A stretch of DNA of 64,000 bases. Source: Ralstonia sp. A12 (GTDB lineage: Bacteria; Pseudomonadota; Gammaproteobacteria; Burkholderiales; Burkholderiaceae). Where the stretch lies: NCBI RefSeq assembly GCF_000801955.1, contig NZ_JSZO01000012.1, positions 62,001 to 126,000 on the forward strand. The letters are read 5' to 3'. Of the stretch, positions 1 through 64,000 are shown piece after piece (position 1 is the stretch's first letter; every line of letters begins with the position of its first letter). The notes under the pieces were generated by a model that made no database searches, was not told where the DNA came from, and saw nothing but the letters and a program-made list of their open reading frames with translations. The translations under genes were made by a program, and so were the position numbers.

Positions 1-882
1 GGGCTGAAATCGGTGTTCAAGCTTGAGTCCGGGTTCTCGACCATTACCGGTGCGATGTCCAGCGCGGGAACACTGTTCAACCGCCAAGCCTATGTCGGGC
101 TGTCTGACAACCGCATCGGCACCGTCACGCTCGGCCGCCAGACCGACTTCCACTTCGAGATGCTCGGGCCGCTATCCACCGCCCAGGCGCTCGGCGATTT
201 TTCCGCGTTCCACCCCGGCAACATCGACGGCCTGGGCAACACGCTGCCGGTGCAACTCTCGAATACGGTCAAGTTCCGTAGCCAGACGTTCTCGGGCATC
301 ACGCTCGGAGCCATGTACGGCTTCACCAACGCAGCCAGCAGCACGGCTGGGCACAGCATCAGCCTTGGCGCGACCTACGCAAACGGGCCGCTCAACCTGG
401 CAGCGGCGTACTCGGAATATCACAACCGCACGCTGAACATCGCGGGTGGCCTGGGCCTGACGAGTTTTCAGGGCGTCAACCTGGCCAGCGGCGCACCGTT
501 CGTGGCCGATCTCGCCAAGAACGCCGGCATTGGTGGCAGCTATCAGCTGGGCGCCTTCAAATTGCACGGGCTCATCACCCAGGTCCGCATCGAGCGCAAT
601 GGCCAGACAGACAACTACCGAAGCATCGATGGCGGCGTCAATTTCCAGCTGACGCCGGCGTACCAGATTGACGCGGGCGCGTGGACCACCACGCTCGCGG
701 GAAAACGCTGGACGCAGTTGACGATCGCCAACGTCTACGAGCTGTCAAAGACCACGCAGCTGTACGCCGACCTGATGGTTGGGCAAGGCTCGCAAGGTGC
801 TGTGGCTACCACGCTGGGCATCGGCGCCTCGTCATCCAATCGGCAGACCGTTGTCCTGACCGGCATTCATCACCTCTTCTGA
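1..882 (+). CDS. Gram-negative porin, C-terminal part (5' end outside the window)
   Basis: The reading frame is open from the first base and gives 293 residues before the TGA, so the signal peptide and first strands lie upstream of the window. The visible part has the classic Burkholderiales general-porin pattern: a KLESGF strand, a FNRQAYVGLS strand, then GTVTLGRQTDF leading into the constriction-loop region, followed by alternating amphipathic beta strands. It ends in HHLF, a terminal Phe as expected for recognition by the BAM complex. The family forms trimeric 16-stranded outer-membrane channels for small hydrophilic solutes. Substrate preference cannot be read from the sequence. A strong intrinsic terminator follows directly, so this is the end of a transcription unit. 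Confidence 0.9.
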   Translation, partial: GLKSVFKLESGFSTITGAMSSAGTLFNRQAYVGLSDNRIGTVTLGRQTDFHFEMLGPLSTAQALGDFSAFHPGNIDGLGNTLPVQLSNTVKFRSQTFSGITLGAMYGFTNAASSTAGHSISLGATYANGPLNLAAAYSEYHNRTLNIAGGLGLTSFQGVNLASGAPFVADLAKNAGIGGSYQLGAFKLHGLITQVRIERNGQTDNYRSIDGGVNFQLTPAYQIDAGAWTTTLAGKRWTQLTIANVYELSKTTQLYADLMVGQGSQGAVATTLGIGASSSNRQTVVLTGIHHLF

Positions 883-935
883 GCATTACCGCTACCTCAG
901 TGCAGTGCTGGCCCCTCCTGGCAGAGCACTGTTTA

Positions 936-962
936 GCCCTCCATAGCGGGGGCGTTTTTTTT
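936..962 (+). terminator. Rho-independent terminator of the porin gene
   Basis: GCCCTC (936-941) pairs with GGGGGC (948-953) across a six-base loop with one T-G wobble, followed by an eight-T run at 955-962. It lies 54 bases after the porin stop codon. The rest of 883-1055 shows no gene. Confidence 0.85.
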
Positions 963-1055
963 GACGGAAAACGCACAGCCGCTCCCGCCACACCCTCATA
1001 ACCGGGCAGCGGCGACGACACCCACTCGCCCGCTGCCCCAATCAGCAACGCTGCC

Positions 1056-1472
1056 TTAGCCTTGCGCCACCGCCTCGCCGAGCTCGGCATTGGTCACAGC
1101 CTGCCCGTTCAGACTCCACGCACCGTCCACCGCGTGGACCACATTCACGAAGATGTACTCCCGCGGCTGCCGCCCCGCCGACAACTCTTCAATGATGTTG
1201 GTGGCATCGGCAAAGAAACCTTGCTGGACTTCGCGGTTGGTGAATGCGATGCCCGGCACCTTCCACTCCACCCACGCCCCGGCAAACGGCTTGCCGGCTG
1301 AGAACGTCGCCGACTTCGGCAACACATGAACCGTTGCAGTGACGTTGGGGGTCATGACGGTGTTGCCCAGCAGTCCGTGCCATTTCAGCATGGCCTCGGT
1401 CAGCCGGGAGACCGCGGTGCTTTCGCTGCCAGGGGGCAGCACGCCTTCAGTCAGGGTGAGAGTCAGCGGCAT
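1056..1472 (-). CDS. Tautomerase-family protein
   Basis: 138 residues starting MPLTLTLTEG. The proline right after the initiator Met and the following beta strand are typical of the tautomerase superfamily, where Pro-1 is the catalytic base after Met removal. The length suits the longer single-chain tautomerase-like proteins rather than the roughly 60-aa 4-oxalocrotonate tautomerases. GGAG lies seven bases before the ATG. The gene is transcribed away from a TetR-type regulator, and the shared 274-bp spacer carries several palindromes, so regulation by that neighbour is likely. The substrate is unknown, and the family call rests on the N-terminus and length only. Confidence 0.6.
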   Translation of the reverse strand: MPLTLTLTEGVLPPGSESTAVSRLTEAMLKWHGLLGNTVMTPNVTATVHVLPKSATFSAGKPFAGAWVEWKVPGIAFTNREVQQGFFADATNIIEELSAGRQPREYIFVNVVHAVDGAWSLNGQAVTNAELGEAVAQG

Positions 1473-1493
1473 ATCAAACTCCAGTTAGTTGAT

Positions 1494-1726
1494 ATTGCGA
1501 TCGTTACATAACGACCGCAATGCAATCTAGGAACCCACATTGGGTGTGTCAAGGAATAGATAGCGATCGCGTTATCATTGCGCTGCCAATCCCGTGCAGA
1601 TAGTGCTTTACCGGCAATCTAGAAACCTGTTCATTGGCACGCAACCTATCTACTTGTTGTGTATCGATCGCGATCTATACTATCGAAACACTCCGGCTGA
1701 TTGCCAAACGTAGAATAGCGATCGCT
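1494..1726. promoter_or_regulatory. Cluster of palindromic candidate TetR operators
   Basis: The divergent spacer 1473-1746 has four related dyads centred on GATCG. A 28-bp imperfect palindrome lies at 1494-1521 (arms ATTGCG and CGCAAT, GTTA and TAAC inside). A GCGATCGC core lies at 1563-1570. A near-perfect 20-bp palindrome lies at 1661-1680 (GTATCGATCGCGATCTATAC, one mismatched pair). A perfect 10-bp palindrome AGCGATCGCT lies at 1717-1726. Their position between a tautomerase gene and a TetR gene suits autoregulation and control of both. Binding is inferred. Confidence 0.6.
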
Positions 1727-1746
1727 CCACAAACTGATAGCCACCC

Positions 1747-2337
1747 ATGAGATATCCGGAAGGACACAAAGAGGAAGCTCGCGCCCGCATGGTTGCCGCC
1801 GCCGGCCGGGGGTTTCGCAAGCATGGCTTCGGTGGCATCGGCGTTGATGGGCTGGCCAAAGAGGCCAAGGTCACGTCAGGGGCGCTGTATGGCCATTTCC
1901 CGTCAAAGAACGCGGCCTTCAGGGAAGCCGCGATCGCCGGGCTGGAGGAGTTGCGCAGCGGCGTGCTTGCCATGCGCGCGCAACATGGCGCGGATTGGCT
2001 TGAACCGTTTATCGATTTCTATCTGGGCTTCAAGCGCGTCTGCGAGCTGGGCGAGAGCTGTGGCTTGCAGAGCCTGACGCCCGAAGTCTGCCGCGCTGAC
2101 GAGGACGTGCGCGCCGCCTACGAACTGCATCTGCAGGGAGTCGTGCATGCGGTGGCGGATGGCTTGCCGGGCGGTACGCCGGCTGACCGACATCAGCGCG
2201 CGTGGAGCCTGCTCTCCTTGCTGCCAGGCGCCGTGACGATGGCCCGCGCTACCTCCGGTAACGCCGTCTCTGAGGAGATCGCGCGCGCGGTGCGTGCGGC
2301 GGCCCTGCTGGTGGCGCGTACGCCGGGCGAAGGCTGA
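1747..2337 (+). CDS. TetR/AcrR-family transcriptional regulator
   Basis: 196 residues. The N-terminal TetR helix-turn-helix is clear at about residues 10-55: ARMVAAAGRGFRKHGFGGIGVDGLAKEAKVTSG is followed by ALYGHFPSKNAAF, the ALYxHFxxK signature of recognition helix 3 and helix 4. The C-terminal ligand-binding half contains two cysteines and is not assignable to a ligand. It is divergent from the tautomerase gene and convergent with kup, 22 bases away, with no obvious terminator between them. It probably represses itself and the tautomerase gene through the palindromes in the spacer. Confidence 0.88.
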   Translation: MRYPEGHKEEARARMVAAAGRGFRKHGFGGIGVDGLAKEAKVTSGALYGHFPSKNAAFREAAIAGLEELRSGVLAMRAQHGADWLEPFIDFYLGFKRVCELGESCGLQSLTPEVCRADEDVRAAYELHLQGVVHAVADGLPGGTPADRHQRAWSLLSLLPGAVTMARATSGNAVSEEIARAVRAAALLVARTPGEG

Positions 2338-2359
2338 TCGACAAGCAGAAACGCCCGCG

Positions 2360-4255
2360 CTAGATCTCCACCTTGCTCCCCAGCTCAACCAGCCGGTTGG
2401 CAGGGATTCGGAAGAAGTCCGATGGCTTGGCGCTGTTGTGCTGCATCCAGGCAAACAGCGACTCTCGCCACATTGCCATGCCGGGCAGCGGTGATGGCAC
2501 CACCGTGGCACGCGTAATGAAGAACGACGTCTCCATATCTTCAAAGACGATGTTCAGGCGCTGGCCCACGCTCTTGACGATCTCGTCCACCGCGGGGGTC
2601 TCCTTGAAGCCGAAATCCACGGTCGCGGTGTAGATGTCTTCGCCAATGGTCCTGAGCACCATCCGCTTGGCGGGCTCCACATAGGGCACGGCCAGCGTAC
2701 GGAAGTGAATGAACAGCACGCGCTTGTGCAGCACGTGGTTGTGCTTGAGGTTGTGCAGCAGTGCCAATGGCACGAACTCGATGCTCGGCGTGAGATACAC
2801 GGCCGTGCCATCCACGCGATACGGCGGATGGCGCAGCAGGCCTTCCATGAACGGTTCAAGCGGAATGCCACCTTCCACATTGCGCGCCTTGAGCAATTGC
2901 GTGCCGGTATGCCACGTCACCATCAGGAAGAAGATCAAGCCGCCCAACAGCAGCGGGAACCAGCCACCCGCTGCAATCTTGAGCAGGTTGGCGCTGAAGA
3001 ACGACAGATCCACTGCCAGGAACACCGCGCCGATGCACGCAACCACAGGCAGGCTCCACTTCCATGCCTTGTGCATCACCACAGTCACCAGACCAGTGGT
3101 CAGCAGCATGGTGGTCGTCACGGCAATGCCGTAAGCGGCGGCCAGGTTGTCGGATTTGCCAAAGGCCAGCACCACCGCCACCACCAGTAACAGCAGTATG
3201 TAGTTGACCACCGGCACGTAGATCTGGCCGATCTCCACATCTGACGTGTAGAGAATCTTCATGCGCGGCGCATAGCCCAGGTGCACGGCCTGCGCCGTCA
3301 TCGAGAACGCACCGGAGATGACTGCCTGCGATGCGATCACGGTGGCAGCGGTCGCCAACACCACCATCGGGCCCACGGCCCAGGTTGGCATCAACAGGAA
3401 AAATGGGTTCTGCACGGCGGAGGGCTCGCGCAACAGCATCGCGCCCTGCCCGAAGTAGTTCAGCAGCAGGCACGGCATGGCAATGTAGAACCATGCAAAG
3501 CGGATCGGCCGGGCCCCAAAGTGGCCCATGTCGGCATAGAGCGCTTCGGCACCGGTCAATGCCAGGAACACCGAACCGAACACGATGAACGCCAGGATGG
3601 TGTGCCGGAACGCAAATTCGAGCGCATAGACCGGGCTGAGCGCCACAAGGATCTGCGGAGATTTCACCACTGATACCAGCCCGATCAGCCCCAGCAGCAA
3701 GAACCAGATCAGCATGATCGGCCCGAACAGGCGCCCGACCACGTGCGTGCCCTGCTTCTGCAGCAGAAACAGCCCAATCAGCACGACCAGTGCCAGCGGC
3801 AACACCCACGTCTGTAGCGAGGGCGCCATGATCTCCATGCCTTCAATCGCGGAAAGCACCGAGATGGCCGGCGTGATGACGGCGTCGCCGTAGAACATGG
3901 CCGCGCCGAGCAGGCCAAGCATCATCAGCGTGCGGGTAAACCGGGCACCGCCGCCGCTTGCGCGCATGGCCAGCGCTGTCAATGCAAGGATGCCGCCTTC
4001 GCCATTGTTGTCGGCGCGCATGACAAACAGCACGTATTTGATGGAGACCACCAGCGTCATCGCCCAGAACAGCATCGACAGGATGCCAAAAACGGTCTGG
4101 TCCGAGAACGGAACCCCATGCTCGGGGTTGAAGCATTCCTTTAGTGCATACAAGGGGCTGGTGCCGATGTCCCCGAAGACCACGCCGATCGCGCCCACCA
4201 TGGTGGCCATCAACGCGGGTTTTTTTGTGATTGTGCTGGCGGTGGCTGTCGTCAT
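2360..4255 (-). CDS. kup: KUP-family potassium uptake protein
   Basis: 631 residues from the ATG at 4255 (MTTATAST), the usual KUP size. The frame runs upstream, but the extra 22 residues do not look like the family. The N-terminus has the family hallmark [20 protein letters not shown], then about 12 hydrophobic membrane spans up to roughly residue 460 and a soluble C-terminal domain. KUP proteins import K+ with protons across the inner membrane. The gene stands alone: convergent with the TetR gene and divergent from cspA. Confidence 0.95.
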
Positions 4256-4608
4256 GGTTGCCTGCGACTGGAACGACGGGAGCGCACGCAACTTTCGTGC
4301 ACCAACTGCCTTGCCGCCCACGCCTGGCGCGGCATTGGAGTGCGGCAGAAGCCACTAAAGCTTAGGTGAAAACGCTCGGTTTTGTGCGAGTGTTTGCACC
4401 GATGGCACGAACGCGCAGACGCTGGTGGCCCCCTCAGGCATCGCCCATGCTTGATCTAAACGGGCCGTGTTAAAAAAACAGACTTTGACGAGGAGACGCG
4501 CCAAGCATATATTCACCAAACGATCGTTTGGCCGGTTTGGCCGGGTCTGCCTGCTGTGTTTCTTTTGGCCGGCGGCCGATCGATTTCTCAACTTTACGAC
4601 TCAAGATC
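4256..4608. promoter_or_regulatory. Divergent kup/cspA spacer with a 16-bp palindrome
   Basis: These 353 bases hold the promoters for kup (leftward) and cspA (rightward). CCAAACGATCGTTTGG at 4516-4531 is a perfect 16-bp palindrome, followed by GGCCGGTTTGGCCGG. It lies 78 bases before the cspA ATG, so it is either an operator or a hairpin in a cspA leader. No ORF in this stretch looks real. Confidence 0.5.
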
Positions 4609-4812
4609 ATGGCTACTGGTACCGTCAAGTGGTTCAACGACGCAAAGGGTTTCGGCTTTATTACTCCGGACGATGGCGGCGAGGACCTTTTTGCACATTT
4701 TTCCGCTATCACGATGCAGGGCTTCAAAACCCTGAAGGAAGGTCAGAAGGTGTCGTTTGACGTCACGCAAGGCCCGAAGGGTAAGCAAGCCTCGAATATC
4801 CAGGCGGCTTAA
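4609..4812 (+). CDS. cspA: Cold-shock protein, CspA family
   Basis: 67 residues, full length for a single cold-shock domain. Both RNA-binding motifs are intact: KGFGFI (RNP1) and DLFAHFSAI (RNP2), after the conserved TGTVKWFN strand. These proteins bind single-stranded RNA and DNA and act as RNA chaperones. The ATG at 4609 is fixed by family conservation. The long AT-containing leader before it is typical for cold-shock genes. A half-length relative follows at 5027. Confidence 0.95.
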
Positions 4813-5026
4813 TCCGAAGGCCGGGGCACCGGCATAGCCAAGATCGCCATTGCGATTGCAGGACGGCGCGCCATCCTTCCGGGCAAGGAGGCGCGTCGGT
4901 CGAAGGCCCCGTAGAAGTCAGGTTGCAAGGGTTGTTCAGTACGTGTTTGCCATCAAGCGGTCGAAGGGCTGCCGCCTCCTAAACAGCGGCGCTCCGGTTT
5001 GACGAAGTCCCTCTCGGGAGAATGCA

Positions 5027-5233
5027 ATGGCCAGCCGAATTGAAGATAACGCCGTTCAATATGATCCGCCCGCCGGGGCAGCTGCAGAAATGCACGCTGC
5101 CCCGCGCTTTATTCGGGATTCGGAGATCCAGTTTTCACGCACACCTGCGTTCCATGAAGGCCAGCGCGTGAGTTTCGATATCGAGATCGGCCCCGACGGC
5201 GAGCCAATCGCCGTGAATATCAAGCCAATATGA
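5027..5233 (+). CDS. Truncated cold-shock-domain-like small protein
   Basis: 68 residues. Residues about 43-66 (HEGQRVSFDIEIGPDGEPIAVNI) align with the last two strands of the cold-shock domain; the adjacent cspA product has [24 protein letters not shown]1 and RNP2 are absent, and the N-terminal half is unrelated in appearance. A ribosome site (CGGGAG, seven bases before the ATG) supports translation. It could be a decayed cspA duplicate with a new N-terminus or a short functional relative. Function unknown. Confidence 0.65.
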   Translation: MASRIEDNAVQYDPPAGAAAEMHAAPRFIRDSEIQFSRTPAFHEGQRVSFDIEIGPDGEPIAVNIKPI

Positions 5234-5261
5234 CGGCGCGGTTGACCTGCCGCATGCGCAA

Positions 5262-5292
5262 AGAAAAAAGGGAGGCAGAGCCTCCCTTCTTC
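5262..5292. terminator. Bidirectional terminator between csp-like gene and mmsA
   Basis: AAGGGAGGC (5268-5276) pairs with GCCTCCCTT (5280-5288) around an AGA loop. The A-rich run at 5261-5269 gives a T-rich tail to the leftward transcript, and TTCTTC gives a weaker one to the rightward transcript. It serves the convergent ends of 5027-5233 and mmsA. Confidence 0.85.
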
Positions 5293-5309
5293 ATTGGTGC
5301 GTACGGCGC

Positions 5310-6833
5310 TTACTTGGCCGTGGGCATGACAAACTCGGCGCCCTTGGCAATCGAATCCGGCCAGCGTTGCATCACGCTCTTGTAGCGTGTGTAAAAACGC
5401 ACACCCTCTTCGCCATAGGCGTGGTGGTCGCCAAACAACGAGCGCTTCCACCCGCCAAAGCTGTGCCACGCCATCGGCACCGGGATCGGCACATTGATGC
5501 CGACCATGCCCACCTGGATCTGGCGTGCAAATGCGCGCGCCACGCCGCCGTCGCTGGTGTAGCACGACACACCATTGCCATATTCGTGGGCGTTGATCAG
5601 GTCCACGGCTTCGGCAAAGTCATGCACGCGCACGACAGACAGCACCGGGCCGAAGATCTCTTCCTTGTAGATCGTCATCTCGGGTTTGACGTGGTCGAAC
5701 AACGTGCCACCCGTGAAGAAGCCCTGTTCGTGACCCGCCACCGTATGACCGCGGCCATCCACCACCAGCTTGGCGCCCTCTTCCACACCCTTGGCGATAT
5801 AGCCCTCCACCTTGGCCTTGTGCGGGCCGGTGACGAGCGGGCCCATTTCACTGTCTGCTTCCATGCCGTTGCCGATCTTGAGCGCGCGCGCACGCTCGGC
5901 CAGACGCGGCACGAGTTTGTCGGCCACGTCGCCCACCGCCACGGCCACGGAGATGGCCATGCAACGCTCGCCAGCTGAACCGTAGCCGGCGCCGATGAGC
6001 GCGTCGACCGCCTGGTCGAGATCGGCATCGGGCATCACCACCAGGTGGTTCTTCGCGCCGCCCAGTGCCTGCACGCGCTTACCGTGTTTCGTACCTTCGG
6101 TGTAGATGTACTCGGCGATGGGCGTGCTGCCGACGAAGGACAGCGCCTGCACATCCGGATGCACCAGCAGCGCATCGACGGCATCCTTGCCGCCCTGCAC
6201 GACGTTGAACACACCATCGGGCAAGCCGGCTTGCTTGAGCAGATCAGCAATCATCAGGCTCGGGCTCGGATCACGTTCGCTCGGCTTGAGGATGAACGTG
6301 TTGCCGCACGCCAGCGCCACAGGCGCCATCCACATCGGCACCATGAACGGGAAGTTGAACGGCGTGATGCCTGCCACCACGCCCAGCGGTTGGCGCAGGT
6401 TCCAGTTGTCGATGCCACCACCGATGTTGTCGGTGAACTCAGTCTTGAGCAGGTTCGGAATGCCGCAGGCGAATTCCACCACCTCGATGCCGCGCGTGAC
6501 TTCGCCCTTGGCATCGGAGAACACCTTGCCGTGCTCGCGCGTGATGGCGGCAGCCAGGGCGTCTTGGTGCTGGTCAAGCAGCGCCTTGAAGTTGAACAGG
6601 ATGCGCGCACGCTTCAGCGGCGAGGTCTCGGCCCACGCAGCTGCGGCGGCATGCGCGGCAGCCACGGCCGCATTCACTTCGTCCTTGCCGCCCAGCAGCA
6701 CCTGCGCGCTAACAGCGCCAGTGGCGGGGTTGAACACGTCGGCGCTGCGCGTGGCGCTGCCCGCAACGCGCTGGCCACCGATGTAGTGGCTGACCACGGA
6801 TTCAGTCACAGCGGGATCAATCGGTCGGTTCAT
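5310..6833 (-). CDS. mmsA: CoA-acylating methylmalonate/malonate-semialdehyde dehydrogenase
   Basis: 507 residues, typical for this aldehyde dehydrogenase subfamily. The N-terminal IGGQRV, the central [11 protein letters not shown] stretch with [11 protein letters not shown], and the [11 protein letters not shown] segment with the catalytic Cys are characteristic of MmsA rather than of general aldehyde dehydrogenases. The enzyme oxidises malonate or methylmalonate semialdehyde to acetyl- or propionyl-CoA. Its start lies one base from the end of the upstream aminotransferase gene, so the two are one operon: transamination of beta-alanine gives malonate semialdehyde, which this enzyme consumes. 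A role in valine or inositol breakdown is possible too. Confidence 0.92.
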
Positions 6834-6834
6834 C

Positions 6835-8172
6835 TCAAGCTACCTCTTGCAGAACAGTACGAACGGTATCGAAGATGCGCGCGATCTGCGCCTCGTCGAT
6901 GATGAGCGGCGGCGAGAACGCCAGGATGTCGCCGGTGTAGCGCACCAGCACGCCACGCTCCAGGCATTTCAGGAAGACTTCATACGCACGTGCGCCGATG
7001 GCACCGGGACGCGACTCCAGCTCGATGCCAGCCACCAGCCCCAGGTTGCGGATGTCCTTGACGTGCGGTGCCCCCTTGACCGAATGCGCCGCAGCTTCAA
7101 ACGCCGGGGACAGCGCGCGTGCACGCTCGAACAAGCCTTCGCTGCGATACAGGTCGATGGCCGCAACCGCTGCGGCGGCAGCCAACGGATGCGCGGAATA
7201 CGTGTAGCCGTGGAACAACTCGATCGCACCCGGTGCGCCGGCGTCGATGATGGTGTCGTGCAGCGACTGACGCACAGCCACGGCGCCCATCGGCACGGCG
7301 GCGTTGTTGATGCCCTTGGCCATCGTCAGCAGGTCTGGCGTGACGCCGAAAAACTCTGCGGCCGTGGCGGCGCCAAGGCGGCCAAACCCGGTGATGACCT
7401 CATCGAAGATCAACAGGATGCCGTGCTTGTCGCACAGTGCGCGCAGGCGCTGCAGATAGCCCTTGGGCGGCACAAGCACCCCTGTGGAACCGGCCAGCGG
7501 CTCAACGATGACGGCGGCAATGGTCGACGCATCGTGCAGCGTGACGAGGCGCTCCAGCTCATCGGCCAGATGTTCGCCCCAGGCCGGTTGGCCCTTGGAG
7601 AACGCGTTGTGTTCCGGCGCGTGCGTGTGCGGCAGGTGGTCCACACCCGGGATCAGGTTGCCGGAGAATGCCTTGCGGTTCGGCGAGATACCGCCCACCG
7701 AGATGCCGCCAAAACCGACGCCGTGATACCCGCGCTCACGGCCGATCAGGCGGGTACGCTGCCCTTCGCCACGTGCACGGTGATAGGCCAGCGCAATCTT
7801 GAGCGCCGTGTCCACCGCCTCCGAGCCGGAGTTGACGAAGAAGATGCGGTTCAGCCCTTCCGGCATCAGCTCGGCCACTTTCTCGGCCGCGCGGAAGGCC
7901 ATCGGGTGGCCCATCTGGAAGGTCGGCGCGAAATCCAGCGTGCTGGCCTGCGCGGTGATGGCGTCGACGATTTCCTTGCGGCTGTGGCCGGCGTTGACGC
8001 ACCACAGGCCCGCCGTGCCATCCAGCACCTCGCGGCCGTCGGCATCGCGGTAGTACATGCCTTGGGCCGACGTGAGCAGGCGCGGTGCTGCCTTGTACTG
8101 GCGGTTGGCCGTGAACGGCATCCAGAAGTAGGACAGATCGGTGGTTTCCAGCGGGTGCGGTGCAGGTTTCAT
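6835..8172 (-). CDS. Class III omega-aminotransferase (beta-alanine:pyruvate type)
   Basis: 445 residues. Class III PLP-dependent aminotransferase with GLWCVNAGH near residue 55, [12 protein letters not shown] near 115, the [11 protein letters not shown] motif and the PLP lysine in TMAKGINN near residue 290. The N-terminal [15 protein letters not shown] is typical of omega-amino acid:pyruvate aminotransferases, which move the amino group of beta-alanine (or taurine-like omega-amines) to pyruvate. It is followed after one base by mmsA and is divergent from a MocR-type regulator. This places it in beta-alanine catabolism (BauA-like). Confidence 0.9.
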
Positions 8173-8225
8173 CGGTGTCTCCGAAAGAAAAGCGGGCAGG
8201 CAAGCGAATCAGCGGTTCGAGCAAA

Positions 8226-8285
8226 CTGTACAGAGCCAAACGCAACGCGGACATGCACAGATGACGGTTCTGTACGAAACTGTAT
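8226..8285. promoter_or_regulatory. CTGTAC/CTGTAT repeats, candidate MocR operator
   Basis: CTGTAC occurs at 8226-8231 and 8270-8275, and CTGTAT at 8280-8285. The last two are direct repeats one helical turn apart (10 bp), the arrangement known for MocR regulators such as PdxR and TauR. They lie between the aminotransferase gene and the regulator, just before the regulator's start. Confidence 0.65.
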
Positions 8286-8317
8286 AGGTGCCTGCCACCC
8301 TCATGCCGCATCGCAAC

Positions 8318-9730
8318 ATGTCACTCGAACACCTCGAACTCGATCCTCATCATCCCCAGCGTACGTTGGTCGATCAGATAGTCCAAGGCATTCGTACCGC
8401 CGTGGAAAGCCGCAGCCTGCCCCCAGGCACGCGGCTGCCCTCGGTGCGCAAGCTTGCTCAGACACATGACGTCAGCACGTTCACGGTGGCCGAGGCCTAC
8501 ACGCGGCTGGCGGCGTTGGGGGCCATCGTGGCGCGGCCGCGCTCCGGTTATCTGGTCGCCGCGCGTGCGCCTGCACAGCCGGCCCCCGTTGCGCCGCGTT
8601 GGGAGCCGCCCAAGCTCAATGCTGCGTGGCTGCTGTCCGACGTGTTTGCCGATCGCTCCATCGCCGTCAAACCCGGTTGCGGCTGGCTGCCGAACGATTG
8701 GCTGGATGAGCGCGGTGTGCAGGAGGCGATGCGTGCGGTGAGCCGCGTCTCTGCACTGCGGGTGGCGGGCTACGGGCACCCGTGGGGTTATGCGCCGTTG
8801 GGTGAGACCGTGGCGGAATCACTCACGCTGCGCGGGTTGCCGGTCGAACGCTCACAGGTGCTGCTGACCAGTGGCGCCACGCAGGCGCTAGACCTGATCG
8901 TGCGCACCTTGTTCAAGGCCGGCGACGTGGTAGCCGTGGACGAGCCGGGCTATTGCAACGTGCTCCAGGTGCTCAAGCTGGCCGGCCTGCGCGTGGTTGG
9001 CGTGCCGCGCACGCCGGATGGCTTGGACACGGCAGCGCTGGAAGCCATCCTGCGCACCGACGATGCCGAGCGCCCGCGCGCGCTCTTCACTAGCTCCGTA
9101 TTGCAGAACCCCACCGGCACATCGATGACCGCGCAGAACGCCTACCGCGTGCTGCAACTGGCCGAGCAGCACGGCCTGTGGATCGTCGAAGACGACCTGC
9201 ACCGCGAACTGGCCGACCCTGCAGCCCCCATGCTGGCTGCACTCGACGGCCTGCGCCGCACGCTATACGTCAGCGGCTTCTCCAAGACGATCTCGCCGTC
9301 ATTGCGTGCGGGTTACGTGGTGGCCGATGCCGCCATCACGCGAGAACTGGCGCGCACCAAGATGGCGGTCGCGCTCACCTCGTCGGAAATCACCGAGCGC
9401 ATCGTGCACGCATTCGTTACCCGGCCGAGCTACGCAGAGCACGTGGCGCGACTGACTGCGCGCCTCGCCAAGGCGCATGCCGACGTGGAAACCATCATGC
9501 GCGAGCACGGCGCCATCGCGTTCGACACGCCGGGGCGCGGCCTCTTCCTGTGGGCGCGCCTGCCGGGCCATCCGAATGCCGCCGCGCTGGCCGACCAGGC
9601 CATCCGCCACAACATCTGGCTGGCGCCGGGCCAGTACTTCCGCACCGATGAGGCGGTCGACCCATGGCTGCGCTTTAACGTGGCGTACTCCGCCGAGCCC
9701 GCGCTATGGGCATTCCTGGCCCAGCAATAG
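8318..9730 (+). CDS. MocR-type (GntR family) regulator with aminotransferase-like domain
   Basis: 470 residues from ATG 8318 (MSLEHLELD); starts at 8288 (GTG) and 8303 (ATG) are also open but would run into the CTGTAT repeats. Residues about 10-80 form a GntR winged helix (VDQIVQGIRTAVESR, GTRLPSVRKLA, TVAEAYTRLAALG). The rest is a fold-type I aminotransferase domain with NPTGTSM, EDDLHREL and SGFSKTISPSLRAGY, where the Lys is the PLP attachment site. MocR proteins bind PLP and an amino substrate to activate nearby catabolic genes. Divergent from the omega-aminotransferase/mmsA operon, so it is the likely activator of that operon. Confidence 0.9.
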   Translation: MSLEHLELDPHHPQRTLVDQIVQGIRTAVESRSLPPGTRLPSVRKLAQTHDVSTFTVAEAYTRLAALGAIVARPRSGYLVAARAPAQPAPVAPRWEPPKLNAAWLLSDVFADRSIAVKPGCGWLPNDWLDERGVQEAMRAVSRVSALRVAGYGHPWGYAPLGETVAESLTLRGLPVERSQVLLTSGATQALDLIVRTLFKAGDVVAVDEPGYCNVLQVLKLAGLRVVGVPRTPDGLDTAALEAILRTDDAERPRALFTSSVLQNPTGTSMTAQNAYRVLQLAEQHGLWIVEDDLHRELADPAAPMLAALDGLRRTLYVSGFSKTISPSLRAGYVVADAAITRELARTKMAVALTSSEITERIVHAFVTRPSYAEHVARLTARLAKAHADVETIMREHGAIAFDTPGRGLFLWARLPGHPNAAALADQAIRHNIWLAPGQYFRTDEAVDPWLRFNVAYSAEPALWAFLAQQ

Positions 9731-10093
9731 CAATCTTCCAGTGGGCGCAACAATGCGTTGCCCCCGTCAACTAAGGTTGTCGATTTGCCCTGTACTGGCG
9801 GCTTCCGGCTACGATGATTGCCTACGCAATTAAATGAATCGACGCCGGAAACGCCTCTCGAAATCAGCCTCCATCAGCCGCATGTGACGGTTTGACTTTC
9901 CTGTCACATAAGCCCGGCAGCATCGCCTTTTGCGTCACATGCGTTCTGGCCGACGCACCACCGTCAGGCGTTGTCTATCGTGTTCGAGGCGTGCTGGCCT
10001 CACAGCGTTTGCTTCTGAGACCGGCTGATTTCCCGCTCTTCCCGCTGTCCGGATTCCCCTCCCTCCTCGATCCCTCACCGCACAAGGAGTGCC
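9731..10093. promoter_or_regulatory. Upstream region of the acetoacetate decarboxylase operon
   Basis: 363 bases without a convincing gene. ATGTGAC (9882-9888) and GTCACAT (9903-9909) form an inverted repeat with 14 bases between the arms, and a third GTCACAT stands at 9933-9939. This looks like a regulator site. AAGGAG at 10084-10089 is the ribosome site of the next gene. A G/C-rich hairpin (GCAAC/GTTGC, about 9746-9760) may terminate the MocR gene but has no T run. Confidence 0.5.
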
Positions 10094-10843
10094 ATGGATA
10101 TCAAGACTGTCCGCGAAACCGCATTCGCGATGCCGCTCACGAGCCCGGCCTACCCGCCCGGTCCGTACCGTTTCATCCACCGTGAGTTCTTCATCATCAC
10201 GTACCGCACCGACCCGGCCAAGCTGCGTGCCATGGTGCCGGAGCCGCTGGAAGTGCCCGAGCCGCTGGTCGCCTATGAGTTCATCCGCATGGCTGATTCC
10301 ACCGGCTTTGGCGATTACACCGAGAGCGGCCAGGTGATCCCCGTCACCTACGAGGGCAAGCCCGGCACCTACACGCTGGCGATGTACCTGGACGACCACC
10401 CGCCCCTTGCCGGCGGCCGCGAGATGTGGGGATTCCCCAAGAAACTCGCCAGCCCGAAGCTGGAGACCGACAAGGACACACTGATCGGCACGCTGGACTA
10501 CGGCCCCGTGCGCGTAGCCACCGGCACCATGGGCTACAAGCACCGCGAACTGGATCTGGCGGAGCAGAAACGCCGGCTGGAGCTGCCCAATTTCCTGCTC
10601 AAGATCATCCCGCACGTGGACGGCAAGACCGCGCGCATCTGCGAGCTGTCGCGCAACCACATGATCGATGTCGAGATGAAAGGCGCCTGGACCGGCCCCG
10701 CGTCGCTGGAGCTGGCGCACCACGCACTAGCGCCCGTGGCCGAACTGCCGGTGCTGGAAATTGTCGAAGCTCGGCACATCATTGCAGACCTGACCCTTGG
10801 CATGGGCGAGGTCGTGTTCGACTACCTCGCCAACACCCGGTAA
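10094..10843 (+). CDS. adc: Acetoacetate decarboxylase
   Basis: 249 residues, normal for the family. The active site segment [16 protein letters not shown] (about residues 109-124) carries the adjacent lysines, of which one forms the Schiff base with acetoacetate. Arg and Glu residues of the family pocket ([20 protein letters not shown]) are present. The product converts acetoacetate to acetone and CO2. AAGGAG lies five bases before the ATG. It is followed after 34 bases by 3-hydroxybutyrate dehydrogenase, so the operon handles ketone bodies and probably polyhydroxybutyrate breakdown products. Confidence 0.93.
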
Positions 10844-10877
10844 CACCGCTCTCCTCAACCCTCACGGAGTACACAAC

Positions 10878-11663
10878 ATGTCTGATTTGAAAGGCAAAGT
10901 CGCTGTCGTCACGGGTGCCGCCAGCGGCATCGGCAAGCAGATCGCCCTGACGCTTGCCAACTCGGGCGCCGCCATCGCCATCGTTGACCTGAACGAAGAT
11001 GGTGCAAAGGCCGTCGCCAAGGAAATCACCGATGCGGGCGGCAAAGCCATCGGCCTGCGCATGGACGTGACCGACGAACAAGCCGTCGACAGCGGCATCG
11101 ACCGCGTGGCGGAAGAACTCGGCTCGGTCGACATCCTCATCTCCAATGCCGGTATCCAGATCGTCAACCCGTTCGTGAGCTACTCGTTTGCCGACTGGAA
11201 GAAGATGCAGGCCATCCACGTCGACGGTGCGTTCCTGACCACGCGCGCAGCGCTGCGCCACATGTACAAGGACGACCGCGGTGGCGTGGTGATCTACATG
11301 GGCTCGGTGCACTCGCACGAGGGCTCGCCGCTCAAGTCGGCGTACGTGGCGGCCAAGCACGCGCTGCTGGGCCTGAACAAGGTGCTGGCCAAGGAAGGTG
11401 CCGCGCACAACGTGCGCTCGCACGTGGTGTGCCCGGGCTTTGTGCGCACGCCGCTGGTGGAAAAGCAGATTCCCGAGCAGGCCAAGGAACTCGGCATCAG
11501 CGAGGAAGAGGTCGTGAAGAAGGTCATGCTGGGCGACACCGTGGATGGCGTGTTCACCACCGTGGAAGATGTGGCCGAGACGGTGCGCTTCCTGGCCACG
11601 TTCCCGAGCGCAGCGCTGACCGGCCAGTCGTTCGTGGTCAGCCACGGCTGGTTCATGCAATAA
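10878..11663 (+). CDS. bdhA: D-3-hydroxybutyrate dehydrogenase (SDR family)
   Basis: 261 residues from ATG 10878, preceded by CGGAG. Short-chain dehydrogenase: NAD-binding [12 protein letters not shown] at about residues 12-23, NAG motif (SNAGIQ) near residue 90, catalytic Ser in GSVHSHEGS and YVAAK near residue 155. The combination [11 protein letters not shown] and [15 protein letters not shown] is typical of BdhA enzymes, which interconvert 3-hydroxybutyrate and acetoacetate with NAD+. Sits between acetoacetate decarboxylase and a patatin-like lipase in the same direction. Confidence 0.92.
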
Positions 11664-11688
11664 GGCATCCGACAAGACCGGAGGAGAC

Positions 11689-12951
11689 ATGCCCGCACCC
11701 AAGCTACGCGTAGCAGCCAGCCGCGCCAAATCCAACGACACGGCGGAAGTCACCGGCACATCGCCCTCACCTTCCCCCTCAGGCATTGAGCTGCCGCCCT
11801 ACGAAAACATCGCGCTGGTGCTGCAGGGCGGCGGCGCGCTCGGCTCGTACCAGGCTGGTGTGTTCGAGGGGCTGGATGCGGCCGGCATCATGCCGAACTG
11901 GATTGCGGGCATCTCCATCGGGGCGCTGAACACGGCCATCATCGCGGGCAATGCACCCAAGGATCGGTTGGCCAAGCTGCGCGAGTTCTGGCAGATCATC
12001 ACGCAGCCGACGTTCTCGCCGCCGCTGCCCGACATCCTGGAAAATGCCTGGTTTGACGGCAACACGCATCTGCGCAAATGGCTGACTGCCATGCAGGCGG
12101 CCGACACCCTCATCGAGGGGCAGCGTGGCTTCTTCACGCCGCGCATTCCAGCGCCACTGCCGGCCAACGAAGTCGACCCGCTCGACGCAAGCTACTACGA
12201 CACAAGTCCGCTGAAGGCTACGCTCGAGCGCCTATGCGATTTCGATCGCATCAACGACGGCGGCATCCGTGTATCGGTGGGTGCCGTGAACGTGCACACG
12301 GGCAATCTGGAAGCCTTCGACAACACCGAGCGCCGCCTGACCGCCGAGCACTTCATGGCCTCGGGTGCGCTGCCGCCGGGGTTCCCGCCCGTGCTGATCG
12401 ACGGCGAGTACTACTGGGATGGCGGTGTCGTCTCCAACACGCCGCTGTCGTATGTGCTGGGCTCCAAGCCGCGCCGCGATACGCTGGTCTTCCAGGTGGA
12501 CCTGTGGAGCGCGCTGGGCCCGGTGCCCAACACCATGATCGGCGTGGCGAGCCGACAGAAAGATCTGCAGTATTCCAGCCGCACACGCATGGTCACCGAC
12601 TGGATGGAGCGTTCGCAATCCACGCGCCGGCTGGTGCGCAAGCTGCTTGAGCACATCCCAGAGAAGGAGTTCGAGCGCACGCAGTGGTACAAGCATGCGC
12701 AGGAACTGGCCTGCTCCAAGCGCTACAACGTGATCCACCTGATCTACGCGGCCAAGGAGCACGAGGGCCCCGGCAAGGACATCCAGTTCGGGCCGTCCAC
12801 CATGCGCGACCACTGGAGCTCGGGCCTGACGGACATCCGCGAATCGCTCTCGCACCCCGAGTGGCTGGCGATGCCGGATGATGAGTCCGGCTTCGTCACG
12901 CACGACATCCACCGCCACCCGCATGCCGAGCGACGCGGCAAGCGGCTCTGA
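11689..12951 (+). CDS. Patatin-like phospholipase with DUF3734-like C-terminus
   Basis: 420 residues with GGAGGAG seven bases upstream of the ATG. Patatin hydrolase core: oxyanion loop GGGALGSYQAG near residue 46, nucleophile elbow GISIG near 72 and the DGG catalytic Asp near 243 (YYWDGGVVSNTP). The C-terminal 120 residues (ending in HDIHRHPHAERR) are the extension seen in bacterial patatins linked to 3-hydroxybutyrate dehydrogenase genes. No signal peptide is visible, so it is probably cytoplasmic. It is 25 bases behind bdhA. Acting on lipid or on polyhydroxybutyrate granules are both possible; the substrate is not shown by the sequence. Confidence 0.88.
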   Translation: MPAPKLRVAASRAKSNDTAEVTGTSPSPSPSGIELPPYENIALVLQGGGALGSYQAGVFEGLDAAGIMPNWIAGISIGALNTAIIAGNAPKDRLAKLREFWQIITQPTFSPPLPDILENAWFDGNTHLRKWLTAMQAADTLIEGQRGFFTPRIPAPLPANEVDPLDASYYDTSPLKATLERLCDFDRINDGGIRVSVGAVNVHTGNLEAFDNTERRLTAEHFMASGALPPGFPPVLIDGEYYWDGGVVSNTPLSYVLGSKPRRDTLVFQVDLWSALGPVPNTMIGVASRQKDLQYSSRTRMVTDWMERSQSTRRLVRKLLEHIPEKEFERTQWYKHAQELACSKRYNVIHLIYAAKEHEGPGKDIQFGPSTMRDHWSSGLTDIRESLSHPEWLAMPDDESGFVTHDIHRHPHAERRGKRL

Positions 12952-12957
12952 AGCGGA

Positions 12958-15090
12958 CTAACCAGGCGACTGCGACGCGTTAGCGCGCTCTCGCAGCGTC
13001 CGGATCGACACGCCGAGCGGCGGCCGTGGCAACGCGGCCGACCAGGCACGGCGGATCACCCCGCTGATCTGCTTGTAGACCTCTTTCGAGATCACCGTTT
13101 CGGCCAGCATGGTGTCGACCTTGCTCTGGCCGATGTGCAGCGCAAACAACAGCAGCAGGCGCTTTTCGAGTGCGGCACTGTAGTCGCCGAACTTCACGCG
13201 CAGTTCGGTCAGGCCCTCTTCTGCCGCTTCGATCCGTGCGATCAGTACACCGTCGAGCAGATCGGCCATCCGCTCGCCCAGCACCGGCTGCAGTGACAAA
13301 CGGTTGTAAGCACGCAGGCGTTCCAGCACCGTCTGTCGGCAGACCAGCAATTCATAGCGATCAGCCAACGCGTTGGCAAGCGGCCGATCGATATGCACCA
13401 AGCGGTGCAGCCAAACCGCAGCACGAAAACCGAAATTCTTGGCCAGAATCCGGCGCGATGCGCGCTTGTAACCCACGCGGCCTTCGGCGCGCGCCGCGTC
13501 GATCATGTCGGCGGTGTTGCGCATCATCGCGTCAAGGTTGCGGATGGAGATCAGGCCGTTGCCGTATTCCGGAATCAATTCGCGCTCGCGCGTGGCCAGT
13601 GACACCAGGCCGATGGTGAGTTGGTCGCGCTCGGACAAGGCGTCGTCCAGGTTCAGCTCCGCAGCGCCGGCCGCCACTTCCAGCCGATACGCCGCTGCGG
13701 CCTGATCTGCTGCCCCCGCTGCAAAGTGGAAGTGCCCGCCAATGCGGCGCATGATCGCCTCCACTTCTTCTGTCGACATATTCAGCGCCTGGCGCTGCAA
13801 CGCCTGCTCCTGTGGCGAGAGCTGATCGAGCCCGAGCTGGTGCATCACCCAGCGCAACGTCGCGCCGTTGAAGAGCACGCTCACCAGCACGAAGCCCGTG
13901 GCGAGAATGGTGACGAAGTGCCGGTCAGCCGCGTGCACGGCGTGGTTCTCGGCCACACCCAACGCCAGCACCAACGTAACGGCGCCGCGCAGGCCGCCCC
14001 ACGCAATCGCCAGCTTGTAGGCGTGGCTGACCGGTGCAGACAGCTTGAACCACGCCAACACCGGCAACAGACCAAACAGCACGGCCAGGCGGGCGACCAG
14101 TGCCGCCACCACAATCACCGCCAGCCAGAGCGCGTCTTGCCAAACCACACCGTGCAGCAGTTGCGGTACGCGCACGGCCGCCAGCAAGAAGACCACGGCC
14201 CCCGCCAGCGCGGCAATCTGTTCCCAGATCAGTTGCAGGTGCGACCAGTTGCGCGGCGTCAAGCGCGTGCGCCCCAACGCACCAATCACCAGCCCCGCGC
14301 ACACCACGGAGACCACGCCCGACACATCGAGCACGTTTTCCGCCACGAGGTACAGCGGATACGGCAACGCGAGTGTCCACGCGGCTTCTGCCTGCGCGAT
14401 GCCGCGCAGCGCCGGCAAGAGGAACGCGGCAACACGCCCGGCAATCAGCCCAAAGATCACGCCGCCGCCAAATGCCTTGGCCAGATCGCGCAGGCCGCCG
14501 CTGATGGTCGCATCGGTGCCGTGGCCCGTGAGCATGGCCAGCAGCACGCCCATGATGGCAATGGCGGCCGCATCGTTGAGCAGCGCCTCACCTTCCACCA
14601 GCCGGATCAGCCGCGCCGGTGCGCCTACATCACGAAACACGGCAATCACGGCGGAGGGGTCCGTCGTGGCGATCATCGCGCCCAGCAGCAGACACGTGAC
14701 GATGCCGAACGGCGTGACAGCCGCCGCCGCCAGCCCAATGACGCCCGTGGCCACGATCACCGCCACGATGGCGAGCATGAGGATGGGCGCGGCATCCGGC
14801 GCCATGCTGCGCACGTCCACCGACAACGCCGCCTGAAACAGCAGCGGCGGCAGGAACAGCCACAGATAGGCCTCGGCCGGCCAGCTTGGATCAATGAGCG
14901 GCGCGAAGAAGGTCGCAGCAAATGCAGGCGCCGTGTTCTGCAAGCCCACATACGCACCGCCGATGCCGATACCCGCCAGCGCCAGCAGCGTCGATTCGGG
15001 CAACGTCAACCGCGACGCCAGCATCTGCACCAGCGCCACCACGGCGAGCAGGCCGCCCGCCGCCAACAACAGGATGACGACGCCGTTCAC
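12958..15090 (-). CDS. CPA1-family Na+/H+ antiporter
   Basis: 710 residues from a GTG at 15090, chosen because GTGA overlaps the stop of the upstream oxidoreductase gene; the open frame upstream reads into that gene. About 12 hydrophobic segments span residues 1-420. They include TDPSAVIAVFRDVGAPARL and GEALLNDAAAIA, which hold the conserved Asp/Asn residues of NhaP-like CPA1 exchangers. A roughly 290-residue soluble C-terminal domain follows, mostly helical. The protein should exchange Na+ or K+ for protons across the inner membrane. Convergent with the patatin gene, six bases apart. Confidence 0.9.
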   Translation of the reverse strand: MNGVVILLLAAGGLLAVVALVQMLASRLTLPESTLLALAGIGIGGAYVGLQNTAPAFAATFFAPLIDPSWPAEAYLWLFLPPLLFQAALSVDVRSMAPDAAPILMLAIVAVIVATGVIGLAAAAVTPFGIVTCLLLGAMIATTDPSAVIAVFRDVGAPARLIRLVEGEALLNDAAAIAIMGVLLAMLTGHGTDATISGGLRDLAKAFGGGVIFGLIAGRVAAFLLPALRGIAQAEAAWTLALPYPLYLVAENVLDVSGVVSVVCAGLVIGALGRTRLTPRNWSHLQLIWEQIAALAGAVVFLLAAVRVPQLLHGVVWQDALWLAVIVVAALVARLAVLFGLLPVLAWFKLSAPVSHAYKLAIAWGGLRGAVTLVLALGVAENHAVHAADRHFVTILATGFVLVSVLFNGATLRWVMHQLGLDQLSPQEQALQRQALNMSTEEVEAIMRRIGGHFHFAAGAADQAAAAYRLEVAAGAAELNLDDALSERDQLTIGLVSLATRERELIPEYGNGLISIRNLDAMMRNTADMIDAARAEGRVGYKRASRRILAKNFGFRAAVWLHRLVHIDRPLANALADRYELLVCRQTVLERLRAYNRLSLQPVLGERMADLLDGVLIARIEAAEEGLTELRVKFGDYSAALEKRLLLLFALHIGQSKVDTMLAETVISKEVYKQISGVIRRAWSAALPRPPLGVSIRTLRERANASQSPG

Positions 15091-16199
15091 GAGGTGGCCT
15101 CCGGCATGGTGGACATGAGGGCAAGCCAATCGGCACGTTCGGTATCGGTCAGGTCTGGCACGACGGCGGTGCCGGTTTCGGCGGCGGCGATGGCCGCCTC
15201 GAGCACGGCCATCACGGCTACGGCCTGTACCGGCGGAACGGGGTTGGCGCGTTGGCCGAGGATGGCATCGCGCACGGCGGCGTAGTACGCACGTTGATCG
15301 CCCGCGGGTGTGGCGATATCGCTTGCCGAAAACGTTGCGCCGTCGATGAGGCTGCCCGCATCGTCATCAACGCCCCAGCCTTGCGCGCCAGGCGTCATGC
15401 CAGCCAGCAACTGTGCTTCCTGCTGATCCATGCGGCGCTTGATGAACGAGCCAAGCGTGCCGTGCACGATCCAGCGCGGCGCACCGCCCGCCACCAGCAT
15501 GCTGGCGTGCAGGATGGCGCGGCGCTCGCCGTGGTGGAGCACCACGTGTGCCCAATCGGCGGTCTCCGCACCAGGGCGTTGCTGGGCAAACGATGCGCTC
15601 ACCGCATCTGGCAGGCCGAGCAGCAGCAATGCCTGATCAATCAGATGTGGGCCGAGATCAAACCAGATGCCGGTGCCCTGCCCGGCTTGTTCGCGCCAGC
15701 GCGCACGCACCTGCGGGCGATAACGGTCGAAATGCGCTTCCACGTGCATCGCGTCACCAACGGCACCGCTGGCGAGCACGGCCTGTACGGCGAGGAAATC
15801 ACTGTCCCAACGCCGGTTCTGGAAGACCGACAGCAAGCGGCCGGTCTCGCGGGCCACACGGGCCAGATGGCGCGCCTCTGCCAGCGTGACGGTAAAGGGC
15901 TTGTCCACCACAACGTGCTTGCCGGCACGCAACGCCGCTTCGGCCAACGGCGCGTGGCGGTCATTGGGCGCGGCAATGACGACGAGGTCGACGTCCGGGT
16001 GCACCGCTGCCGCCTCGGGCGCGCAAACCACAGCGTCTGGCCGATCCACGAGCACGGTGTCCGGCCGGTTCGAACCGATCACGTGCAGGCGCAGACCGGG
16101 GGTGGCGTCGATCAGGGCGGCGTGGAACAGCTTGCCCGCATAGCCGTAGCCCACCAGGGCAACGCGCAGGGGAGTCGATGGATGTGGTGAAGACGACAT
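15087..16199 (-). CDS. Gfo/Idh/MocA-family oxidoreductase
   Basis: 370 residues from ATG 16199 (MSSSPHPS); an upstream in-frame TTG is unlikely. Rossmann fold begins RVALVGYGYAGKLFH (residues about 12-26), and the EKP-like motif of the family appears as VVDKPFTVTLAEARHLA near residue 95. The dehydrogenase half has FDLGPHLIDQALLL, with the conserved His-containing motif. It oxidises or reduces a sugar or cyclitol with NAD(P); the substrate cannot be assigned. It overlaps the antiporter by four bases, so the two are co-transcribed. Confidence 0.88.
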   Translation of the reverse strand: MSSSPHPSTPLRVALVGYGYAGKLFHAALIDATPGLRLHVIGSNRPDTVLVDRPDAVVCAPEAAAVHPDVDLVVIAAPNDRHAPLAEAALRAGKHVVVDKPFTVTLAEARHLARVARETGRLLSVFQNRRWDSDFLAVQAVLASGAVGDAMHVEAHFDRYRPQVRARWREQAGQGTGIWFDLGPHLIDQALLLLGLPDAVSASFAQQRPGAETADWAHVVLHHGERRAILHASMLVAGGAPRWIVHGTLGSFIKRRMDQQEAQLLAGMTPGAQGWGVDDDAGSLIDGATFSASDIATPAGDQRAYYAAVRDAILGQRANPVPPVQAVAVMAVLEAAIAAAETGTAVVPDLTDTERADWLALMSTMPEATS

Positions 16200-16345
16200 A
16201 TCAAGAAAAGGCAAAAAGCAACTGAGTCAGACGCCGCGCACGCAACTTGGTGCCGCAAATTTGCAATTGACTCGTGGAAAGTTGCTGCGTCTTGTACCTG
16301 CAAACGTTACCTCCCGTCAAAAGCATGATTTAACTTTCTTGTAAA

Positions 16346-16369
16346 TAGGAATTGTTCTCATTATTATCT
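16346..16369. promoter_or_regulatory. Candidate Fur box upstream of the siderophore receptor
   Basis: The opposite strand of this stretch reads GATAATAATGAGAACAATTC, close to the GATAAT-repeat Fur consensus, in an AT-rich island that also supplies promoter-like sequence. Location before a TonB-dependent siderophore receptor supports iron repression. Confidence 0.65.
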
Positions 16370-16370
16370 G

Positions 16371-16430
16371 CGCCTTCACAAAGTGAAGGCGCCGCAGAAG
16401 ACGGCGCCCTTCCCCACACCGGGGCTTTTT
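16371..16430 (+). promoter_or_regulatory. Structured leader with overlapping hairpins and a terminator-like stem
   Basis: CGCCTTCAC (16371-16379) pairs perfectly with GTGAAGGCG (16383-16391) around AAA. Its 3' arm overlaps GGCGCC at 16389-16394, which can instead pair with GGCGCC at 16403-16408. CCCC/GGGG (16412-16424) followed by TTTTT (16426-16430) resembles a short intrinsic terminator just 17 bases before the receptor ATG. The layout resembles a transcription attenuator, but there is no direct evidence for one. Confidence 0.45.
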
Positions 16431-16447
16431 ACTTTACGGGAACTGCA

Positions 16448-18580
16448 ATGCCGCCGAAACGTCTGCGCCTGTCTCTGGCCGTCCTTGGAACCCTGCCGAT
16501 GATGCACGTGGCGGCTGCTGCCGACACGCTTGCGGCTGCCGATGCCGGCACGCTGCCGACCACCATCACCAAGAGCACGCGCAGCAACACGAGCTACGAC
16601 ACGCCTGTCGCCAACACGGCCACGAAGATTCCCGTGCCGCTGCGCGAGATTCCGCAGTCGATCAACGTGGTGCCGCGTGCGGTGATTCAGGACCAGGGCG
16701 CGTTGTCGCTCAACGACACGCTGCGCAATGTACCGGGCGTATCGGCTTCGCTGGGTGATGCGCAGCGCGATCAGGTGACCATTCGCGGTTTCTCGTCGAT
16801 CAACGATCAGTACGTCGACGGCCTGCGCGATGACTCATTGTATTTCCGTGACCTGTCGAACATCGACCGCATTGAAGTCCTGAAAGGCCCGGCTGCCGTG
16901 CTGTATGGACGTGGCTCGTCGGGCGGCATCATCAACCGCGTCACCAAGAAGCCGCTGGCCACGCCGCTGGCCGAGATTGGCGTGCTGGTGGGCACCGAGC
17001 GCCAGAACCGCGCCGAGTTCGACCTGAACACCTCCATCAACGACGACGCCATCCGCGCACGCATTACTGGCGCGGTGGAGGATTCGGGCGGTTTCCGCAA
17101 CGACTATTTCCTGCGCCGCCAGGCCGTCTCGCCGTCGTTCCTGTTCAACCTGTCGCCCGATACCAAGCTGACGGTGCAGTTCGACTACCTGCACGACAAG
17201 CGCATTGCCGACCAGGGCGTGCCTTCGTACCACGGCCGCCCGGTGGATGTGCCCATCGGCACGCGCTACGGTTCGTCTGATGCAGGCGCAGGCAACATCG
17301 ACACCACGGTCAAGAGCGTGACCGGCACGCTGGACCACCGCTTCAACGACAAGTGGTCGTTCCACAGCGTGGTGCGCAACTACGAATACTCGCTTGGTCG
17401 CAACAACTACACGACCGTGAAGAGCGTCAATGACGGCCCGACGTTGGCCACCCCGCCGACCGTCACGCTCAACGTCAACCAGCGCAACCGCAGCGATCGC
17501 GGCACCGTGTGGCAGAACGAGCTGACGCAGAAGGCCGAGACCTGGGGCATCCAGCACACGCTGCTGTACGGTATCGAACTGGGCTACCAGGACAAGAGCG
17601 ACCGCGTGGCGTCCACCCCGGGCAACTTCAACGTCAACCTGTTCAACCCGGTGCTGCCGCTGCTGCCTACGGTGCCGGGCAACGCCACGCCCACCAACTA
17701 CGGCCTCTCGCACAACGAGACGTACGCCGCGTATGTGCAGGACCTGATCAAGTTCTCGCCGCAATGGACGGTGCTGGCCGGCCTGCGCTACGAGATCCTC
17801 AAACAGAGCCGTGACGACCTCACGCCCAAGAACCAGGATCTCGCACGTACCGACAAGCCGGTCAGCCCGCGCCTGGGCGTGGTGTATCACCCGATCGAGC
17901 CGCTCTCGCTGTATGCGTCGTACAGCCGCTCGTTCCAACCGCTGGCTGACAGCTTCACATTCTTCGCCAACAGCGGTGCATTGGCGCCGCAGTCGACCAC
18001 CAATTACGAGATCGGTGCCAAGTACGACCTGTCGGCTGGTGCCAGCGTGACGGCCGCGCTGTTCGACATGAAGCAGACCAACCTGACAGCCGCCGATCCG
18101 GCCACTGGCCTGGGCGTGCCCATCGGCACGCAGCGCACGCGCGGGCTGGAGCTGTCGTTCACGGGCGAAGTCGTCAAAACGTGGTCGCTGGTGGCGAGCT
18201 ATGCCTACCTGAATGGCCGCCTGGAAAACCCGAACGATCGCAGCGGTGGCGTGGCGGTCAACGGCAACCAGCCGTCGCTCACGCCGCGGCATAGCGGCTC
18301 GCTGTGGCTCAAGCACGATCTGCCCAACGGCTTCTACGTGGCCGGCGGTGTGCGTGCGGAAGCCTCGCGCTATGCGTCGCAGTACAACGTGACGACGCTG
18401 CCCGGCTACATGACCGTCGACCTGGGTGCGGGTTATCGCAGCAAGAACGTCGACGTGACGCTCAATCTGCAGAACCTGTTCAACTGCGCGTACTACGTCT
18501 CGGCCCACGGCGGTGCAGAGAACTACAACATGCCGGGTGCACCACGCATGGCGCTGCTGGGCGTGCGCTACAAGATGTAA
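16448..18580 (+). CDS. TonB-dependent siderophore receptor
   Basis: 710 residues from ATG 16448, with a signal peptide (PKRLRLSLAVLGTLPMMHVAAAA). The plug domain covers about residues 55-180 (REIPQSINVVPRAVIQDQ, VTIRGFSS, RIEVLKGPAAVLYGRGSSGGIINRVTKKP). A 22-strand barrel follows, ending in GVRYKM with alternating residues. No N-terminal STN signalling domain is seen, so it is a plain transporter of the Fiu/FptA-like class, probably for a catecholate or similar ferric siderophore. A Fur-like site lies upstream. A PepSY membrane protein follows 22 bases later, a common partner that reduces or handles the imported ferric complex. Confidence 0.92.
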   Translation: MPPKRLRLSLAVLGTLPMMHVAAAADTLAAADAGTLPTTITKSTRSNTSYDTPVANTATKIPVPLREIPQSINVVPRAVIQDQGALSLNDTLRNVPGVSASLGDAQRDQVTIRGFSSINDQYVDGLRDDSLYFRDLSNIDRIEVLKGPAAVLYGRGSSGGIINRVTKKPLATPLAEIGVLVGTERQNRAEFDLNTSINDDAIRARITGAVEDSGGFRNDYFLRRQAVSPSFLFNLSPDTKLTVQFDYLHDKRIADQGVPSYHGRPVDVPIGTRYGSSDAGAGNIDTTVKSVTGTLDHRFNDKWSFHSVVRNYEYSLGRNNYTTVKSVNDGPTLATPPTVTLNVNQRNRSDRGTVWQNELTQKAETWGIQHTLLYGIELGYQDKSDRVASTPGNFNVNLFNPVLPLLPTVPGNATPTNYGLSHNETYAAYVQDLIKFSPQWTVLAGLRYEILKQSRDDLTPKNQDLARTDKPVSPRLGVVYHPIEPLSLYASYSRSFQPLADSFTFFANSGALAPQSTTNYEIGAKYDLSAGASVTAALFDMKQTNLTAADPATGLGVPIGTQRTRGLELSFTGEVVKTWSLVASYAYLNGRLENPNDRSGGVAVNGNQPSLTPRHSGSLWLKHDLPNGFYVAGGVRAEASRYASQYNVTTLPGYMTVDLGAGYRSKNVDVTLNLQNLFNCAYYVSAHGGAENYNMPGAPRMALLGVRYKM

Positions 18581-18602
18581 GCGTGTAACGGGCAAACACG
18601 CG

Positions 18603-19745
18603 ATGCTGCGACGGGTGCTCTTCCGTCTGCACTGGCTGATCGGGTTGTCAGCCGGCGTAGTGCTGGCCGTCGTCGGCATCAGCGGTGCGCTGATGGCCTA
18701 TGACGAGGTGTTGCTGCGCTGGCTCAACCCCAGCGTACTCAGCCTGCCGGCGCGTACCGGCCCCGCGCCCATGCTGGCGCCGGTGGCCGCACAGGCGCGC
18801 GCCGCCATGCCTGAGCGCCCCGTCACCTTCATCACCGCAGCATCGGACCCCGCCGAGCCCTGGCGTATCTGGTACGCCTGGCCGCCGGGCAAGCACGGCG
18901 GCAGCAGCCGCGGCGAGTTGCGCTACATCGACCCGGCCACTGGCACCCTGCTGCCCGAGGCGCGCGGGCAACGCTTCTTCGCCACCGTCAAACTGCTGCA
19001 CCGGACATTGCTGGCCGACGAGATCGGCAAGCAGATCGTCGGTGCCAGCACGATTGCGCTGGTGGTGATGGCGTTGTCAGGGCTGTACCTGCGCTGGCCG
19101 CGCCGCGTGACGAACTGGCGCAGCTGGCTCGTCATCCGCTGGAGCCGTAGCGGGCGCATCCGTTGGTGGGATGTGCATACCGTCATTGGCACGCTGGTGC
19201 TGCCGCTGTATCTGCTGGCTGCGTTCAGCGGACTGTATTGGGCATATGACTGGTATCGCGATGGCCTGCAGCATATGGCCGGCATGCCCGTAACAGCCAA
19301 GACCAAGCCGGTGGAAGGCCCGCGCAAACCGCTTGGCGATGCGGCATTGGAGCGCACCTGGAACGCTTTCCTCCCCAACGCGTCGAACTATGCAACGGCC
19401 ACCCTGCGCATCGACGATGCCCGCACCGGCAAGGTCGACATCAACTGGCTCCCGCTCGACGCACCGCACGACCGCGCCTTCAACCGCCTGACGCTCGATG
19501 CAGCCACCGGCGTGGTCATCCGCAACGAATCCTTCGCCAACAAGCCACCGATGCAGCGCCTGCTGGCCGGCATGCTGCCGCTACATAATGGGCGTTACTT
19601 CGGGCCTATCGGCGTGGTGCTGGTGCTGATCGGCGCGTTGATGCTGCCGGTCTTTGCGGCAACGGGGTGGTGGCTGTATCTGGATCGACGCAGGCGCGCA
19701 CAACCGCAGCGCAAACACGCATCGGCAGCGACACGTCCTTGCTGA
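18603..19745 (+). CDS. PepSY-associated membrane protein (siderophore reductase-like)
   Basis: 380 residues from ATG 18603 (MLRRVLFRLHWLIG). Four membrane spans are visible: residues about 9-33, 140-160, 185-215 and 335-360. A large periplasmic PepSY region lies between spans 1 and 2, and another before span 4. His residues in the membrane (FRLHWLIG, KLLHRTLL, WWDVHTVIG, LPLHNGRYFG) suit haem ligation, as proposed for the FoxB/PiuB-type inner-membrane reductases. It follows the siderophore receptor by 22 bases and is likely in the same iron-regulated operon. The role is inferred from family and position. Confidence 0.82.
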   Translation: MLRRVLFRLHWLIGLSAGVVLAVVGISGALMAYDEVLLRWLNPSVLSLPARTGPAPMLAPVAAQARAAMPERPVTFITAASDPAEPWRIWYAWPPGKHGGSSRGELRYIDPATGTLLPEARGQRFFATVKLLHRTLLADEIGKQIVGASTIALVVMALSGLYLRWPRRVTNWRSWLVIRWSRSGRIRWWDVHTVIGTLVLPLYLLAAFSGLYWAYDWYRDGLQHMAGMPVTAKTKPVEGPRKPLGDAALERTWNAFLPNASNYATATLRIDDARTGKVDINWLPLDAPHDRAFNRLTLDAATGVVIRNESFANKPPMQRLLAGMLPLHNGRYFGPIGVVLVLIGALMLPVFAATGWWLYLDRRRRAQPQRKHASAATRPC

Positions 19746-19802
19746 CAACGCAGGGCGTCAATGCGATGCCGCGCGCGCCCTCAACACAACAAGGACAACA
19801 CC

Positions 19803-20345
19803 ATGGTGATCGAAAAAGCCCGCGACCTTTCCCTGCGCCCGCTGGAGCGCAATGACCTGCGCTTCGTGCACGAGCTGAACAACGACGCGAAGATCATGCG
19901 CTACTGGTTCGAAGAACCGTACGAGACCTTCACCGAACTCTCGCAACTCTACGACCGCCACGTGCATGATCAGCGCGAGCGCCGCTTCATCTGCGAGAAC
20001 GATGCCGGTGAAGCCGTTGGCCTGGTCGAGCTGATGGAGCTGAACTACATCCACCGCCGTGGCGAGTTCCAGATCATCATCGCGCCCGGCTGGCAGGGGC
20101 ACGGCTATGCATCAACCGCGACCCGGTTGGCCGTCGACTACGCGTTCATGGTGCTGAACTTGCACAAGCTGTATCTGGTCGTCGACGTGGAGAACAAGCG
20201 CGCGATCCACGTGTACGAGAAGTGCGGCTTCCAGCGTGAGGGGGAGCTGATCGAAGAGTTCTTCAGCAACGGCGCGTATCACAACGCCTTGCGGATGTGC
20301 GTGTTCCAGCGCGACTACGTGAGCGCGGTTCGCAGCGCCAGTTGA
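19803..20345 (+). CDS. speG: SpeG-type spermidine/polyamine N-acetyltransferase
   Basis: 180 residues from ATG 19803, with AAGGA upstream. GNAT fold: [20 protein letters not shown] at the N-terminus, acetyl-CoA loop [15 protein letters not shown] near residue 100, then [24 protein letters not shown]. The [12 protein letters not shown] segment and length match SpeG, which acetylates spermidine and spermine to limit polyamine toxicity. It follows the PepSY gene by 57 bases in the same direction and is convergent with the ArsR-type regulator. Confidence 0.9.
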
Positions 20346-20358
20346 CGACGGCGGGCAG

Positions 20359-21063
20359 CTACGCGGTGCGCAGCCATGCGTGCAACTCACGCTGCCCGAG
20401 GTCGGTCATCGCCAGCGCACGTGAGTGTTTCTGCCGCGCGAGCCAGCCGAGCGCAATGCAGCGCTCCGCCACTGCGGCCCCGAGCGCGCCAGCCAAATGC
20501 GGGCGGCGCTCGCTCCAATCCATGCAGCCGTAAGCAAAGCGGCGGCGCCCGCTGCGCAAGACAGCCACATCGACACCGATGGCGGCAAAGGCACGCTCCC
20601 CTTCTGGCGTGACGTCATAGGCGGCATGTGTCTCATCGAGCTGCTCAAGCCAGCCGCACGCCAGCAGTTTCTCCGACACCTCCGTACCAAGTTGCCCGGC
20701 CAGGTGGTCGTAGCACAACCGTGCTGCGCGCAGATTCTCGGGCACGGTCGAACGGCGCGGGTCTGCGGGTTTTTCTGGTGCCACCACCAGCAGCGATTCG
20801 ATCATTTCCGCCACCGCCGGCGAGCGCAGCCCGAAGTACTTGTAGCGCCCGCTGGCCAGCGACGTGATGAGCGCATCGGCCTCCAACCGGCGCAGGTGCG
20901 CGCTGGCCGTGGCGGGTTCCACGCCCGCGCCGTAGGCCAACTCCTTGGCGGTGAGCGAGCGGCCTTCCATCAACAGCAGCAGCATGCGGATGCGGGTCGG
21001 ATCGCCAATGGTGGCGGCCACCCGGCCGATATCAGGTTGTGTTGCTTGGGAAGATGCGGTCAT
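20359..21063 (-). CDS. ArsR-type winged-helix regulator
   Basis: 234 residues from ATG 21063. Residues about 10-90 form the ArsR-type winged helix: VAATIGDPTRIRMLLLLMEGRSLTAKELA, then EPATASAHLRRLEADALI as the recognition helix, then SGRYKYFGLRSPAVAEMIESL. The long C-terminal part (about residues 110-234) contains CYDHLAGQLG and CMDWSERRPHL, features of a subgroup of ArsR-like proteins with a second domain. No metal-binding ELCVCDL motif is present, so it is not an arsenic sensor. Divergent from a cytochrome P450 gene, which it probably controls. Confidence 0.85.
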   Translation of the reverse strand: MTASSQATQPDIGRVAATIGDPTRIRMLLLLMEGRSLTAKELAYGAGVEPATASAHLRRLEADALITSLASGRYKYFGLRSPAVAEMIESLLVVAPEKPADPRRSTVPENLRAARLCYDHLAGQLGTEVSEKLLACGWLEQLDETHAAYDVTPEGERAFAAIGVDVAVLRSGRRRFAYGCMDWSERRPHLAGALGAAVAERCIALGWLARQKHSRALAMTDLGQRELHAWLRTA

Positions 21064-21171
21064 GGTTCGATGCAGACCAAACTGTTGGTGCGTGACAGGC
21101 GCCGGGCCAGTCCAGACAATAGGAGCCATCTTACTCCCGCCACCGCCCCCTCTATCAGGCCGACCGCCGCC

Positions 21172-22302
21172 ATGGACATCACCCTCGCCCCGCCCGCCGA
21201 CCCGCTGCAGGCCATCGTGCATGCCGACCCCACGCCGTACTACGCCGAGCTGGCCGCCACGCGCCCTTTCTACTTCGATGCCGCACTCGGCTGGTGGGTT
21301 GCCGCCGGCGCCAATGCGGTGGATGCCGTGCTCAACAGCGCCGCCTGCCGCGTCCGCCCCGCAGAAGAACGCGTGCCCAACGCAGTCGCCGCATCGTCAA
21401 CCGGCGCGTTCTTCGGCCGCCTCGTCCGGCAGATCGACGGGCCAGACCACGGCGCACGCAAAGCCACGGTGATGGCTGCGCTGGGCCGGCTGGATGTGGC
21501 CGCGCTGGCCGCCCGCGCACAGCAGCAAGCGCATGCCGCGCTGCCCGATGCGGCCGCACTGGACGCCGCGTTGAACACCGACGCGCATTTCCGCGTACCA
21601 CTGGCCGCCATCGCGCAAACGCTGCTGGGCGATCAGGCCGACACGCACGCCTGCCAGGCCGACATTGCCGCCTACCTGGTGGCGCTCGGCCCCAACACCA
21701 GTGCATCGACCGTCGAACAAGCAGATGCCGCTGTCGGCCGCCTGCAGCAACGCTTTGCCGATTCGCCGCTCGCCACCAGCGATGACGATGCCGAGATCAG
21801 CAACCTCGCCGCCCTGCTTGCGCAAACCTATGACGCATGCGCCGGGCTGCTGGGCAACAGCATCGTCACGCTGGCGCGGCACCCGGAACTGATCGAGCGC
21901 CTGCGCACAGCGCCTGAGGCGATCGAGCCCTTCGTGCGAGAAGTCCTGCGCCTGGACGCGCCGGTGCAGAACACGCGCCGCTTTGTCGCCCACGACACCG
22001 AACTGCTCGGACAGCCGTTGCACGCGGGCGACCGCATCCTCGTGCTACTGGCCGCCGCCAATGTGGATGCCACGGCCAACCCCGATCCGCTGCGCTTGCG
22101 CCTCGATCGCGCCCAGCCACGCCTATGGACTTTCGGTGGCGGCGTGCACCGTTGCCCAGCCGAGACCCTGGCAGTGGTGATTGCACGCGAAACCGTGCAG
22201 CATCTGTTGCGCCTACCAGGCATTGCGCGCTGGCTCGCCAACCTTGGCGAGATCACCTACCGCTCATCCCCCAACGCACGCATCCCAGTATTCCAAGCCT
22301 GA
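21172..22302 (+). CDS. Cytochrome P450 (stand-alone haem domain)
   Basis: 376 residues from ATG 21172. Haem ligand Cys at about residue 328 in FGGGVHRCPAETLA, ExxR as EVLR near residue 257-260, and I-helix QTYDACAGLLGN around 219-230. In the I-helix the usual acid-Thr pair is Asp-Ala, so the oxygen-activating Thr is missing. There is no reductase domain, so it needs a ferredoxin and reductase not seen nearby. Transcribed away from the ArsR-type regulator and followed 42 bases later by an ABM monooxygenase. Substrate unknown. Confidence 0.9.
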   Translation: MDITLAPPADPLQAIVHADPTPYYAELAATRPFYFDAALGWWVAAGANAVDAVLNSAACRVRPAEERVPNAVAASSTGAFFGRLVRQIDGPDHGARKATVMAALGRLDVAALAARAQQQAHAALPDAAALDAALNTDAHFRVPLAAIAQTLLGDQADTHACQADIAAYLVALGPNTSASTVEQADAAVGRLQQRFADSPLATSDDDAEISNLAALLAQTYDACAGLLGNSIVTLARHPELIERLRTAPEAIEPFVREVLRLDAPVQNTRRFVAHDTELLGQPLHAGDRILVLLAAANVDATANPDPLRLRLDRAQPRLWTFGGGVHRCPAETLAVVIARETVQHLLRLPGIARWLANLGEITYRSSPNARIPVFQA

Positions 22303-22344
22303 CCTGACGTTTCGACAATCCGACCATCCACCAGGAGCCTCGCC

Positions 22345-22689
22345 ATGATCGCCGTCATCTTTGAAGTCGTGCCCGCCGCCGGCCAGCGTGATACCTACCT
22401 CAACATTGCCGCGCGCCTGAAGCCGCTGCTGGAGCAGATCGACGGCTTCATTTCGGTCGAGCGCTTCCAGAGCCTGACCAACCCCGACAAGCTGCTCTCG
22501 CTATCGTTCTTTCGTGATGAAGAGGCCATCAAGGCGTGGCGCAACCTGGAGCAGCACCGCAGCGCGCAGCATGTCGGCCGCGAGAGCGCGTTTGCCGATT
22601 ACCGCCTGCGCATCGCGCATGTGGTTCGCGACTACGGCCTGAACGAGCGCGAACAGGCTCCCACCGACAGCCGCGCCGAACACGCCTGA
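22345..22689 (+). CDS. Antibiotic biosynthesis monooxygenase (ABM) domain protein
   Basis: 114 residues, dimeric alpha/beta ferredoxin-like ABM fold: MIAVIFEVVPAAGQRDTYLNIAARLKPLL, then GFISVERFQSLTNPDKLLSLSFFRDEEAIKAWRNLEQHRSAQ. The paired aromatic and His positions are typical of ABM proteins, which act on quinones, haem or reactive small molecules. CAGGAG precedes the ATG. It is probably co-transcribed with the P450 in front of it, suggesting a shared oxidative or detoxifying step. The substrate is unknown. Confidence 0.85.
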   Translation: MIAVIFEVVPAAGQRDTYLNIAARLKPLLEQIDGFISVERFQSLTNPDKLLSLSFFRDEEAIKAWRNLEQHRSAQHVGRESAFADYRLRIAHVVRDYGLNEREQAPTDSRAEHA

Positions 22690-22826
22690 CTTGCCGCCAA
22701 GCCCGATGTGACGCCCTCGGGCGTCCGCGGGCATCGCCTTTGCTACATGGTTGCGGAGCCCGCACTGAATGACGCGTCGCACCATGGCGCGTCACTTCCG
22801 TGCGCAACGATTGCAAAGGAGTTGTC

Positions 22827-23981
22827 ATGTCTACCGCTTTTCACGAGGCCGAACCTGCTCTGCAGGCCACCCCAGCCCGCACCCAGCACCGGCCGGTGCG
22901 CTATGCCGTGGTCGGCGCCGGGTGGATCTCCCAGGCGGCCTTCCTGCCCGGCGTGGCGCATAGCGGCAACTCCGTCGTCACCGCGCTGGTCACGGGTGAC
23001 ACCGCCAAGGCCAACGCGTTGGCCGGGCGCTACGGCATCGCACACGTCTACGACTATGCCGATTACGAACACCTGCTGACCGGCGGCGAGATCGACGCCA
23101 TCTACCTCGCGCTGCCCAACGACATGCACCGGCAGTACGCGCTGCCCGCGCTGCAACGCGGCATCCACGTGCTGCTGGAAAAACCCATGGCCACCAGCGA
23201 GGCCGATTGCGAAGCCATGATCGAAGCGGCCCACCACGGCAACGCAAAACTGATGATCGCGTACCGGCTGCATTTCGAGCCGGCCACGCTGGCCGCCATT
23301 GAACTCGTGCGGGCAGGCAAGCTGGGGCACATTCGCGCGTTCTCGGCCGTGTTCAGCCAATCGGTCGCGCCGTCCAATCACCGTGCCAGTCACGGCTACT
23401 GGGCGGGCCCAGTGTCGGACATGGGCGTGTACCCGATCAACGCCGTGCGCAACCTGTTCGGTGAGGAGCCCGTGGAAGTGGCAGCCGTCGGCGTGCGGAA
23501 TCCGGACCTGCCCTTCAACTTTGACGACACGGTTGCGGTGACATTGCGCTTTGCCGATCAGCGCGTCGCGCAGCTCACCGTCAGCTACAGCGCAACGTGG
23601 GTCGACCAGTACCGCGTTCTCGGCACCAAGGGCGATCTGGAGGTATCACCGGGTTTTACGTTTGGCTCGGGCCTGCGGCACCGTCTCACGCTTGGCGGCC
23701 ACACGCATGAACGCGCGTTCGATGCCAGCAACCAGTTTGGCGGCGAGCTGCAGTACTTTTCCGACTGCATCCTGAACGACCTTGAGCCGGAGCCGAATGG
23801 CGAGGAAGGGCTGGCCGACGTGCGCATCCTGGCCGCCATCGAGCGTGCGCTGGAATCGGGGCAACCGCAAAACCTGGGGCCGTTTCATCGCCACGGCCGC
23901 ATGGAAGCCGCACAGGTGCGCAAACTGCCGGCCGTGTCGGCACCGGAACTGGTGGATGCAGCAGAGCCCAGCGTGGGCTGA
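22827..23981 (+). CDS. Gfo/Idh/MocA-family oxidoreductase (glucose-fructose oxidoreductase-like)
   Basis: 384 residues from ATG 22827, chosen over an upstream GTG because AAAGGAG sits six bases before it. Rossmann motif VVGAGWISQAAFLPG near residue 28, EKP motif (LLEKPMATSEADCEAMIEAA) near residue 117, and AYRLHFEP with SHGYWAGPVSDMGVYPINAVRNLF for sugar binding. The DMGVYPI motif links it to glucose-fructose oxidoreductase and xylose dehydrogenase-like members. No Tat signal is visible, so it is cytoplasmic. Only distantly similar to the family member at 15087-16199. Confidence 0.88.
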   Translation: MSTAFHEAEPALQATPARTQHRPVRYAVVGAGWISQAAFLPGVAHSGNSVVTALVTGDTAKANALAGRYGIAHVYDYADYEHLLTGGEIDAIYLALPNDMHRQYALPALQRGIHVLLEKPMATSEADCEAMIEAAHHGNAKLMIAYRLHFEPATLAAIELVRAGKLGHIRAFSAVFSQSVAPSNHRASHGYWAGPVSDMGVYPINAVRNLFGEEPVEVAAVGVRNPDLPFNFDDTVAVTLRFADQRVAQLTVSYSATWVDQYRVLGTKGDLEVSPGFTFGSGLRHRLTLGGHTHERAFDASNQFGGELQYFSDCILNDLEPEPNGEEGLADVRILAAIERALESGQPQNLGPFHRHGRMEAAQVRKLPAVSAPELVDAAEPSVG

Positions 23982-24036
23982 AGCAGAAGGAACCGCGGAA
24001 GGACCAGCGCCCGCAACGAACGGCGGGCGCGGAGAA

Positions 24037-24327
24037 TTACAGCTTGATGCGCTGCACAGCGTCACGCATGCGCAGGCGGGTGGACACGTCGGAGTTGTTG
24101 GTGTTGCCGCTGCCGTCGGTTTCCATGGCGTTGTCGCAGCGCCATTCGGTGGCTGCGCCGCTGTCGGTCAGCGCACAGACGCGGTGGGTCCAGCGGTCCC
24201 ACACGAACACATCGCTACCCGCCTCACCGGAGAGCAGTGGCTCGAACCGGTACATCCACAAGTACCCGACACCCAGCAGGGTCAGTACCAAAATCGCCAT
24301 CCAGGACGCTTTGATTCGGCGCCACAT
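24037..24327 (-). CDS. Small single-span membrane protein of unknown function
   Basis: 96 residues from ATG 24327. GAGGAG lies eight bases upstream, better spaced than for the ATG two codons earlier. One membrane span at residues about 9-28 (SWMAILVLTLLGVGYLWMY) follows a basic start, and the remaining 65 residues are periplasmic with two cysteines (RVCALTD and EWRCDNA) that could form a disulphide. I do not recognise the family. It lies between a sugar oxidoreductase (convergent) and the P450-reductase fusion (same strand, upstream). Confidence 0.65.
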   Translation of the reverse strand: MWRRIKASWMAILVLTLLGVGYLWMYRFEPLLSGEAGSDVFVWDRWTHRVCALTDSGAATEWRCDNAMETDGSGNTNNSDVSTRLRMRDAVQRIKL

Positions 24328-24502
24328 CGTCATTTCTCCTCGCAGAAGCGCCGCGCCGGACACGTCAGACTGTGCGTCGCCGTGCTCAAAAACGCGGTGC
24401 TTCAAGCGCAAATCGTAACATGCGGCGTGCCCGCCCCCGCCCAGGCGAGTAGGACGATGCGGCGGTGCGGCGGTGCGGCGAGCCGGGGTACGCCCGACAG
24501 CC

Positions 24503-27500
24503 TCAGTTGAAGACGTCCTGCCGGTAGCGTCCGGATTGCATCTGTGCGGTCAGCCAGTCCGATGCGGTGGCCAGATCGCTGGCGTAGCGCGCCTGGTACA
24601 TGCGGATGAGTGTGTCGCGCACGGCCGGCGCCATAGCGCGGCCATCGCCGCAAACGTACAGCGTGGCGCCCGCGTCGAATGCAGCCCACACGGCCTCGCG
24701 CGCATCCCACAAGACGTGCTGCACAAAGCGATGCGGGTGGTCGTCCACGCACGAGTACGCCTGGAAGACACGCACCACGCCGGCATCTTCCCAGGTGCGC
24801 AGGGCATCGCGGTACAGGAAGTCGTGCTCAGGATGCCGGCTGCCGTTGCACAGCAGCGATGTCGCAACGGTCTCGCCTGCTGCCTGCAGCGTGGCACGCT
24901 CCTCCAGAAAACCCCGGAACGGCGCGATGCCCGTGCCGGCACAGATCAGCACCATCGGCTTGCTGGCGTCCGCATCGGGCGCGAACGGCGGGTTGGGCGT
25001 GCGCACCGTGGCGGCGATCTCCGCGCCGGTCGGCAACTGCATCAGGTAGTTCGATGCCGTGCCGCGATACGTACCGACACCCGACCAAGCCGGCCCCGAC
25101 ACCGTGCCCACCGTCAGAGCAACCACATCCGGCGAGACACGTGCCGACGAGGCGATCGAATAGAAGCGCGGCCGCATGGCGCCCAGGCGCGCGAGGAAGC
25201 CCTCCAATGTCAGTTCAATGGCAGGAAAGCGGAGCAGCAGATCCAGCACGCTTACATGCGCGGCCTGGATGTCCTGATCGAAGCGTTGCGCTGCTGCCTC
25301 CCCTTCGATCCACATGGCAAGCTGGCTGCGCGTGAACGGGCAACGCGTGATCGCGTGCAGCGCGGTGACATCGCGCGCGGTGGCGGTGTCCTGTAGCTCA
25401 ACAAAGTCGCGCAGCAACTGGCGCACGGTCACGGGCTGGTTGAGCGGCAGATGGCGCACATGGGCATGCTGCGCTGTCAACGTGACGAGCGCTTCGCCTT
25501 CCAGGCCGAGCCGGGCGATGGCCGCCTCGACACGGTCATCGGCATTGCGCGGGTAGACGGCAAGGTGGTCGCCGGTGGCATAGGTCACGCCTTCTGGCAG
25601 CCGCACGGTCAGGTGACGCGTCGGGCCGCGTGGGGCCTCTCGGGTGAAATCCCACAGACCGGTTGGATCGCTGACGAGTTCTTCGTTGGCGAGCACGGTC
25701 ATGCTGCGCGCCGCAGCCGGCAGCACTGCGGCGCGTACGGCGTCAGGCGCGAGGTAGCGCACGCTCACGGCGGCCGCGTCGGTCTGCACCTGGCGCGTAC
25801 CGAGGGTGCTCCACAGGTTGCGTGTCCAGGCATCGACGGCGGCATCGAAACCACCGTTGCCGTCGGCCTCGCCGCGCGGCACGATGGCTTGCGCGCCGGA
25901 CGCAGCCAGCATGGCCTCCACCCGCTTGGGAAACGCTTGGAACGCCGGCCACTGCGAGTTACCGCAACCCAGCACGGCATAGCGCAAACCGGGCGCCTGC
26001 CGGACCAGTGCGTCGGCCGAATCGAGCCGCGCTTCCAAGGTGCGGGCGCTGTCCGGCGCACGGCCGTTGTAGGTGGCCGCCACCACGACGAGCGTGCCCT
26101 GCTGCGGCAGCGCATCGGCAATGGCATCCAGCGGCGCCACCTTGGCATCAAAGCCTGCGCGCGATGCAGTGGCGGCAATCTGCTCGGCAATATCCTGGCA
26201 CGTGCCAAGGCTGCCGCCGTACAGCACATGCATTGGCTCTCCGCCACCGGCCAGCGTGGCTTGTGCATCGGCATCCGCCACGGCACCGGCTGGCGACGGC
26301 ATCACAACCAACAACCGCTCGCGTGCATTGCGCAGCCGCGCACGCAGGTGGAAGCCGTCCGGCTTGAGCGTCAGCGTCTCCTTGATGTGGAACGCGTAGT
26401 CATGCGGGTCGGACAGCGCAAAGCGTTGCAGGATCACCGCCAGCGCCAGCTTGGCTTCGGTCAGCGCGAACTGGCGGCCGATACAGGCACGCTCGCCGTT
26501 GCCGAAGGGCTTGTAGGCGTGTGGGTGGATACGGGCTTCGTTTTCGGGCAGGAAACGGTCGATGTCAAACACCTCGGGGCGATCCCACACCGCAGGGTCA
26601 CGATGCAGCGCCATCAGTACGGTCACCACGCGCTGATCCTTGCGGATGGCATAGCGGCCGCCGATGCGGGTGTCTTCATACGGCGCCACGCCAAAGCTCG
26701 GGGCCGTGGGCCACAGGCGTAGCGTTTCCTTCAGCACGCGCTCGATCACGTCGAGCTGCGCCAGATGCGCGTACTGCGGCACGGTATCGCCCGGCAACAC
26801 GCGATCGACTTCGGCATAGGCTTGGGCTAGCACGGCGGGATGGCGCAACAGCAGGTACAGCGCGAACGTCAGCATCCCGCTGGTGGTCTCGTGCCCCGCA
26901 ATCAGGAAGGTGATGACCTGGAAGCGGATGTTGGTGTCGTCCAGCGGCAGGTCCGTCACCGGATCGCGCGCGTTGAGCATCAGGCCCAGCAGATCGCTCG
27001 CGCCCGTGCCACCGTCTTGCGCATGGCGGCGTGTGCGGATCACCTCGTCCACCAGTTGGTGCATGGCGGCCACATCCTGCTCGAAGCGGCGATGGTGCTC
27101 GCGCATGAACTTGTCTTTGAGCGGCAAGCGCGTGAGCTTGCCCATCGCCTCGGACAGCACCCCCACCATGGCCGCCAGGAACGGATGCAGTTCGGGTGTA
27201 GTGAACGAATCGAAGCGGTATCCGAAGCCGGCCAGCGAGATGGTGTCGAGCGTGAGCCGCGTCATGTCGTCGGCCACGGGGATGTCGGCGTCGGGACCCT
27301 GGCGCGTCCACTTGTCTGCCAGCGCATTGGCCACTTCGAGCATCACGTCGAAGTAGCCCTTCATGGCGCGCTGGCTGAAGGCCGGCAGCAGGATGCGGTG
27401 GGCTTTGCCCCAGTTGGGCTCGTCCTGGTGGGCGGTGAAAAGGCCGTCGCCCGCTCCGGCGCGCAGGAAGGACAACGGCGGGCCGATCAGCTTGCGAAAG

Positions 27501-27742
27501 CGCGTTTCGTCGGACAGCTCGGCCACCAGGTCGGCGGAATAGACAAACGGCACGCGGCGGCCGCCAAAGTCGAGTTGATAGATCCCTTCGGGAAACTGCC
27601 GGCTGGTTTCCAGCAGCGCCTGGGCAAGGCCGTCTTTGGGCAGTTGAAGCAGGTTGCCCAACCAGGGCAAGCCCTTGGGCTGGGGAATGGGCGCCGCGGC
27701 GGCGGCTGAGGCGTTGGCGGGCAACTCGGAGGCGGAACGCAT
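24503..27742 (-). CDS. Self-sufficient P450/NADPH-P450 reductase fusion, CYP102 type
   Basis: 1079 residues, the size of P450 BM3-type enzymes. The haem domain spans about residues 20-475, with I-helix AGHETTSG at 282-289, ExxR (ETLR) near 339-342 and haem Cys near 420 in FGNGERACIGRQ. A flavodoxin-like FMN domain begins near residue 505 (VLYGGSLGTCQDIAEQIA). The FAD domain has RFYSIASSARVSPD, and the NADPH part has CAGTGIAPFRGFLEER and ends in YRQDVFN. CYP102 enzymes hydroxylate medium- and long-chain fatty acids without a separate redox partner. No TetR repressor (as for BM3) is adjacent, and the regulator is not evident. Confidence 0.95.
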   Translation of the reverse strand: MRSASELPANASAAAAAPIPQPKGLPWLGNLLQLPKDGLAQALLETSRQFPEGIYQLDFGGRRVPFVYSADLVAELSDETRFRKLIGPPLSFLRAGAGDGLFTAHQDEPNWGKAHRILLPAFSQRAMKGYFDVMLEVANALADKWTRQGPDADIPVADDMTRLTLDTISLAGFGYRFDSFTTPELHPFLAAMVGVLSEAMGKLTRLPLKDKFMREHHRRFEQDVAAMHQLVDEVIRTRRHAQDGGTGASDLLGLMLNARDPVTDLPLDDTNIRFQVITFLIAGHETTSGMLTFALYLLLRHPAVLAQAYAEVDRVLPGDTVPQYAHLAQLDVIERVLKETLRLWPTAPSFGVAPYEDTRIGGRYAIRKDQRVVTVLMALHRDPAVWDRPEVFDIDRFLPENEARIHPHAYKPFGNGERACIGRQFALTEAKLALAVILQRFALSDPHDYAFHIKETLTLKPDGFHLRARLRNARERLLVVMPSPAGAVADADAQATLAGGGEPMHVLYGGSLGTCQDIAEQIAATASRAGFDAKVAPLDAIADALPQQGTLVVVAATYNGRAPDSARTLEARLDSADALVRQAPGLRYAVLGCGNSQWPAFQAFPKRVEAMLAASGAQAIVPRGEADGNGGFDAAVDAWTRNLWSTLGTRQVQTDAAAVSVRYLAPDAVRAAVLPAAARSMTVLANEELVSDPTGLWDFTREAPRGPTRHLTVRLPEGVTYATGDHLAVYPRNADDRVEAAIARLGLEGEALVTLTAQHAHVRHLPLNQPVTVRQLLRDFVELQDTATARDVTALHAITRCPFTRSQLAMWIEGEAAAQRFDQDIQAAHVSVLDLLLRFPAIELTLEGFLARLGAMRPRFYSIASSARVSPDVVALTVGTVSGPAWSGVGTYRGTASNYLMQLPTGAEIAATVRTPNPPFAPDADASKPMVLICAGTGIAPFRGFLEERATLQAAGETVATSLLCNGSRHPEHDFLYRDALRTWEDAGVVRVFQAYSCVDDHPHRFVQHVLWDAREAVWAAFDAGATLYVCGDGRAMAPAVRDTLIRMYQARYASDLATASDWLTAQMQSGRYRQDVFN

Positions 27743-27842
27743 GCGCGGTCGACTGCGAAAATGGGTTGTCCGCCAATGTACGCGCCACCCGGTTCGGCAT
27801 CAAACGTCATCACCGTGTTTGAATACCAGCCCCTAAAAGTGC

Positions 27843-27868
27843 ATCGGGCGACCCGTGGGCCGCCCGAT
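27843..27868 (-). terminator. Terminator-like hairpin after the DUF2968 gene
   Basis: ATCGGGCG (27843-27850) pairs with CGCCCGAT (27861-27868) across a ten-base loop. On the leftward transcript it is followed by GCACTTTTA, a weak T tract. It lies 22 bases past the stop. Confidence 0.6.
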
Positions 27869-27890
27869 CTGGGGTACTGCGACGTGCCGA

Positions 27891-28679
27891 TCAGCGATTG
27901 CGCTGCGACGGCGTGAACGGCGCGTTGACCTGCGCTTCCAGCGCGCGAATCTGGCGCTGCAGCTCGTCCACGCGGGCGCGGGCGGCGCGGCGTTCCACGT
28001 CCAGCGTATCGGCTTCGGAGCGGGCAACCTTCTGGCGCTCCTGCGCCTGGGCCTGCTGCTGGCGCTGGATGTCCAGGTCGGTCTTCAGGCCACGCAGCTT
28101 TTCTTCCTGTGCAGCGATCTGGCGCTCGGAACGCTCCTTCTGGGCCTCCAGGCGGATGCGCTGCAGCTCCAGATCGGCCATCGTACGCGTCTGCTTGGCG
28201 AACTCGTTGTACAGGCGCTCGGCAGAGGCTTCGTTGGTGGTCTTGATGACGCGCCAGAGGTCCTTCTGCTGGAACAGCGTCACGTAGTAGGTCAGGTCAC
28301 TCTGGGCAAACAGCAGGCTGGCACCGTAGGCGCCGTTGTAGGTGGTGCGCAGCTCCGACAATTCGTGGGCCTGCATGCGGCGCTGCAACTCAAGAACGGT
28401 GCTGTTGCCGGCCGGGCTCTCGGCGCGGGCGACGCTATTGCTGGCAGTGGGCGTGCTGGTGGCCGCAGTTGCGTTGGCCTGACCAACCGTGGCGGTCAGT
28501 GCCGGCACAGGTGCAGCCGCGGCAATCGGTGCAATGGCGGTGGGTGGTGCTGCCGGGCTTTGCGCCACGGCCGATGTGCAGGCGGCGGTGCCCGCCATGG
28601 CTGCCACCGCGGCCGCAATGGCCAATCCCCTCTGAAACGCCTGTTGCGACGCTTTCCCTGACTGTTTTGTTGTTGTCAT
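27891..28679 (-). CDS. DUF2968-type secreted coiled-coil protein
   Basis: 262 residues. The N-terminus has a hydrophobic signal (LAIAAAVAAMAGTAACTSA) with a possible lipoprotein Cys, then a low-complexity Ala/Pro/Thr stretch to about residue 85. The conserved core ELQRRMQAHELSELRTTYNG, LLFAQSDLTYYVTLFQQKDLWRVIKT matches the DUF2968 family of Burkholderiales. The C-terminal 110 residues are a long charged coiled coil rich in Glu, Arg and Gln. It is probably periplasmic or envelope-bound. It lies downstream of the sigma-54 activator on the same strand with a 106-base gap. Function unknown. Confidence 0.8.
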   Translation of the reverse strand: MTTTKQSGKASQQAFQRGLAIAAAVAAMAGTAACTSAVAQSPAAPPTAIAPIAAAAPVPALTATVGQANATAATSTPTASNSVARAESPAGNSTVLELQRRMQAHELSELRTTYNGAYGASLLFAQSDLTYYVTLFQQKDLWRVIKTTNEASAERLYNEFAKQTRTMADLELQRIRLEAQKERSERQIAAQEEKLRGLKTDLDIQRQQQAQAQERQKVARSEADTLDVERRAARARVDELQRQIRALEAQVNAPFTPSQRNR

Positions 28680-28785
28680 CTCGACCCTGTGGATTCTGCG
28701 CAGGTGTTGCAGCCGAAAACTATACGCGATCCGCCGCCCGAGTGGCGCGCCAGGGGGCCGTCAGACAGGGGGGTGTTGTTTGGTG

Positions 28786-30183
28786 TCACTCCAGCTCGCG
28801 CAACTCGGTTTCGCCATCGGCAATCTGGTATTTGCGCATCTTTTCCCACAGCACCTTGCGGCTGATGCCCAAGGTGGCGGCAGTGTCCTGGCGGCGCCAG
28901 TTGTTGGCATCCAGCGCGGCCAGGATGCGGCGGCGCTCCTCATCGCTGCCATTGCCACGGTCGTGGCCATTGCCCCCGTTGCCGCCATGGGTCTCGCGCT
29001 CGAAGGCGTCGCGCTGCAGGCCGGCAAACAGGGGCAGGATGCGGGTCTCGTCCCAGCGACCGAACTGGCGCAGGGTAATACCGAGGCGCTCAGCCAGATT
29101 GCGCAACTCGCGCACATTGCCGGCAAAGTACGCGCGGCCAACCGACGCCCTCACCCACTCCGGCACCGGCGGCATGCTCTCGTAAGCCTTGTCGCCCAGT
29201 AGATGCCGCAGGAAGGACAGCAGCAGCGCTACCTTGTCGTCCGCGCCGCGCTGCTCCAGGCTGGGAATGCGCAGTTCGATCACCGCCAGGCGGAAGTACA
29301 GGTCTGCCCGAAACTTGCCGGTGGCGACCATCTCGCGCAGGTTCTTGTTGGTCGCGGCCACCAGCCGGAAATCCAGCTTCACGGGCACGGTCGAGCCCAG
29401 CCGCGTGCATTCGCTATCTTCCAGCACGCGCAGCAGCTTGACCTGCTGATACAGCGGCAGATCGCCCAGTTCATCAAGGAACAGCGTGCCGCCGTTGGCC
29501 TGTTCGAAATAGCCGCGGTGCGCATACATGGCCCCCGTGAATGCGCCCTTGGCGTGACCAAAGAATTGCGATTCGAACAGCCCATCCGGAATGGCACCGC
29601 AGTTGACGGCCACAAACGGGCCCTTGCCATACATGCTGTTCTTGTCGTGCAGCAGACGGGCGATGCGCTCTTTGCCGGCACCGGTCTCGCCGTAGAGCAT
29701 GACGTTGCTGTCGCAGTCGGCAAAGGTGTCGACCTGCTCCAGCAGCCCATGCATGGCAGGCGACGCGGCCACGAGGTCGCTCTGGTCAGGGGCCTGCCCC
29801 TGCGCCGACGACATCGACGGCAAGACCTTGGTGATCTGTGCACGCAGCTCGGTCGCGCCAAAGTCCGGCCCGAGCACGTAGGTGTATTCCGGCGGGAAAC
29901 GGCTCGAATCATGCTGCGTGTCTGCCGCTACCCAGATCACAGGCATGCCCTGCGCTGCCTGCCAATCGAGCACCGTAAAGCCGCCGCTTTCCACGACCGA
30001 CGCGCTGATGACGGCCACCGCCGGCTTCAGGCGCGGCTCGGCCGGCTGGAAGTCGATGCCGCCCGCGCGGATCACCTCCGCCCCAAACGGCGCCATGAAC
30101 CGCGCCACACGGTCGGCAATATCGTGGCGGCCTTCCCAGACGAATATCTCAAGCGTTTCGTACGCCCAGCGATCGGTTTTCAT
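28786..30183 (-). CDS. Sigma-54-dependent activator with pseudo-receiver domain (Tad locus)
   Basis: 465 residues. Residues 1-125 look like a receiver fold, but the phosphoacceptor strand reads VAVISAS with no Asp, so phosphorylation is unlikely. The AAA+ domain has Walker A GETGAGKE at 165-172, the sigma-54 contact loop GAFTGA at 213-218 and [21 protein letters not shown]. The C-terminal Fis-type helix-turn-helix is [36 protein letters not shown]. It should bind an enhancer and open sigma-54 promoters. It ends the Tad gene cluster, so it likely controls pilus-related genes. Pseudo-receiver activators of this shape (VpsR-like) can respond to c-di-GMP; whether this one does is inference. Confidence 0.9.
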
Positions 30184-30198
30184 GTCGTCGCTTCCATG

Positions 30199-31929
30199 TC
30201 AGTAGACCAACTCGACAGCATCGCAGTCGAGCGAGAGGAGATTGATGTCGGCGTACCCGACTTGGATGCCGAGCGCTTTGAGCAAGGGGGTCAGGACGGC
30301 GTCAAGGGTCGAGCCAATCAGCGCGATCACTGGTGCAATGACGGGCGCCAGAGCCGCCCCTAGCGGAACGGTTACCCCAAGAAGAGTCACATTGAGTTGA
30401 AGCTGACTCAGGTTGCTGTTCAAGATCGAACTGAAGACGGCCTGGGTCGCCACACGTGGCGGAGAGTTCCCGCTGGTATCCGTCTGCGGATTCTGGCCAA
30501 TTTGCGTGGCCGCAATGGTTTCATCGCCCCAGTTGGAATTGGCCGCCGGTGACACATTGGCCTTGATACTCACTGACCCGACGAGGGGCCCCAAATCCAC
30601 CAGAGGTGCGGGAGACGCGGCTGCGCAATTCATTGCGCCACTCACCGCCGTATCTGCACCGGTAGCAATACACAGCGAAACGGGTTGAGGCTGGGCGGAG
30701 ATCGTGGCCGTCGAGCTGGTACGAGGAACCGTACAGCTAGTCGATTTCGCATGGGCCTGAGCCGCCGCGACTTGCAGGCCAATCGGAACGCTCACGGCCA
30801 GCAGTCCCGGTGCGCCCACCACGACCCCGACCCCCAACCGCACCTGCGCAGTCCGAGCCTGCGTCCTCCACTGCCCCGCATTCGGCCCAGACAGAAACTG
30901 CCCCGGTGGTCCGACCGCAATCGCCGGCGGTTCGATGATCTTCAACGACAGCGTGACAGCGCCCAGCCCAACAAGGTTCAGTGTGACGGGGGCCACGTTC
31001 ACTGCCGACTGGCTATTGGCAATCTGCGCCGCGGTCGTCAGCAGATCAAGCACGTTCACAGTGGCATTCAGCGCAGCCTGCTCGTTACCAGCCAGTGCCA
31101 GCACCGACAGCAGCCCAGGTGACGAGGCGCCACCATCGCCGATGTTGATCGGCACATTCAGATCGCTGCCATACGACAGCGTATTGCTGGCCCCTGCTCC
31201 ACCCACCGACACCCCCGCCAGCCCTGACTGCGATGCAACCGAGATCACAGTGGTAAAGAAGCTACCCAGGCTGGGCGACAGCGCCAGCAACTGCTGCATG
31301 GAGCCCGCGCCGAGCGCAACCGCCAGATCCGCCAGCCGGATATTGGTCGTGGCGAGCCCCTGGTATGAGGCGGCGTCAAGATTGAGGTTGGTGTGCAGCA
31401 AATACCCAAGCAGCTGATTCAGCAGTCCGTTGTTGACGGATGCCAGCCCAGAGCCAAGTGAGAACGCCACGATGGACGTGTTCTTTGCAATGGCCGTCGC
31501 CTGCAACTGGCGGTTCCCGACAAGGAAGAAATACGGCACGTTCTGCGTGACCGTCACCTGCGCAGCATTGGTGTTGCCGTCGACGGCGGCCTGCGCAGTG
31601 AAGTACGTCGGCGCCGTGCCGGTGCTGGCATCCCACACCCCCGGCACTACCGCCAACGTGACATTGGTGCCATCAACCGTCAGCCCGTTCTGCCCCACCG
31701 CCTGTTGTGCTGCGTTGGGCAAGTCCAGCCGCTGTGCCGCCGCCATGGCGGCCAGATCTGCCGAGCGCTGCAACGCACGCTGCGTATAGAACAGATTGCC
31801 GATGTCGATCGACACGAGCACGGCCAAGCCAACCGTGGCGACAAAGACAGCCGTCATGACGCTCACCGCGCCGCGCATGCGGCCCAGTGTGGTTGCGGTT
31901 TGGCGAAGGTGGGGGGCGGATCGTTTCAC
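30199..31929 (-). CDS. tadG: TadG-like pilus assembly protein
   Basis: 576 residues. The N-terminus RGAVSVMTAVFVATVGLAVLVSIDIGNLFYTQRALQRSADLAAMAAAQRL is the TadE/TadG-type start: a single membrane anchor followed by a helix rich in Ala. A large exported region follows, rich in Ala, Val, Asn and Gly. The C-terminal two thirds show no von Willebrand domain that I can identify. TadG proteins are accessory minor pilin-like components of the Tad system. It lies between the DUF3613 gene and the sigma-54 activator. Confidence 0.82.
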   Translation of the reverse strand: MKRSAPHLRQTATTLGRMRGAVSVMTAVFVATVGLAVLVSIDIGNLFYTQRALQRSADLAAMAAAQRLDLPNAAQQAVGQNGLTVDGTNVTLAVVPGVWDASTGTAPTYFTAQAAVDGNTNAAQVTVTQNVPYFFLVGNRQLQATAIAKNTSIVAFSLGSGLASVNNGLLNQLLGYLLHTNLNLDAASYQGLATTNIRLADLAVALGAGSMQQLLALSPSLGSFFTTVISVASQSGLAGVSVGGAGASNTLSYGSDLNVPINIGDGGASSPGLLSVLALAGNEQAALNATVNVLDLLTTAAQIANSQSAVNVAPVTLNLVGLGAVTLSLKIIEPPAIAVGPPGQFLSGPNAGQWRTQARTAQVRLGVGVVVGAPGLLAVSVPIGLQVAAAQAHAKSTSCTVPRTSSTATISAQPQPVSLCIATGADTAVSGAMNCAAASPAPLVDLGPLVGSVSIKANVSPAANSNWGDETIAATQIGQNPQTDTSGNSPPRVATQAVFSSILNSNLSQLQLNVTLLGVTVPLGAALAPVIAPVIALIGSTLDAVLTPLLKALGIQVGYADINLLSLDCDAVELVY

Positions 31930-31948
31930 GGCGGAAGAGTGACGATGC

Positions 31949-32281
31949 TTAACGCCCGGACGGCTGGGCCACGCTCTGCGTGGATGCCCGCGTTCCGGAG
32001 TTCTGCTGGGTCAGACCCGGCATCGTTTGGTTGAATGAATTGAGGTAGCGCTGGTACGCCAATGCAGCCTGCTCACCACGCAACGGCACGAGCTCGCCCG
32101 CATATGTTCCATCGCGCTGGGCCTTGAGCAACGTACGCGTGGCCTCGTTGACATTGGTGCCCGCTTTGGGCGCAGCCGACACGGTGGTCTGCGCGTCCGC
32201 CCCCGAGAAGCCCTGCCCGCCGGCGATACCGCACAGCATCCACGCCGCCATACCAACGCCCATCAGAATGCGATGCATCAT
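31949..32281 (-). CDS. DUF3613-type small exported protein in the Tad locus
   Basis: 110 residues with a signal peptide (LMGVGMAAWMLCGIAGGQGFSGADA). The core ATRTLLKAQRDGTYAGELVPLRGEQAALAYQRYLNSFNQTMP matches the DUF3613 pattern (a LLxLQ helix, then a YQRYLxSF motif). The start codon overlaps the tadD stop by four bases, so it is translationally coupled. Probably periplasmic. Its role in the Tad system has not been worked out as far as I know. Confidence 0.75.
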   Translation of the reverse strand: MMHRILMGVGMAAWMLCGIAGGQGFSGADAQTTVSAAPKAGTNVNEATRTLLKAQRDGTYAGELVPLRGEQAALAYQRYLNSFNQTMPGLTQQNSGTRASTQSVAQPSGR

Positions 32282-33201
32282 TGCGCTACCTCCAACGTGT
32301 CAAGTAAGCGGCCCCGCTGCAGTGCCAGCGGGCGGGCCGCGGCACTCCCAGCATTGGCCACAGCCGCAGCAGACGCCGCAGCAGGCGAAACCACCGCCAC
32401 AGCCCGCGGGGCTGCCAGCGCGGTGTCGCGGGCGATGCGCCGATCGCGCCAGGCGCTGCGCACACGCACCACGTCTTCATCGATGGCTTTGCGGGCAGAT
32501 GCCGTCAGTTGCGCGCGCGAAGCCAGCGACGCGGCATCGTCCTTGCGCTCGCTCACGGTCAGCCAGATCATCAGGTTGCCTGCAATCTTGGGGTTGCCAG
32601 CGGCCATCTGTTGCGCCTGCATCAAGGGCACACGGGCTTGCTCGACCTCGCCGGCGCGCATCAGGGCATAGCCGTAGTCGCTGGCGGTATTGGCGTCCGT
32701 CGGATTGGCTTGCGCAGCGACCTGCAGCCGACGCGCCGCTTCGACAAAGTTGCCCTGGCGACCCGCTGTAATACCCAGCCCACGCCACGCACCAGCATTG
32801 AGCAGCGCTCCCTGCGTGCCCGCCCCCATCGTCGACGTTGCACTCACCACGGCGCGATAGTCGGCTTCGGCCGCAGCCAGTTGGTCAGTCTCCCGCAGGG
32901 CGTCGGCGCGCAACAGCATCACCTCCGGCGTGCGGCCGTAGCGCTGCTGGTAGGCATCAATATGTGCCAGCGACGCGTAGTACAGCCCCTGCTCCTGCAT
33001 ACGGCGGATCAGCGACAAGTACGTCGCCGGGCTGGTGATCTCGGCCTTCTCCTGGCTTTGACGCTGACGTGCCATATCAATATCGGCATCGGCACGCAGG
33101 CTCATGTCTGACGTGGCCATCGAGCCGCAGCCCGCCAGAAGTGCAGTGAGGACCGGCAGACTCGCCATCCAAGCCCGTGTCGTGATCGGGAGTCGTGTCA
33201 T
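32278..33201 (-). CDS. tadD: TadD-like TPR lipoprotein
   Basis: 307 residues. Signal peptide with lipobox LLAGC at about residues 21-25, then tetratricopeptide-type repeats from residue 55 to 220 (YYASLAHIDAYQQRYGRTPEVMLLRADALRETDQLAAAEADYRAVV, then AWRGLGITAGRQGNFVEAARRLQVA, then NTASDYGYALMRAGEVEQARVPL). TadD is the outer-membrane pilotin-like lipoprotein that helps secretin assembly. It is one base from the tadC stop and overlaps the DUF3613 gene. Confidence 0.88.
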   Translation of the reverse strand: MTRLPITTRAWMASLPVLTALLAGCGSMATSDMSLRADADIDMARQRQSQEKAEITSPATYLSLIRRMQEQGLYYASLAHIDAYQQRYGRTPEVMLLRADALRETDQLAAAEADYRAVVSATSTMGAGTQGALLNAGAWRGLGITAGRQGNFVEAARRLQVAAQANPTDANTASDYGYALMRAGEVEQARVPLMQAQQMAAGNPKIAGNLMIWLTVSERKDDAASLASRAQLTASARKAIDEDVVRVRSAWRDRRIARDTALAAPRAVAVVSPAAASAAAVANAGSAAARPLALQRGRLLDTLEVAQ

Positions 33202-33202
33202 C

Positions 33203-34192
33203 TCAATTTCCCTCGTGATGTTGCAGACTGCGTATCACGCTCGTGAAGCCTGGCCCCGCAGTGACGATCAACAAGGCCGGAAGCAGCGTCAGCACCATGA
33301 TCACGGTCATCTTGACGGTCAACTTGCCAACGCGCTCCTTCAACCAGGCACGGCGGCTCTCCTGCAGGCGACCACCAAACTGGCGCAGGGGCTCCTGCAC
33401 AGCACCGCCAAAGCGGTCAACCTGTGTGAGCAGCGTGATCAGGCCCTTTAGATCTTCGTTGTCGAACAGTTTGGCAATGCGCAACAACGTCTGCTCTCGC
33501 GGGCGGCCCGATGCGAACTGCTGGTTGGCTCGACCAAACTCACCGGCCAGCACCGGCAGCATGCTGTGAAACTCATTGGCGATCACCTGCAGGCTCTGAT
33601 CGATCGACAGACCCACCCCTTGCAGCAAACGCAGCATGTCGACCATGACCGGCAACTCGTCATCCACGCGACGGCGTCGGTTCTCTTTGCGGCGCCCGAG
33701 CAACCACTTGGGGCCCAGATAGCCCAGTGCAAAACCGACCATGCCCCACACGAACACAAACAGGATCGACGACGCATTGAGCGCCCCAATAACCGCCAGC
33801 AGTGGCGGCAGCACAATGCGCGTACCACCAAACATGGTGCGCGCGTGTTCGCCGTAGTAGCCACACTCTTCCAGCAGCTTGCGATCTTCCTCGGTGACGA
33901 TGCGGCGCCCCAGGCCCGTATCGATCCAGCGCTGCCCCACTTTGGCAATCTGCTGCTGAATCTTCTGTGCCTCGCGAGGGCCGTGAGGGCTCGCCTTGGT
34001 TGCCGGCGGTACCGCTGGTGCCCCCGTAGTGACCGCCGGATTGGCAGTCGTTGCCCGCATGTTGGATAGCGCCGTATCGAGCTTGCGCGCGCTGCGATGC
34101 CGCGTGAATGCCGCGCGCAGCGCCAAACCGCCAAACACCAGCACACCTGCGGCTGCTGCGGTCAAGCTGAGGGTGATGAGCGTGTCGTCCAT
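33203..34192 (-). CDS. tadC: TadC, type II secretion F-family inner-membrane protein
   Basis: 329 residues. An N-terminal membrane span (LSLTAAAAGVLVFGGLALRAAF), two central spans (residues about 125-165) and a C-terminal span (KMTVIMVLTLLPALLIVTAGP) flank the cytoplasmic T2SSF domain with ELPVMVDMLRLLQGVGLSIDQSLQVIA. TadB and TadC form the inner-membrane platform of the Tad machine. It follows tadB after nine bases. Confidence 0.92.
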   Translation of the reverse strand: MDDTLITLSLTAAAAGVLVFGGLALRAAFTRHRSARKLDTALSNMRATTANPAVTTGAPAVPPATKASPHGPREAQKIQQQIAKVGQRWIDTGLGRRIVTEEDRKLLEECGYYGEHARTMFGGTRIVLPPLLAVIGALNASSILFVFVWGMVGFALGYLGPKWLLGRRKENRRRRVDDELPVMVDMLRLLQGVGLSIDQSLQVIANEFHSMLPVLAGEFGRANQQFASGRPREQTLLRIAKLFDNEDLKGLITLLTQVDRFGGAVQEPLRQFGGRLQESRRAWLKERVGKLTVKMTVIMVLTLLPALLIVTAGPGFTSVIRSLQHHEGN

Positions 34193-34201
34193 GCGCCCCC
34201 C

Positions 34202-35128
34202 TTAGACCGATTTCGCCAGCCGGGCGAGCATGACAGCACCTACCACTTCCATACCGAATGCCGTCATGATCAACGTCTTGCCGAACGGGTCACGCCACAT
34301 CGACATGATGTAGGCGGCGTTGAACATGACAATGACACCACCGACCACCATCGGCAGCAGGCCAATGATCCACGCTGACAAACGGGTCTCGGCCGACAGC
34401 GCAAGCAGCTCGCGCTGAGCATGCTGGCGGTCACGCATGAACGCCGCAGTACGCTCCATCACAATGTCTGCGCGCCCGCCATAGCGTAGAGACAGGCGTA
34501 GCACCGACGACAGCAGGACCAGTTCGTTGACCCGGTATTGCTGCCCAACTGCCAGCACTGCGGCATCAAGATCCTTGCCGGCACGCTGCATTTGTGTGAT
34601 GGCGATCAGGCAAGAGCGTAGCGGTTGCTCGGTGTTTGCACTCGCAGCCTGGAACGCCGCTGGCACAGCGCTACCGATGCTCATCAGGCGTACCACGCCG
34701 TCCAAGAATCCGGGCAGTTGCTGCAGCAGGCGTTCATTCATCTTCCGCGCGCGGTTCCAGAACAGAAAGACCGCAATGGTTGCGTACAGCATGAGCGCGA
34801 TCACCGCAGACAGCAGCCCCAACACCGCCCATGCCACCAGCGCAATCACCAGCGCCGGCGCAACCAACAGCATGTAGAAGCGCCGGCTTGGCTCGATGTC
34901 GGCGCGGCGCAGCGCATCGTTCCAGGCTCGAGTCAGGGAGTCGGGCACGCTGACCGGCGCCGCCTCTGCGTTGGGCTGGTAGCGCGCGTTGATCTGCTCG
35001 GTCTGCACGCGCACGAAGCTGCGTGAAGCTTCTCGCTCACGTCGGCGCACGGACTCCGCCCACAGCATGAGCGACGCGCCCATCAGCAGAAGAGCCAGAC
35101 AGCCGAACCAGAGCGTTGCGCTAGACAT
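34202..35128 (-). CDS. tadB: TadB, type II secretion F-family inner-membrane protein
   Basis: 308 residues. N-terminal membrane span (LWFGCLALLLMGASLMLW), two central spans (LLVAPALVIALVAWAVLGLLSAVIALMLYATIAVFLFW), T2SSF domain with LPGFLDGVVRLMSIGSAVPAAFQ, and C-terminal spans (WIIGLLPMVVGGVIVMF and a last one near the end). Partner of TadC in the platform. Its start overlaps the end of tadA by eight bases. Confidence 0.92.
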   Translation of the reverse strand: MSSATLWFGCLALLLMGASLMLWAESVRRREREASRSFVRVQTEQINARYQPNAEAAPVSVPDSLTRAWNDALRRADIEPSRRFYMLLVAPALVIALVAWAVLGLLSAVIALMLYATIAVFLFWNRARKMNERLLQQLPGFLDGVVRLMSIGSAVPAAFQAASANTEQPLRSCLIAITQMQRAGKDLDAAVLAVGQQYRVNELVLLSSVLRLSLRYGGRADIVMERTAAFMRDRQHAQRELLALSAETRLSAWIIGLLPMVVGGVIVMFNAAYIMSMWRDPFGKTLIMTAFGMEVVGAVMLARLAKSV

Positions 35129-36485
35129 GGAAGCGGCCTCCGTTGCCGAATCCGCTCATGCCACCGTCCATGCCACCGCCGCCCTCCATCCCGTTGTTGC
35201 GCATGCGTGCCAGCTTGGGCGAATGGGGCTGCAGGCCGAGTGCCGTCCAGCGATCGACCTCCTCGCCGTCGGGGCCGATATAGGGCTCGTAGCGATACAG
35301 CTCCTGCGTGGAGATGATGTTGTCGCCCAGCCCGGTGACTTCCGTGATCGACAGGATGCGCCGCTTGCCGTTGGACAAGCGCCCGATCTGCACGATGAAA
35401 TCGATGGCGTTGGTGATCTGGCGGCGCAGGCTCACCTCGCTGCCCTGAAAACCGGCAAAACCCGCCAGCATTTCCAGCCGGTACAGGCATTCGCGCGGGC
35501 TGCTGGCGTGGATGGTGCCCATTGAGCCATCGTGGCCGGTGCTCATGGCCTGCAGCATTTCCAGCACTTCGCCACCGCGTACTTCGCCCACGATGATGCG
35601 GTCCGGGCGCATACGCAGACTGTTGCGCAGCAACTCGCGAATCGTCACCACACCGGTGCCTTCAAAGCCACCGGGCCGGCTTTCCAGGCGCACTACGTGC
35701 GGGTGGTTGAGCGACAGCTCGGCCGTGTCTTCAATGGTGATCACGCGTTCGGTAATCGGGATGTGATACGCCATCGCGTTGAGCAACGAGGTTTTGCCCG
35801 AGCTCGTGCCGCCGCTCACCAGGATGTTGCAGCGTGCCCGCACGGCGGCATCGATCAGCGCGCCAATCTCCTCGTTCATCGTGCCCAGGCCAAGCAGGTC
35901 TTCGGGCTTGAGCGGATCCTTGCGGAACTTGCGGATCGACACCACCGGCCCTTCCAGCGCCAGCGGTGGAATGACCACGTTGATACGGCCACCGTCCGGC
36001 AGGCGCGCATCCACCATCGGGTTGGATTCATCCAGCCGGCGGCCAATCGGCGCGAGGATGCGACGCACAATGCGCAGCAGGTGGTTGTTGTCGGCAAAAC
36101 GCACCGGAATGCGCTCCAGCACACCGTGGCGCGACACGTACACGTCTAGGTGGCCGTTGACGAGAATGTCTTCCACCGCGGGATCGGCCAGCAGATCCTC
36201 AATCGGGCCAAAGCCAGCCAATTCCTTGGTCAACGCCTCTGCAATCTGCCGCACTTCCGTCTCGTTGACGGGAATGCGGCGCATGCGCGTAAAACCTTCG
36301 ACTTCCAGATCGACAAAACGCTGGATGGCGGTGCGCGACCAGCGTCCGAACTCGGCGCCCAGTTCTTCGATGCGTGTGAGCAGATGCTCGTGCGCGGCTT
36401 CCTTGATGTCTTGGAAGGCCTGCGTGACAGCAAACGCGCCGTTGCCTGCGTCCGCCTGGTTGGAAAACTCGATGGGTTGTGTCAT
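35121..36485 (-). CDS. tadA: TadA/CpaF-family secretion ATPase
   Basis: 454 residues. Type IV secretion/pilus ATPase with an N-terminal all-helical domain, then [28 protein letters not shown], Walker [15 protein letters not shown] near residue 223-236, the Asp box [21 protein letters not shown], Walker B-like [16 protein letters not shown] and the His box [11 protein letters not shown]. It powers assembly of the Flp pilus. The C-terminus is Gly- and Met-rich. It overlaps tadZ by four bases and tadB by eight. Confidence 0.95.
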
Positions 36486-37837
36486 GTCGCGTTCCGTCCA
36501 GTGGTACCCAGATCCAGTTCGTCCTGATCTGTCGATTTACGTTTGAGGCGCCCGTCCTGCCCTTTGCCGAATCGCCCGCCAAAGCGCGCGCCCATGCCCG
36601 CCACCCAGCCCGACATGCCCGAGGCGCGCTCGCTCTGCTGGGCATAGCCCAGTGTCTGCGCAATGTTGGCCAGCGCCTTCACATAGACGTCGTTCGGGTG
36701 GGTTTCCGCCAGCATTGCGCCCTGATTGGAGGCGATCACCAGTGCCTCGCGGCGGCTCGGTACCGTCAGCACCGAGGGGATCTCCAAGCGCTCGGCAATC
36801 TGCGCGGCATCCAGCGACAGACGCGTGTCGAACTTCGAGATGGTCAGGTGCAGGTGGTCGCGATCGATCTCGCGCTTCTTCAGCTCCTGCATCAGTTCGG
36901 CAGCCGAGACAATGGCGCCCACGCTCTGCTCGGTCACCAGCATCACGTCGTCGGCGGCCTTGACCAGTTGGGCAATGAAATCAATGTTGCCGAAACCACC
37001 CAGGTCAACCACCTGCAGGTCGAAGAACGTGCGCAGGCGGTTCAGCAGACCGAGCGCCTCGGAGAACGAGATGTCGCGCATCTCCGCCAGCGAGATCGGC
37101 AGCGGCAGCACCGCCAGCCCATTTGGATGGCGTGACAGCGCGGTCTGCACAAACACCTGGTCGAAGCGGCGCAGGTTGCGCACGGCCTCCACAAAGTGGA
37201 AGTTGGCCTGCACGTTCAGGTACAGCGCACCATCACGCAGCGGTTGGCCGAGGTCCATCAGCATCACATCGCTGGCTGACGTACGGCGCACCAGCGTGGC
37301 CAGATTGGCAGCGAGCGTCGTGGCGCCCACGCCTGGGCGCGCGCCGAGCACGGCCAGCACGCGGCCGCGGCGCGTCGGCTCGGTGGAAGCGCGCTCGGCC
37401 AGCAGGCGTCGCACCACGCGCACGGCCTCGGCAGGGGCGCCTTCCACATCAACGAAATCCTTCACACCGGCACGCAGCGCGGCCAGCATGGCACGGCCAT
37501 CGGCTGCCGAGCCCACGGCCACCAGCGGCAACCCCGGGAACAAGCGCGTGAGTTGGCCAACCAGTTGCGTGGCCTCGCCAATGTCGTCGGCACCCTCGCC
37601 CAGCTTCTGGTCCTGATCCGGCACGTCGATCAGCGTGGGGGACGATGCGAAGCGTACGAACACCACTTCGGGATTCACCGAGCCGATCTGCTCCAGAAAC
37701 GCATCGTGACCGGTGGTCTCGGCCACCAGCACACCCAGTTCGCGGATCGCGGCGGCCAGCCAGCGGTGCACGCCCGCTGCCTGCGCATCGCCCTGCACGC
37801 CACCACGTGCGCCACCGTGCAGAAGGAAGTAGTCCAT
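36482..37837 (-). CDS. tadZ: TadZ/CpaE-like pilus localisation ATPase
   Basis: 451 residues. Residues 1-140 form an atypical receiver-like domain. Residues 150-400 form a ParA/MinD-type ATPase with a deviant Walker A, GARPGVGATTLAANLATL, lacking the second Lys, as is usual for TadZ/CpaE. DLGGFGNIDFIAQLVKAADDVMLVTEQS carries the switch regions. TadZ places the Tad machine at its cellular site. The C-terminus is basic (KRKSTDQDELDLG). Confidence 0.9.
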   Translation of the reverse strand: MDYFLLHGGARGGVQGDAQAAGVHRWLAAAIRELGVLVAETTGHDAFLEQIGSVNPEVVFVRFASSPTLIDVPDQDQKLGEGADDIGEATQLVGQLTRLFPGLPLVAVGSAADGRAMLAALRAGVKDFVDVEGAPAEAVRVVRRLLAERASTEPTRRGRVLAVLGARPGVGATTLAANLATLVRRTSASDVMLMDLGQPLRDGALYLNVQANFHFVEAVRNLRRFDQVFVQTALSRHPNGLAVLPLPISLAEMRDISFSEALGLLNRLRTFFDLQVVDLGGFGNIDFIAQLVKAADDVMLVTEQSVGAIVSAAELMQELKKREIDRDHLHLTISKFDTRLSLDAAQIAERLEIPSVLTVPSRREALVIASNQGAMLAETHPNDVYVKALANIAQTLGYAQQSERASGMSGWVAGMGARFGGRFGKGQDGRLKRKSTDQDELDLGTTGRNAT

Positions 37838-37846
37838 GCCTGCCCC

Positions 37847-39214
37847 TTACTGCGAGAAGCCGGGCATGGTGGCCGGATCTGCCACCCCCAGTGCAAACGG
37901 GCGCCAGACAGCCTCGCCTGCGGTGTCACGATCCTGCCCGCCACTTTGGCCGGGCAGCATCTTCTCGATGGGCGCGTTGCGTGCCATCGGTTTGACCAGA
38001 TGCGGCGTCACGATGATCACCAGCTCACGCTCTTCCTGGTTGTAGTTCAGGCGCTTGAAGAACGTCCCGATGATCGGCACGTCGCCCAGGAACGGCACCT
38101 TGTCTACATTGGAAAGCGTCGAACGGCTGACCAGCCCACCGATGACGAAGCTCTCGCCGTCGCCCAGCTCAACCGTGGTATCCGCACGGCGTGTGACGAT
38201 GGCCGGCACGGTCGCGCCGTTGAGCGTGATGCCGCGGCTGAAGTCCAGGTCGCTCGCTTCCGGTGCCACTTTCAGGGCGATGCGGTTTTCCGACAGGATG
38301 GTGGGCGACACCGTCAAACCGATACCGAACGGTTTGTATTCAATCGTGGTGGTGCCCAGCGCCTGCGGCACGGGAATCGGAATCTCGCCGCCGGCCAGGA
38401 AGTTGGCGCTCTGCCCTGACAGGGCCACCAGACTGGGCTCAGCCAGCACGCGCGCCATGCCATTCGATTCAATCAGGCTCAAGTTGGCGAAGATGCCTTT
38501 GCTGACGGAACCAACCAGCAGGTTGAAAGCGGAGCTCAATGGCATGGTCGACTGCGTGCTCAGCCCCGTCGACGGGCTGAACGTGGCCTGTGTCAGCGAC
38601 GACGGCGAGAACGTGCCGAAAGAGAATCCTCCCCTTGTGCGCGTGAAGTTCAGACCGGACTGCTTCAACACCGTCTTGCTGAACTCCACCACACGCACGT
38701 CGACCTGCACGGTGCCCGGCACGTTCATTGAAGTGTTGTCGACCACGTTGCCATTCTTGGGCTTTTCACCGCCACTCGCAGCGGCGGCCGAACGACGCGC
38801 ACGCGCAAGCGCATATACATCCTTGGCCTGACCAGATACCACGGCCGTATCGCCTTGCGAGGTCACATTGGGGTCACCCGGCTCAGACTCGGCGGCATCC
38901 ACCTGCACGTTGTAGGTCGTGGCGGCACCACCTTGCGTCCAGACCATGACGTTGGCTGCCCCCGGTTTCTTCGCGATGATCAACAGGCTATTGGCCGCGC
39001 CGCGCCCCTTGAGCAACAGCGCGTCGGCAATCTCGGGGTTTCCGATCGCAATGCGCTCGAGCGGCTTGCCCAAGCGAATCTCGCGTTGACTACCGGTCAG
39101 CAGATGCAGCGTCTGCCCAGCCGGCGCCGTTTCGGCAAACGCCGTCGATACAAAGACGGCGCAGCCCCACGCGAGTGCGCCCATCCAACCGCGAACCACG
39201 GCGGCATCAGTCAT
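37847..39214 (-). CDS. rcpA: RcpA/CpaC outer-membrane secretin of the Tad pilus
   Basis: 455 residues from ATG 39214, supported by GAGGAG six bases upstream; the frame remains open upstream into cpaB. Signal peptide (GWMGALAWGCAVFVSTAFAE), N-terminal pilus-specific domain (LTGSQREIRLGKPLERIAIGNPEIADALLL), then the secretin core (VQVDVRVVEFSKTVLKQSGLNF, LAGGEIPIPVPQALGT, TPHLVKPMARN). It forms the channel through which the Flp fibre passes. Overlaps the end of cpaB by eight bases. Confidence 0.93.
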   Translation of the reverse strand: MTDAAVVRGWMGALAWGCAVFVSTAFAETAPAGQTLHLLTGSQREIRLGKPLERIAIGNPEIADALLLKGRGAANSLLIIAKKPGAANVMVWTQGGAATTYNVQVDAAESEPGDPNVTSQGDTAVVSGQAKDVYALARARRSAAAASGGEKPKNGNVVDNTSMNVPGTVQVDVRVVEFSKTVLKQSGLNFTRTRGGFSFGTFSPSSLTQATFSPSTGLSTQSTMPLSSAFNLLVGSVSKGIFANLSLIESNGMARVLAEPSLVALSGQSANFLAGGEIPIPVPQALGTTTIEYKPFGIGLTVSPTILSENRIALKVAPEASDLDFSRGITLNGATVPAIVTRRADTTVELGDGESFVIGGLVSRSTLSNVDKVPFLGDVPIIGTFFKRLNYNQEERELVIIVTPHLVKPMARNAPIEKMLPGQSGGQDRDTAGEAVWRPFALGVADPATMPGFSQ

Positions 39215-40133
39215 GTTGCTCCTCACGTTTACCTGCGCGGATGATCTCGACACCGGTGCTGGCAGTGCTGCTGCGAACCGTCGTACGGGCGGCCGCAACT
39301 GCCGGCAACGGTGTGGGCTGCATCAGGACGGGGCGGCGCGGCGACCCTGTCAGGCTGGACATCGACACGCCAGCCTGTGCAACGTCCATCGGGTTGCGAT
39401 TGGCGGCAGCCAGCAGCGCGGCGTCCTGCGGTTTGACGGTTGGTTCAGCGTCGTCACCCGGGTTGCGCAGCGCAAGCAGCAGGCGACCGCTCTGATGCGC
39501 CATCGCCAGTTGGCTGACGGCTTCCACCGGCACCGCCAGCACCGCCGTCTTGGCCTGGTCAACCTTGCGCGTGACCGCGTTGCCGTCGGGCTGCTTCTGC
39601 GCCCCCTCATTGACCGCGAGCGGACCGAACGCCAGCACGCGCAGATGAGGCAACAGCAGTCGTGCCTGACTGTCTTCAATCTCCTGACTGTCCTTACGCA
39701 TCACGAGGAACACGTCTACATAGTCCCCTGGCATGACACGGTTGCCGACACCAACCACTTCATCAACCGTGATGGCCACTGCGCGCTGCCCCGCCTCCAC
39801 CTGCTGCGCCAACCCTGATGCAAGCTGGGAGGCGATCAGCGGCACGCCCACACCAACCGGGAGGATCGGCTCGCGCCCCACCACCTTGGATACATCGGAG
39901 AACGCGTCCGCCGGATTGATCGGCAATTGCTCGACGCCCAACTGGTCTGCCGTGATGGGCTTACCGGCCTCCAGTGGTTTGACGGTGACGACAATCGGAT
40001 ACACCGCCTTGCCGTCCTTCTGCACGGTCACCGGCGCAGGTGGGCGGTGCGCGCTCTTCCATGCCACCGCTCCAAGAATGGCGGCAAGCAGCAGCAGCGC
40101 GGCGGCGAAGATCTGGAGATGTTTGCTGGTCAT
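39207..40133 (-). CDS. cpaB: CpaB/RcpC pilus assembly protein with SAF domain
   Basis: 308 residues. N-terminal span (LQIFAAALLLLAAILGAVAW), a SAF domain (YPIVVTVKPLEAGKPITADQLGVEQLPI, then PILPVGVGVPLIASQLASG) and the CpaB domain (GQRAVAITVDEVVGVGNRVMPGDYVDVFLVMRKD). CpaB/RcpC is a periplasmic partner of the secretin. The C-terminal 60 residues look disordered. Confidence 0.9.
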   Translation of the reverse strand: MTSKHLQIFAAALLLLAAILGAVAWKSAHRPPAPVTVQKDGKAVYPIVVTVKPLEAGKPITADQLGVEQLPINPADAFSDVSKVVGREPILPVGVGVPLIASQLASGLAQQVEAGQRAVAITVDEVVGVGNRVMPGDYVDVFLVMRKDSQEIEDSQARLLLPHLRVLAFGPLAVNEGAQKQPDGNAVTRKVDQAKTAVLAVPVEAVSQLAMAHQSGRLLLALRNPGDDAEPTVKPQDAALLAAANRNPMDVAQAGVSMSSLTGSPRRPVLMQPTPLPAVAAARTTVRSSTASTGVEIIRAGKREEQHD

Positions 40134-40185
40134 CTAGGCAGCCTGTCGATGCAATCAATAAGAGAAGTTAGCGGGCCACAGCACC

Positions 40186-40680
40186 TTAGGAACCCGGCAC
40201 AAGCTGCACGACAGCCGACCCCGTGAGTGTGGACGGCACCGGCAACAGCGGAATAGATGGCAAAAGCGGCGTGGCGCCAGTGGTGACCGGCAGCGTAAGC
40301 ACGACACTCAGGCATTGCATGCTGGCGATGGTCGGGCACGTTACCAGCGGCGATGCACTCTGGTTGGTCGTGACCTGAGAACTGAGGTAAGAAGGCAGCG
40401 CCGTATTGGCAGCCGTGTAAGCGGCTGACACGCGCAGGGTGTTGGAGGTCTGGTAGCGCAGCGCAGCTCGGGCGCCTTCTTCGGCCGCCAGCGTCAGTAC
40501 CTGCTGCATGGCCAGGATCACGCCGTAGTACGCGACGCCGAACATGAGCACCAGAAGCACTGGCAGGACAATGGCAAATTCGACTGCTGTCGCGCCGCGG
40601 CTACCGCGCCGCCTGGCAGCAAACATACGCGCGCCAGAGTGCATCCGCGCACGCTCCCGTTCCCATCGCAATGTCGGCAT
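40186..40680 (-). CDS. tadE: TadE-like minor pilin
   Basis: 164 residues from ATG 40680 (MPTLRWERERARMH), with AAGGAG seven bases upstream; earlier in-frame codons lack a ribosome site. The TadE signature RGATAVEFAIVLPVLLVLMFGVAYYGVILAMQQVLTLAAEEGARAALRY lies at about residues 29-77. The Gly-Ala junction with Glu five residues later is the class IVb prepilin peptidase site. The rest is a soluble exported domain with one disulphide-capable Cys pair (TCPTIASMQC). Confidence 0.88.
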   Translation of the reverse strand: MPTLRWERERARMHSGARMFAARRRGSRGATAVEFAIVLPVLLVLMFGVAYYGVILAMQQVLTLAAEEGARAALRYQTSNTLRVSAAYTAANTALPSYLSSQVTTNQSASPLVTCPTIASMQCLSVVLTLPVTTGATPLLPSIPLLPVPSTLTGSAVVQLVPGS

Positions 40681-40743
40681 GGCCGACTCCTTTCTATAGG
40701 CAGGCCGCTTGGCGGCTCTTGTCCAACTCTTCAACTGTTCTGG

Positions 40744-41295
40744 CTACATACCTGGCAACCACGGCGCCCGCATCACAGTGGGCACCCAAGGCAGGCTCAG
40801 CAATCCGATCGCCATATAGGCCGCATACGGAATACCTCGGCGCCCGGCCTGTGCCGTATCCCAGCGCGTCACAGCGGGGCAGAGTCGCATCACCAGCCAA
40901 GCGGAGGGCAACGACGCATCAAGCTGGCGCAGGGTCTTGATCAGGAGTGCATGCACCCCGGCGATCATGCTGGAGACCAACCACACGGCTACCAGACCGT
41001 GCCAGCCGGCCAGCAACCCCGCTACCGTGAAAAACTTGACGTCGCCCGCGCCCATCCAGCCCAGTGCGTAGAGCGGTAAAAAACAGGCAAATGCGATTGC
41101 CCCGCCGAGCCAGAAATCCTGCCAGTCATAGGCAAGCGCCATCACCCCGCCGAGCTTGATCAACACGATGGACAGCACCAGCCCTGCGGCGACGAGCCAA
41201 TTCGGCACGCGCCGCGAGCGGATGTCCAACGTGATTGCAAGAACTGCGAAAACTCCGACGCTCGCCCAGCCAGCAATATCAACGTGGCTGTACAA
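40744..41295 (-). CDS. cpaA: CpaA/TadV-type prepilin peptidase
   Basis: 183 residues from a TTG at 41295; an in-frame TAG lies 15 bases upstream and no ATG or GTG occurs early, so a rare TTG start is the best reading. Hydrophobic throughout with about five spans. The two catalytic Asp motifs of the aspartyl prepilin peptidases are present: LDIRSRRVPN near residue 24 and the GxGD motif WMGAGDVKFF near residue 85. It should cleave the Flp and TadE leaders. It starts nine bases after the flp stop. Confidence 0.88.
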   Translation of the reverse strand: MYSHVDIAGWASVGVFAVLAITLDIRSRRVPNWLVAAGLVLSIVLIKLGGVMALAYDWQDFWLGGAIAFACFLPLYALGWMGAGDVKFFTVAGLLAGWHGLVAVWLVSSMIAGVHALLIKTLRQLDASLPSAWLVMRLCPAVTRWDTAQAGRRGIPYAAYMAIGLLSLPWVPTVMRAPWLPGM

Positions 41296-41304
41296 GGTGA
41301 GGCA

Positions 41305-41481
41305 CTAGCAGGCGGTAGCGCCGATCGCAGTGCAGAGGCCCTTGAACATGGCTTCGATCTTGACGCCGATTGCGGTGACGGTGGCTACGATCAGCCCAGC
41401 AATCAGGCCGACGATGAGGCCATACTCGATGGCCGTGGCACCTCGTTCGTCGCGAAGGAACTTCAGAACGGCGTTTTTCAT
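41305..41481 (-). CDS. flp: Flp major pilin
   Basis: 58 residues. AGGAG lies eight bases before the ATG at 41481. The leader MKNAVLKFLRDERG is followed by ATAIEYGLIVGLIAGLIVATV. Cleavage after Gly-14 leaves Glu at +5 and Tyr at +6, the Flp motif, and then one hydrophobic helix. The mature pilin is about 44 residues and ends with two cysteines (Cys-50 and Cys-58) that could pair. It is the first gene of the Tad locus, followed nine bases later by the peptidase gene. Confidence 0.95.
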   Translation of the reverse strand: MKNAVLKFLRDERGATAIEYGLIVGLIAGLIVATVTAIGVKIEAMFKGLCTAIGATAC

Positions 41482-42056
41482 GATTGCTCTCCTGTTTGCA
41501 CTCGCCCGCGGATGTGTTGATCTTGACCAGCCTGCGGTGCTCCGGCCGCGACCAGTTCATATTTACGAATAACGGATAAAACGCTTGGGGATTTATAGCG
41601 ATGACACGATCAAAAGAAAATCTTTTCGCCGCGTCGACTTCGTTTTGCTAACAAAACGAAGATGAAATGTCATCAGACGGTCTTGGTCCCGCAAAAACGT
41701 CTAATGACCACCACACGCCCCCAAACCCGTTACCTTATTTCTCGGAATGTCACGGATGTCACGTAACGTCCCGTAACGGTTTTATAGGCGTGCGGCGCCG
41801 CAAACAAAATAACTCAACTGAGGTACTTGCACTCAATTAGAGTGAAGTCTCTATTTAATTTCATTAAAAACGCACCAACCCTCTGAAAACTAATGGAAAT
41901 CCCTTAATGATCGAAAGACTAGATCCATTATATGTGCGGGTTGTCCATTAATCCGGGGCTGGTCGGAACGCTCCCCACTCTCTGTCTTGGCAAAAAAAGG
42001 ATGCGCGAGCGACGGGAACACGCCCGCGCACCTTCAAGAGCACAGACAGGTACTGC
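41482..42056. promoter_or_regulatory. flp upstream region with repeats and a 10-bp inverted repeat
   Basis: 575 bases with no convincing gene. CTTCGTTTTG (41638-41647) and CAAAACGAAG (41652-41661) form a perfect inverted repeat around CTAA. At 41749-41777 GTCACG is repeated nine bases apart (41749, 41758) and CGTAAC ten bases apart (41762, 41772); GTCACGTAAC (41758-41767) recurs in the lipoprotein control region. I found no good -24/-12 promoter for flp. The terminator of the next gene occupies 41992-42032. Confidence 0.55.
41992..42032 (-). terminator. Rho-independent terminator of lipoprotein gene 1
   Basis: On the leftward strand GGTGCGCGGGCG (from 42032-42021) pairs with CGCTCGCGCATCC (from 42011-41999), followed by seven Ts (41998-41992). 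It lies 25 bases past the stop of the 42057-43235 gene and separates it from flp. Confidence 0.85.
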
Positions 42057-43235
42057 TCAGTGCGCCAGGCTGCTTACGCCACCCAGCAAGTTCGTAACAG
42101 GGGCCAGCGGATTGCTGCCCGAGGCCCCGCCGGCTGCGCTGGTCACGCCGCCCAACAGGCCCGTGACAGGCGCCAGGGGGTTGGAGCCACCCGCAGCACC
42201 ACCCAGCAAACCGGTAACAGGGGCCAGCGGATTGCTACCGCCTGCGGCGCCGCTCAGCAGGCCCGTAACCGGCGCCAAGGGGTTGGAGCCACCAGCTGCC
42301 CCGCTGAGCAGACCGGTCACCGGTGCCAGCGGGTTGCTACCGCCCGAGGCGCCACCCACCCCGCCAAGCAAGCCACCCAGCGGATTGCTGCCAGACGAGC
42401 CGCCGGCTGTGCCTACGCCGCCCAGGGCTGCCACCGTCGTTCCAACTGAGGTGACGACCGGGCCCAGGGTCGAAACCACAGGCACGCCCGTTCCGGTGAT
42501 GGTGTTGCCGGCACCGGCCACGCCGCCGCCAACCGTACCCAGCAGCGAGCTGAACGGGCCGCCCAGGCCAGTCATGTCGCCGCCCGATTGCGTGGCGTTG
42601 GTCAGTTGCGTGGTGACGGGAACAATGGCCGAGCTGGCCTGCTGCGTGACTTGTTGTACCGCGCCGGACGACAGCGCGCTGCCCAGCAAGGTGCCTCCGC
42701 CAATCAGCGCTTGGCCAATCTGCTGCACGCCAGCCCCTACCGGCTGCGTGACAGGCGCAAGCGGCGCGCCCGAGCCTTGGCCCAGGCCCTGCACGAGCGA
42801 ACCCGCGCTGACAGCAGTTTGGCCGACATCCGTCACAACGTTGCCGGTGCTGGCCACGGTCGTGCCGATCGGATTCGGGTTCTGGCCCATCTTGCCCAGA
42901 CCGGTTTGTACGCCCAGGCCCAGATCGCTGACGGCCTTGCCGGCGTTGCTGACCGTGCCGCCCAGGCCAGCCTTGGCTTGGTCGGAAAGGCCCGGAATAT
43001 TTGCGTTCTGCAGGGTCGTGCCCAGGCTGCTGACGGCCTGCCCCGTCGCGACGACGGTGTTGCCGGTGCCGTTGGCGACCTTGCCGACAGGCGTCACGCC
43101 CGTCAGATCGTTCGGGCTGGGGCCATTCGGCGAGCTTCCCGAACCCGAACCTCCCGAGGAACAAGCCGCCAGCATGAGGGCAGCAACAGCGCACGCCAGC
43201 GGCGCAACGCGAATGGAGTGGCGAATGTGAGTCAT
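42057..43235 (-). CDS. Repeat-rich lipoprotein 1 (NPLAPVTG repeats)
   Basis: 392 residues. Signal peptide with lipobox LAAC near residue 25, Ser at +2 (outer-membrane sorting expected), then a Gly/Ser spacer. Residues about 55-280 are made of short Gly-Thr-Val units (TGNTVVATGQAVSSLGTT and similar). The C-terminal 100 residues contain five NPLAPVT(G/N) repeats, four spaced exactly 17 residues apart. It is a full-length paralogue of the divergent gene at 43736. Proteins like this are sometimes labelled collagen-like, but Gly is not at every third residue. Its upstream region carries a -24/-12 sigma-54 promoter. Function unknown; probably surface-attached. Confidence 0.85.
   Translation of the reverse strand: MTHIRHSIRVAPLACAVAALMLAACSSGGSGSGSSPNGPSPNDLTGVTPVGKVANGTGNTVVATGQAVSSLGTTLQNANIPGLSDQAKAGLGGTVSNAGKAVSDLGLGVQTGLGKMGQNPNPIGTTVASTGNVVTDVGQTAVSAGSLVQGLGQGSGAPLAPVTQPVGAGVQQIGQALIGGGTLLGSALSSGAVQQVTQQASSAIVPVTTQLTNATQSGGDMTGLGGPFSSLLGTVGGGVAGAGNTITGTGVPVVSTLGPVVTSVGTTVAALGGVGTAGGSSGSNPLGGLLGGVGGASGGSNPLAPVTGLLSGAAGGSNPLAPVTGLLSGAAGGSNPLAPVTGLLGGAAGGSNPLAPVTGLLGGVTSAAGGASGSNPLAPVTNLLGGVSSLAH
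42100..42345 (-). repeat. 51-bp coding repeats arranged as 102-bp doublets
   Basis: Five copies encode (S)NPLAPVT. Four follow at 51-bp spacing; the fifth, nearest the stop, is offset by an 18-bp insertion. Codon choice alternates: units at about 42172 and 42274 share GTTGGAGCC, while those at about 42222 and 42326 share TTGCTACC. The real period is therefore 102 bp, implying growth by doublet duplication. Confidence 0.8.
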
Positions 43236-43313
43236 GGTCCGTCCCCTTCTTTGCTTTGATTGGTTGTATTACCTGATGTCTGAGCTCGGTACTGCGGACT
43301 GCGGGCCAGATTC

Positions 43314-43329
43314 TGCAATTGCCATGCCA
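43314..43329 (-). promoter_or_regulatory. Sigma-54 (-24/-12) promoter of lipoprotein gene 1
   Basis: The leftward strand reads TGGCATGGCAATTGCA: TGGCAT, five bases, TTGCA. GG and GC are 12 bases apart, as sigma-54 requires. The inferred start site near 43303 leaves a leader of about 68 bases before the ATG at 43235. Confidence 0.78.
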
Positions 43330-43641
43330 ATCGCATTAGAGCAAAACCTCGATTTTTGAAGAGTGGCGCCGCAACAAGCTTTGCAGGCAACGCATCCGGT
43401 GATACCCGAATATGGCGGACGGGCGTTACGGGCAGAAAACCAACGTTCCCGGCGTTACGTTGTTACGTGACACGGAACATATTCGGCCCGGACATAACCC
43501 CAATAGCAAACGTTTCCCTCCCTCATTCGTGGGGCAGGGTAAATCCCGCATTTCAGTTAGTTTTCACAATTCCTCCATTTTCTACGGGCAAATCACATTC
43601 GATTCCAATAATCGGTTACGCATGGCGTAATAATCAAAACA

Positions 43642-43657
43642 TGGCACACCGTTTGCA
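43642..43657 (+). promoter_or_regulatory. Sigma-54 (-24/-12) promoter of lipoprotein gene 2
   Basis: TGGCACACCGTTTGCA: TGGCAC, five bases, TTGCA, matching the consensus at every key position. The inferred start site near 43668 leaves a leader of about 68 bases, the same as in the divergent gene. Confidence 0.85.
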
Positions 43658-43735
43658 AGGCTCCGCTACCCAAATCGACATTGGGACCATTTTCCAGCTG
43701 ACAAAAAGCGGACTTTTTAAAACGGGAGAACGATC

Positions 43736-45223
43736 ATGAATAAGAACATCAAGTGCCTGGCAGCCACGATGGCAAGCCTGTTGGTCCTGGGCGGTTGCGC
43801 CAGCTCCGGCTCGGGCGATATGGGGGGGTCGTTGGGGGGCTCTGGCTCTAACGGCACCGGTGGCACCAACAACAATACCGGTGGCTCGACGCCCACGCCG
43901 TCGCCTGCACCTTCGCCTTCGCCCTCTCCGTCGCCTTCTCCCTCCCCTTCGCCGTCCCCGTCGCCCTCGCCGACACCCGCTCCTGCGCCCCTGACGCCCG
44001 CGGGCGTGATCCTCAACAACACGGGCAACGTCGTCACGGCTGCCGGCTCGACGGTTAGCGGTATCGGCTCGGACATCAAGAATGCGCCGCTGCCCTCGCA
44101 GCTGAGCGGTGTGCAGAGCGGCCTGGGTGGTGTGGTGGATAACGTTGGCACGACGGTTTCGGCACTGGGCACGGGCGTGCAGAACGGTCTCGGCAGCATC
44201 GGCCGCAATCCGGATCCGGTTGGCACCACGGTGTCGAGCCTCGGCAATGTGGTCACGGGCGCAGGCAACACGGTCACCAGCGCCGGTACGCTGGTGAACA
44301 ATCTGGGGACTGGCCCGCTGGCGCCGCTGGCTCCGGTGACGACGCCGCTGGCTGGTGTGGTCACGCAGGTTGGCCAGACCTTGGCCAACGGCGGCGGCAC
44401 GCTTGGCACGGCACTGTCGACGGGCCCCGTGCAGCAACTCACGCAGCAGCTCAGCACGGCCATCGTGCCGATCACCTCGCAACTCACCGGTGGCACGCAA
44501 ACGGTGGGGGCAACCACTGGCCTGGGTTCGCCGGGCAACTCGCTGTTGGGCCAGTTGGGCGGTGCGGTCGCTAACGGCGGTAGCGCCATCACCGCAACCC
44601 ATGCGCCGGTCGTCGGCAACCTGGGTGGCGTGGTGACGGCGGTCGGCAACACCGTCGGGGCGCTGGGTGGCGCGGTGTACTCGCCGACGGCGTCGCCGAG
44701 CAACCCGTTGGCACCAATTACCGGTGCACTCGGCGGCTTGGGTGGTACTGGTGGCAGCAATCCGCTGGCGCCCATCACCGGCGCGCTTGGTGGCCTGACG
44801 GGCGGCGCAACGGGTGGTTCCAACCCGCTGGCGCCGATTACCGGTGCACTCGGTGGCCTGGGCGGTGCCGGCGGCAGCAATCCGTTGGCACCGATCACCG
44901 GTGCACTCGGTGGCCTGACGGGCGGCACGGCAGGCGGCACCAACCCGCTTGCCCCGATTACCGGTGCGCTCGGCAGCCTTGGCGGCGCCGCGGGCGGTAG
45001 CAATCCGCTGGCACCGATCACTGGCGCACTCGGTGGCCTCGGCGGTGCCGCAGGCGGCAGCAATCCGGTCAGCTCGATCACGGCGCCGGTAGGCACGGTC
45101 GTCACCACGGTGGGCAGCGGCCTGACATCGGCCGGCGCGACCACGCCGCTGGCACCGGTAACCGGCGCAGTCGGTGGCCTGCTGGGCACGGTGGGCGGCG
45201 CACTGGGCGGCACGCGTCACTGA
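43736..45223 (+). CDS. Repeat-rich lipoprotein 2 (NPLAPITG repeats, Ser-Pro linker)
   Basis: 495 residues, with GGGAG 11 bases upstream of the ATG. Lipobox LGGC near residue 20, a Gly/Asn/Ser stretch, then a Pro-rich linker of about 30 residues dominated by SP dipeptides (residues about 53-83). The core (residues about 88-320) parallels lipoprotein 1 throughout (for example GLGSIGRNPDPVGTTVSSLGNVV against GLGKMGQNPNPIGTTVASTGNVV). It ends in six NPLAPITGAL(G) repeats plus a variant NPVSSIT. It is probably anchored in the outer membrane, with the SP linker spacing the repeats from the surface. Function unknown. Confidence 0.85.
   Translation: MNKNIKCLAATMASLLVLGGCASSGSGDMGGSLGGSGSNGTGGTNNNTGGSTPTPSPAPSPSPSPSPSPSPSPSPSPSPTPAPAPLTPAGVILNNTGNVVTAAGSTVSGIGSDIKNAPLPSQLSGVQSGLGGVVDNVGTTVSALGTGVQNGLGSIGRNPDPVGTTVSSLGNVVTGAGNTVTSAGTLVNNLGTGPLAPLAPVTTPLAGVVTQVGQTLANGGGTLGTALSTGPVQQLTQQLSTAIVPITSQLTGGTQTVGATTGLGSPGNSLLGQLGGAVANGGSAITATHAPVVGNLGGVVTAVGNTVGALGGAVYSPTASPSNPLAPITGALGGLGGTGGSNPLAPITGALGGLTGGATGGSNPLAPITGALGGLGGAGGSNPLAPITGALGGLTGGTAGGTNPLAPITGALGSLGGAAGGSNPLAPITGALGGLGGAAGGSNPVSSITAPVGTVVTTVGSGLTSAGATTPLAPVTGAVGGLLGTVGGALGGTRH
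43890..43990 (+). repeat. Ser-Pro-coding low-complexity tract
   Basis: CCNTCN-type hexamers encode PSPSPS. Third positions vary (TCG, TCC, TCT; CCT, CCG, CCC), so the tract is not a perfect short tandem repeat and is a poor candidate for slipped-strand phase variation. Confidence 0.75.
44699..45068 (+). repeat. 57/63-bp coding repeats with a 120-bp higher period
   Basis: The Asn codon of each NP(L/V) unit falls at 44702, 44759, 44822, 44879, 44942, 45002 and 45062. Spacings are 57, 63, 57, 63, 60 and 60 bases, so every pair sums to 120. Units with LGG-GG and LTGG-TGG linkers alternate. Confidence 0.85.
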
Positions 45224-45245
45224 TCGACACGCAGTTCAACGCACG

Positions 45246-45276
45246 GCGGATCGGCCTGACCGGCCGGTCCGCTTTT
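45246..45276 (+). terminator. Rho-independent terminator of lipoprotein gene 2
   Basis: GCGGA (45246-45250) pairs with TCCGC (45268-45272), with an inner CGGCC/GGCCG stem, followed by TTTT. The rest of 45224-45518 holds no gene. A weak -24/-12-like match (AGGCGG, five bases, TTGCT; 45304-45319) points toward the TpsB gene. Confidence 0.75.
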
Positions 45277-45518
45277 GCGTTTCAAACGCGTTGATGTGGC
45301 GCCAGGCGGCGTCATTGCTGGGCAAACGGGCACGGATTAACACACCATTGGTATCAACCAGGGCGTTGCGCCGCGTGAACGTTGCCTCTATGTGATTTGT
45401 TGTAAAGCACTATGTCTCGCGGTTATCGTTCCATGCAGTGCGCAACCACGCGCGGCGTCGACCGGCCCGGACCGGCTGAACGCTTCACTGCAGAACAAAC
45501 ACCACGGAGGAGACACGC

Positions 45519-47192
45519 GTGCGGAGCACCACGATGCGGTTAGCGCTGGCCACAGGCGTTGCATTGACCAGCCCGGCGTTGAGCTGGGCCCAGAGCAGCC
45601 CCACGCAAGGCAACCCGATCGACACGCTGCCCAAGGTCGACACCTCCCGCCCGCCCGAGCAGAAGATTCAGGTGCAAGTCCAGCGACCAAACCCGGCGCT
45701 GGAAAACCTGCTCGCCACGCATCTCACGCCCACCAAGTTCCAGATCGAAGGCGTCAAGACGCTGCCGTTTCCCGAAATCGCCGCGCACTTCGCGCCGATG
45801 GCCGGGCACGACGTCACCGTCGCGCAGCTGCTGCAGGCCGCCAACGAAGTCACCAAGCTGTATGCAGACCGCGGCTATCCGCTCTCCTTCGCGTTCGTGC
45901 CGGCACAGACGTTTGAAGGCGGCGTGGTACGCATCACCGTGGTGGAAGGCTATGTCGCGCGCATGCGTGTCGAGGGCACGCCCGGGCCGCTGGAGGGTCG
46001 CCTGCGCGAAATCTCGCAGCGCTTGATGGACGAGAAGCCCCTGCGCAAAGAAACCTTTGAGCGCGTGACCGGCGTGCTGGCATTGCAGCCTGGCGTGCAG
46101 ATCACCGCGACCGTGCAGCCGCCCACCACCACCGATGGCGCGAGCGAGTTGGTGCTCAACGTCAAGCGCCAGCCCTACACCATCGGCACCGGCGTTGAAT
46201 ACCGCTCGCCCGGTGTGCGCGCGGTCATCACAGGCACGCTCAACAGCGTGACGCCACTGGGTGAACAGATCACGGTGTCAACGCTGCAGCCGCGCGGACC
46301 GGATCACGAAACGTTCTACTCCGCCACCTGGGCGCAGCCGATCGGTACTGATGGGCTGCTGGCGAAGCTCACGTGGTCGCACTATCGCGGCATGCCAGAG
46401 AACCTGCCGCTTGAGCAACTCGGCTATCAGTCGCGCTACCTGACCGATACGCAACGGCTGGGGCTGTCACTGAGCTATCCGGTGCTGCTGTCGAACACGC
46501 GCAGCCTCACCGTCACGGGCACGTTCTACGGCAACGACGACAAGCAGCAGTACTCGCCGCAGAACCCAGCCATTCCGCAAACTGAGTTGGCCGCCAAGGT
46601 GCGCGTGGCCGGCGCTGAAGCGCTATACACCGAGGTCAATCCAGGCGAGACACGTCGTGCGTCGCTTGGCCTGTACCAGGGCATCAACAGCCTCGGGGCG
46701 GGCAAGTCAGCCAACAACAATGTCGACCTGAGCTTCCTGCGCACACGCGTCACCGCCAGCGAGGCACACGACTTGCCGCTGGGCTTCGGTATCGTAGTCT
46801 CGGGTGCGGCGCAATACAGCGGCGCGGTGCTGCCGTCTTCGGAGCAGATCAGCTTTGGCGGACGCTTCTTCGGCCTGGCCTATCCGGCGGGCGAAGTAGC
46901 AGGCGACCGCGGCTGGGGCGCGTCGGTCGAGCTCAACCGCATGTTCACGGTATCGATGGACTACCTGAAGACCGTGCAGCCCTACGTGCTGTACGACACG
47001 GCCAAGGTGTACTCGAACGGGGGTACGCTGGTGCATGACCAGCTCGGTTCCATTGCGCTGGGCGTGCGCTTCTCAGACCGCAAGTACTACACGCTGGACC
47101 TGGCCGTTGCGCGCCCGGTGGGCGACAAGCCGATCAACTCAAGCTCTCGCAGCTTGCGCTTCACCGCCGCCTATACGTACCAGTTCAACTAG
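45519..47192 (+). CDS. TpsB-family (ShlB/FhaC) two-partner secretion transporter, orphan
   Basis: 557 residues from GTG 45519, preferred over ATG 45534 because GGAGGAG ends six bases before the GTG. Signal peptide ending SWAQ. POTRA domains cover about residues 60-220 (FQIEGVKTLPFPEIAAHFAP, LYADRGYPLSFAFVPAQTFEGGVVRITVVEGYV). A 16-stranded barrel follows, ending in FTAAYTYQFN with a neutral terminal residue (Asn). TpsB proteins export a large TpsA partner with an N-terminal TPS domain. No TpsA is encoded in this window. The VRGY/F motif of loop L6 reads FGGRFFG here. Confidence 0.87.
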   Translation: MRSTTMRLALATGVALTSPALSWAQSSPTQGNPIDTLPKVDTSRPPEQKIQVQVQRPNPALENLLATHLTPTKFQIEGVKTLPFPEIAAHFAPMAGHDVTVAQLLQAANEVTKLYADRGYPLSFAFVPAQTFEGGVVRITVVEGYVARMRVEGTPGPLEGRLREISQRLMDEKPLRKETFERVTGVLALQPGVQITATVQPPTTTDGASELVLNVKRQPYTIGTGVEYRSPGVRAVITGTLNSVTPLGEQITVSTLQPRGPDHETFYSATWAQPIGTDGLLAKLTWSHYRGMPENLPLEQLGYQSRYLTDTQRLGLSLSYPVLLSNTRSLTVTGTFYGNDDKQQYSPQNPAIPQTELAAKVRVAGAEALYTEVNPGETRRASLGLYQGINSLGAGKSANNNVDLSFLRTRVTASEAHDLPLGFGIVVSGAAQYSGAVLPSSEQISFGGRFFGLAYPAGEVAGDRGWGASVELNRMFTVSMDYLKTVQPYVLYDTAKVYSNGGTLVHDQLGSIALGVRFSDRKYYTLDLAVARPVGDKPINSSSRSLRFTAAYTYQFN

Positions 47193-47254
47193 TCGACGGA
47201 TACAACGGACACAGGGCGCTGAATAGGTTAAGAAATTTTGTATATTTTTTATAT

Positions 47255-47268
47255 TTTCAGCGCTGAAA
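47255..47268. promoter_or_regulatory. 14-bp palindrome before the LuxR-type gene
   Basis: TTTCAGCGCTGAAA is a perfect palindrome at the edge of an AT-rich promoter-like tract (47231-47257), 68 bases before the gene. A half-site-like GCGCTGAA stands at 47217-47224. Likely an operator, perhaps autoregulatory. Confidence 0.55.
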
Positions 47269-47335
47269 GTCGCCCATACTCCCTCCCAATGGGGGGGATA
47301 CAGCACTGCCGGAATTTGGGAGCATCAGAAGCGGA

Positions 47336-48595
47336 ATGTTAAGTTTTTCCAAAGAGTTGCCGATTACCAAGGAAGTCGCGCAGAAGAACAACAATCAACA
47401 CAGCGACAGCGGCCAGCAGCACGTCAGGCCGCAACACGCCGATGGCGAGGGGCAGTCCCCTCAGTCGTCGCAATACGCACCGGGGGCCACCATGCTGCAA
47501 CGTCTATCGGATGACGCAGAATTTCATCGACTCGTCGATACCATCTACGAGGCGGTGCTAGACCCCGCGCAGATGCCGATTGCCCTGGCCTTGCTCTCCG
47601 TCTACGCTGGGGCCGAAAGCGCACATTATTTTGTCTGGGACAAACACACCGACGCGCCGCGCCAAGGCGTTTCGTCGGGTTGGTGCCAGCACTGCCCGCA
47701 ACCGGGCCACTGCAACGCCTTCTGCCAAGACCCTCAACTGCTGCAAGCCCCACAAGCCGAAGACGTGCCTGCGCGGGGCGTGACGTTGATGGACACGCCG
47801 GACCTGAGCATCACCATGCGGCTGCGTACGCGTGACGATACCTCGGAAGTGAGCGCCGCCGAGCGCGAGGAACGCCTGCAGCGCGTCCTGCCCCACCTGC
47901 AGCGCGCCGCACGCATGCAGCAGCGCAATCAGGAGCTGAACGAACTCGCCGCACTCGGCATGGCCGGGCTGGATACGCTCGACTTTGGCGTGATGGTGAT
48001 CGAACGCAGCATGCGCGTGAAATACGCCAACGCATGGGCGCGCACGATGGCCGCAGAAGACGATCGTTTGTCGCTCGATGGCAGCATGTTGCACTCTGCC
48101 GATCACACGCACAACGCGGCACTGCGCAACCTGATTGAACATGCCGCCGGCTCGATGGGCGTGCAAGGCGCTGCTGGCTCGTGGATGTATCTGGCACGCG
48201 ATGGGCGCCCTGTTCCGTTCATTGCTACACCGCTGACCCCTTCCGACGCCATGCGCTCTGCCTGGGCGGCGCCGCTGGCCTTGGTACTGGTGGGCAATTC
48301 CGAGGCACGCTCCGTCATGGATGCGGGTGTACTCGCCTCGCTCTTCGGGCTGACGAACAAGGAATGCATCGTCGCCGCACGCCTGGCCGCCGGCGAAACC
48401 CTGCAAGAAATCGCTGACCGCGAATTCCTGTCGCTGCACACTGTGCGCGTGCACATCCGCGACATCCTGCGCAAGACCGGCACGCATCGCCAATCCGAAC
48501 TCGTGCGCCTGCTGCACCTGCTGCCAAGCGTCGACTTGGAGCGCGCCGGAGCCGCCACCCCCGCCTCACGTCGGCGCACTCGCCTGAACGCCTGA
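47336..48595 (+). CDS. LuxR-type (GerE HTH) transcriptional regulator
   Basis: 419 residues from ATG 47336; a start at 47492 (MLQRLSDDAEF) is equally possible, since the first 50 residues are low-complexity. The central part is PAS-like (LDFGVMVIERSMRVKYANAWARTMAAEDDRLSL). Two Cys/His pairs sit near residue 118 (WCQHCPQPGHCNAFC). The C-terminal GerE helix-turn-helix is FGLTNKECIVAARLAAGETLQEIADREFLSLHTVRVHIRDILRKTGTHRQSELVRLL. No autoinducer or receiver domain is seen. It follows the TpsB gene by 143 bases in the same direction. Target unknown. Confidence 0.85.
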   Translation: MLSFSKELPITKEVAQKNNNQHSDSGQQHVRPQHADGEGQSPQSSQYAPGATMLQRLSDDAEFHRLVDTIYEAVLDPAQMPIALALLSVYAGAESAHYFVWDKHTDAPRQGVSSGWCQHCPQPGHCNAFCQDPQLLQAPQAEDVPARGVTLMDTPDLSITMRLRTRDDTSEVSAAEREERLQRVLPHLQRAARMQQRNQELNELAALGMAGLDTLDFGVMVIERSMRVKYANAWARTMAAEDDRLSLDGSMLHSADHTHNAALRNLIEHAAGSMGVQGAAGSWMYLARDGRPVPFIATPLTPSDAMRSAWAAPLALVLVGNSEARSVMDAGVLASLFGLTNKECIVAARLAAGETLQEIADREFLSLHTVRVHIRDILRKTGTHRQSELVRLLHLLPSVDLERAGAATPASRRRTRLNA

Positions 48596-48634
48596 TCCTC
48601 GCCTGCAATCGCGGGCATGCAGCCATTCGCGTAT

Positions 48635-48660
48635 ACCCGGGTCATGTGCCCGGGTTTTTT
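48635..48660 (+). terminator. Rho-independent terminator of the LuxR-type gene
   Basis: ACCCGGG (48635-48641) pairs with CCCGGGT (48649-48655) around a seven-base loop, followed by a run of six Ts. Confidence 0.88.
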
Positions 48661-48863
48661 GCCGATGCATTAGGACAGGCGTGGAGCTGCCGCAACTGCT
48701 TGATGCAAGGCAGTAACGACAGAATATCCCGACGCATTCTGTGAATAGCGCGCAACAAGCTAGCCTTTTCGCGGCCTGAAACAGCAGGCTTTTGCGCTAT
48801 CCTCGCCGCAAAACACAGACAGGTGCCGGTCGAAAGTCGGGGGGCCGCGCCGAATGCGCTTGC

Positions 48864-50957
48864 ATGCATAACGATTTCCATATTGCGCTGCTGCTGTTTG
48901 CGTGGGTAAGCACGGGCTTGACCACGTTTGCCGCATTAGACGCTGCGACACGTCTGCCGGGGGGCTCGACGGTTGCAAAACGCCGTAACTGGCGCATTGC
49001 CTGCGCCATCATTCTTGGCATTGGCCTATGGTCGGGACTGTGGCTTGCCCAGGTCGGCCTGCACCGGCCATTGGCCACGCCGCTCGCGGCCCCCATTTCT
49101 GCCACGCTCTTGACCGCGCTGGCAGCTTCACTCGCAGCATTCCTAGTGGTGCTGCCGGATACGTCGCCTGCCGCCGCCGGACAGCCGCCGCATCGCCACC
49201 GCATCGCCATCGGCGCCATCGCACTTGGCATCGGGTTGATGATGGCGGAGCTATATCTGGCTCGTCCGTGGGTGCACGACGACACCCTCTCGCTACAACG
49301 CACACTCATTGGTTGGGGCGGCGGCACTCTCGTGCTCGGCGCCGGTTCCTGCCTGGCAATGTGCATGGCCTTCCATCTACCGCCGGCACAACGCCGTGCC
49401 GCAGTCGGGCTGCGCGCACGTGCGGCTGCGGTGCTGGCAACGTCTACCGTGCTGTCACTGGCAGCGTGGCCATCAGCCAGCACCTGGCCCACCGACGAAA
49501 CGACCATGCTGCACGTGGTGCCCGTCATCATGCTCAGTGCCGGCGGCGTACTGCTGGCGCTCGGGCTGCACGCCGTGCTGATCATGCTGGAGACGCGTGT
49601 TGATTCAGCGCAGGCCCATCTGGCGGCGTCGCTGGCGCGTGTCGCGAATCAGGCGCCCACGGCGCAGCATCACGATGCGCTCACCGGTTTGCCCAATCGG
49701 CTTCAACTCAAACAGTCGCTGGATAGCGCGATCCTCTCGACGACACGGCGCAGCCGTCCCTTCGCCCTCTTCTGCCTGGACCTCGACAACTTCGGCCAGA
49801 TCAACGAGCAGTACGGCCGCGCCACGGGCGACCGCGTATTACAGATCATCGCCGAGCGCCTGCGCCAGACGATGCGCGGCGAAGACATGGTCGCCCGGCT
49901 GGGCGGCGATGAGTTCGCCATTCTGGTCGAAGGCCTCACGCTGCCCGAAGCGGCCGCCACCGTTGGCGACAAGCTGCTGTTCCGCCTGCGCGAACTGGTG
50001 GAAGTGGACGGCCGCCGCCTGCGTGCGACGGCCAGCATCGGCGTGGTGATCCATCCGCACAATGGCGCAACGGCCGACACGCTCATGGAGCACGCCGACG
50101 CCGCCATGTTCGATTGCAAGCAGTCCACCGGCAACGCCTACCGCTTCTACGAGCCACGCCTGAACACGACCGCGCATCGCGTGCTGCAGATCCAGCGCGC
50201 GCTTTCGCATGCGGCGCTGAATGGCCAGCTGTCGGTGTACTACCAGCCCAAGTTCGATGCGTTCACGCAGGTCATGACGGGCGCGGAAGCGCTGCTGCGC
50301 TGGAACCATCCGGAACTTGGCCCCGTGTCACCCGCCGAGTTCATCCCCCTGGCCGAACGCACCGGCACCATCGTCGAGCTGGGCGACTGGGTGGTCGAAG
50401 AAGTCTGCCGCCAGATCATGCATTGGGATGCCGCCGGCATGGCCCCACAGCGTATCGCGGTCAATCTGTCACCACGCCAGTTCCAGCAACCGGACCTCGT
50501 GCAGCGCCTGTCGCAGATCCTGCATCGCTACCAGGTAAGTGCGCACCGGTTGATGTTCGAGATTACCGAGACCGCCGCCATGCGCGATGCCAGCCAAAGC
50601 ATTGCTGTCATTCGGCAGATCCAGGCACTCGGTATTGAGGTCGCCATCGACGACTTCGGCACTGGCTACTCCAGCCTCAGTTATCTGCAGCGCTTCCGCG
50701 CGCAGCAGATCAAGATCGATCGGGCATTCGTCTCCGCGCTCGACGACAACCCGCCCGAAGCGGCCGCCATCATCCGCGCCATCTGCGCGATGGCGCATTC
50801 GCTGGATATGACGGTGGTGGCGGAAGGGGTGGAAACCGAGGCGCAAATGGAGGCCTTGATGAATCTGCAATGCGACCAGGTACAGGGCTATTTGTTGGCG
50901 CGTCCGTTACCGGCCAAGGATTTTCAAGACTTGCTCGAGGGAATGCAGTTCGCGTGA
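48864..50957 (+). CDS. Membrane GGDEF-EAL c-di-GMP cyclase/phosphodiesterase
   Basis: 697 residues from ATG 48864. The first 245 residues contain about seven membrane spans, MHYT-like in layout (VWS/His-poor, so not assigned). GGDEF domain: motif intact near residue 347 (RLGGDEFAIL), with an inhibitory I-site RGED five residues upstream. EAL domain: motif near residue 474 (GAEALLRW), with VNLSPRQF, FEITET, DDFGTGYSS, KIDR, VAEGVE and QGYLLARPL all present. Both activities are possible, so net direction cannot be predicted. c-di-GMP normally shifts cells between motile and attached life, relevant to the Tad locus nearby. Confidence 0.92.
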   Translation: MHNDFHIALLLFAWVSTGLTTFAALDAATRLPGGSTVAKRRNWRIACAIILGIGLWSGLWLAQVGLHRPLATPLAAPISATLLTALAASLAAFLVVLPDTSPAAAGQPPHRHRIAIGAIALGIGLMMAELYLARPWVHDDTLSLQRTLIGWGGGTLVLGAGSCLAMCMAFHLPPAQRRAAVGLRARAAAVLATSTVLSLAAWPSASTWPTDETTMLHVVPVIMLSAGGVLLALGLHAVLIMLETRVDSAQAHLAASLARVANQAPTAQHHDALTGLPNRLQLKQSLDSAILSTTRRSRPFALFCLDLDNFGQINEQYGRATGDRVLQIIAERLRQTMRGEDMVARLGGDEFAILVEGLTLPEAAATVGDKLLFRLRELVEVDGRRLRATASIGVVIHPHNGATADTLMEHADAAMFDCKQSTGNAYRFYEPRLNTTAHRVLQIQRALSHAALNGQLSVYYQPKFDAFTQVMTGAEALLRWNHPELGPVSPAEFIPLAERTGTIVELGDWVVEEVCRQIMHWDAAGMAPQRIAVNLSPRQFQQPDLVQRLSQILHRYQVSAHRLMFEITETAAMRDASQSIAVIRQIQALGIEVAIDDFGTGYSSLSYLQRFRAQQIKIDRAFVSALDDNPPEAAAIIRAICAMAHSLDMTVVAEGVETEAQMEALMNLQCDQVQGYLLARPLPAKDFQDLLEGMQFA

Positions 50958-51359
50958 GGCAATTGTAAAAATGCGCCATTTTGATGCATTTTCCGTTTCC
51001 CTTTCGACAACCTTTCAACTCCCTCTCGAAAGCCTTTCATCAAATCAGCGCCCAGCATCATTGTCGAAGCAATGAAGCAATCACATAAAAAGAATGTGCG
51101 CACCGCACGTTCAATGCTTCTCGCTGGCATTGGGTACTCACGGTAGCGCGGCTTCTCGCTGCGTCATATGTTCACAATTTCCATTGCTCCGGACAAATGG
51201 CCGCACCATGCCGGTTTGCGCAACGCCGACCGCTGCGCAGAATCCACGCCGTTGACATGAGGTCTTAACGAAATTCATTTCACTCGGTCAAACTCGTTAT
51301 AATGCGGTGGGCTACGGGGAGCGTGCCCATGTTTCAATTGCAAAGTTGAGGAATCCATA
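50958..51359. promoter_or_regulatory. Upstream region of the H-NS-like gene
   Basis: 402 bases, AT-richer than the surroundings, no gene seen. A -10 element TATAAT lies at 51298-51303 with TTCATT (51274-51279) as a possible -35. GAGGA precedes the next ATG. Confidence 0.55.
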
Positions 51360-51668
51360 ATGCCGACTTACAAGGAAATCGTTCAGAAGATCTCTGAACT
51401 GCAGCGCCAGGCCGATGAACTCCGGGCAAACGAACAGGCGACGGTGATCGCTGAAATCAAGCAGAAGATCGTGGAATATGGCCTGACCGCCGACGACCTC
51501 GGTTTTGGCGCCAAGGGTGCAGTGGCTTCGAAGAAGGCCGGCCGTAAGGTGCCGGTGCGTTACCGCGACAGCAGCGGCAATACCTGGACGGGCCGTGGCA
51601 AGCGTCCGGGCTGGCTGGTCAAGGAGCTGTCGTCGGGCCGGAAGATGGAGGATTTTCTGGTCGCCTGA
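51360..51668 (+). CDS. H-NS-family DNA-binding protein
   Basis: 102 residues. N-terminal oligomerisation helix (YKEIVQKISELQRQADELRANEQATVIAEIKQKI), a linker, then the C-terminal DNA-binding domain with VRYRDSSGNTWTGRGKRPGWLV, the H-NS signature with the GRGKRP loop that reads the minor groove. Its small size is normal for the short H-NS proteins of Burkholderiaceae. It silences AT-rich DNA. Confidence 0.92.
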   Translation: MPTYKEIVQKISELQRQADELRANEQATVIAEIKQKIVEYGLTADDLGFGAKGAVASKKAGRKVPVRYRDSSGNTWTGRGKRPGWLVKELSSGRKMEDFLVA

Positions 51669-51730
51669 CCCAGCTGTAAAAGCAGCACATCCGAGTCCGC
51701 ACAAAGAGGCAACCGGAAACCACAAAAGAC

Positions 51731-51754
51731 AAGGCCGGCGATATTGCCGGCCTT
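51731..51754. terminator. Bidirectional terminator between the H-NS-like gene and the chemoreceptor gene
   Basis: AAGGCCGGC (51731-51739) pairs with GCCGGCCTT (51746-51754) around GATATT. T-rich sequence follows moderately in both directions. The two genes converge here. Confidence 0.85.
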
Positions 51755-51781
51755 GTTCATTTGCGTTGCACCTGTAACTCG

Positions 51782-53323
51782 CTATACCTGGAAGCGCCCC
51801 ACCGCCGAGCGCAGCAACTGCGCCTGCTCTTCCAGCGAGAGCGCCGCAGCCGCAGCCTGCTCCACCAGCGCAGCGTTCTGTTGCGTCACTTCATCCATCT
51901 GATTCACGGCCTGATTAACCTGCTCAATGCCCGAGCTTTGCTCGTCGGATGCGGCAGAAATCTCGCCCATGATGTCGGTCACGCGCTTGACGGCCACCAC
52001 CACTTCGTCAATCACGGTGCCCGCTTCCTGCACCAGCGCCGAACCGTTCTGCACGCGCCCCACCGAGTCGCCGATCAATTCCTTGATCTCCTTGGCGGCA
52101 CTGGCTGAACGCTGCGCAAGGCTGCGCACTTCCCCCGCCACCACGGCAAAGCCGCGGCCTTGCTCGCCGGCACGCGCGGCTTCCACCGCGGCGTTGAGCG
52201 CCAGGATGTTGGTCTGGAACGCAATGCCCTCGATCACACCAATGATGTCGGCAATCTTCTTGCTGCTCTCGTTGATGCCCGACATGGTCTCAACCACGCG
52301 CCCGACCACTTCACCGCCCTTGACCGCAATATCCGATGCGTTGACGGCCAACGTGCTGGCCTGACGCGCGTTGTCGGCGTTCTGCTTCACGATCGATGTC
52401 AGCTCTTCCATGCTCGATGCTGTTTCTTCCAGCGACGATGCCTGTTGCTCCGTGCGCTGTGAGAGATCGGCATTGCCGGCGGCAATCTGCTTGGTTGCGC
52501 TGGCAATGGAATCGGCCGAGTTCTTGATATCGCTGATCGTGCCCGTCAATTGCTGCTGCATCTGCGACATGGCGAAGAGCATGCTGTCGCGATCGCCCTG
52601 GCGAGTCTGCACACGCACCGCCAGATCGCCACTCGCAATCCGCGCGGCAACGTCTGCGGCATACGCCGGTTCACCGCCCAACTGGCGCTGCAAGCCGCGC
52701 GTGACGACCACCACGACCACCGTCATCAGCAGGCCAATGCCCAGCAACAAACCGAGCGACTGCATGAGCGAGGTACGAAACGCCGCATCGACATCGTCGA
52801 TATACAGCCCCGTCGTCATGGACCAATCCCAGGGCTCGTAGTACGAGACGTAAGTCAGCTTGGGTTCGGCCTTGTCGCTGCCGGGCTTTGGCCACAGATA
52901 ACGCACGAACCCGCCACCGGCCTTGGCCATCTGCGCGATATCGACAAACAGGTGCTTGCCTTCGGGATCCGTCGCGGCAGACATGTTCTTGCCGACCATC
53001 TCAGGCTTGATCGGGTGCATGACCGACACGGTGTCGGTTCTTGACAGCGAGAAGTAGCCGTCGGTGCCGTAGCGCATGTCCTTCAAGCGCGCGATGGTCT
53101 GGGCCTTGGCCTCATCCACCGTCATCTTGCCGTCTTGCGCCAGCTGTCCGTATTCCTTGATGACGCTGAACGCGGTGGCGCTGACGTTCTGGAGATCGCG
53201 CTGCCGCTCCTCCATGCGTACGGTGCGTGCGCTCCATGCACTCCACAATGTGATGACAAGCAGGCACAGCCAGCTCAGGACGAGCGGTAGCCACAGCTTC
53301 TGTCGAAGCGTGAGTCGATTCAT
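51782..53323 (-). CDS. Methyl-accepting chemotaxis protein with Cache sensor
   Basis: 513 residues from ATG 53323, preceded by GGAGGAAGG. First span [18 protein letters not shown], then a periplasmic single-Cache domain ([52 protein letters not shown]), second span [19 protein letters not shown], a HAMP domain, and the signalling hairpin with the tip [43 protein letters not shown]. The Cache type often senses short organic acids; the ligand is unknown. Regular methylation-helix Glu/Gln residues are present, and there is no C-terminal CheR-tethering pentapeptide. Confidence 0.93.
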
Positions 53324-53470
53324 CTTCCTTCCTCCAAGCGTTTCTTCTTGTCCGCGTGATGCTGGCGGCGCTCCCCGGCGCGATTGCACGCGCTCTTTAT
53401 GCGCTATCGGGCAAGCCTGAAGAAAACTTGAGTACCGGGAGTGATCAACTTCCGTAAAGATGCAGCGACC

Positions 53471-54883
53471 TCAACGCAGCGCGTTGGGATTGATGCTGGG
53501 CAGTGTGCCGTTGTTGGCGGGCGCCGGCGCGGGTTCGCTCGGCGCTGTCACTGTGATCGGCGCACGAGAGGTGTCGGGCGCATTGTCCAGCGGCGACCAC
53601 GACTCCCACAGGCCCTGACGACGAAGCGTCTCAGGCTCTGCAGCGGACTCGGCAACTTCTGGTAAGGCAGTGTTTGCCGTGGCTATTTTCTGCACCGGTT
53701 CGACATGCGATCCGGCCATGCGTGTGGCACGGCCGCCGGCATCACGCACCACCACGCCGTGCGCAATGATCTGGCGATAACTGCCATCCTTGTGTCGCAT
53801 GCGGAATTCCGCCTCATAGGCAGGCGCGTTGCCATCGACATGCGCCTGAATGCGGTTGAGCACCAGCGGCAGGTCATCCGGGTGAACGAGGCGCAAGTAC
53901 TCGCTGGTACTCGGGCCGATCTCCTTGAGCGTGTGGCCGAGCATGGCGGCAAAGCGCGTGGAGAACTGCGCGCTGCGCGTAATCAGATCGAACTCCCACA
54001 AGCCAACATCCGCACCATCGAGCAGCAATTGATGGCGTGCGGCCAACTCAGCCTCGCGCTGGCGGTAGCTCTGCTCCAGGTCGTTGAGCGCCTGCATCGT
54101 CTCCTTGCGGCGGCGGATCTCGCGCGCGGCAATCGCCGCCGAGGTATCACCCGCTGCGCGGTCCCGGTAGCCAAGCAGGAAGCCGGCGAGCACCGTAACG
54201 ACCGCTCCGACTGCCAGCAGCAGTTGCAGCCAGGCCGGCGCGCTGCCAATGGAGGCCGATGATGCATCCACCAGTGATGCCGCATACACCGCATCGAGCG
54301 CCAGACCGATGCCAAACAGCACGCTGACGAACAGACTCACAGCGGGTCGGCGTACTGCCACACCTGTGGCCCCCGACCGCGCCGACAGCGCAAACTGCAG
54401 CGCCGCCGCGCAAGCCGCCGCCGACAGCAGCATGACGATGCCGAGCACACCAGCATCTGCCCAGGCCATCGCATCGAAGCTGGTGACGCCCGCCAGCAGC
54501 AACACCGCCACAGGGCCACTGACGCTCAGCAGCACACCCAGCAGCACCGCGCGCACGGTGCCCGCCTGCCCACCCAGCACGCACCACAACGCGGCCACCG
54601 CCAGGCTCCAGCAAAACGATGCCAGCGTCATCACCAGCGGTACAGCACCCTCATGCAATGGCCAACGCGCAACCAGCGGCAGCAACGGCACCGTCCACAG
54701 CGCAATCGCACAGGACAGCGCGGTCATCACCAGCGGCAATCGAGAGCGCGTGGCACCGGCACTGCGCAGATCGTCCAGCAGACGCAGCAGCAAGCTGCCC
54801 GCGCCGCACGCCACGATCAATGGCAACAGCGCGCCAGCCAGCCTGCCTGTCAGTTGAGCAACGAAGAGAGCAACGTCATCCAC
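53471..54883 (-). CDS. Membrane protein with PAS sensor domain and no output domain
   Basis: 470 residues. Residues 1-250 hold about seven membrane spans, resembling the membrane half of MHYT-type sensors. A short coiled coil follows (REIRRRKETMQALNDLEQSYRQREAELAARHQLL), then a PAS fold at about residues 285-400 (GADVGLWEFDLITRSAQFSTRFAAMLGH, YEAEFRMRHKDGSYRQIIAHGVVVRDAGGRATRMAGSHV). After the PAS domain only a Pro/Ala-rich 65-residue tail remains, with no kinase, GGDEF or HTH domain. It must signal through a partner. Not in an obvious operon. Confidence 0.82.
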   Translation of the reverse strand: MDDVALFVAQLTGRLAGALLPLIVACGAGSLLLRLLDDLRSAGATRSRLPLVMTALSCAIALWTVPLLPLVARWPLHEGAVPLVMTLASFCWSLAVAALWCVLGGQAGTVRAVLLGVLLSVSGPVAVLLLAGVTSFDAMAWADAGVLGIVMLLSAAACAAALQFALSARSGATGVAVRRPAVSLFVSVLFGIGLALDAVYAASLVDASSASIGSAPAWLQLLLAVGAVVTVLAGFLLGYRDRAAGDTSAAIAAREIRRRKETMQALNDLEQSYRQREAELAARHQLLLDGADVGLWEFDLITRSAQFSTRFAAMLGHTLKEIGPSTSEYLRLVHPDDLPLVLNRIQAHVDGNAPAYEAEFRMRHKDGSYRQIIAHGVVVRDAGGRATRMAGSHVEPVQKIATANTALPEVAESAAEPETLRRQGLWESWSPLDNAPDTSRAPITVTAPSEPAPAPANNGTLPSINPNALR

Positions 54884-54927
54884 TACGAGGTGTTTCCAGT
54901 TCTGCGGGTGTCAAACAACGTCGTGGA

Positions 54928-55950
54928 TCAGCGGGACTGAAAGCCATCCGGGTTCATGCTTTGCCAGCGCCAGGAGTCTTCGCACATGCGCTCGATGCCG
55001 TATTGCGCGCGCCAACCCAGCATGGATGCAGCGAGTGCCGGATCGGCATAGCACGCGGCAATGTCGCCGGGGCGGCGGTCCACAATCTGGTGTGGAACCG
55101 GGCGGCCACTCGCACGCTTGTAGGCTTCCACGACCTCGAGCACCGAATAGCCGCGCCCCGTGCCGAGGTTGACGGTAAAGCCGCGACCATCGCGACGCAG
55201 CACATCGAGCGCCGACAGATGCCCGCGCGCCAGGTCGACCACGTGAATGTAATCACGCACACCAGTGCCATCAGGCGTAGGCCAATCGCCGCCGTAGACG
55301 GAGAGCTTCTCGCGCTTGCCGATCGCCACCTGGGCCACGTACGGCATCAGGTTGTTCGGGATGCCACGCGGGTCTTCGCCAATCAGGCCACTGTGGTGCG
55401 CGCCAACCGGGTTGAAGTAACGCAGGTAGGCAATCTGCCAGGCGGCGTTGGAGATTTCCAGATCGCGCAGCACCTGCTCGCCCATCAGCTTGGTCTGGCC
55501 GTACGGGTTGGTGGCCGACAGCGGGAACGACTCGGTAATCGGCACCGTATGCGGATTGCCATATACGGTGGCCGACGAGCTGAACACGAGCTGGCGCACG
55601 TTGGCATGCGCCATCGACGTGCACAGCGTGACCAGCCCGCCGATGTTGTTGTCGTAGTAGGCCAGCGGCTTCTGCACCGACTCACCCACCGACTTGAGCG
55701 CCGCAAAGTGGATGACGGCCGAGATGCGCGTGCTGGCAAAGAGATCGTCGAGCAGACGGCGGTCACGCACATCGCCCTGTACGAACTTTGGGGTCTTGGC
55801 GGTGATCTGCTCGATGCGCGAGAGCACGGCCGAGCTGCTGTTGCAGAGGTTGTCCAGGCCGATCACCTGATAGCCCGCATCCAGCAGTTCAACCCAGGTA
55901 TGCGAAGCAATGTAGCCGGTGGCGCCGGTCAGCAGAATGGTTTCTGTCAT
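54928..55950 (-). CDS. galE: UDP-glucose 4-epimerase
   Basis: 340 residues. Extended SDR: Rossmann motif TGATGYIASHTW at about residues 8-19, SSATVYG near residue 127, catalytic YxxxK in NPYGQTKLMGEQ near 150, then YLRYFNPVGAHHSGLIGEDP as in all GalE proteins. It interconverts UDP-glucose and UDP-galactose with bound NAD, supplying galactose for polysaccharides. One position of the first glycine-rich motif is Ala (GYIAS for GYIGS). Confidence 0.94.
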   Translation of the reverse strand: MTETILLTGATGYIASHTWVELLDAGYQVIGLDNLCNSSSAVLSRIEQITAKTPKFVQGDVRDRRLLDDLFASTRISAVIHFAALKSVGESVQKPLAYYDNNIGGLVTLCTSMAHANVRQLVFSSSATVYGNPHTVPITESFPLSATNPYGQTKLMGEQVLRDLEISNAAWQIAYLRYFNPVGAHHSGLIGEDPRGIPNNLMPYVAQVAIGKREKLSVYGGDWPTPDGTGVRDYIHVVDLARGHLSALDVLRRDGRGFTVNLGTGRGYSVLEVVEAYKRASGRPVPHQIVDRRPGDIAACYADPALAASMLGWRAQYGIERMCEDSWRWQSMNPDGFQSR

Positions 55951-56110
55951 TGGGTGCGAGGTATCGAGAAAGAGATCGTGACGTGCCGATTCGAGCGCGG
56001 CATCGGGTTCACCGCATCAATGCAACCGACGCGGCGGAACAGCGCGATCATAGCAAGCCGAGCACCGGATTGCGGGCAGTTTGCAAGCGATGTTGCGCAA
56101 AAAAACCGTG

Positions 56111-57106
56111 CTATGAGGCGGTGCCCGCGTGCCCGTCCGGATGGTCTGCCGCCTGCCAGTCGGCATAGGCCGAGCGCAGGCGCCAGGCCGAAGTCTGATC
56201 TCGCAAGCCCAGCGCGTACCCCACGTCGGCAGGGGCGGCACCCTCATCGAACAGCGCCGCGGCATAGCCGTTGCGCAGCGTCTGCGGCGAGAGACGTTCG
56301 CTGCGGTGCATCAAAGCCGGCAGCGCGGCCAGCCACGCCTCGACGCGACGGTAGACCGAGGCTGCGTGCATGACCCGCCCGCCGGCATCGGCCACGAAGA
56401 CACGCTCGCCCGGCACCTCGGCGTGGCCGCGCACGGCCAGCCAGGCGGCCAGCGCGGGGCGTGCACTCTCGAGCAGCGGCGCCTGATAGGACGGACCGCG
56501 CGACGGCTCGACGGTGATGCTCTCCAGCGCCGCATCCACCTGACGCAGCAGCAGGGACTGCACCTGCGCGACCTTCAACCCTGCCCCGTGGCACACCGCC
56601 ACCAGTGCCCTGTCGCGCGCCAACTTGAACGCGCTGGCGTTCGCTGCCGCCTCACTCGCCCGCGCGCCTACCTCAAGCGAGGCTTCGATAGCGACGCGCT
56701 CGGCCGTCGAGAGAAAGGTGGTCGGGTCGTTCTCACCCTCGGCCAGCCTCTGCTGCACGGCGGCACTGGCCGGGTTGTGTGTCCCCGTGCGTAGCAATTC
56801 GAGTTGATGGAAGACGCGCTCGATCAGGCGCGCGTAGCGATACCGGTGCAGCTTGGTCAGGCCCGATTCATCCAGGAAGGCGGCGATGTCTGCGGCGCTC
56901 CAGTCCGCCAGCGCACGTTGGTGCGACTCCACCCAACGCAGCCATTTGCGCCACATCGCGCGGTACACCGTCGCCGACGATTCGCGATAGCCGCGTGCGG
57001 CCAGCCAATGCTCAAAGGCCTGCGCGGGCTGGTCGGCCCAGTCCTGCAGAGTGGGCTGGAACAGGTCGGGAACGGGCGTGGCAGGCGGCGTTGGATTGAC
57101 TGACAT
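56111..57106 (-). CDS. Tyrosine recombinase-like protein with degenerate catalytic residues
   Basis: 331 residues from ATG 57106. N-terminal SAM-like core-binding domain (LQDWADQPAQAFEHWLAARGYRESSATVYRAMWRKWLRWVE, then DIAAFLDES), then the recombinase catalytic fold. The first catalytic Arg is Lys (GAGLKVAQVQSL instead of GLRxxE). The HxxR motif is QTLRN, keeping only the Arg. The H/W position is Leu in LGLRDQTSAWRLRSAYADW, where a Tyr is still found near the expected site. It may be catalytically dead and act in DNA binding, or be a divergent active enzyme. It is not next to an att-like repeat or other mobile genes. Confidence 0.82.
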   Translation of the reverse strand: MSVNPTPPATPVPDLFQPTLQDWADQPAQAFEHWLAARGYRESSATVYRAMWRKWLRWVESHQRALADWSAADIAAFLDESGLTKLHRYRYARLIERVFHQLELLRTGTHNPASAAVQQRLAEGENDPTTFLSTAERVAIEASLEVGARASEAAANASAFKLARDRALVAVCHGAGLKVAQVQSLLLRQVDAALESITVEPSRGPSYQAPLLESARPALAAWLAVRGHAEVPGERVFVADAGGRVMHAASVYRRVEAWLAALPALMHRSERLSPQTLRNGYAAALFDEGAAPADVGYALGLRDQTSAWRLRSAYADWQAADHPDGHAGTAS

Positions 57107-57200
57107 GCAGGAAAAACAGGCGGGGCGAGCCCAGTGTTCGGCAATTCGCGTATCCTGCCGAGCGTAACATGCCGTCATCAGCTCCCTCGCGGACCCCATT

Positions 57201-57374
57201 GTGAAGAAAACCGACCTCGAAAAACTCAAGGGCCTCAAGATCGCCAACAACCTCAAGCGCGACAGCCAGCGCACCGGCAAGCCAGGCCAAGGCACCGGCA
57301 AGGCGATTCCCCAGAACAAATTGCTGAAGGCGCTGCTCGGCAAGCCCGCCGAAGACGACTCGAAAAAATCCTGA
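57201..57374 (+). CDS. Small basic protein, 57 residues, unknown function
   Basis: Starts with GTG at 57201 and reads MKKTDLEKLKGLKIANNLKR, then a Gly/Lys-rich middle and an amphipathic NKLLKALLGK helix. Very Lys-rich with a short acidic patch at the end (AEDD). No clear ribosome site. The GC pattern at third positions and the compact amphipathic design suggest a real gene, conserved small basic proteins of this kind being common in the Burkholderiaceae. It is divergent from the recombinase-like gene. Function unknown. Confidence 0.6.
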   Translation: MKKTDLEKLKGLKIANNLKRDSQRTGKPGQGTGKAIPQNKLLKALLGKPAEDDSKKS

Positions 57375-57394
57375 CGCGCGCCCCACACATCTAG

Positions 57395-59533
<2,139 letters not shown>

Positions 59534-59704
59534 TGCGGCTGTGATGCTTGCTGCGCGTGCGGGATGAAGGATTTGCACCCCGCGCCCGTTTTTACAAGCC
59601 CATCCCCATTCAAACCGGCCGCAGATGGCGAAACGACAACGCCTGGCGCGGTCGGTCCGGTTCTTGCGTGAAACGGCGCATCACGCACATTCACATGAAC
59701 CGGT

Positions 59705-60502
59705 TTGTCCAAGAGCGATCGATCACCACATCTCACACGCGCAGCGCCTCTACCCGAGGTGGATGTTGCCCACACGGCCTTCCTGCTGGACTTTGACGGC
59801 ACGCTAGTCGACATCGCCCCGCAACCTGATGCCGTGCATGTCTCTGCGCCGCTGCGCGACACACTTGCGGCGTTGCATGCCGCCTGCGGCGGTGCGCTGG
59901 CCGTCATCAGCGGGCGCACGGTTCACGACCTTGAATCCCTGCTCGCCCTGCCCGGCCTGGTGATTGCCGGCGTGCACGGCGCCGAACGCCGCTATGCCGA
60001 TGGCAACTTCGTGCGCCTGAACACCGACGCAGATGTCCTGGCCGAAATGGAGCGCGAGCTGCGTGCCGAATTCGCGCAACTGTCGGCGCAGTTTTCTGGC
60101 GTGATGCTGGAAGGCAAAGGCATTGCCTTCGCACTGCACTACCGCAATGCGCCCGCCGCTGAAAACGCGGTGCTCGCTTTGGCCGATCGCCTCGCACATC
60201 GTTACTCAGACCACATCCGCCTGCAGGCCGGCAAGATGGTCGTCGAGCTCAAACCGCGCGGCGCGAGCAAAGGCGATGTCGTCCACACACTGATGACCGA
60301 GCGCCCCTTCATGGGCCGCACGCCACTATTTGCCGGCGACGACCTGACCGACGAGAGCGCCTTTGACGCTGTCAACGCGCTCGATGGCTGGTCGATCAAA
60401 GTCGGTACCGGTCCAAGCCAGGCGCTGTGGCGCACGCACGATCCAGCGACACTGCGTGCGTGGCTGACTGTGCTGGCTGCACACAAGCGAGATCGCGCAT
60501 GA
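59705..60502 (+). CDS. otsB: Trehalose-6-phosphate phosphatase
   Basis: 265 residues if started at TTG 59705; a stop lies seven bases upstream, and the only other in-frame option near the domain is GTG 59759. HAD phosphatase: DFDGTLVDIAP near residue 29 (nucleophile Asp and general-acid Asp), SGRT near 69, GVHGAER near 89, and the acidic motif GDDLTDE near 218. Dephosphorylates trehalose-6-phosphate. ATGA overlaps the next gene, otsA, giving tight coupling and a two-step trehalose pathway for osmotic and desiccation stress. Confidence 0.9.
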   Translation: MSKSDRSPHLTRAAPLPEVDVAHTAFLLDFDGTLVDIAPQPDAVHVSAPLRDTLAALHAACGGALAVISGRTVHDLESLLALPGLVIAGVHGAERRYADGNFVRLNTDADVLAEMERELRAEFAQLSAQFSGVMLEGKGIAFALHYRNAPAAENAVLALADRLAHRYSDHIRLQAGKMVVELKPRGASKGDVVHTLMTERPFMGRTPLFAGDDLTDESAFDAVNALDGWSIKVGTGPSQALWRTHDPATLRAWLTVLAAHKRDRA

Positions 60503-61905
60503 GCCGGCTCATCGTGATCTCCAACCGCGTTGCGCCCATCACCGAAGGCCAAGGAACGGCGGGCGGACTGGCCGTCGGCGTGTTCGATGCGCTGCGCGAG
60601 ACCGGCGGCGTCTGGTTCGGCTGGAGCGGCGAGACGGCAACCACCGTCTCCGGCGAACCTGCCATCGTTACCAAGGGCAACATCACGTACGCCACCGTCG
60701 GCCTGAACCGGCGCGACTACGACCAGTACTACCGCGGCTTCGCCAATGCGACGCTGTGGCCGATCTTTCACTACCGCGTAGATCTCGCACGCTTCCAGCG
60801 GCAGGAGTACCACGGCTATCGGCGCGTCAACTCGCAGTTTGCACATCAGCTCAAGGCGCTGATCAAACCGGACGACATTCTCTGGGTGCACGACTACCAC
60901 CTGATCCCGTTTGCTGCCGAATGCCGCGCACTGGGGCTGACCAACCGTATCGGGTTCTTCCTGCATATCCCGTTTCCGGCGCCGGAAATCCTGACGACGA
61001 TCCCGCCGCACGAAGAGCTGATGCGCGCGCTGTGTGCTTACGACCTGGTCGGCTTCCAGACCGAAACCGACCGCGTCGCCTTTTACGACTACATCGAGCG
61101 CGAGGCACGCGGCTATATCGAGAACAAGGAGCAGAACGGCGCGGTGCATGCGTTCGGCCACACGCTGCGTGCAGAGGTCTACCCCATCGGCGTGCATCCG
61201 GATGAGATTGCGCAGCAGGCGGTGTCGTCGCTGGCGCGGCGCAACCCATTCGCACGGCACACCCGCCCACGCGGCGAACATACCGATAGCCAGCCCAAGC
61301 TCATCATGAGCGTGGATCGATTGGATTACTCGAAAGGATTGCCAGAGCGCTTCAGCGCGTTCGAGCAGTTGCTGGACGATTTTCCGGAGCACCGCCGGCA
61401 TGTGACCTTCATCCAGATCGCGCCGACCTCGCGCCAGGACGTGCAGAGCTACCAGCAGATCCGCCAGCGCCTGGAGGCGGAGTCGGGCCGCATCAACGGC
61501 AAGCACTCCGAACTGGACTGGACACCGATCCGCTACATCAACAGGCAATACGAGCGGCGTGTGCTGATGGCGCTGTTCCGCACGTCGCAGGTCGGTTACG
61601 TCACGCCGCTGCGCGATGGCATGAACCTTGTTGCCAAGGAATACGTGGCCGCGCAGGATCCGGAGGACCCGGGTGTACTGGTGCTCTCCCGCTTTGCCGG
61701 CGCGGCGCGCGAGCTGGATGCAGCCCTCATCGTCAACCCGTATGACACACGCGGCATGGCCGAGGCGCTCAACCGCGCACTGACGATGCCGCTGGAAGAA
61801 CGCAAGGCGCGCTATGCCCACATGATGGATCGGCTGCGCACGGCCAACCTGACGGTCTGGCGCGAGCGCTTCGTGACCGACCTTCGCAACGCGCCGGAAA
61901 GATAG
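60499..61905 (+). CDS. otsA: Trehalose-6-phosphate synthase
   Basis: 468 residues from ATG 60499 ([13 protein letters not shown]), overlapping otsB by four bases. GT20 family: [19 protein letters not shown], the [18 protein letters not shown] donor motif, [34 protein letters not shown] for UDP-glucose binding and [16 protein letters not shown]. Makes trehalose-6-phosphate from UDP-glucose and glucose-6-phosphate. Confidence 0.95.
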
Positions 61906-61948
61906 GTACGTTGCTTCACATGGTGCTGTTACAAATATTTATCTTGCT

Positions 61949-61970
61949 ATTAGATCGCACGCTATCTAAT
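61949..61970. promoter_or_regulatory. OhrR-type inverted repeat at the ohrR start
   Basis: ATTAGAT (61949-61955) and ATCTAAT (61964-61970) are perfect inverted arms eight bases apart, ending directly at the ohrR ATG. Suggests autorepression. Confidence 0.68.
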
Positions 61971-62441
61971 ATGCACGACATGGACACACGCAAGACCTCC
62001 TCTCCGTACCCGAACCTGACGCTGGACGTGCAGCTGTGCTTCGCGCTGTACTCGACCATGATCGGGCTGAACAAGGTGTACCGGACGCTGCTCAAGCCCC
62101 TGGGCCTGACGTATCCGCAATACCTGGTCATGCTGGTGCTGTGGGAGAACGACGCGCAAACCGTGTCGGCCATCGGCGAGCGGCTGTTTCTCGATTCCGC
62201 CACCCTCACCCCCATGCTCAAGCGGCTGGAGGCGGCGGGCTTGGTCGAGCGGCAACGCTCGGAGGCGGATGAACGGCAAGTAATCATCTCGCTGACGGAC
62301 GCAGGCTGGCAGTTGCAGGAGCGCGCCAAGGACGTGCCGAACTGCATCGGTGCCGCAGCGGAATGCGCGCCCGAGGAAATCGAGTCCTTGCGGTCACAGT
62401 TGAATGACTTGCGCGGGCGGCTCTTCAAACACGCCGCCTGA
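61971..62441 (+). CDS. ohrR: OhrR, MarR-family organic-peroxide-sensing repressor
   Basis: 156 residues from ATG 61971; ATG 61980 is an alternative. The key sensing Cys is in [11 protein letters not shown] near residue 23, the OhrR hallmark. The winged helix is [59 protein letters not shown]. Only one further Cys pair is at the C-terminal side (NCIGAAAEC), so it could be of the two-Cys type. Oxidation by organic hydroperoxide releases it from DNA. Followed by ohr, its usual target. Confidence 0.92.
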
Positions 62442-62459
62442 AGCGAGAGCAATACCCCG

Positions 62460-62486
62460 CGGGTGCCGCAATGCACCCGTTTTTTT
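62460..62486 (+). terminator. Rho-independent terminator after ohrR
   Basis: CGGGTGC (62460-62466) pairs with GCACCCG (62473-62479) around a six-base loop, then seven Ts. It separates ohrR from ohr, so ohr needs its own promoter. Confidence 0.88.
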
Positions 62487-62498
62487 GAAGTAAATATA

Positions 62499-62525
62499 TA
62501 GCGCGCTACTTAATAGCAAGCTATT
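62499..62525. promoter_or_regulatory. Two OhrR-type palindromes upstream of ohr
   Basis: TAGCGCGCTA (62499-62508) and AATAGC-AA-GCTATT (62512-62525) lie 15 bases apart centre to centre in an AT-rich promoter tract. TTGCTA/TAGCAA elements also occur in the ohrR operator (61945-61950). Probable OhrR sites. Confidence 0.68.
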
Positions 62526-62593
62526 TCAACCCACAGTGCCTCGGCTTCGACGGTCGTTGCACTTCGCTCCCAACCTTCATCAGGAGAACTGCC

Positions 62594-63019
62594 ATGTCGA
62601 TCGAAAACGTCCTCTACCGCGCCCAAGCCAACGTCACCGGTGGCCGCGATGGCCGCGCCGTCATCAGCGATGCCAACCTGGATCTGCGCCTCTCCACACC
62701 CCGTGAACTCGGCGGCGCCGGCGGCGAAGGCACCAACCCCGAGCAGCTGTTTGCCGCCGGCTACAGCGCCTGCTTTATCGGCGCGATGAAGTTCGTGGCC
62801 GCACGCGACAAGCTGCGCATTCCGGCAGACGCGAGCGTGCAAGGCAACGTTGGCATTGGCGTCATTCCCAATGGCTTCGGCATCGAAGTGGAACTGAAGA
62901 TCAGCCTGCCCGGCATGGACCGCGAGCAAGCCCAAACGCTGATCGACCGCGCCCACATCGTCTGCCCGTACTCGAACGCCACGCGCGGCAACATCGATGT
63001 GCGCCTGAACCTGGTTTGA
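62594..63019 (+). CDS. ohr: Organic hydroperoxide resistance protein (Ohr)
   Basis: 141 residues, with CAGGAG upstream. The two active-site cysteines are present: YSACFIGAM near residue 60 and [11 protein letters not shown] near 124. Ohr is a thiol peroxidase for organic hydroperoxides, using lipoylated proteins as reductant. It is regulated by the adjacent OhrR. Confidence 0.95.
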
Positions 63020-63053
63020 TGGTTTGATGACTTGAGCGACTGCCTGCCATACA

Positions 63054-63090
63054 AAAACGCCCGCCGGTGGTGACACACGGCGGGCGTTTT
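63054..63090. terminator. Bidirectional terminator between ohr and the Mut7-C gene
   Basis: AAAACGCCCGCCG (63054-63066) pairs with CGGCGGGCGTTTT (63078-63090), a 13-bp stem with A and T runs on its flanks. The genes converge here. Confidence 0.92.
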
Positions 63091-63094
63091 GCGT

Positions 63095-63862
63095 TCAGGC
63101 GCCCGCGCTGCCGCTGCGCAGGATGTGCGCAGTGCTCTCCGGCACCTCATCGTCCTGTGGCGCAAGCATGTCGTCCAGCACGGCACGCATGCGCGCCCAG
63201 TGCGAGCCGGGCCAGTAGACCCGCCGGCAGACATCGCAGGTGCTGAACAGGCGCTGCCGTTCACGCACGCGCGGGGGCACACTGGACGCAGCCTCTTCCA
63301 CACTCAGCATGCGCAGTGGCGCGTTGCACTCCAGGCAGCGTGAAAACGGTCGGACCACGCCGGCCAGCCTGAAACGCGCCACGATCTCGCGCATCTGTTC
63401 GTGCGGCGCTTGCGCCCGGATGAACGCGCCACGGAGGATGCCACGCCGCTTAAGCAATTCGCGATCGCGCGACAGCACGATCCAGTCTTCTTCCTGCGCC
63501 AATGCTTCGATGGCGGCATCGGCGTAGTTGTTGTCGTAGGCGGTATCGAAACCGGCCATGCGCAGCAAGCGCGCGGTGGCTCCTAAGTGGGCGTCGCACA
63601 GAAAGTGCAATGGCGCGCTAGGCAAGGCGGGGGCCATGCCGGATACGGCGACAAGGCCACGTACCGGCAGCATGGTCTCCAATGTCTGCGCCTGGCCGTC
63701 GACGCGCACCTGCCCGACTTCCGTGTGCGGCACGCCGAGTGCCTCGATGGTGTGCTTAAGCGTGGCGCCCGATGCCCAGGCACGCGTGATGGTGTGCCCG
63801 CGTAAAGCCGACGGCAGAAGCGGCGTCAGATCGGCATCGAATGTGAAAGCGACGGTCTGCAT
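63095..63862 (-). CDS. Mut7-C RNase-domain protein with N-terminal ubiquitin-like region
   Basis: 255 residues from ATG 63862 (MQTVAFTFDADL). The N-terminal 80 residues look like the beta-grasp (ubiquitin-like) part found in this family. Residues about 85-240 are the Mut7-C PIN-like nuclease: FLCDAHLGATARLLRMAGFDTAYDN with an acidic pair, EDWIVLSRDRELLKR, then a zinc ribbon (CLECNAPLR, CDVCRRVYWPGSHWARM). Likely an RNA-processing or toxin-like nuclease; the role is not known. The remaining 138 bases of the window hold no gene. Confidence 0.85.
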   Translation of the reverse strand: MQTVAFTFDADLTPLLPSALRGHTITRAWASGATLKHTIEALGVPHTEVGQVRVDGQAQTLETMLPVRGLVAVSGMAPALPSAPLHFLCDAHLGATARLLRMAGFDTAYDNNYADAAIEALAQEEDWIVLSRDRELLKRRGILRGAFIRAQAPHEQMREIVARFRLAGVVRPFSRCLECNAPLRMLSVEEAASSVPPRVRERQRLFSTCDVCRRVYWPGSHWARMRAVLDDMLAPQDDEVPESTAHILRSGSAGA

Positions 63863-64000
63863 GCCTGCCACGATACTCCCAACCCAACATCGGTGCCCTG
63901 ACACCGTGGCTCCCTTGCTTTCACACGAAGGTTGCGTCTCTGAGCTTGGTGCTCCGAGCTTTCTTCTCGGCGTTTGAGTTTTTGAACTCGACGCTCCGAG

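Follow-up and report, generated by a model that had tools for sequence, protein, structure and literature searches.

The locus

The window, by which we mean the whole 64-kb stretch of DNA analysed, carries two divergent lipoprotein genes (A and B) beside a tad/flp pilus gene cluster. The features relevant to the control of these two genes are as follows.

28786–30183, minus strand: sigma-54 enhancer-binding protein with Sigma54_activat domain, Fis-type HTH and GAFTGA motif, the GtrR-type candidate activator, at the end of the tad operon
30199–41295, minus strand: tad genes (TadG-, TadD-, TadC-, TadB-, TadA-, TadZ-, RcpA/CpaC-, CpaB-, TadE- and prepilin peptidase-like), assigned in part by Pfam/NCBIfam
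41305–41481, minus strand: Flp pilin gene, 58 aa
41762–41777, minus strand: a pair of GTTACG copies preceding flp and conserved in all 15 Ralstonia sequences
42057–43235, minus strand: lipoprotein A, 392 aa, lipobox LAAC at 22, Pfam Collagen_mid (by Pfam and lipobox pattern)
43314–43329, minus strand: putative lipoprotein A promoter, sigma-54 type -24/-12, TGGCAT-N5-TTGCA (TGGCATGGCAATTGCA), by motif and 15-row Ralstonia alignment
43425–43430, plus strand: extra GTTACG half-site, weakly conserved (motif and alignment)
43453–43480, no strand: main enhancer-like element, a CGTTACG/CGTAACG inverted repeat followed by TGACAC-GGAAC, about 130–190 bp upstream of both -24 boxes
43615–43630, no strand: TTACGC-N3-GCGTAA, the second inverted repeat, separated by about 11 bp from the -24 box of B that follows it
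43642–43657, plus strand: putative lipoprotein B promoter, sigma-54 type -24/-12, TGGCAC-N5-TTGCA (TGGCACACCGTTTGCA), by motif and 15-row Ralstonia alignment
43736–45223, plus strand: lipoprotein B, 495 aa, lipobox LGGC at 18, Pfam Collagen_mid (by Pfam and lipobox pattern)
45519–47192, plus strand: TpsB/ShlB-type outer-membrane transporter adjoining lipoprotein B, start codon provisional

Several of the tad gene names within 30199–41295 are our presumptive assignments, made in part by position. To the right of the TpsB gene lie genes for a LuxR-type regulator (47336–48595) and a GGDEF-EAL protein. On the other side, the activator gene is followed by a DUF2968 gene (27891–28679), a relative of which stands beside the activator in 9 of the 13 non-Ralstonia genomes fetched, and a gene at 24503–27742 encodes a cytochrome P450-reductase fusion with P450, flavodoxin, FAD and NAD domains.

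Lipoproteins A and B matched PF15984 (Collagen_mid) with 195.4 and 213.8 bits, respectively, at a cut-off of 31.1, and are 58% identical over the domain. When solved structures were searched with the sequence of lipoprotein A, the single match had an E value of 0.8 and is not meaningful. The preliminary description of this DNA regarded the lipoproteins as having no known function; passages of PMC10224339, in contrast, put the PF15984 class forward as adhesins, and A and B are probably adhesive.

Two conserved -24/-12 elements, probable sigma-54 promoters

Sigma-54 promoters are marked by GG at -24 and GC at -12, with a consensus near TGGCAC-N5-TTGCW. Such elements had been described for both lipoprotein genes, and we found exact matches at both places, with the canonical GG-to-GC spacing in each. 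With zero mismatches, TGGCAYN5TTGCA matched only promoters A and B within the window, and the perfect form occurred 21 times in the whole 6.1 Mb genome versus 4 times for a reversed-pattern control. When up to two mismatches were allowed, the window held 54 matches versus 50 in shuffles, which is no excess, and so the case for the promoters rests on the perfect form and on conservation.

Conservation was assessed in an alignment of sequences from 15 of 16 Ralstonia genomes, the window's own included, in which gene A was recovered together with the DNA upstream of it; in one of the 16 (G002, 90% complete), the activator was present and the lipoprotein pair was not found. The GG and GC elements were kept in all 15 sequences. 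The boxes were invariant at 11 of 11 positions in each of A and B, and the spacer at 1 of 5 positions in A and 5 of 5 in B, the entire 16-base B promoter being identical in 15 of 15 rows, while the other inter-promoter DNA had only 35 of 266 positions invariant. The window's own genome encodes two sigma-54 genes as well as the GAFTGA-containing activator.

From these sequence comparisons, both lipoprotein genes very likely have sigma-54 promoters. The matches could instead be fortuitous and the pair transcribed from sigma-70 promoters, a reading with which the lack of excess at two mismatches agrees, but the invariant boxes flanking a variable spacer, the genome-wide surplus of the perfect motif over its reversed control and the recurrence of sigma-54 sites at related loci (see below) make it extremely improbable.

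GTTACG elements between the promoters

GTTACG starts at 43425, 43454, 43462 and 43615. A cluster of these sites between the promoters had been noted previously and is real, although its limits had been set slightly off, at 43435–43471, and the fourth site, at 43615, had been missed. Four copies in the 312 bp of inter-promoter DNA were equalled by none of 5000 dinucleotide shuffles, whereas across the whole window GTTACG was not enriched (16 copies versus 13.8 expected). Nor were GTTACG-type repeats by themselves in excess across the whole genome: CGTTACGNNGTWACG matched 157 times at up to two mismatches (control, 569) and CGTWACGTGACAY 15 times at up to one mismatch (control, 32).

In the 15-row Ralstonia alignment, the core at 43453–43480 was invariant at 22 of 28 positions, a larger share than in the remaining inter-promoter DNA; 43613–43630 was invariant at 9 of 18 positions. 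Most Ralstonia rows have a perfect CGTTACG-N-CGTAACG centre, of which the window copy, CGTTACGTTGTTACG, has one half-site altered. The distance between the starts of the half-sites ranges from 7 to 13 bases, a variability that one rigid dimer site would not usually show. At the sequence level, activator-type sites are found upstream at about 100–200 bp, supporting a role of the GTTACG sites as putative enhancer-type elements.

The GTTACG copies upstream of flp lie in a different setting. The segment 41762–41900 is very strongly conserved among the 15 Ralstonia sequences and contains GTTATTTT, TTTGCG and GCACGCCTATAAA, followed by the GTTACG copies. No -24/-12 element was seen before flp, either in the 15-row Ralstonia alignment or in a strict motif scan, although a weaker promoter may exist there. 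None of the four Cupriavidus-type loci has GTTACG in front of flp. Because GTTACG precedes flp without a -24/-12 element and the second inverted repeat lies so near the B -24 box, the binding protein may also use sigma-70 promoters or repress; the repeat very close to the B promoter may mediate repression at high occupancy.

Sigma-54 sites and GTTACG at Collagen_mid loci across the family

The best 80 of 100 matches from one search of genome contigs gave 79 distinct Collagen_mid loci. In the interval that begins 2300 bp before the Collagen_mid match and ends 60 bp within it, TGGC[AG]YN5TTGC[ATG] was present at 60 of these 79 loci, which are related, so that the counts do not represent independent events. 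Three control intervals of the same size contained such a site in 3, 0 and 0 of 74 loci. These interval controls were made because a first control, counting strict sites outside the upstream interval (27 in 2.61 Mb of strand), was rejected: many of those sites are, by position, promoters of neighbouring or longer Collagen_mid genes themselves. A tighter test, with A or T as the last base and a 760 bp interval, found sites at 45 of these 79 loci, where the remaining DNA of the loci would predict 0.6. The sigma-54 site was missing at 19 of the 79, some of which are cut contigs and some unlinked Ralstonia paralogues.

GTTACG accompanies these sites. Ahead of the 60 sites, 19.2 kb of DNA held 149 copies of GTTACG/CGTAAC, compared with 320 in the other 1.286 Mb of these loci, an enrichment of about 31-fold in the 320 bp before the sigma-54 sites. 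At least two copies were present at 55 of the 60 sites, namely 20 of 21 at tad-linked loci and 35 of 39 at loci not classed as tad-linked. Another 12 loci were picked because they have a sigma-54 site near flp, and all 12 had at least three copies upstream of the promoter.

The loci span Ralstonia, Cupriavidus, Burkholderia, Paraburkholderia, Trinickia and Collimonas, with several promoter sequence types. The same divergent arrangement was seen in all four Cupriavidus-type loci, where GTTACG palindromes lie between the two sigma-54 sites of the pair, although some of the eight promoters do not follow the strict pattern through its last base. Burkholderia-type loci have a single promoter divergent from flp, which would serve one gene or a tandem pair. 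A TpsB-type transporter gene beside Collagen_mid lipoprotein genes is also kept across genera: it was present in 16 of 18 loci listed and in 5 of 5 collagen-bearing loci of the set of activator neighbourhoods. No TpsA gene was noticed next to the window's TpsB gene.

A GtrR-type candidate activator at the end of the tad operon

An orthologue of the enhancer-binding protein was present in 16 of 16 Ralstonia genomes. Its N-terminal domain was detected in 108 of the 200 genomes of the family, of which 92 belong to other genera; in all 13 non-Ralstonia genomes fetched from these 92, the activator adjoins tad genes. The Fis-type recognition helix is near invariant among 14 aligned activator proteins, and the GAFTGA motif of the window protein is GSFTGA in some relatives. 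The N-terminus matched no Pfam receiver family, so the activator is probably under the control of a partner or ligand rather than of phosphorylation.

The best solved relative is PDB 7vbs/7vbw, to which residues 7–465 of the window protein, nearly the full length, align with an E value of 2.3e-171. We take 7vbs, which is labelled a sigma-54 dependent regulator, to be GtrR; it is near identical to the tad-linked activator of a Burkholderia-type genome (G026, 993 bits). In Burkholderia, GtrR is controlled by RpfR with BDSF and c-di-GMP. Passages of PMC9684580 describe GtrR (BCAL1536) as a regulator downstream of RpfFR that affects motility, biofilm and virulence, and passages of PMC10224339 name BCAL1525 as the flp gene of B. 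cenocepacia. On the grounds of homology, locus position and locus-tag numbering, we infer that the tad-linked activator is the orthologue of GtrR (BCAL1536), and the protein encoded at 28786–30183 is most likely the activator of the pair.

Association of the compound pattern with the activator gene

We searched 200 family genomes for the compound pattern GTTACG-N118..148-TGGCRYN5TTGCA, which was present in 66 of the genomes with 112 matches, versus 19 matches for the reversed pattern. It was found in 61 of the 108 genomes with the activator versus 5 of the 92 without it (Fisher p = 8.8e-16), an association that is partly phylogenetic because many of the genomes without the activator are small; the reversed-pattern control occurred in 12 of the 108 and 6 of the 92, respectively. 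At the spacing searched, 47 of the 108 activator genomes had no compound pattern.

Loci were also fetched by the pattern alone, blind to protein content. Among 30 loci fetched of the 112 matches, 20 had a Collagen_mid frame and 10 had none. A slightly looser pattern in eight chosen genomes gave 24 matches versus 7 for its reverse, with a Collagen_mid frame at 19 of the 24 loci, some of which overlap one another, and none at 5. In a B. cenocepacia genome (G200), this looser pattern gave three matches (reversed control, one) at two promoters, one before a Collagen_mid gene divergent from flp and the other before a second, unlinked Collagen_mid gene whose neighbour encodes a carboxymuconolactone decarboxylase. 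The latter setting fits that published for bcam0695 in passages of PMC10224339, and the BCAM0695-like gene matches Pfam Collagen.

The two compound matches in the window's own genome are not those of the pair, whose spacing and orientation fall outside the pattern; one of them is the site of a UDP-sugar dehydrogenase gene. Among the 19 other strict sigma-54 sites of this genome, three have GTTACG/CGTAAC within 320 bp, two of them with more than one copy, at the UDP-sugar dehydrogenase gene and at a DUF7696 gene. Three loci outside the window were noted. At L153 (G000:C59:281834), a UDP-glucose/GDP-mannose dehydrogenase gene lies downstream of a sigma-54 site that has GTTACGTAAC some 130 bp ahead of it, and the block GTTACGTAACGCGAAACGTTT is common to L153 and pattern matches in G004, G005 and G007; this dehydrogenase is a possible polysaccharide member of the regulon. 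At L147 (G000:C13:41953), the gene that follows the sigma-54 site encodes a DUF7696 protein of 93 aa, and GTTACG/CGTAAC occurs three times upstream of the site. At L301, in Cupriavidus pauculus, three GTTACG/CGTAAC copies accompany a sigma-54 site in front of a short gene whose product weakly matches a response regulator.

The promoters could be of the sigma-54 type and yet the GTTACG sites be bound by another regulator, such as the LuxR-type protein of the right flank, with the tad-linked activator acting elsewhere. The LuxR gene is indeed part of the cluster and present in the corresponding regions of 12 of 14 relatives, the remaining two of which end at contig edges, and the GTTACG copies at flp, where no -24/-12 element was seen, would suit such a protein. 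Within flanks of about 8 kb, however, the gene was found solely in Ralstonia loci, whereas GTTACG and sigma-54 sites together extend to Cupriavidus, Burkholderia, Paraburkholderia and Trinickia, and the compound pattern tracks the activator gene. The LuxR protein is accordingly disfavoured as the conserved GTTACG binder, and control by some regulator other than the tad-linked activator is unlikely overall.

Leaders and the origin of the pair

The preliminary description had read equal leader lengths as the mark of an inverted duplication that kept its promoter. Under one convention for the transcription start, both inferred leaders in the window are indeed 69 nt long. The equality is found in the window only: across the 15 Ralstonia sequences the leader of A ranges from 54 to 72 nt and that of B from 66 to 70 nt, and it is therefore most likely a coincidence. 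An attenuator in the leader was considered and rejected, the hairpins of leader B being short (-11 to -22 kcal/mol) and the predicted folds differing between relatives; an Rfam search of 41000–46000 gave no match at E values up to 1.

In a domain tree of 58 rows, in which 15 of 55 inner branches were left open, A and B of Ralstonia (RalA, RalB) and of the Cupriavidus type (CupA, CupB) formed separate clades within one loosely supported group (83/97), and RalB adjoined an unlinked Ralstonia paralogue (92/91). For the paralogue type near RalB no sigma-54 site was found (L045, L051). A scan of 18 of 20 loci of Ralstonia Collagen_mid paralogues (all but L048 and L060) found no near-consensus -24/-12 element within 350 bp of the frame, the one exception being TGGTTGGCGGGCTGCT, which lies inside two frames that start at an internal match.

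That A and B are paralogous, and that Ralstonia and Cupriavidus-type loci both hold a divergent pair with one sigma-54 site per gene, would be compatible with a recent inverted duplication that carried its promoter along. Such an event nevertheless appears improbable, given that the leaders are equal in the window alone, that A and B form separate clades older than the Ralstonia species sampled, and that RalB clusters with an unlinked paralogue. A duplication within the sampled Ralstonia species is not supported; an older duplication is possible.

Comparison with known systems

The preliminary description knew of no described system of this kind. Related observations exist for Burkholderia: passages of PMC7970998 report that BCAL1520, BCAL1523, BCAL1524 and BCAL1533, like flp genes, are induced by contact with vesicles of host membrane. 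BCAL1523 and BCAL1524 are homologues of lipoproteins A and B, and the likely activator of the A and B genes would be an orthologue of a described regulator, GtrR. The collagen-like proteins of the Burkholderia cepacia complex (Bcc-CLPs, PF15984) are described as putative adhesins in passages of PMC10224339, which name the Collagen_mid genes bcal1523, bcal1524 and bcam0695 as highly induced on host-membrane contact; the main text of PMC7970998 contains no occurrence of BCAM0695. Like A and B, the Bcc-CLPs are lipoproteins with the PF15984 domain encoded beside flp. The window, however, holds a divergent pair with a promoter for each gene, whereas BCAL1523/1524 is a tandem pair, and A and B, unlike the Bcc-CLPs, showed no long GXY repeat, their longest runs being 3 and 4 triplets. 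The words 'promoter' and 'sigma' do not occur in PMC10224339. Adjoining BCAL1523/1524 is BCAL1522, annotated as related to heme utilization in passages of PMC10224339 and PMC7970998; by synteny, we take it for the TpsB-type gene.

GtrR resembles the window activator in its position at the locus, judged by tag number, and in the near full-length homology of the latter to 7vbs; the window protein is the putative Ralstonia orthologue, for which coupling to RpfR is hypothetical. The literature passages covered gave no GtrR binding site, which the original GtrR study may report. BerB with RpoN in B. cenocepacia (berA and bep genes) is likewise a pairing of sigma-54 with a c-di-GMP-responsive enhancer-binding protein at biofilm matrix genes, but its activator and targets differ from those proposed here (passages of PMC5552954), and neither 'collagen' nor 'flp' occurs in that text. 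In B. dolosa, passages of PMC5234846 table the response-regulator gene AK34_1641 with the type IVb pilus genes of the tad cluster AK34_1641–1653 and report that it rises with the pilus genes in a fixLJ deletion mutant; AK34_1641 would be the same activator as the tad-linked one. The B. dolosa text ties no collagen-like lipoproteins to this cluster, the word 'collagen' being absent from it (PMC5234846).

A model for shared control of the lipoprotein pair

The intergenic region would act as a common control region for two collagen-like lipoproteins of a Tad (Flp) pilus locus. We favour, with a probability of roughly 0.78, shared sigma-54 control of these Tad-linked lipoproteins by a GtrR-type activator encoded in the tad operon and binding GTTACG. 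In the proposed mechanism, sigma-54 RNA polymerase very likely occupies the two outward-facing -24/-12 promoters, and a hexameric AAA+ activator, most likely the product of 28786–30183, a putative GtrR orthologue by homology and synteny, would bind the GTTACG/CGTAAC half-sites about 130–190 bp ahead of each promoter and, by looping the DNA and hydrolysing ATP, open the two promoters together. The signal to the activator is probably a partner or ligand, as with RpfR, BDSF and c-di-GMP in Burkholderia, rather than phosphorylation. The lipoproteins and the pilus, perhaps with a polysaccharide-precursor gene in Ralstonia, would be switched on jointly for surface attachment.

Sigma-54 promoters, the PF15984 protein family and the activator family are already known. 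What is new is the family-wide link of Collagen_mid genes with sigma-54 and the activator, together with the GTTACG site and its spread. This link, the site and its spread were absent from the literature found; part of this may be reported in the original GtrR study and in the study of the B. cenocepacia sigma-54 regulon.

The same putative sigma-54 and GTTACG wiring in related genera points to a shared adhesion regulon run by the activator of the pilus cluster. A broader proposal, tentative and in our judgement rather doubtful, is that the GtrR-type activator and sigma-54 form an ancient attachment regulon of the Burkholderiaceae, whose core targets are collagen-like lipoproteins exported to the surface by the adjacent TpsB; if so, a two-partner-type pore would serve lipoproteins rather than a TPS-domain adhesin.

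For a type of regulator with ties to quorum sensing and attachment in Burkholderia, the analysis offers a concrete candidate DNA site, GTTACG/CGTAAC about 130–190 bp upstream of a -24/-12 promoter, and a short list of targets. It may also explain the joint induction of genes for collagen-like lipoproteins located at distant places in the genome.
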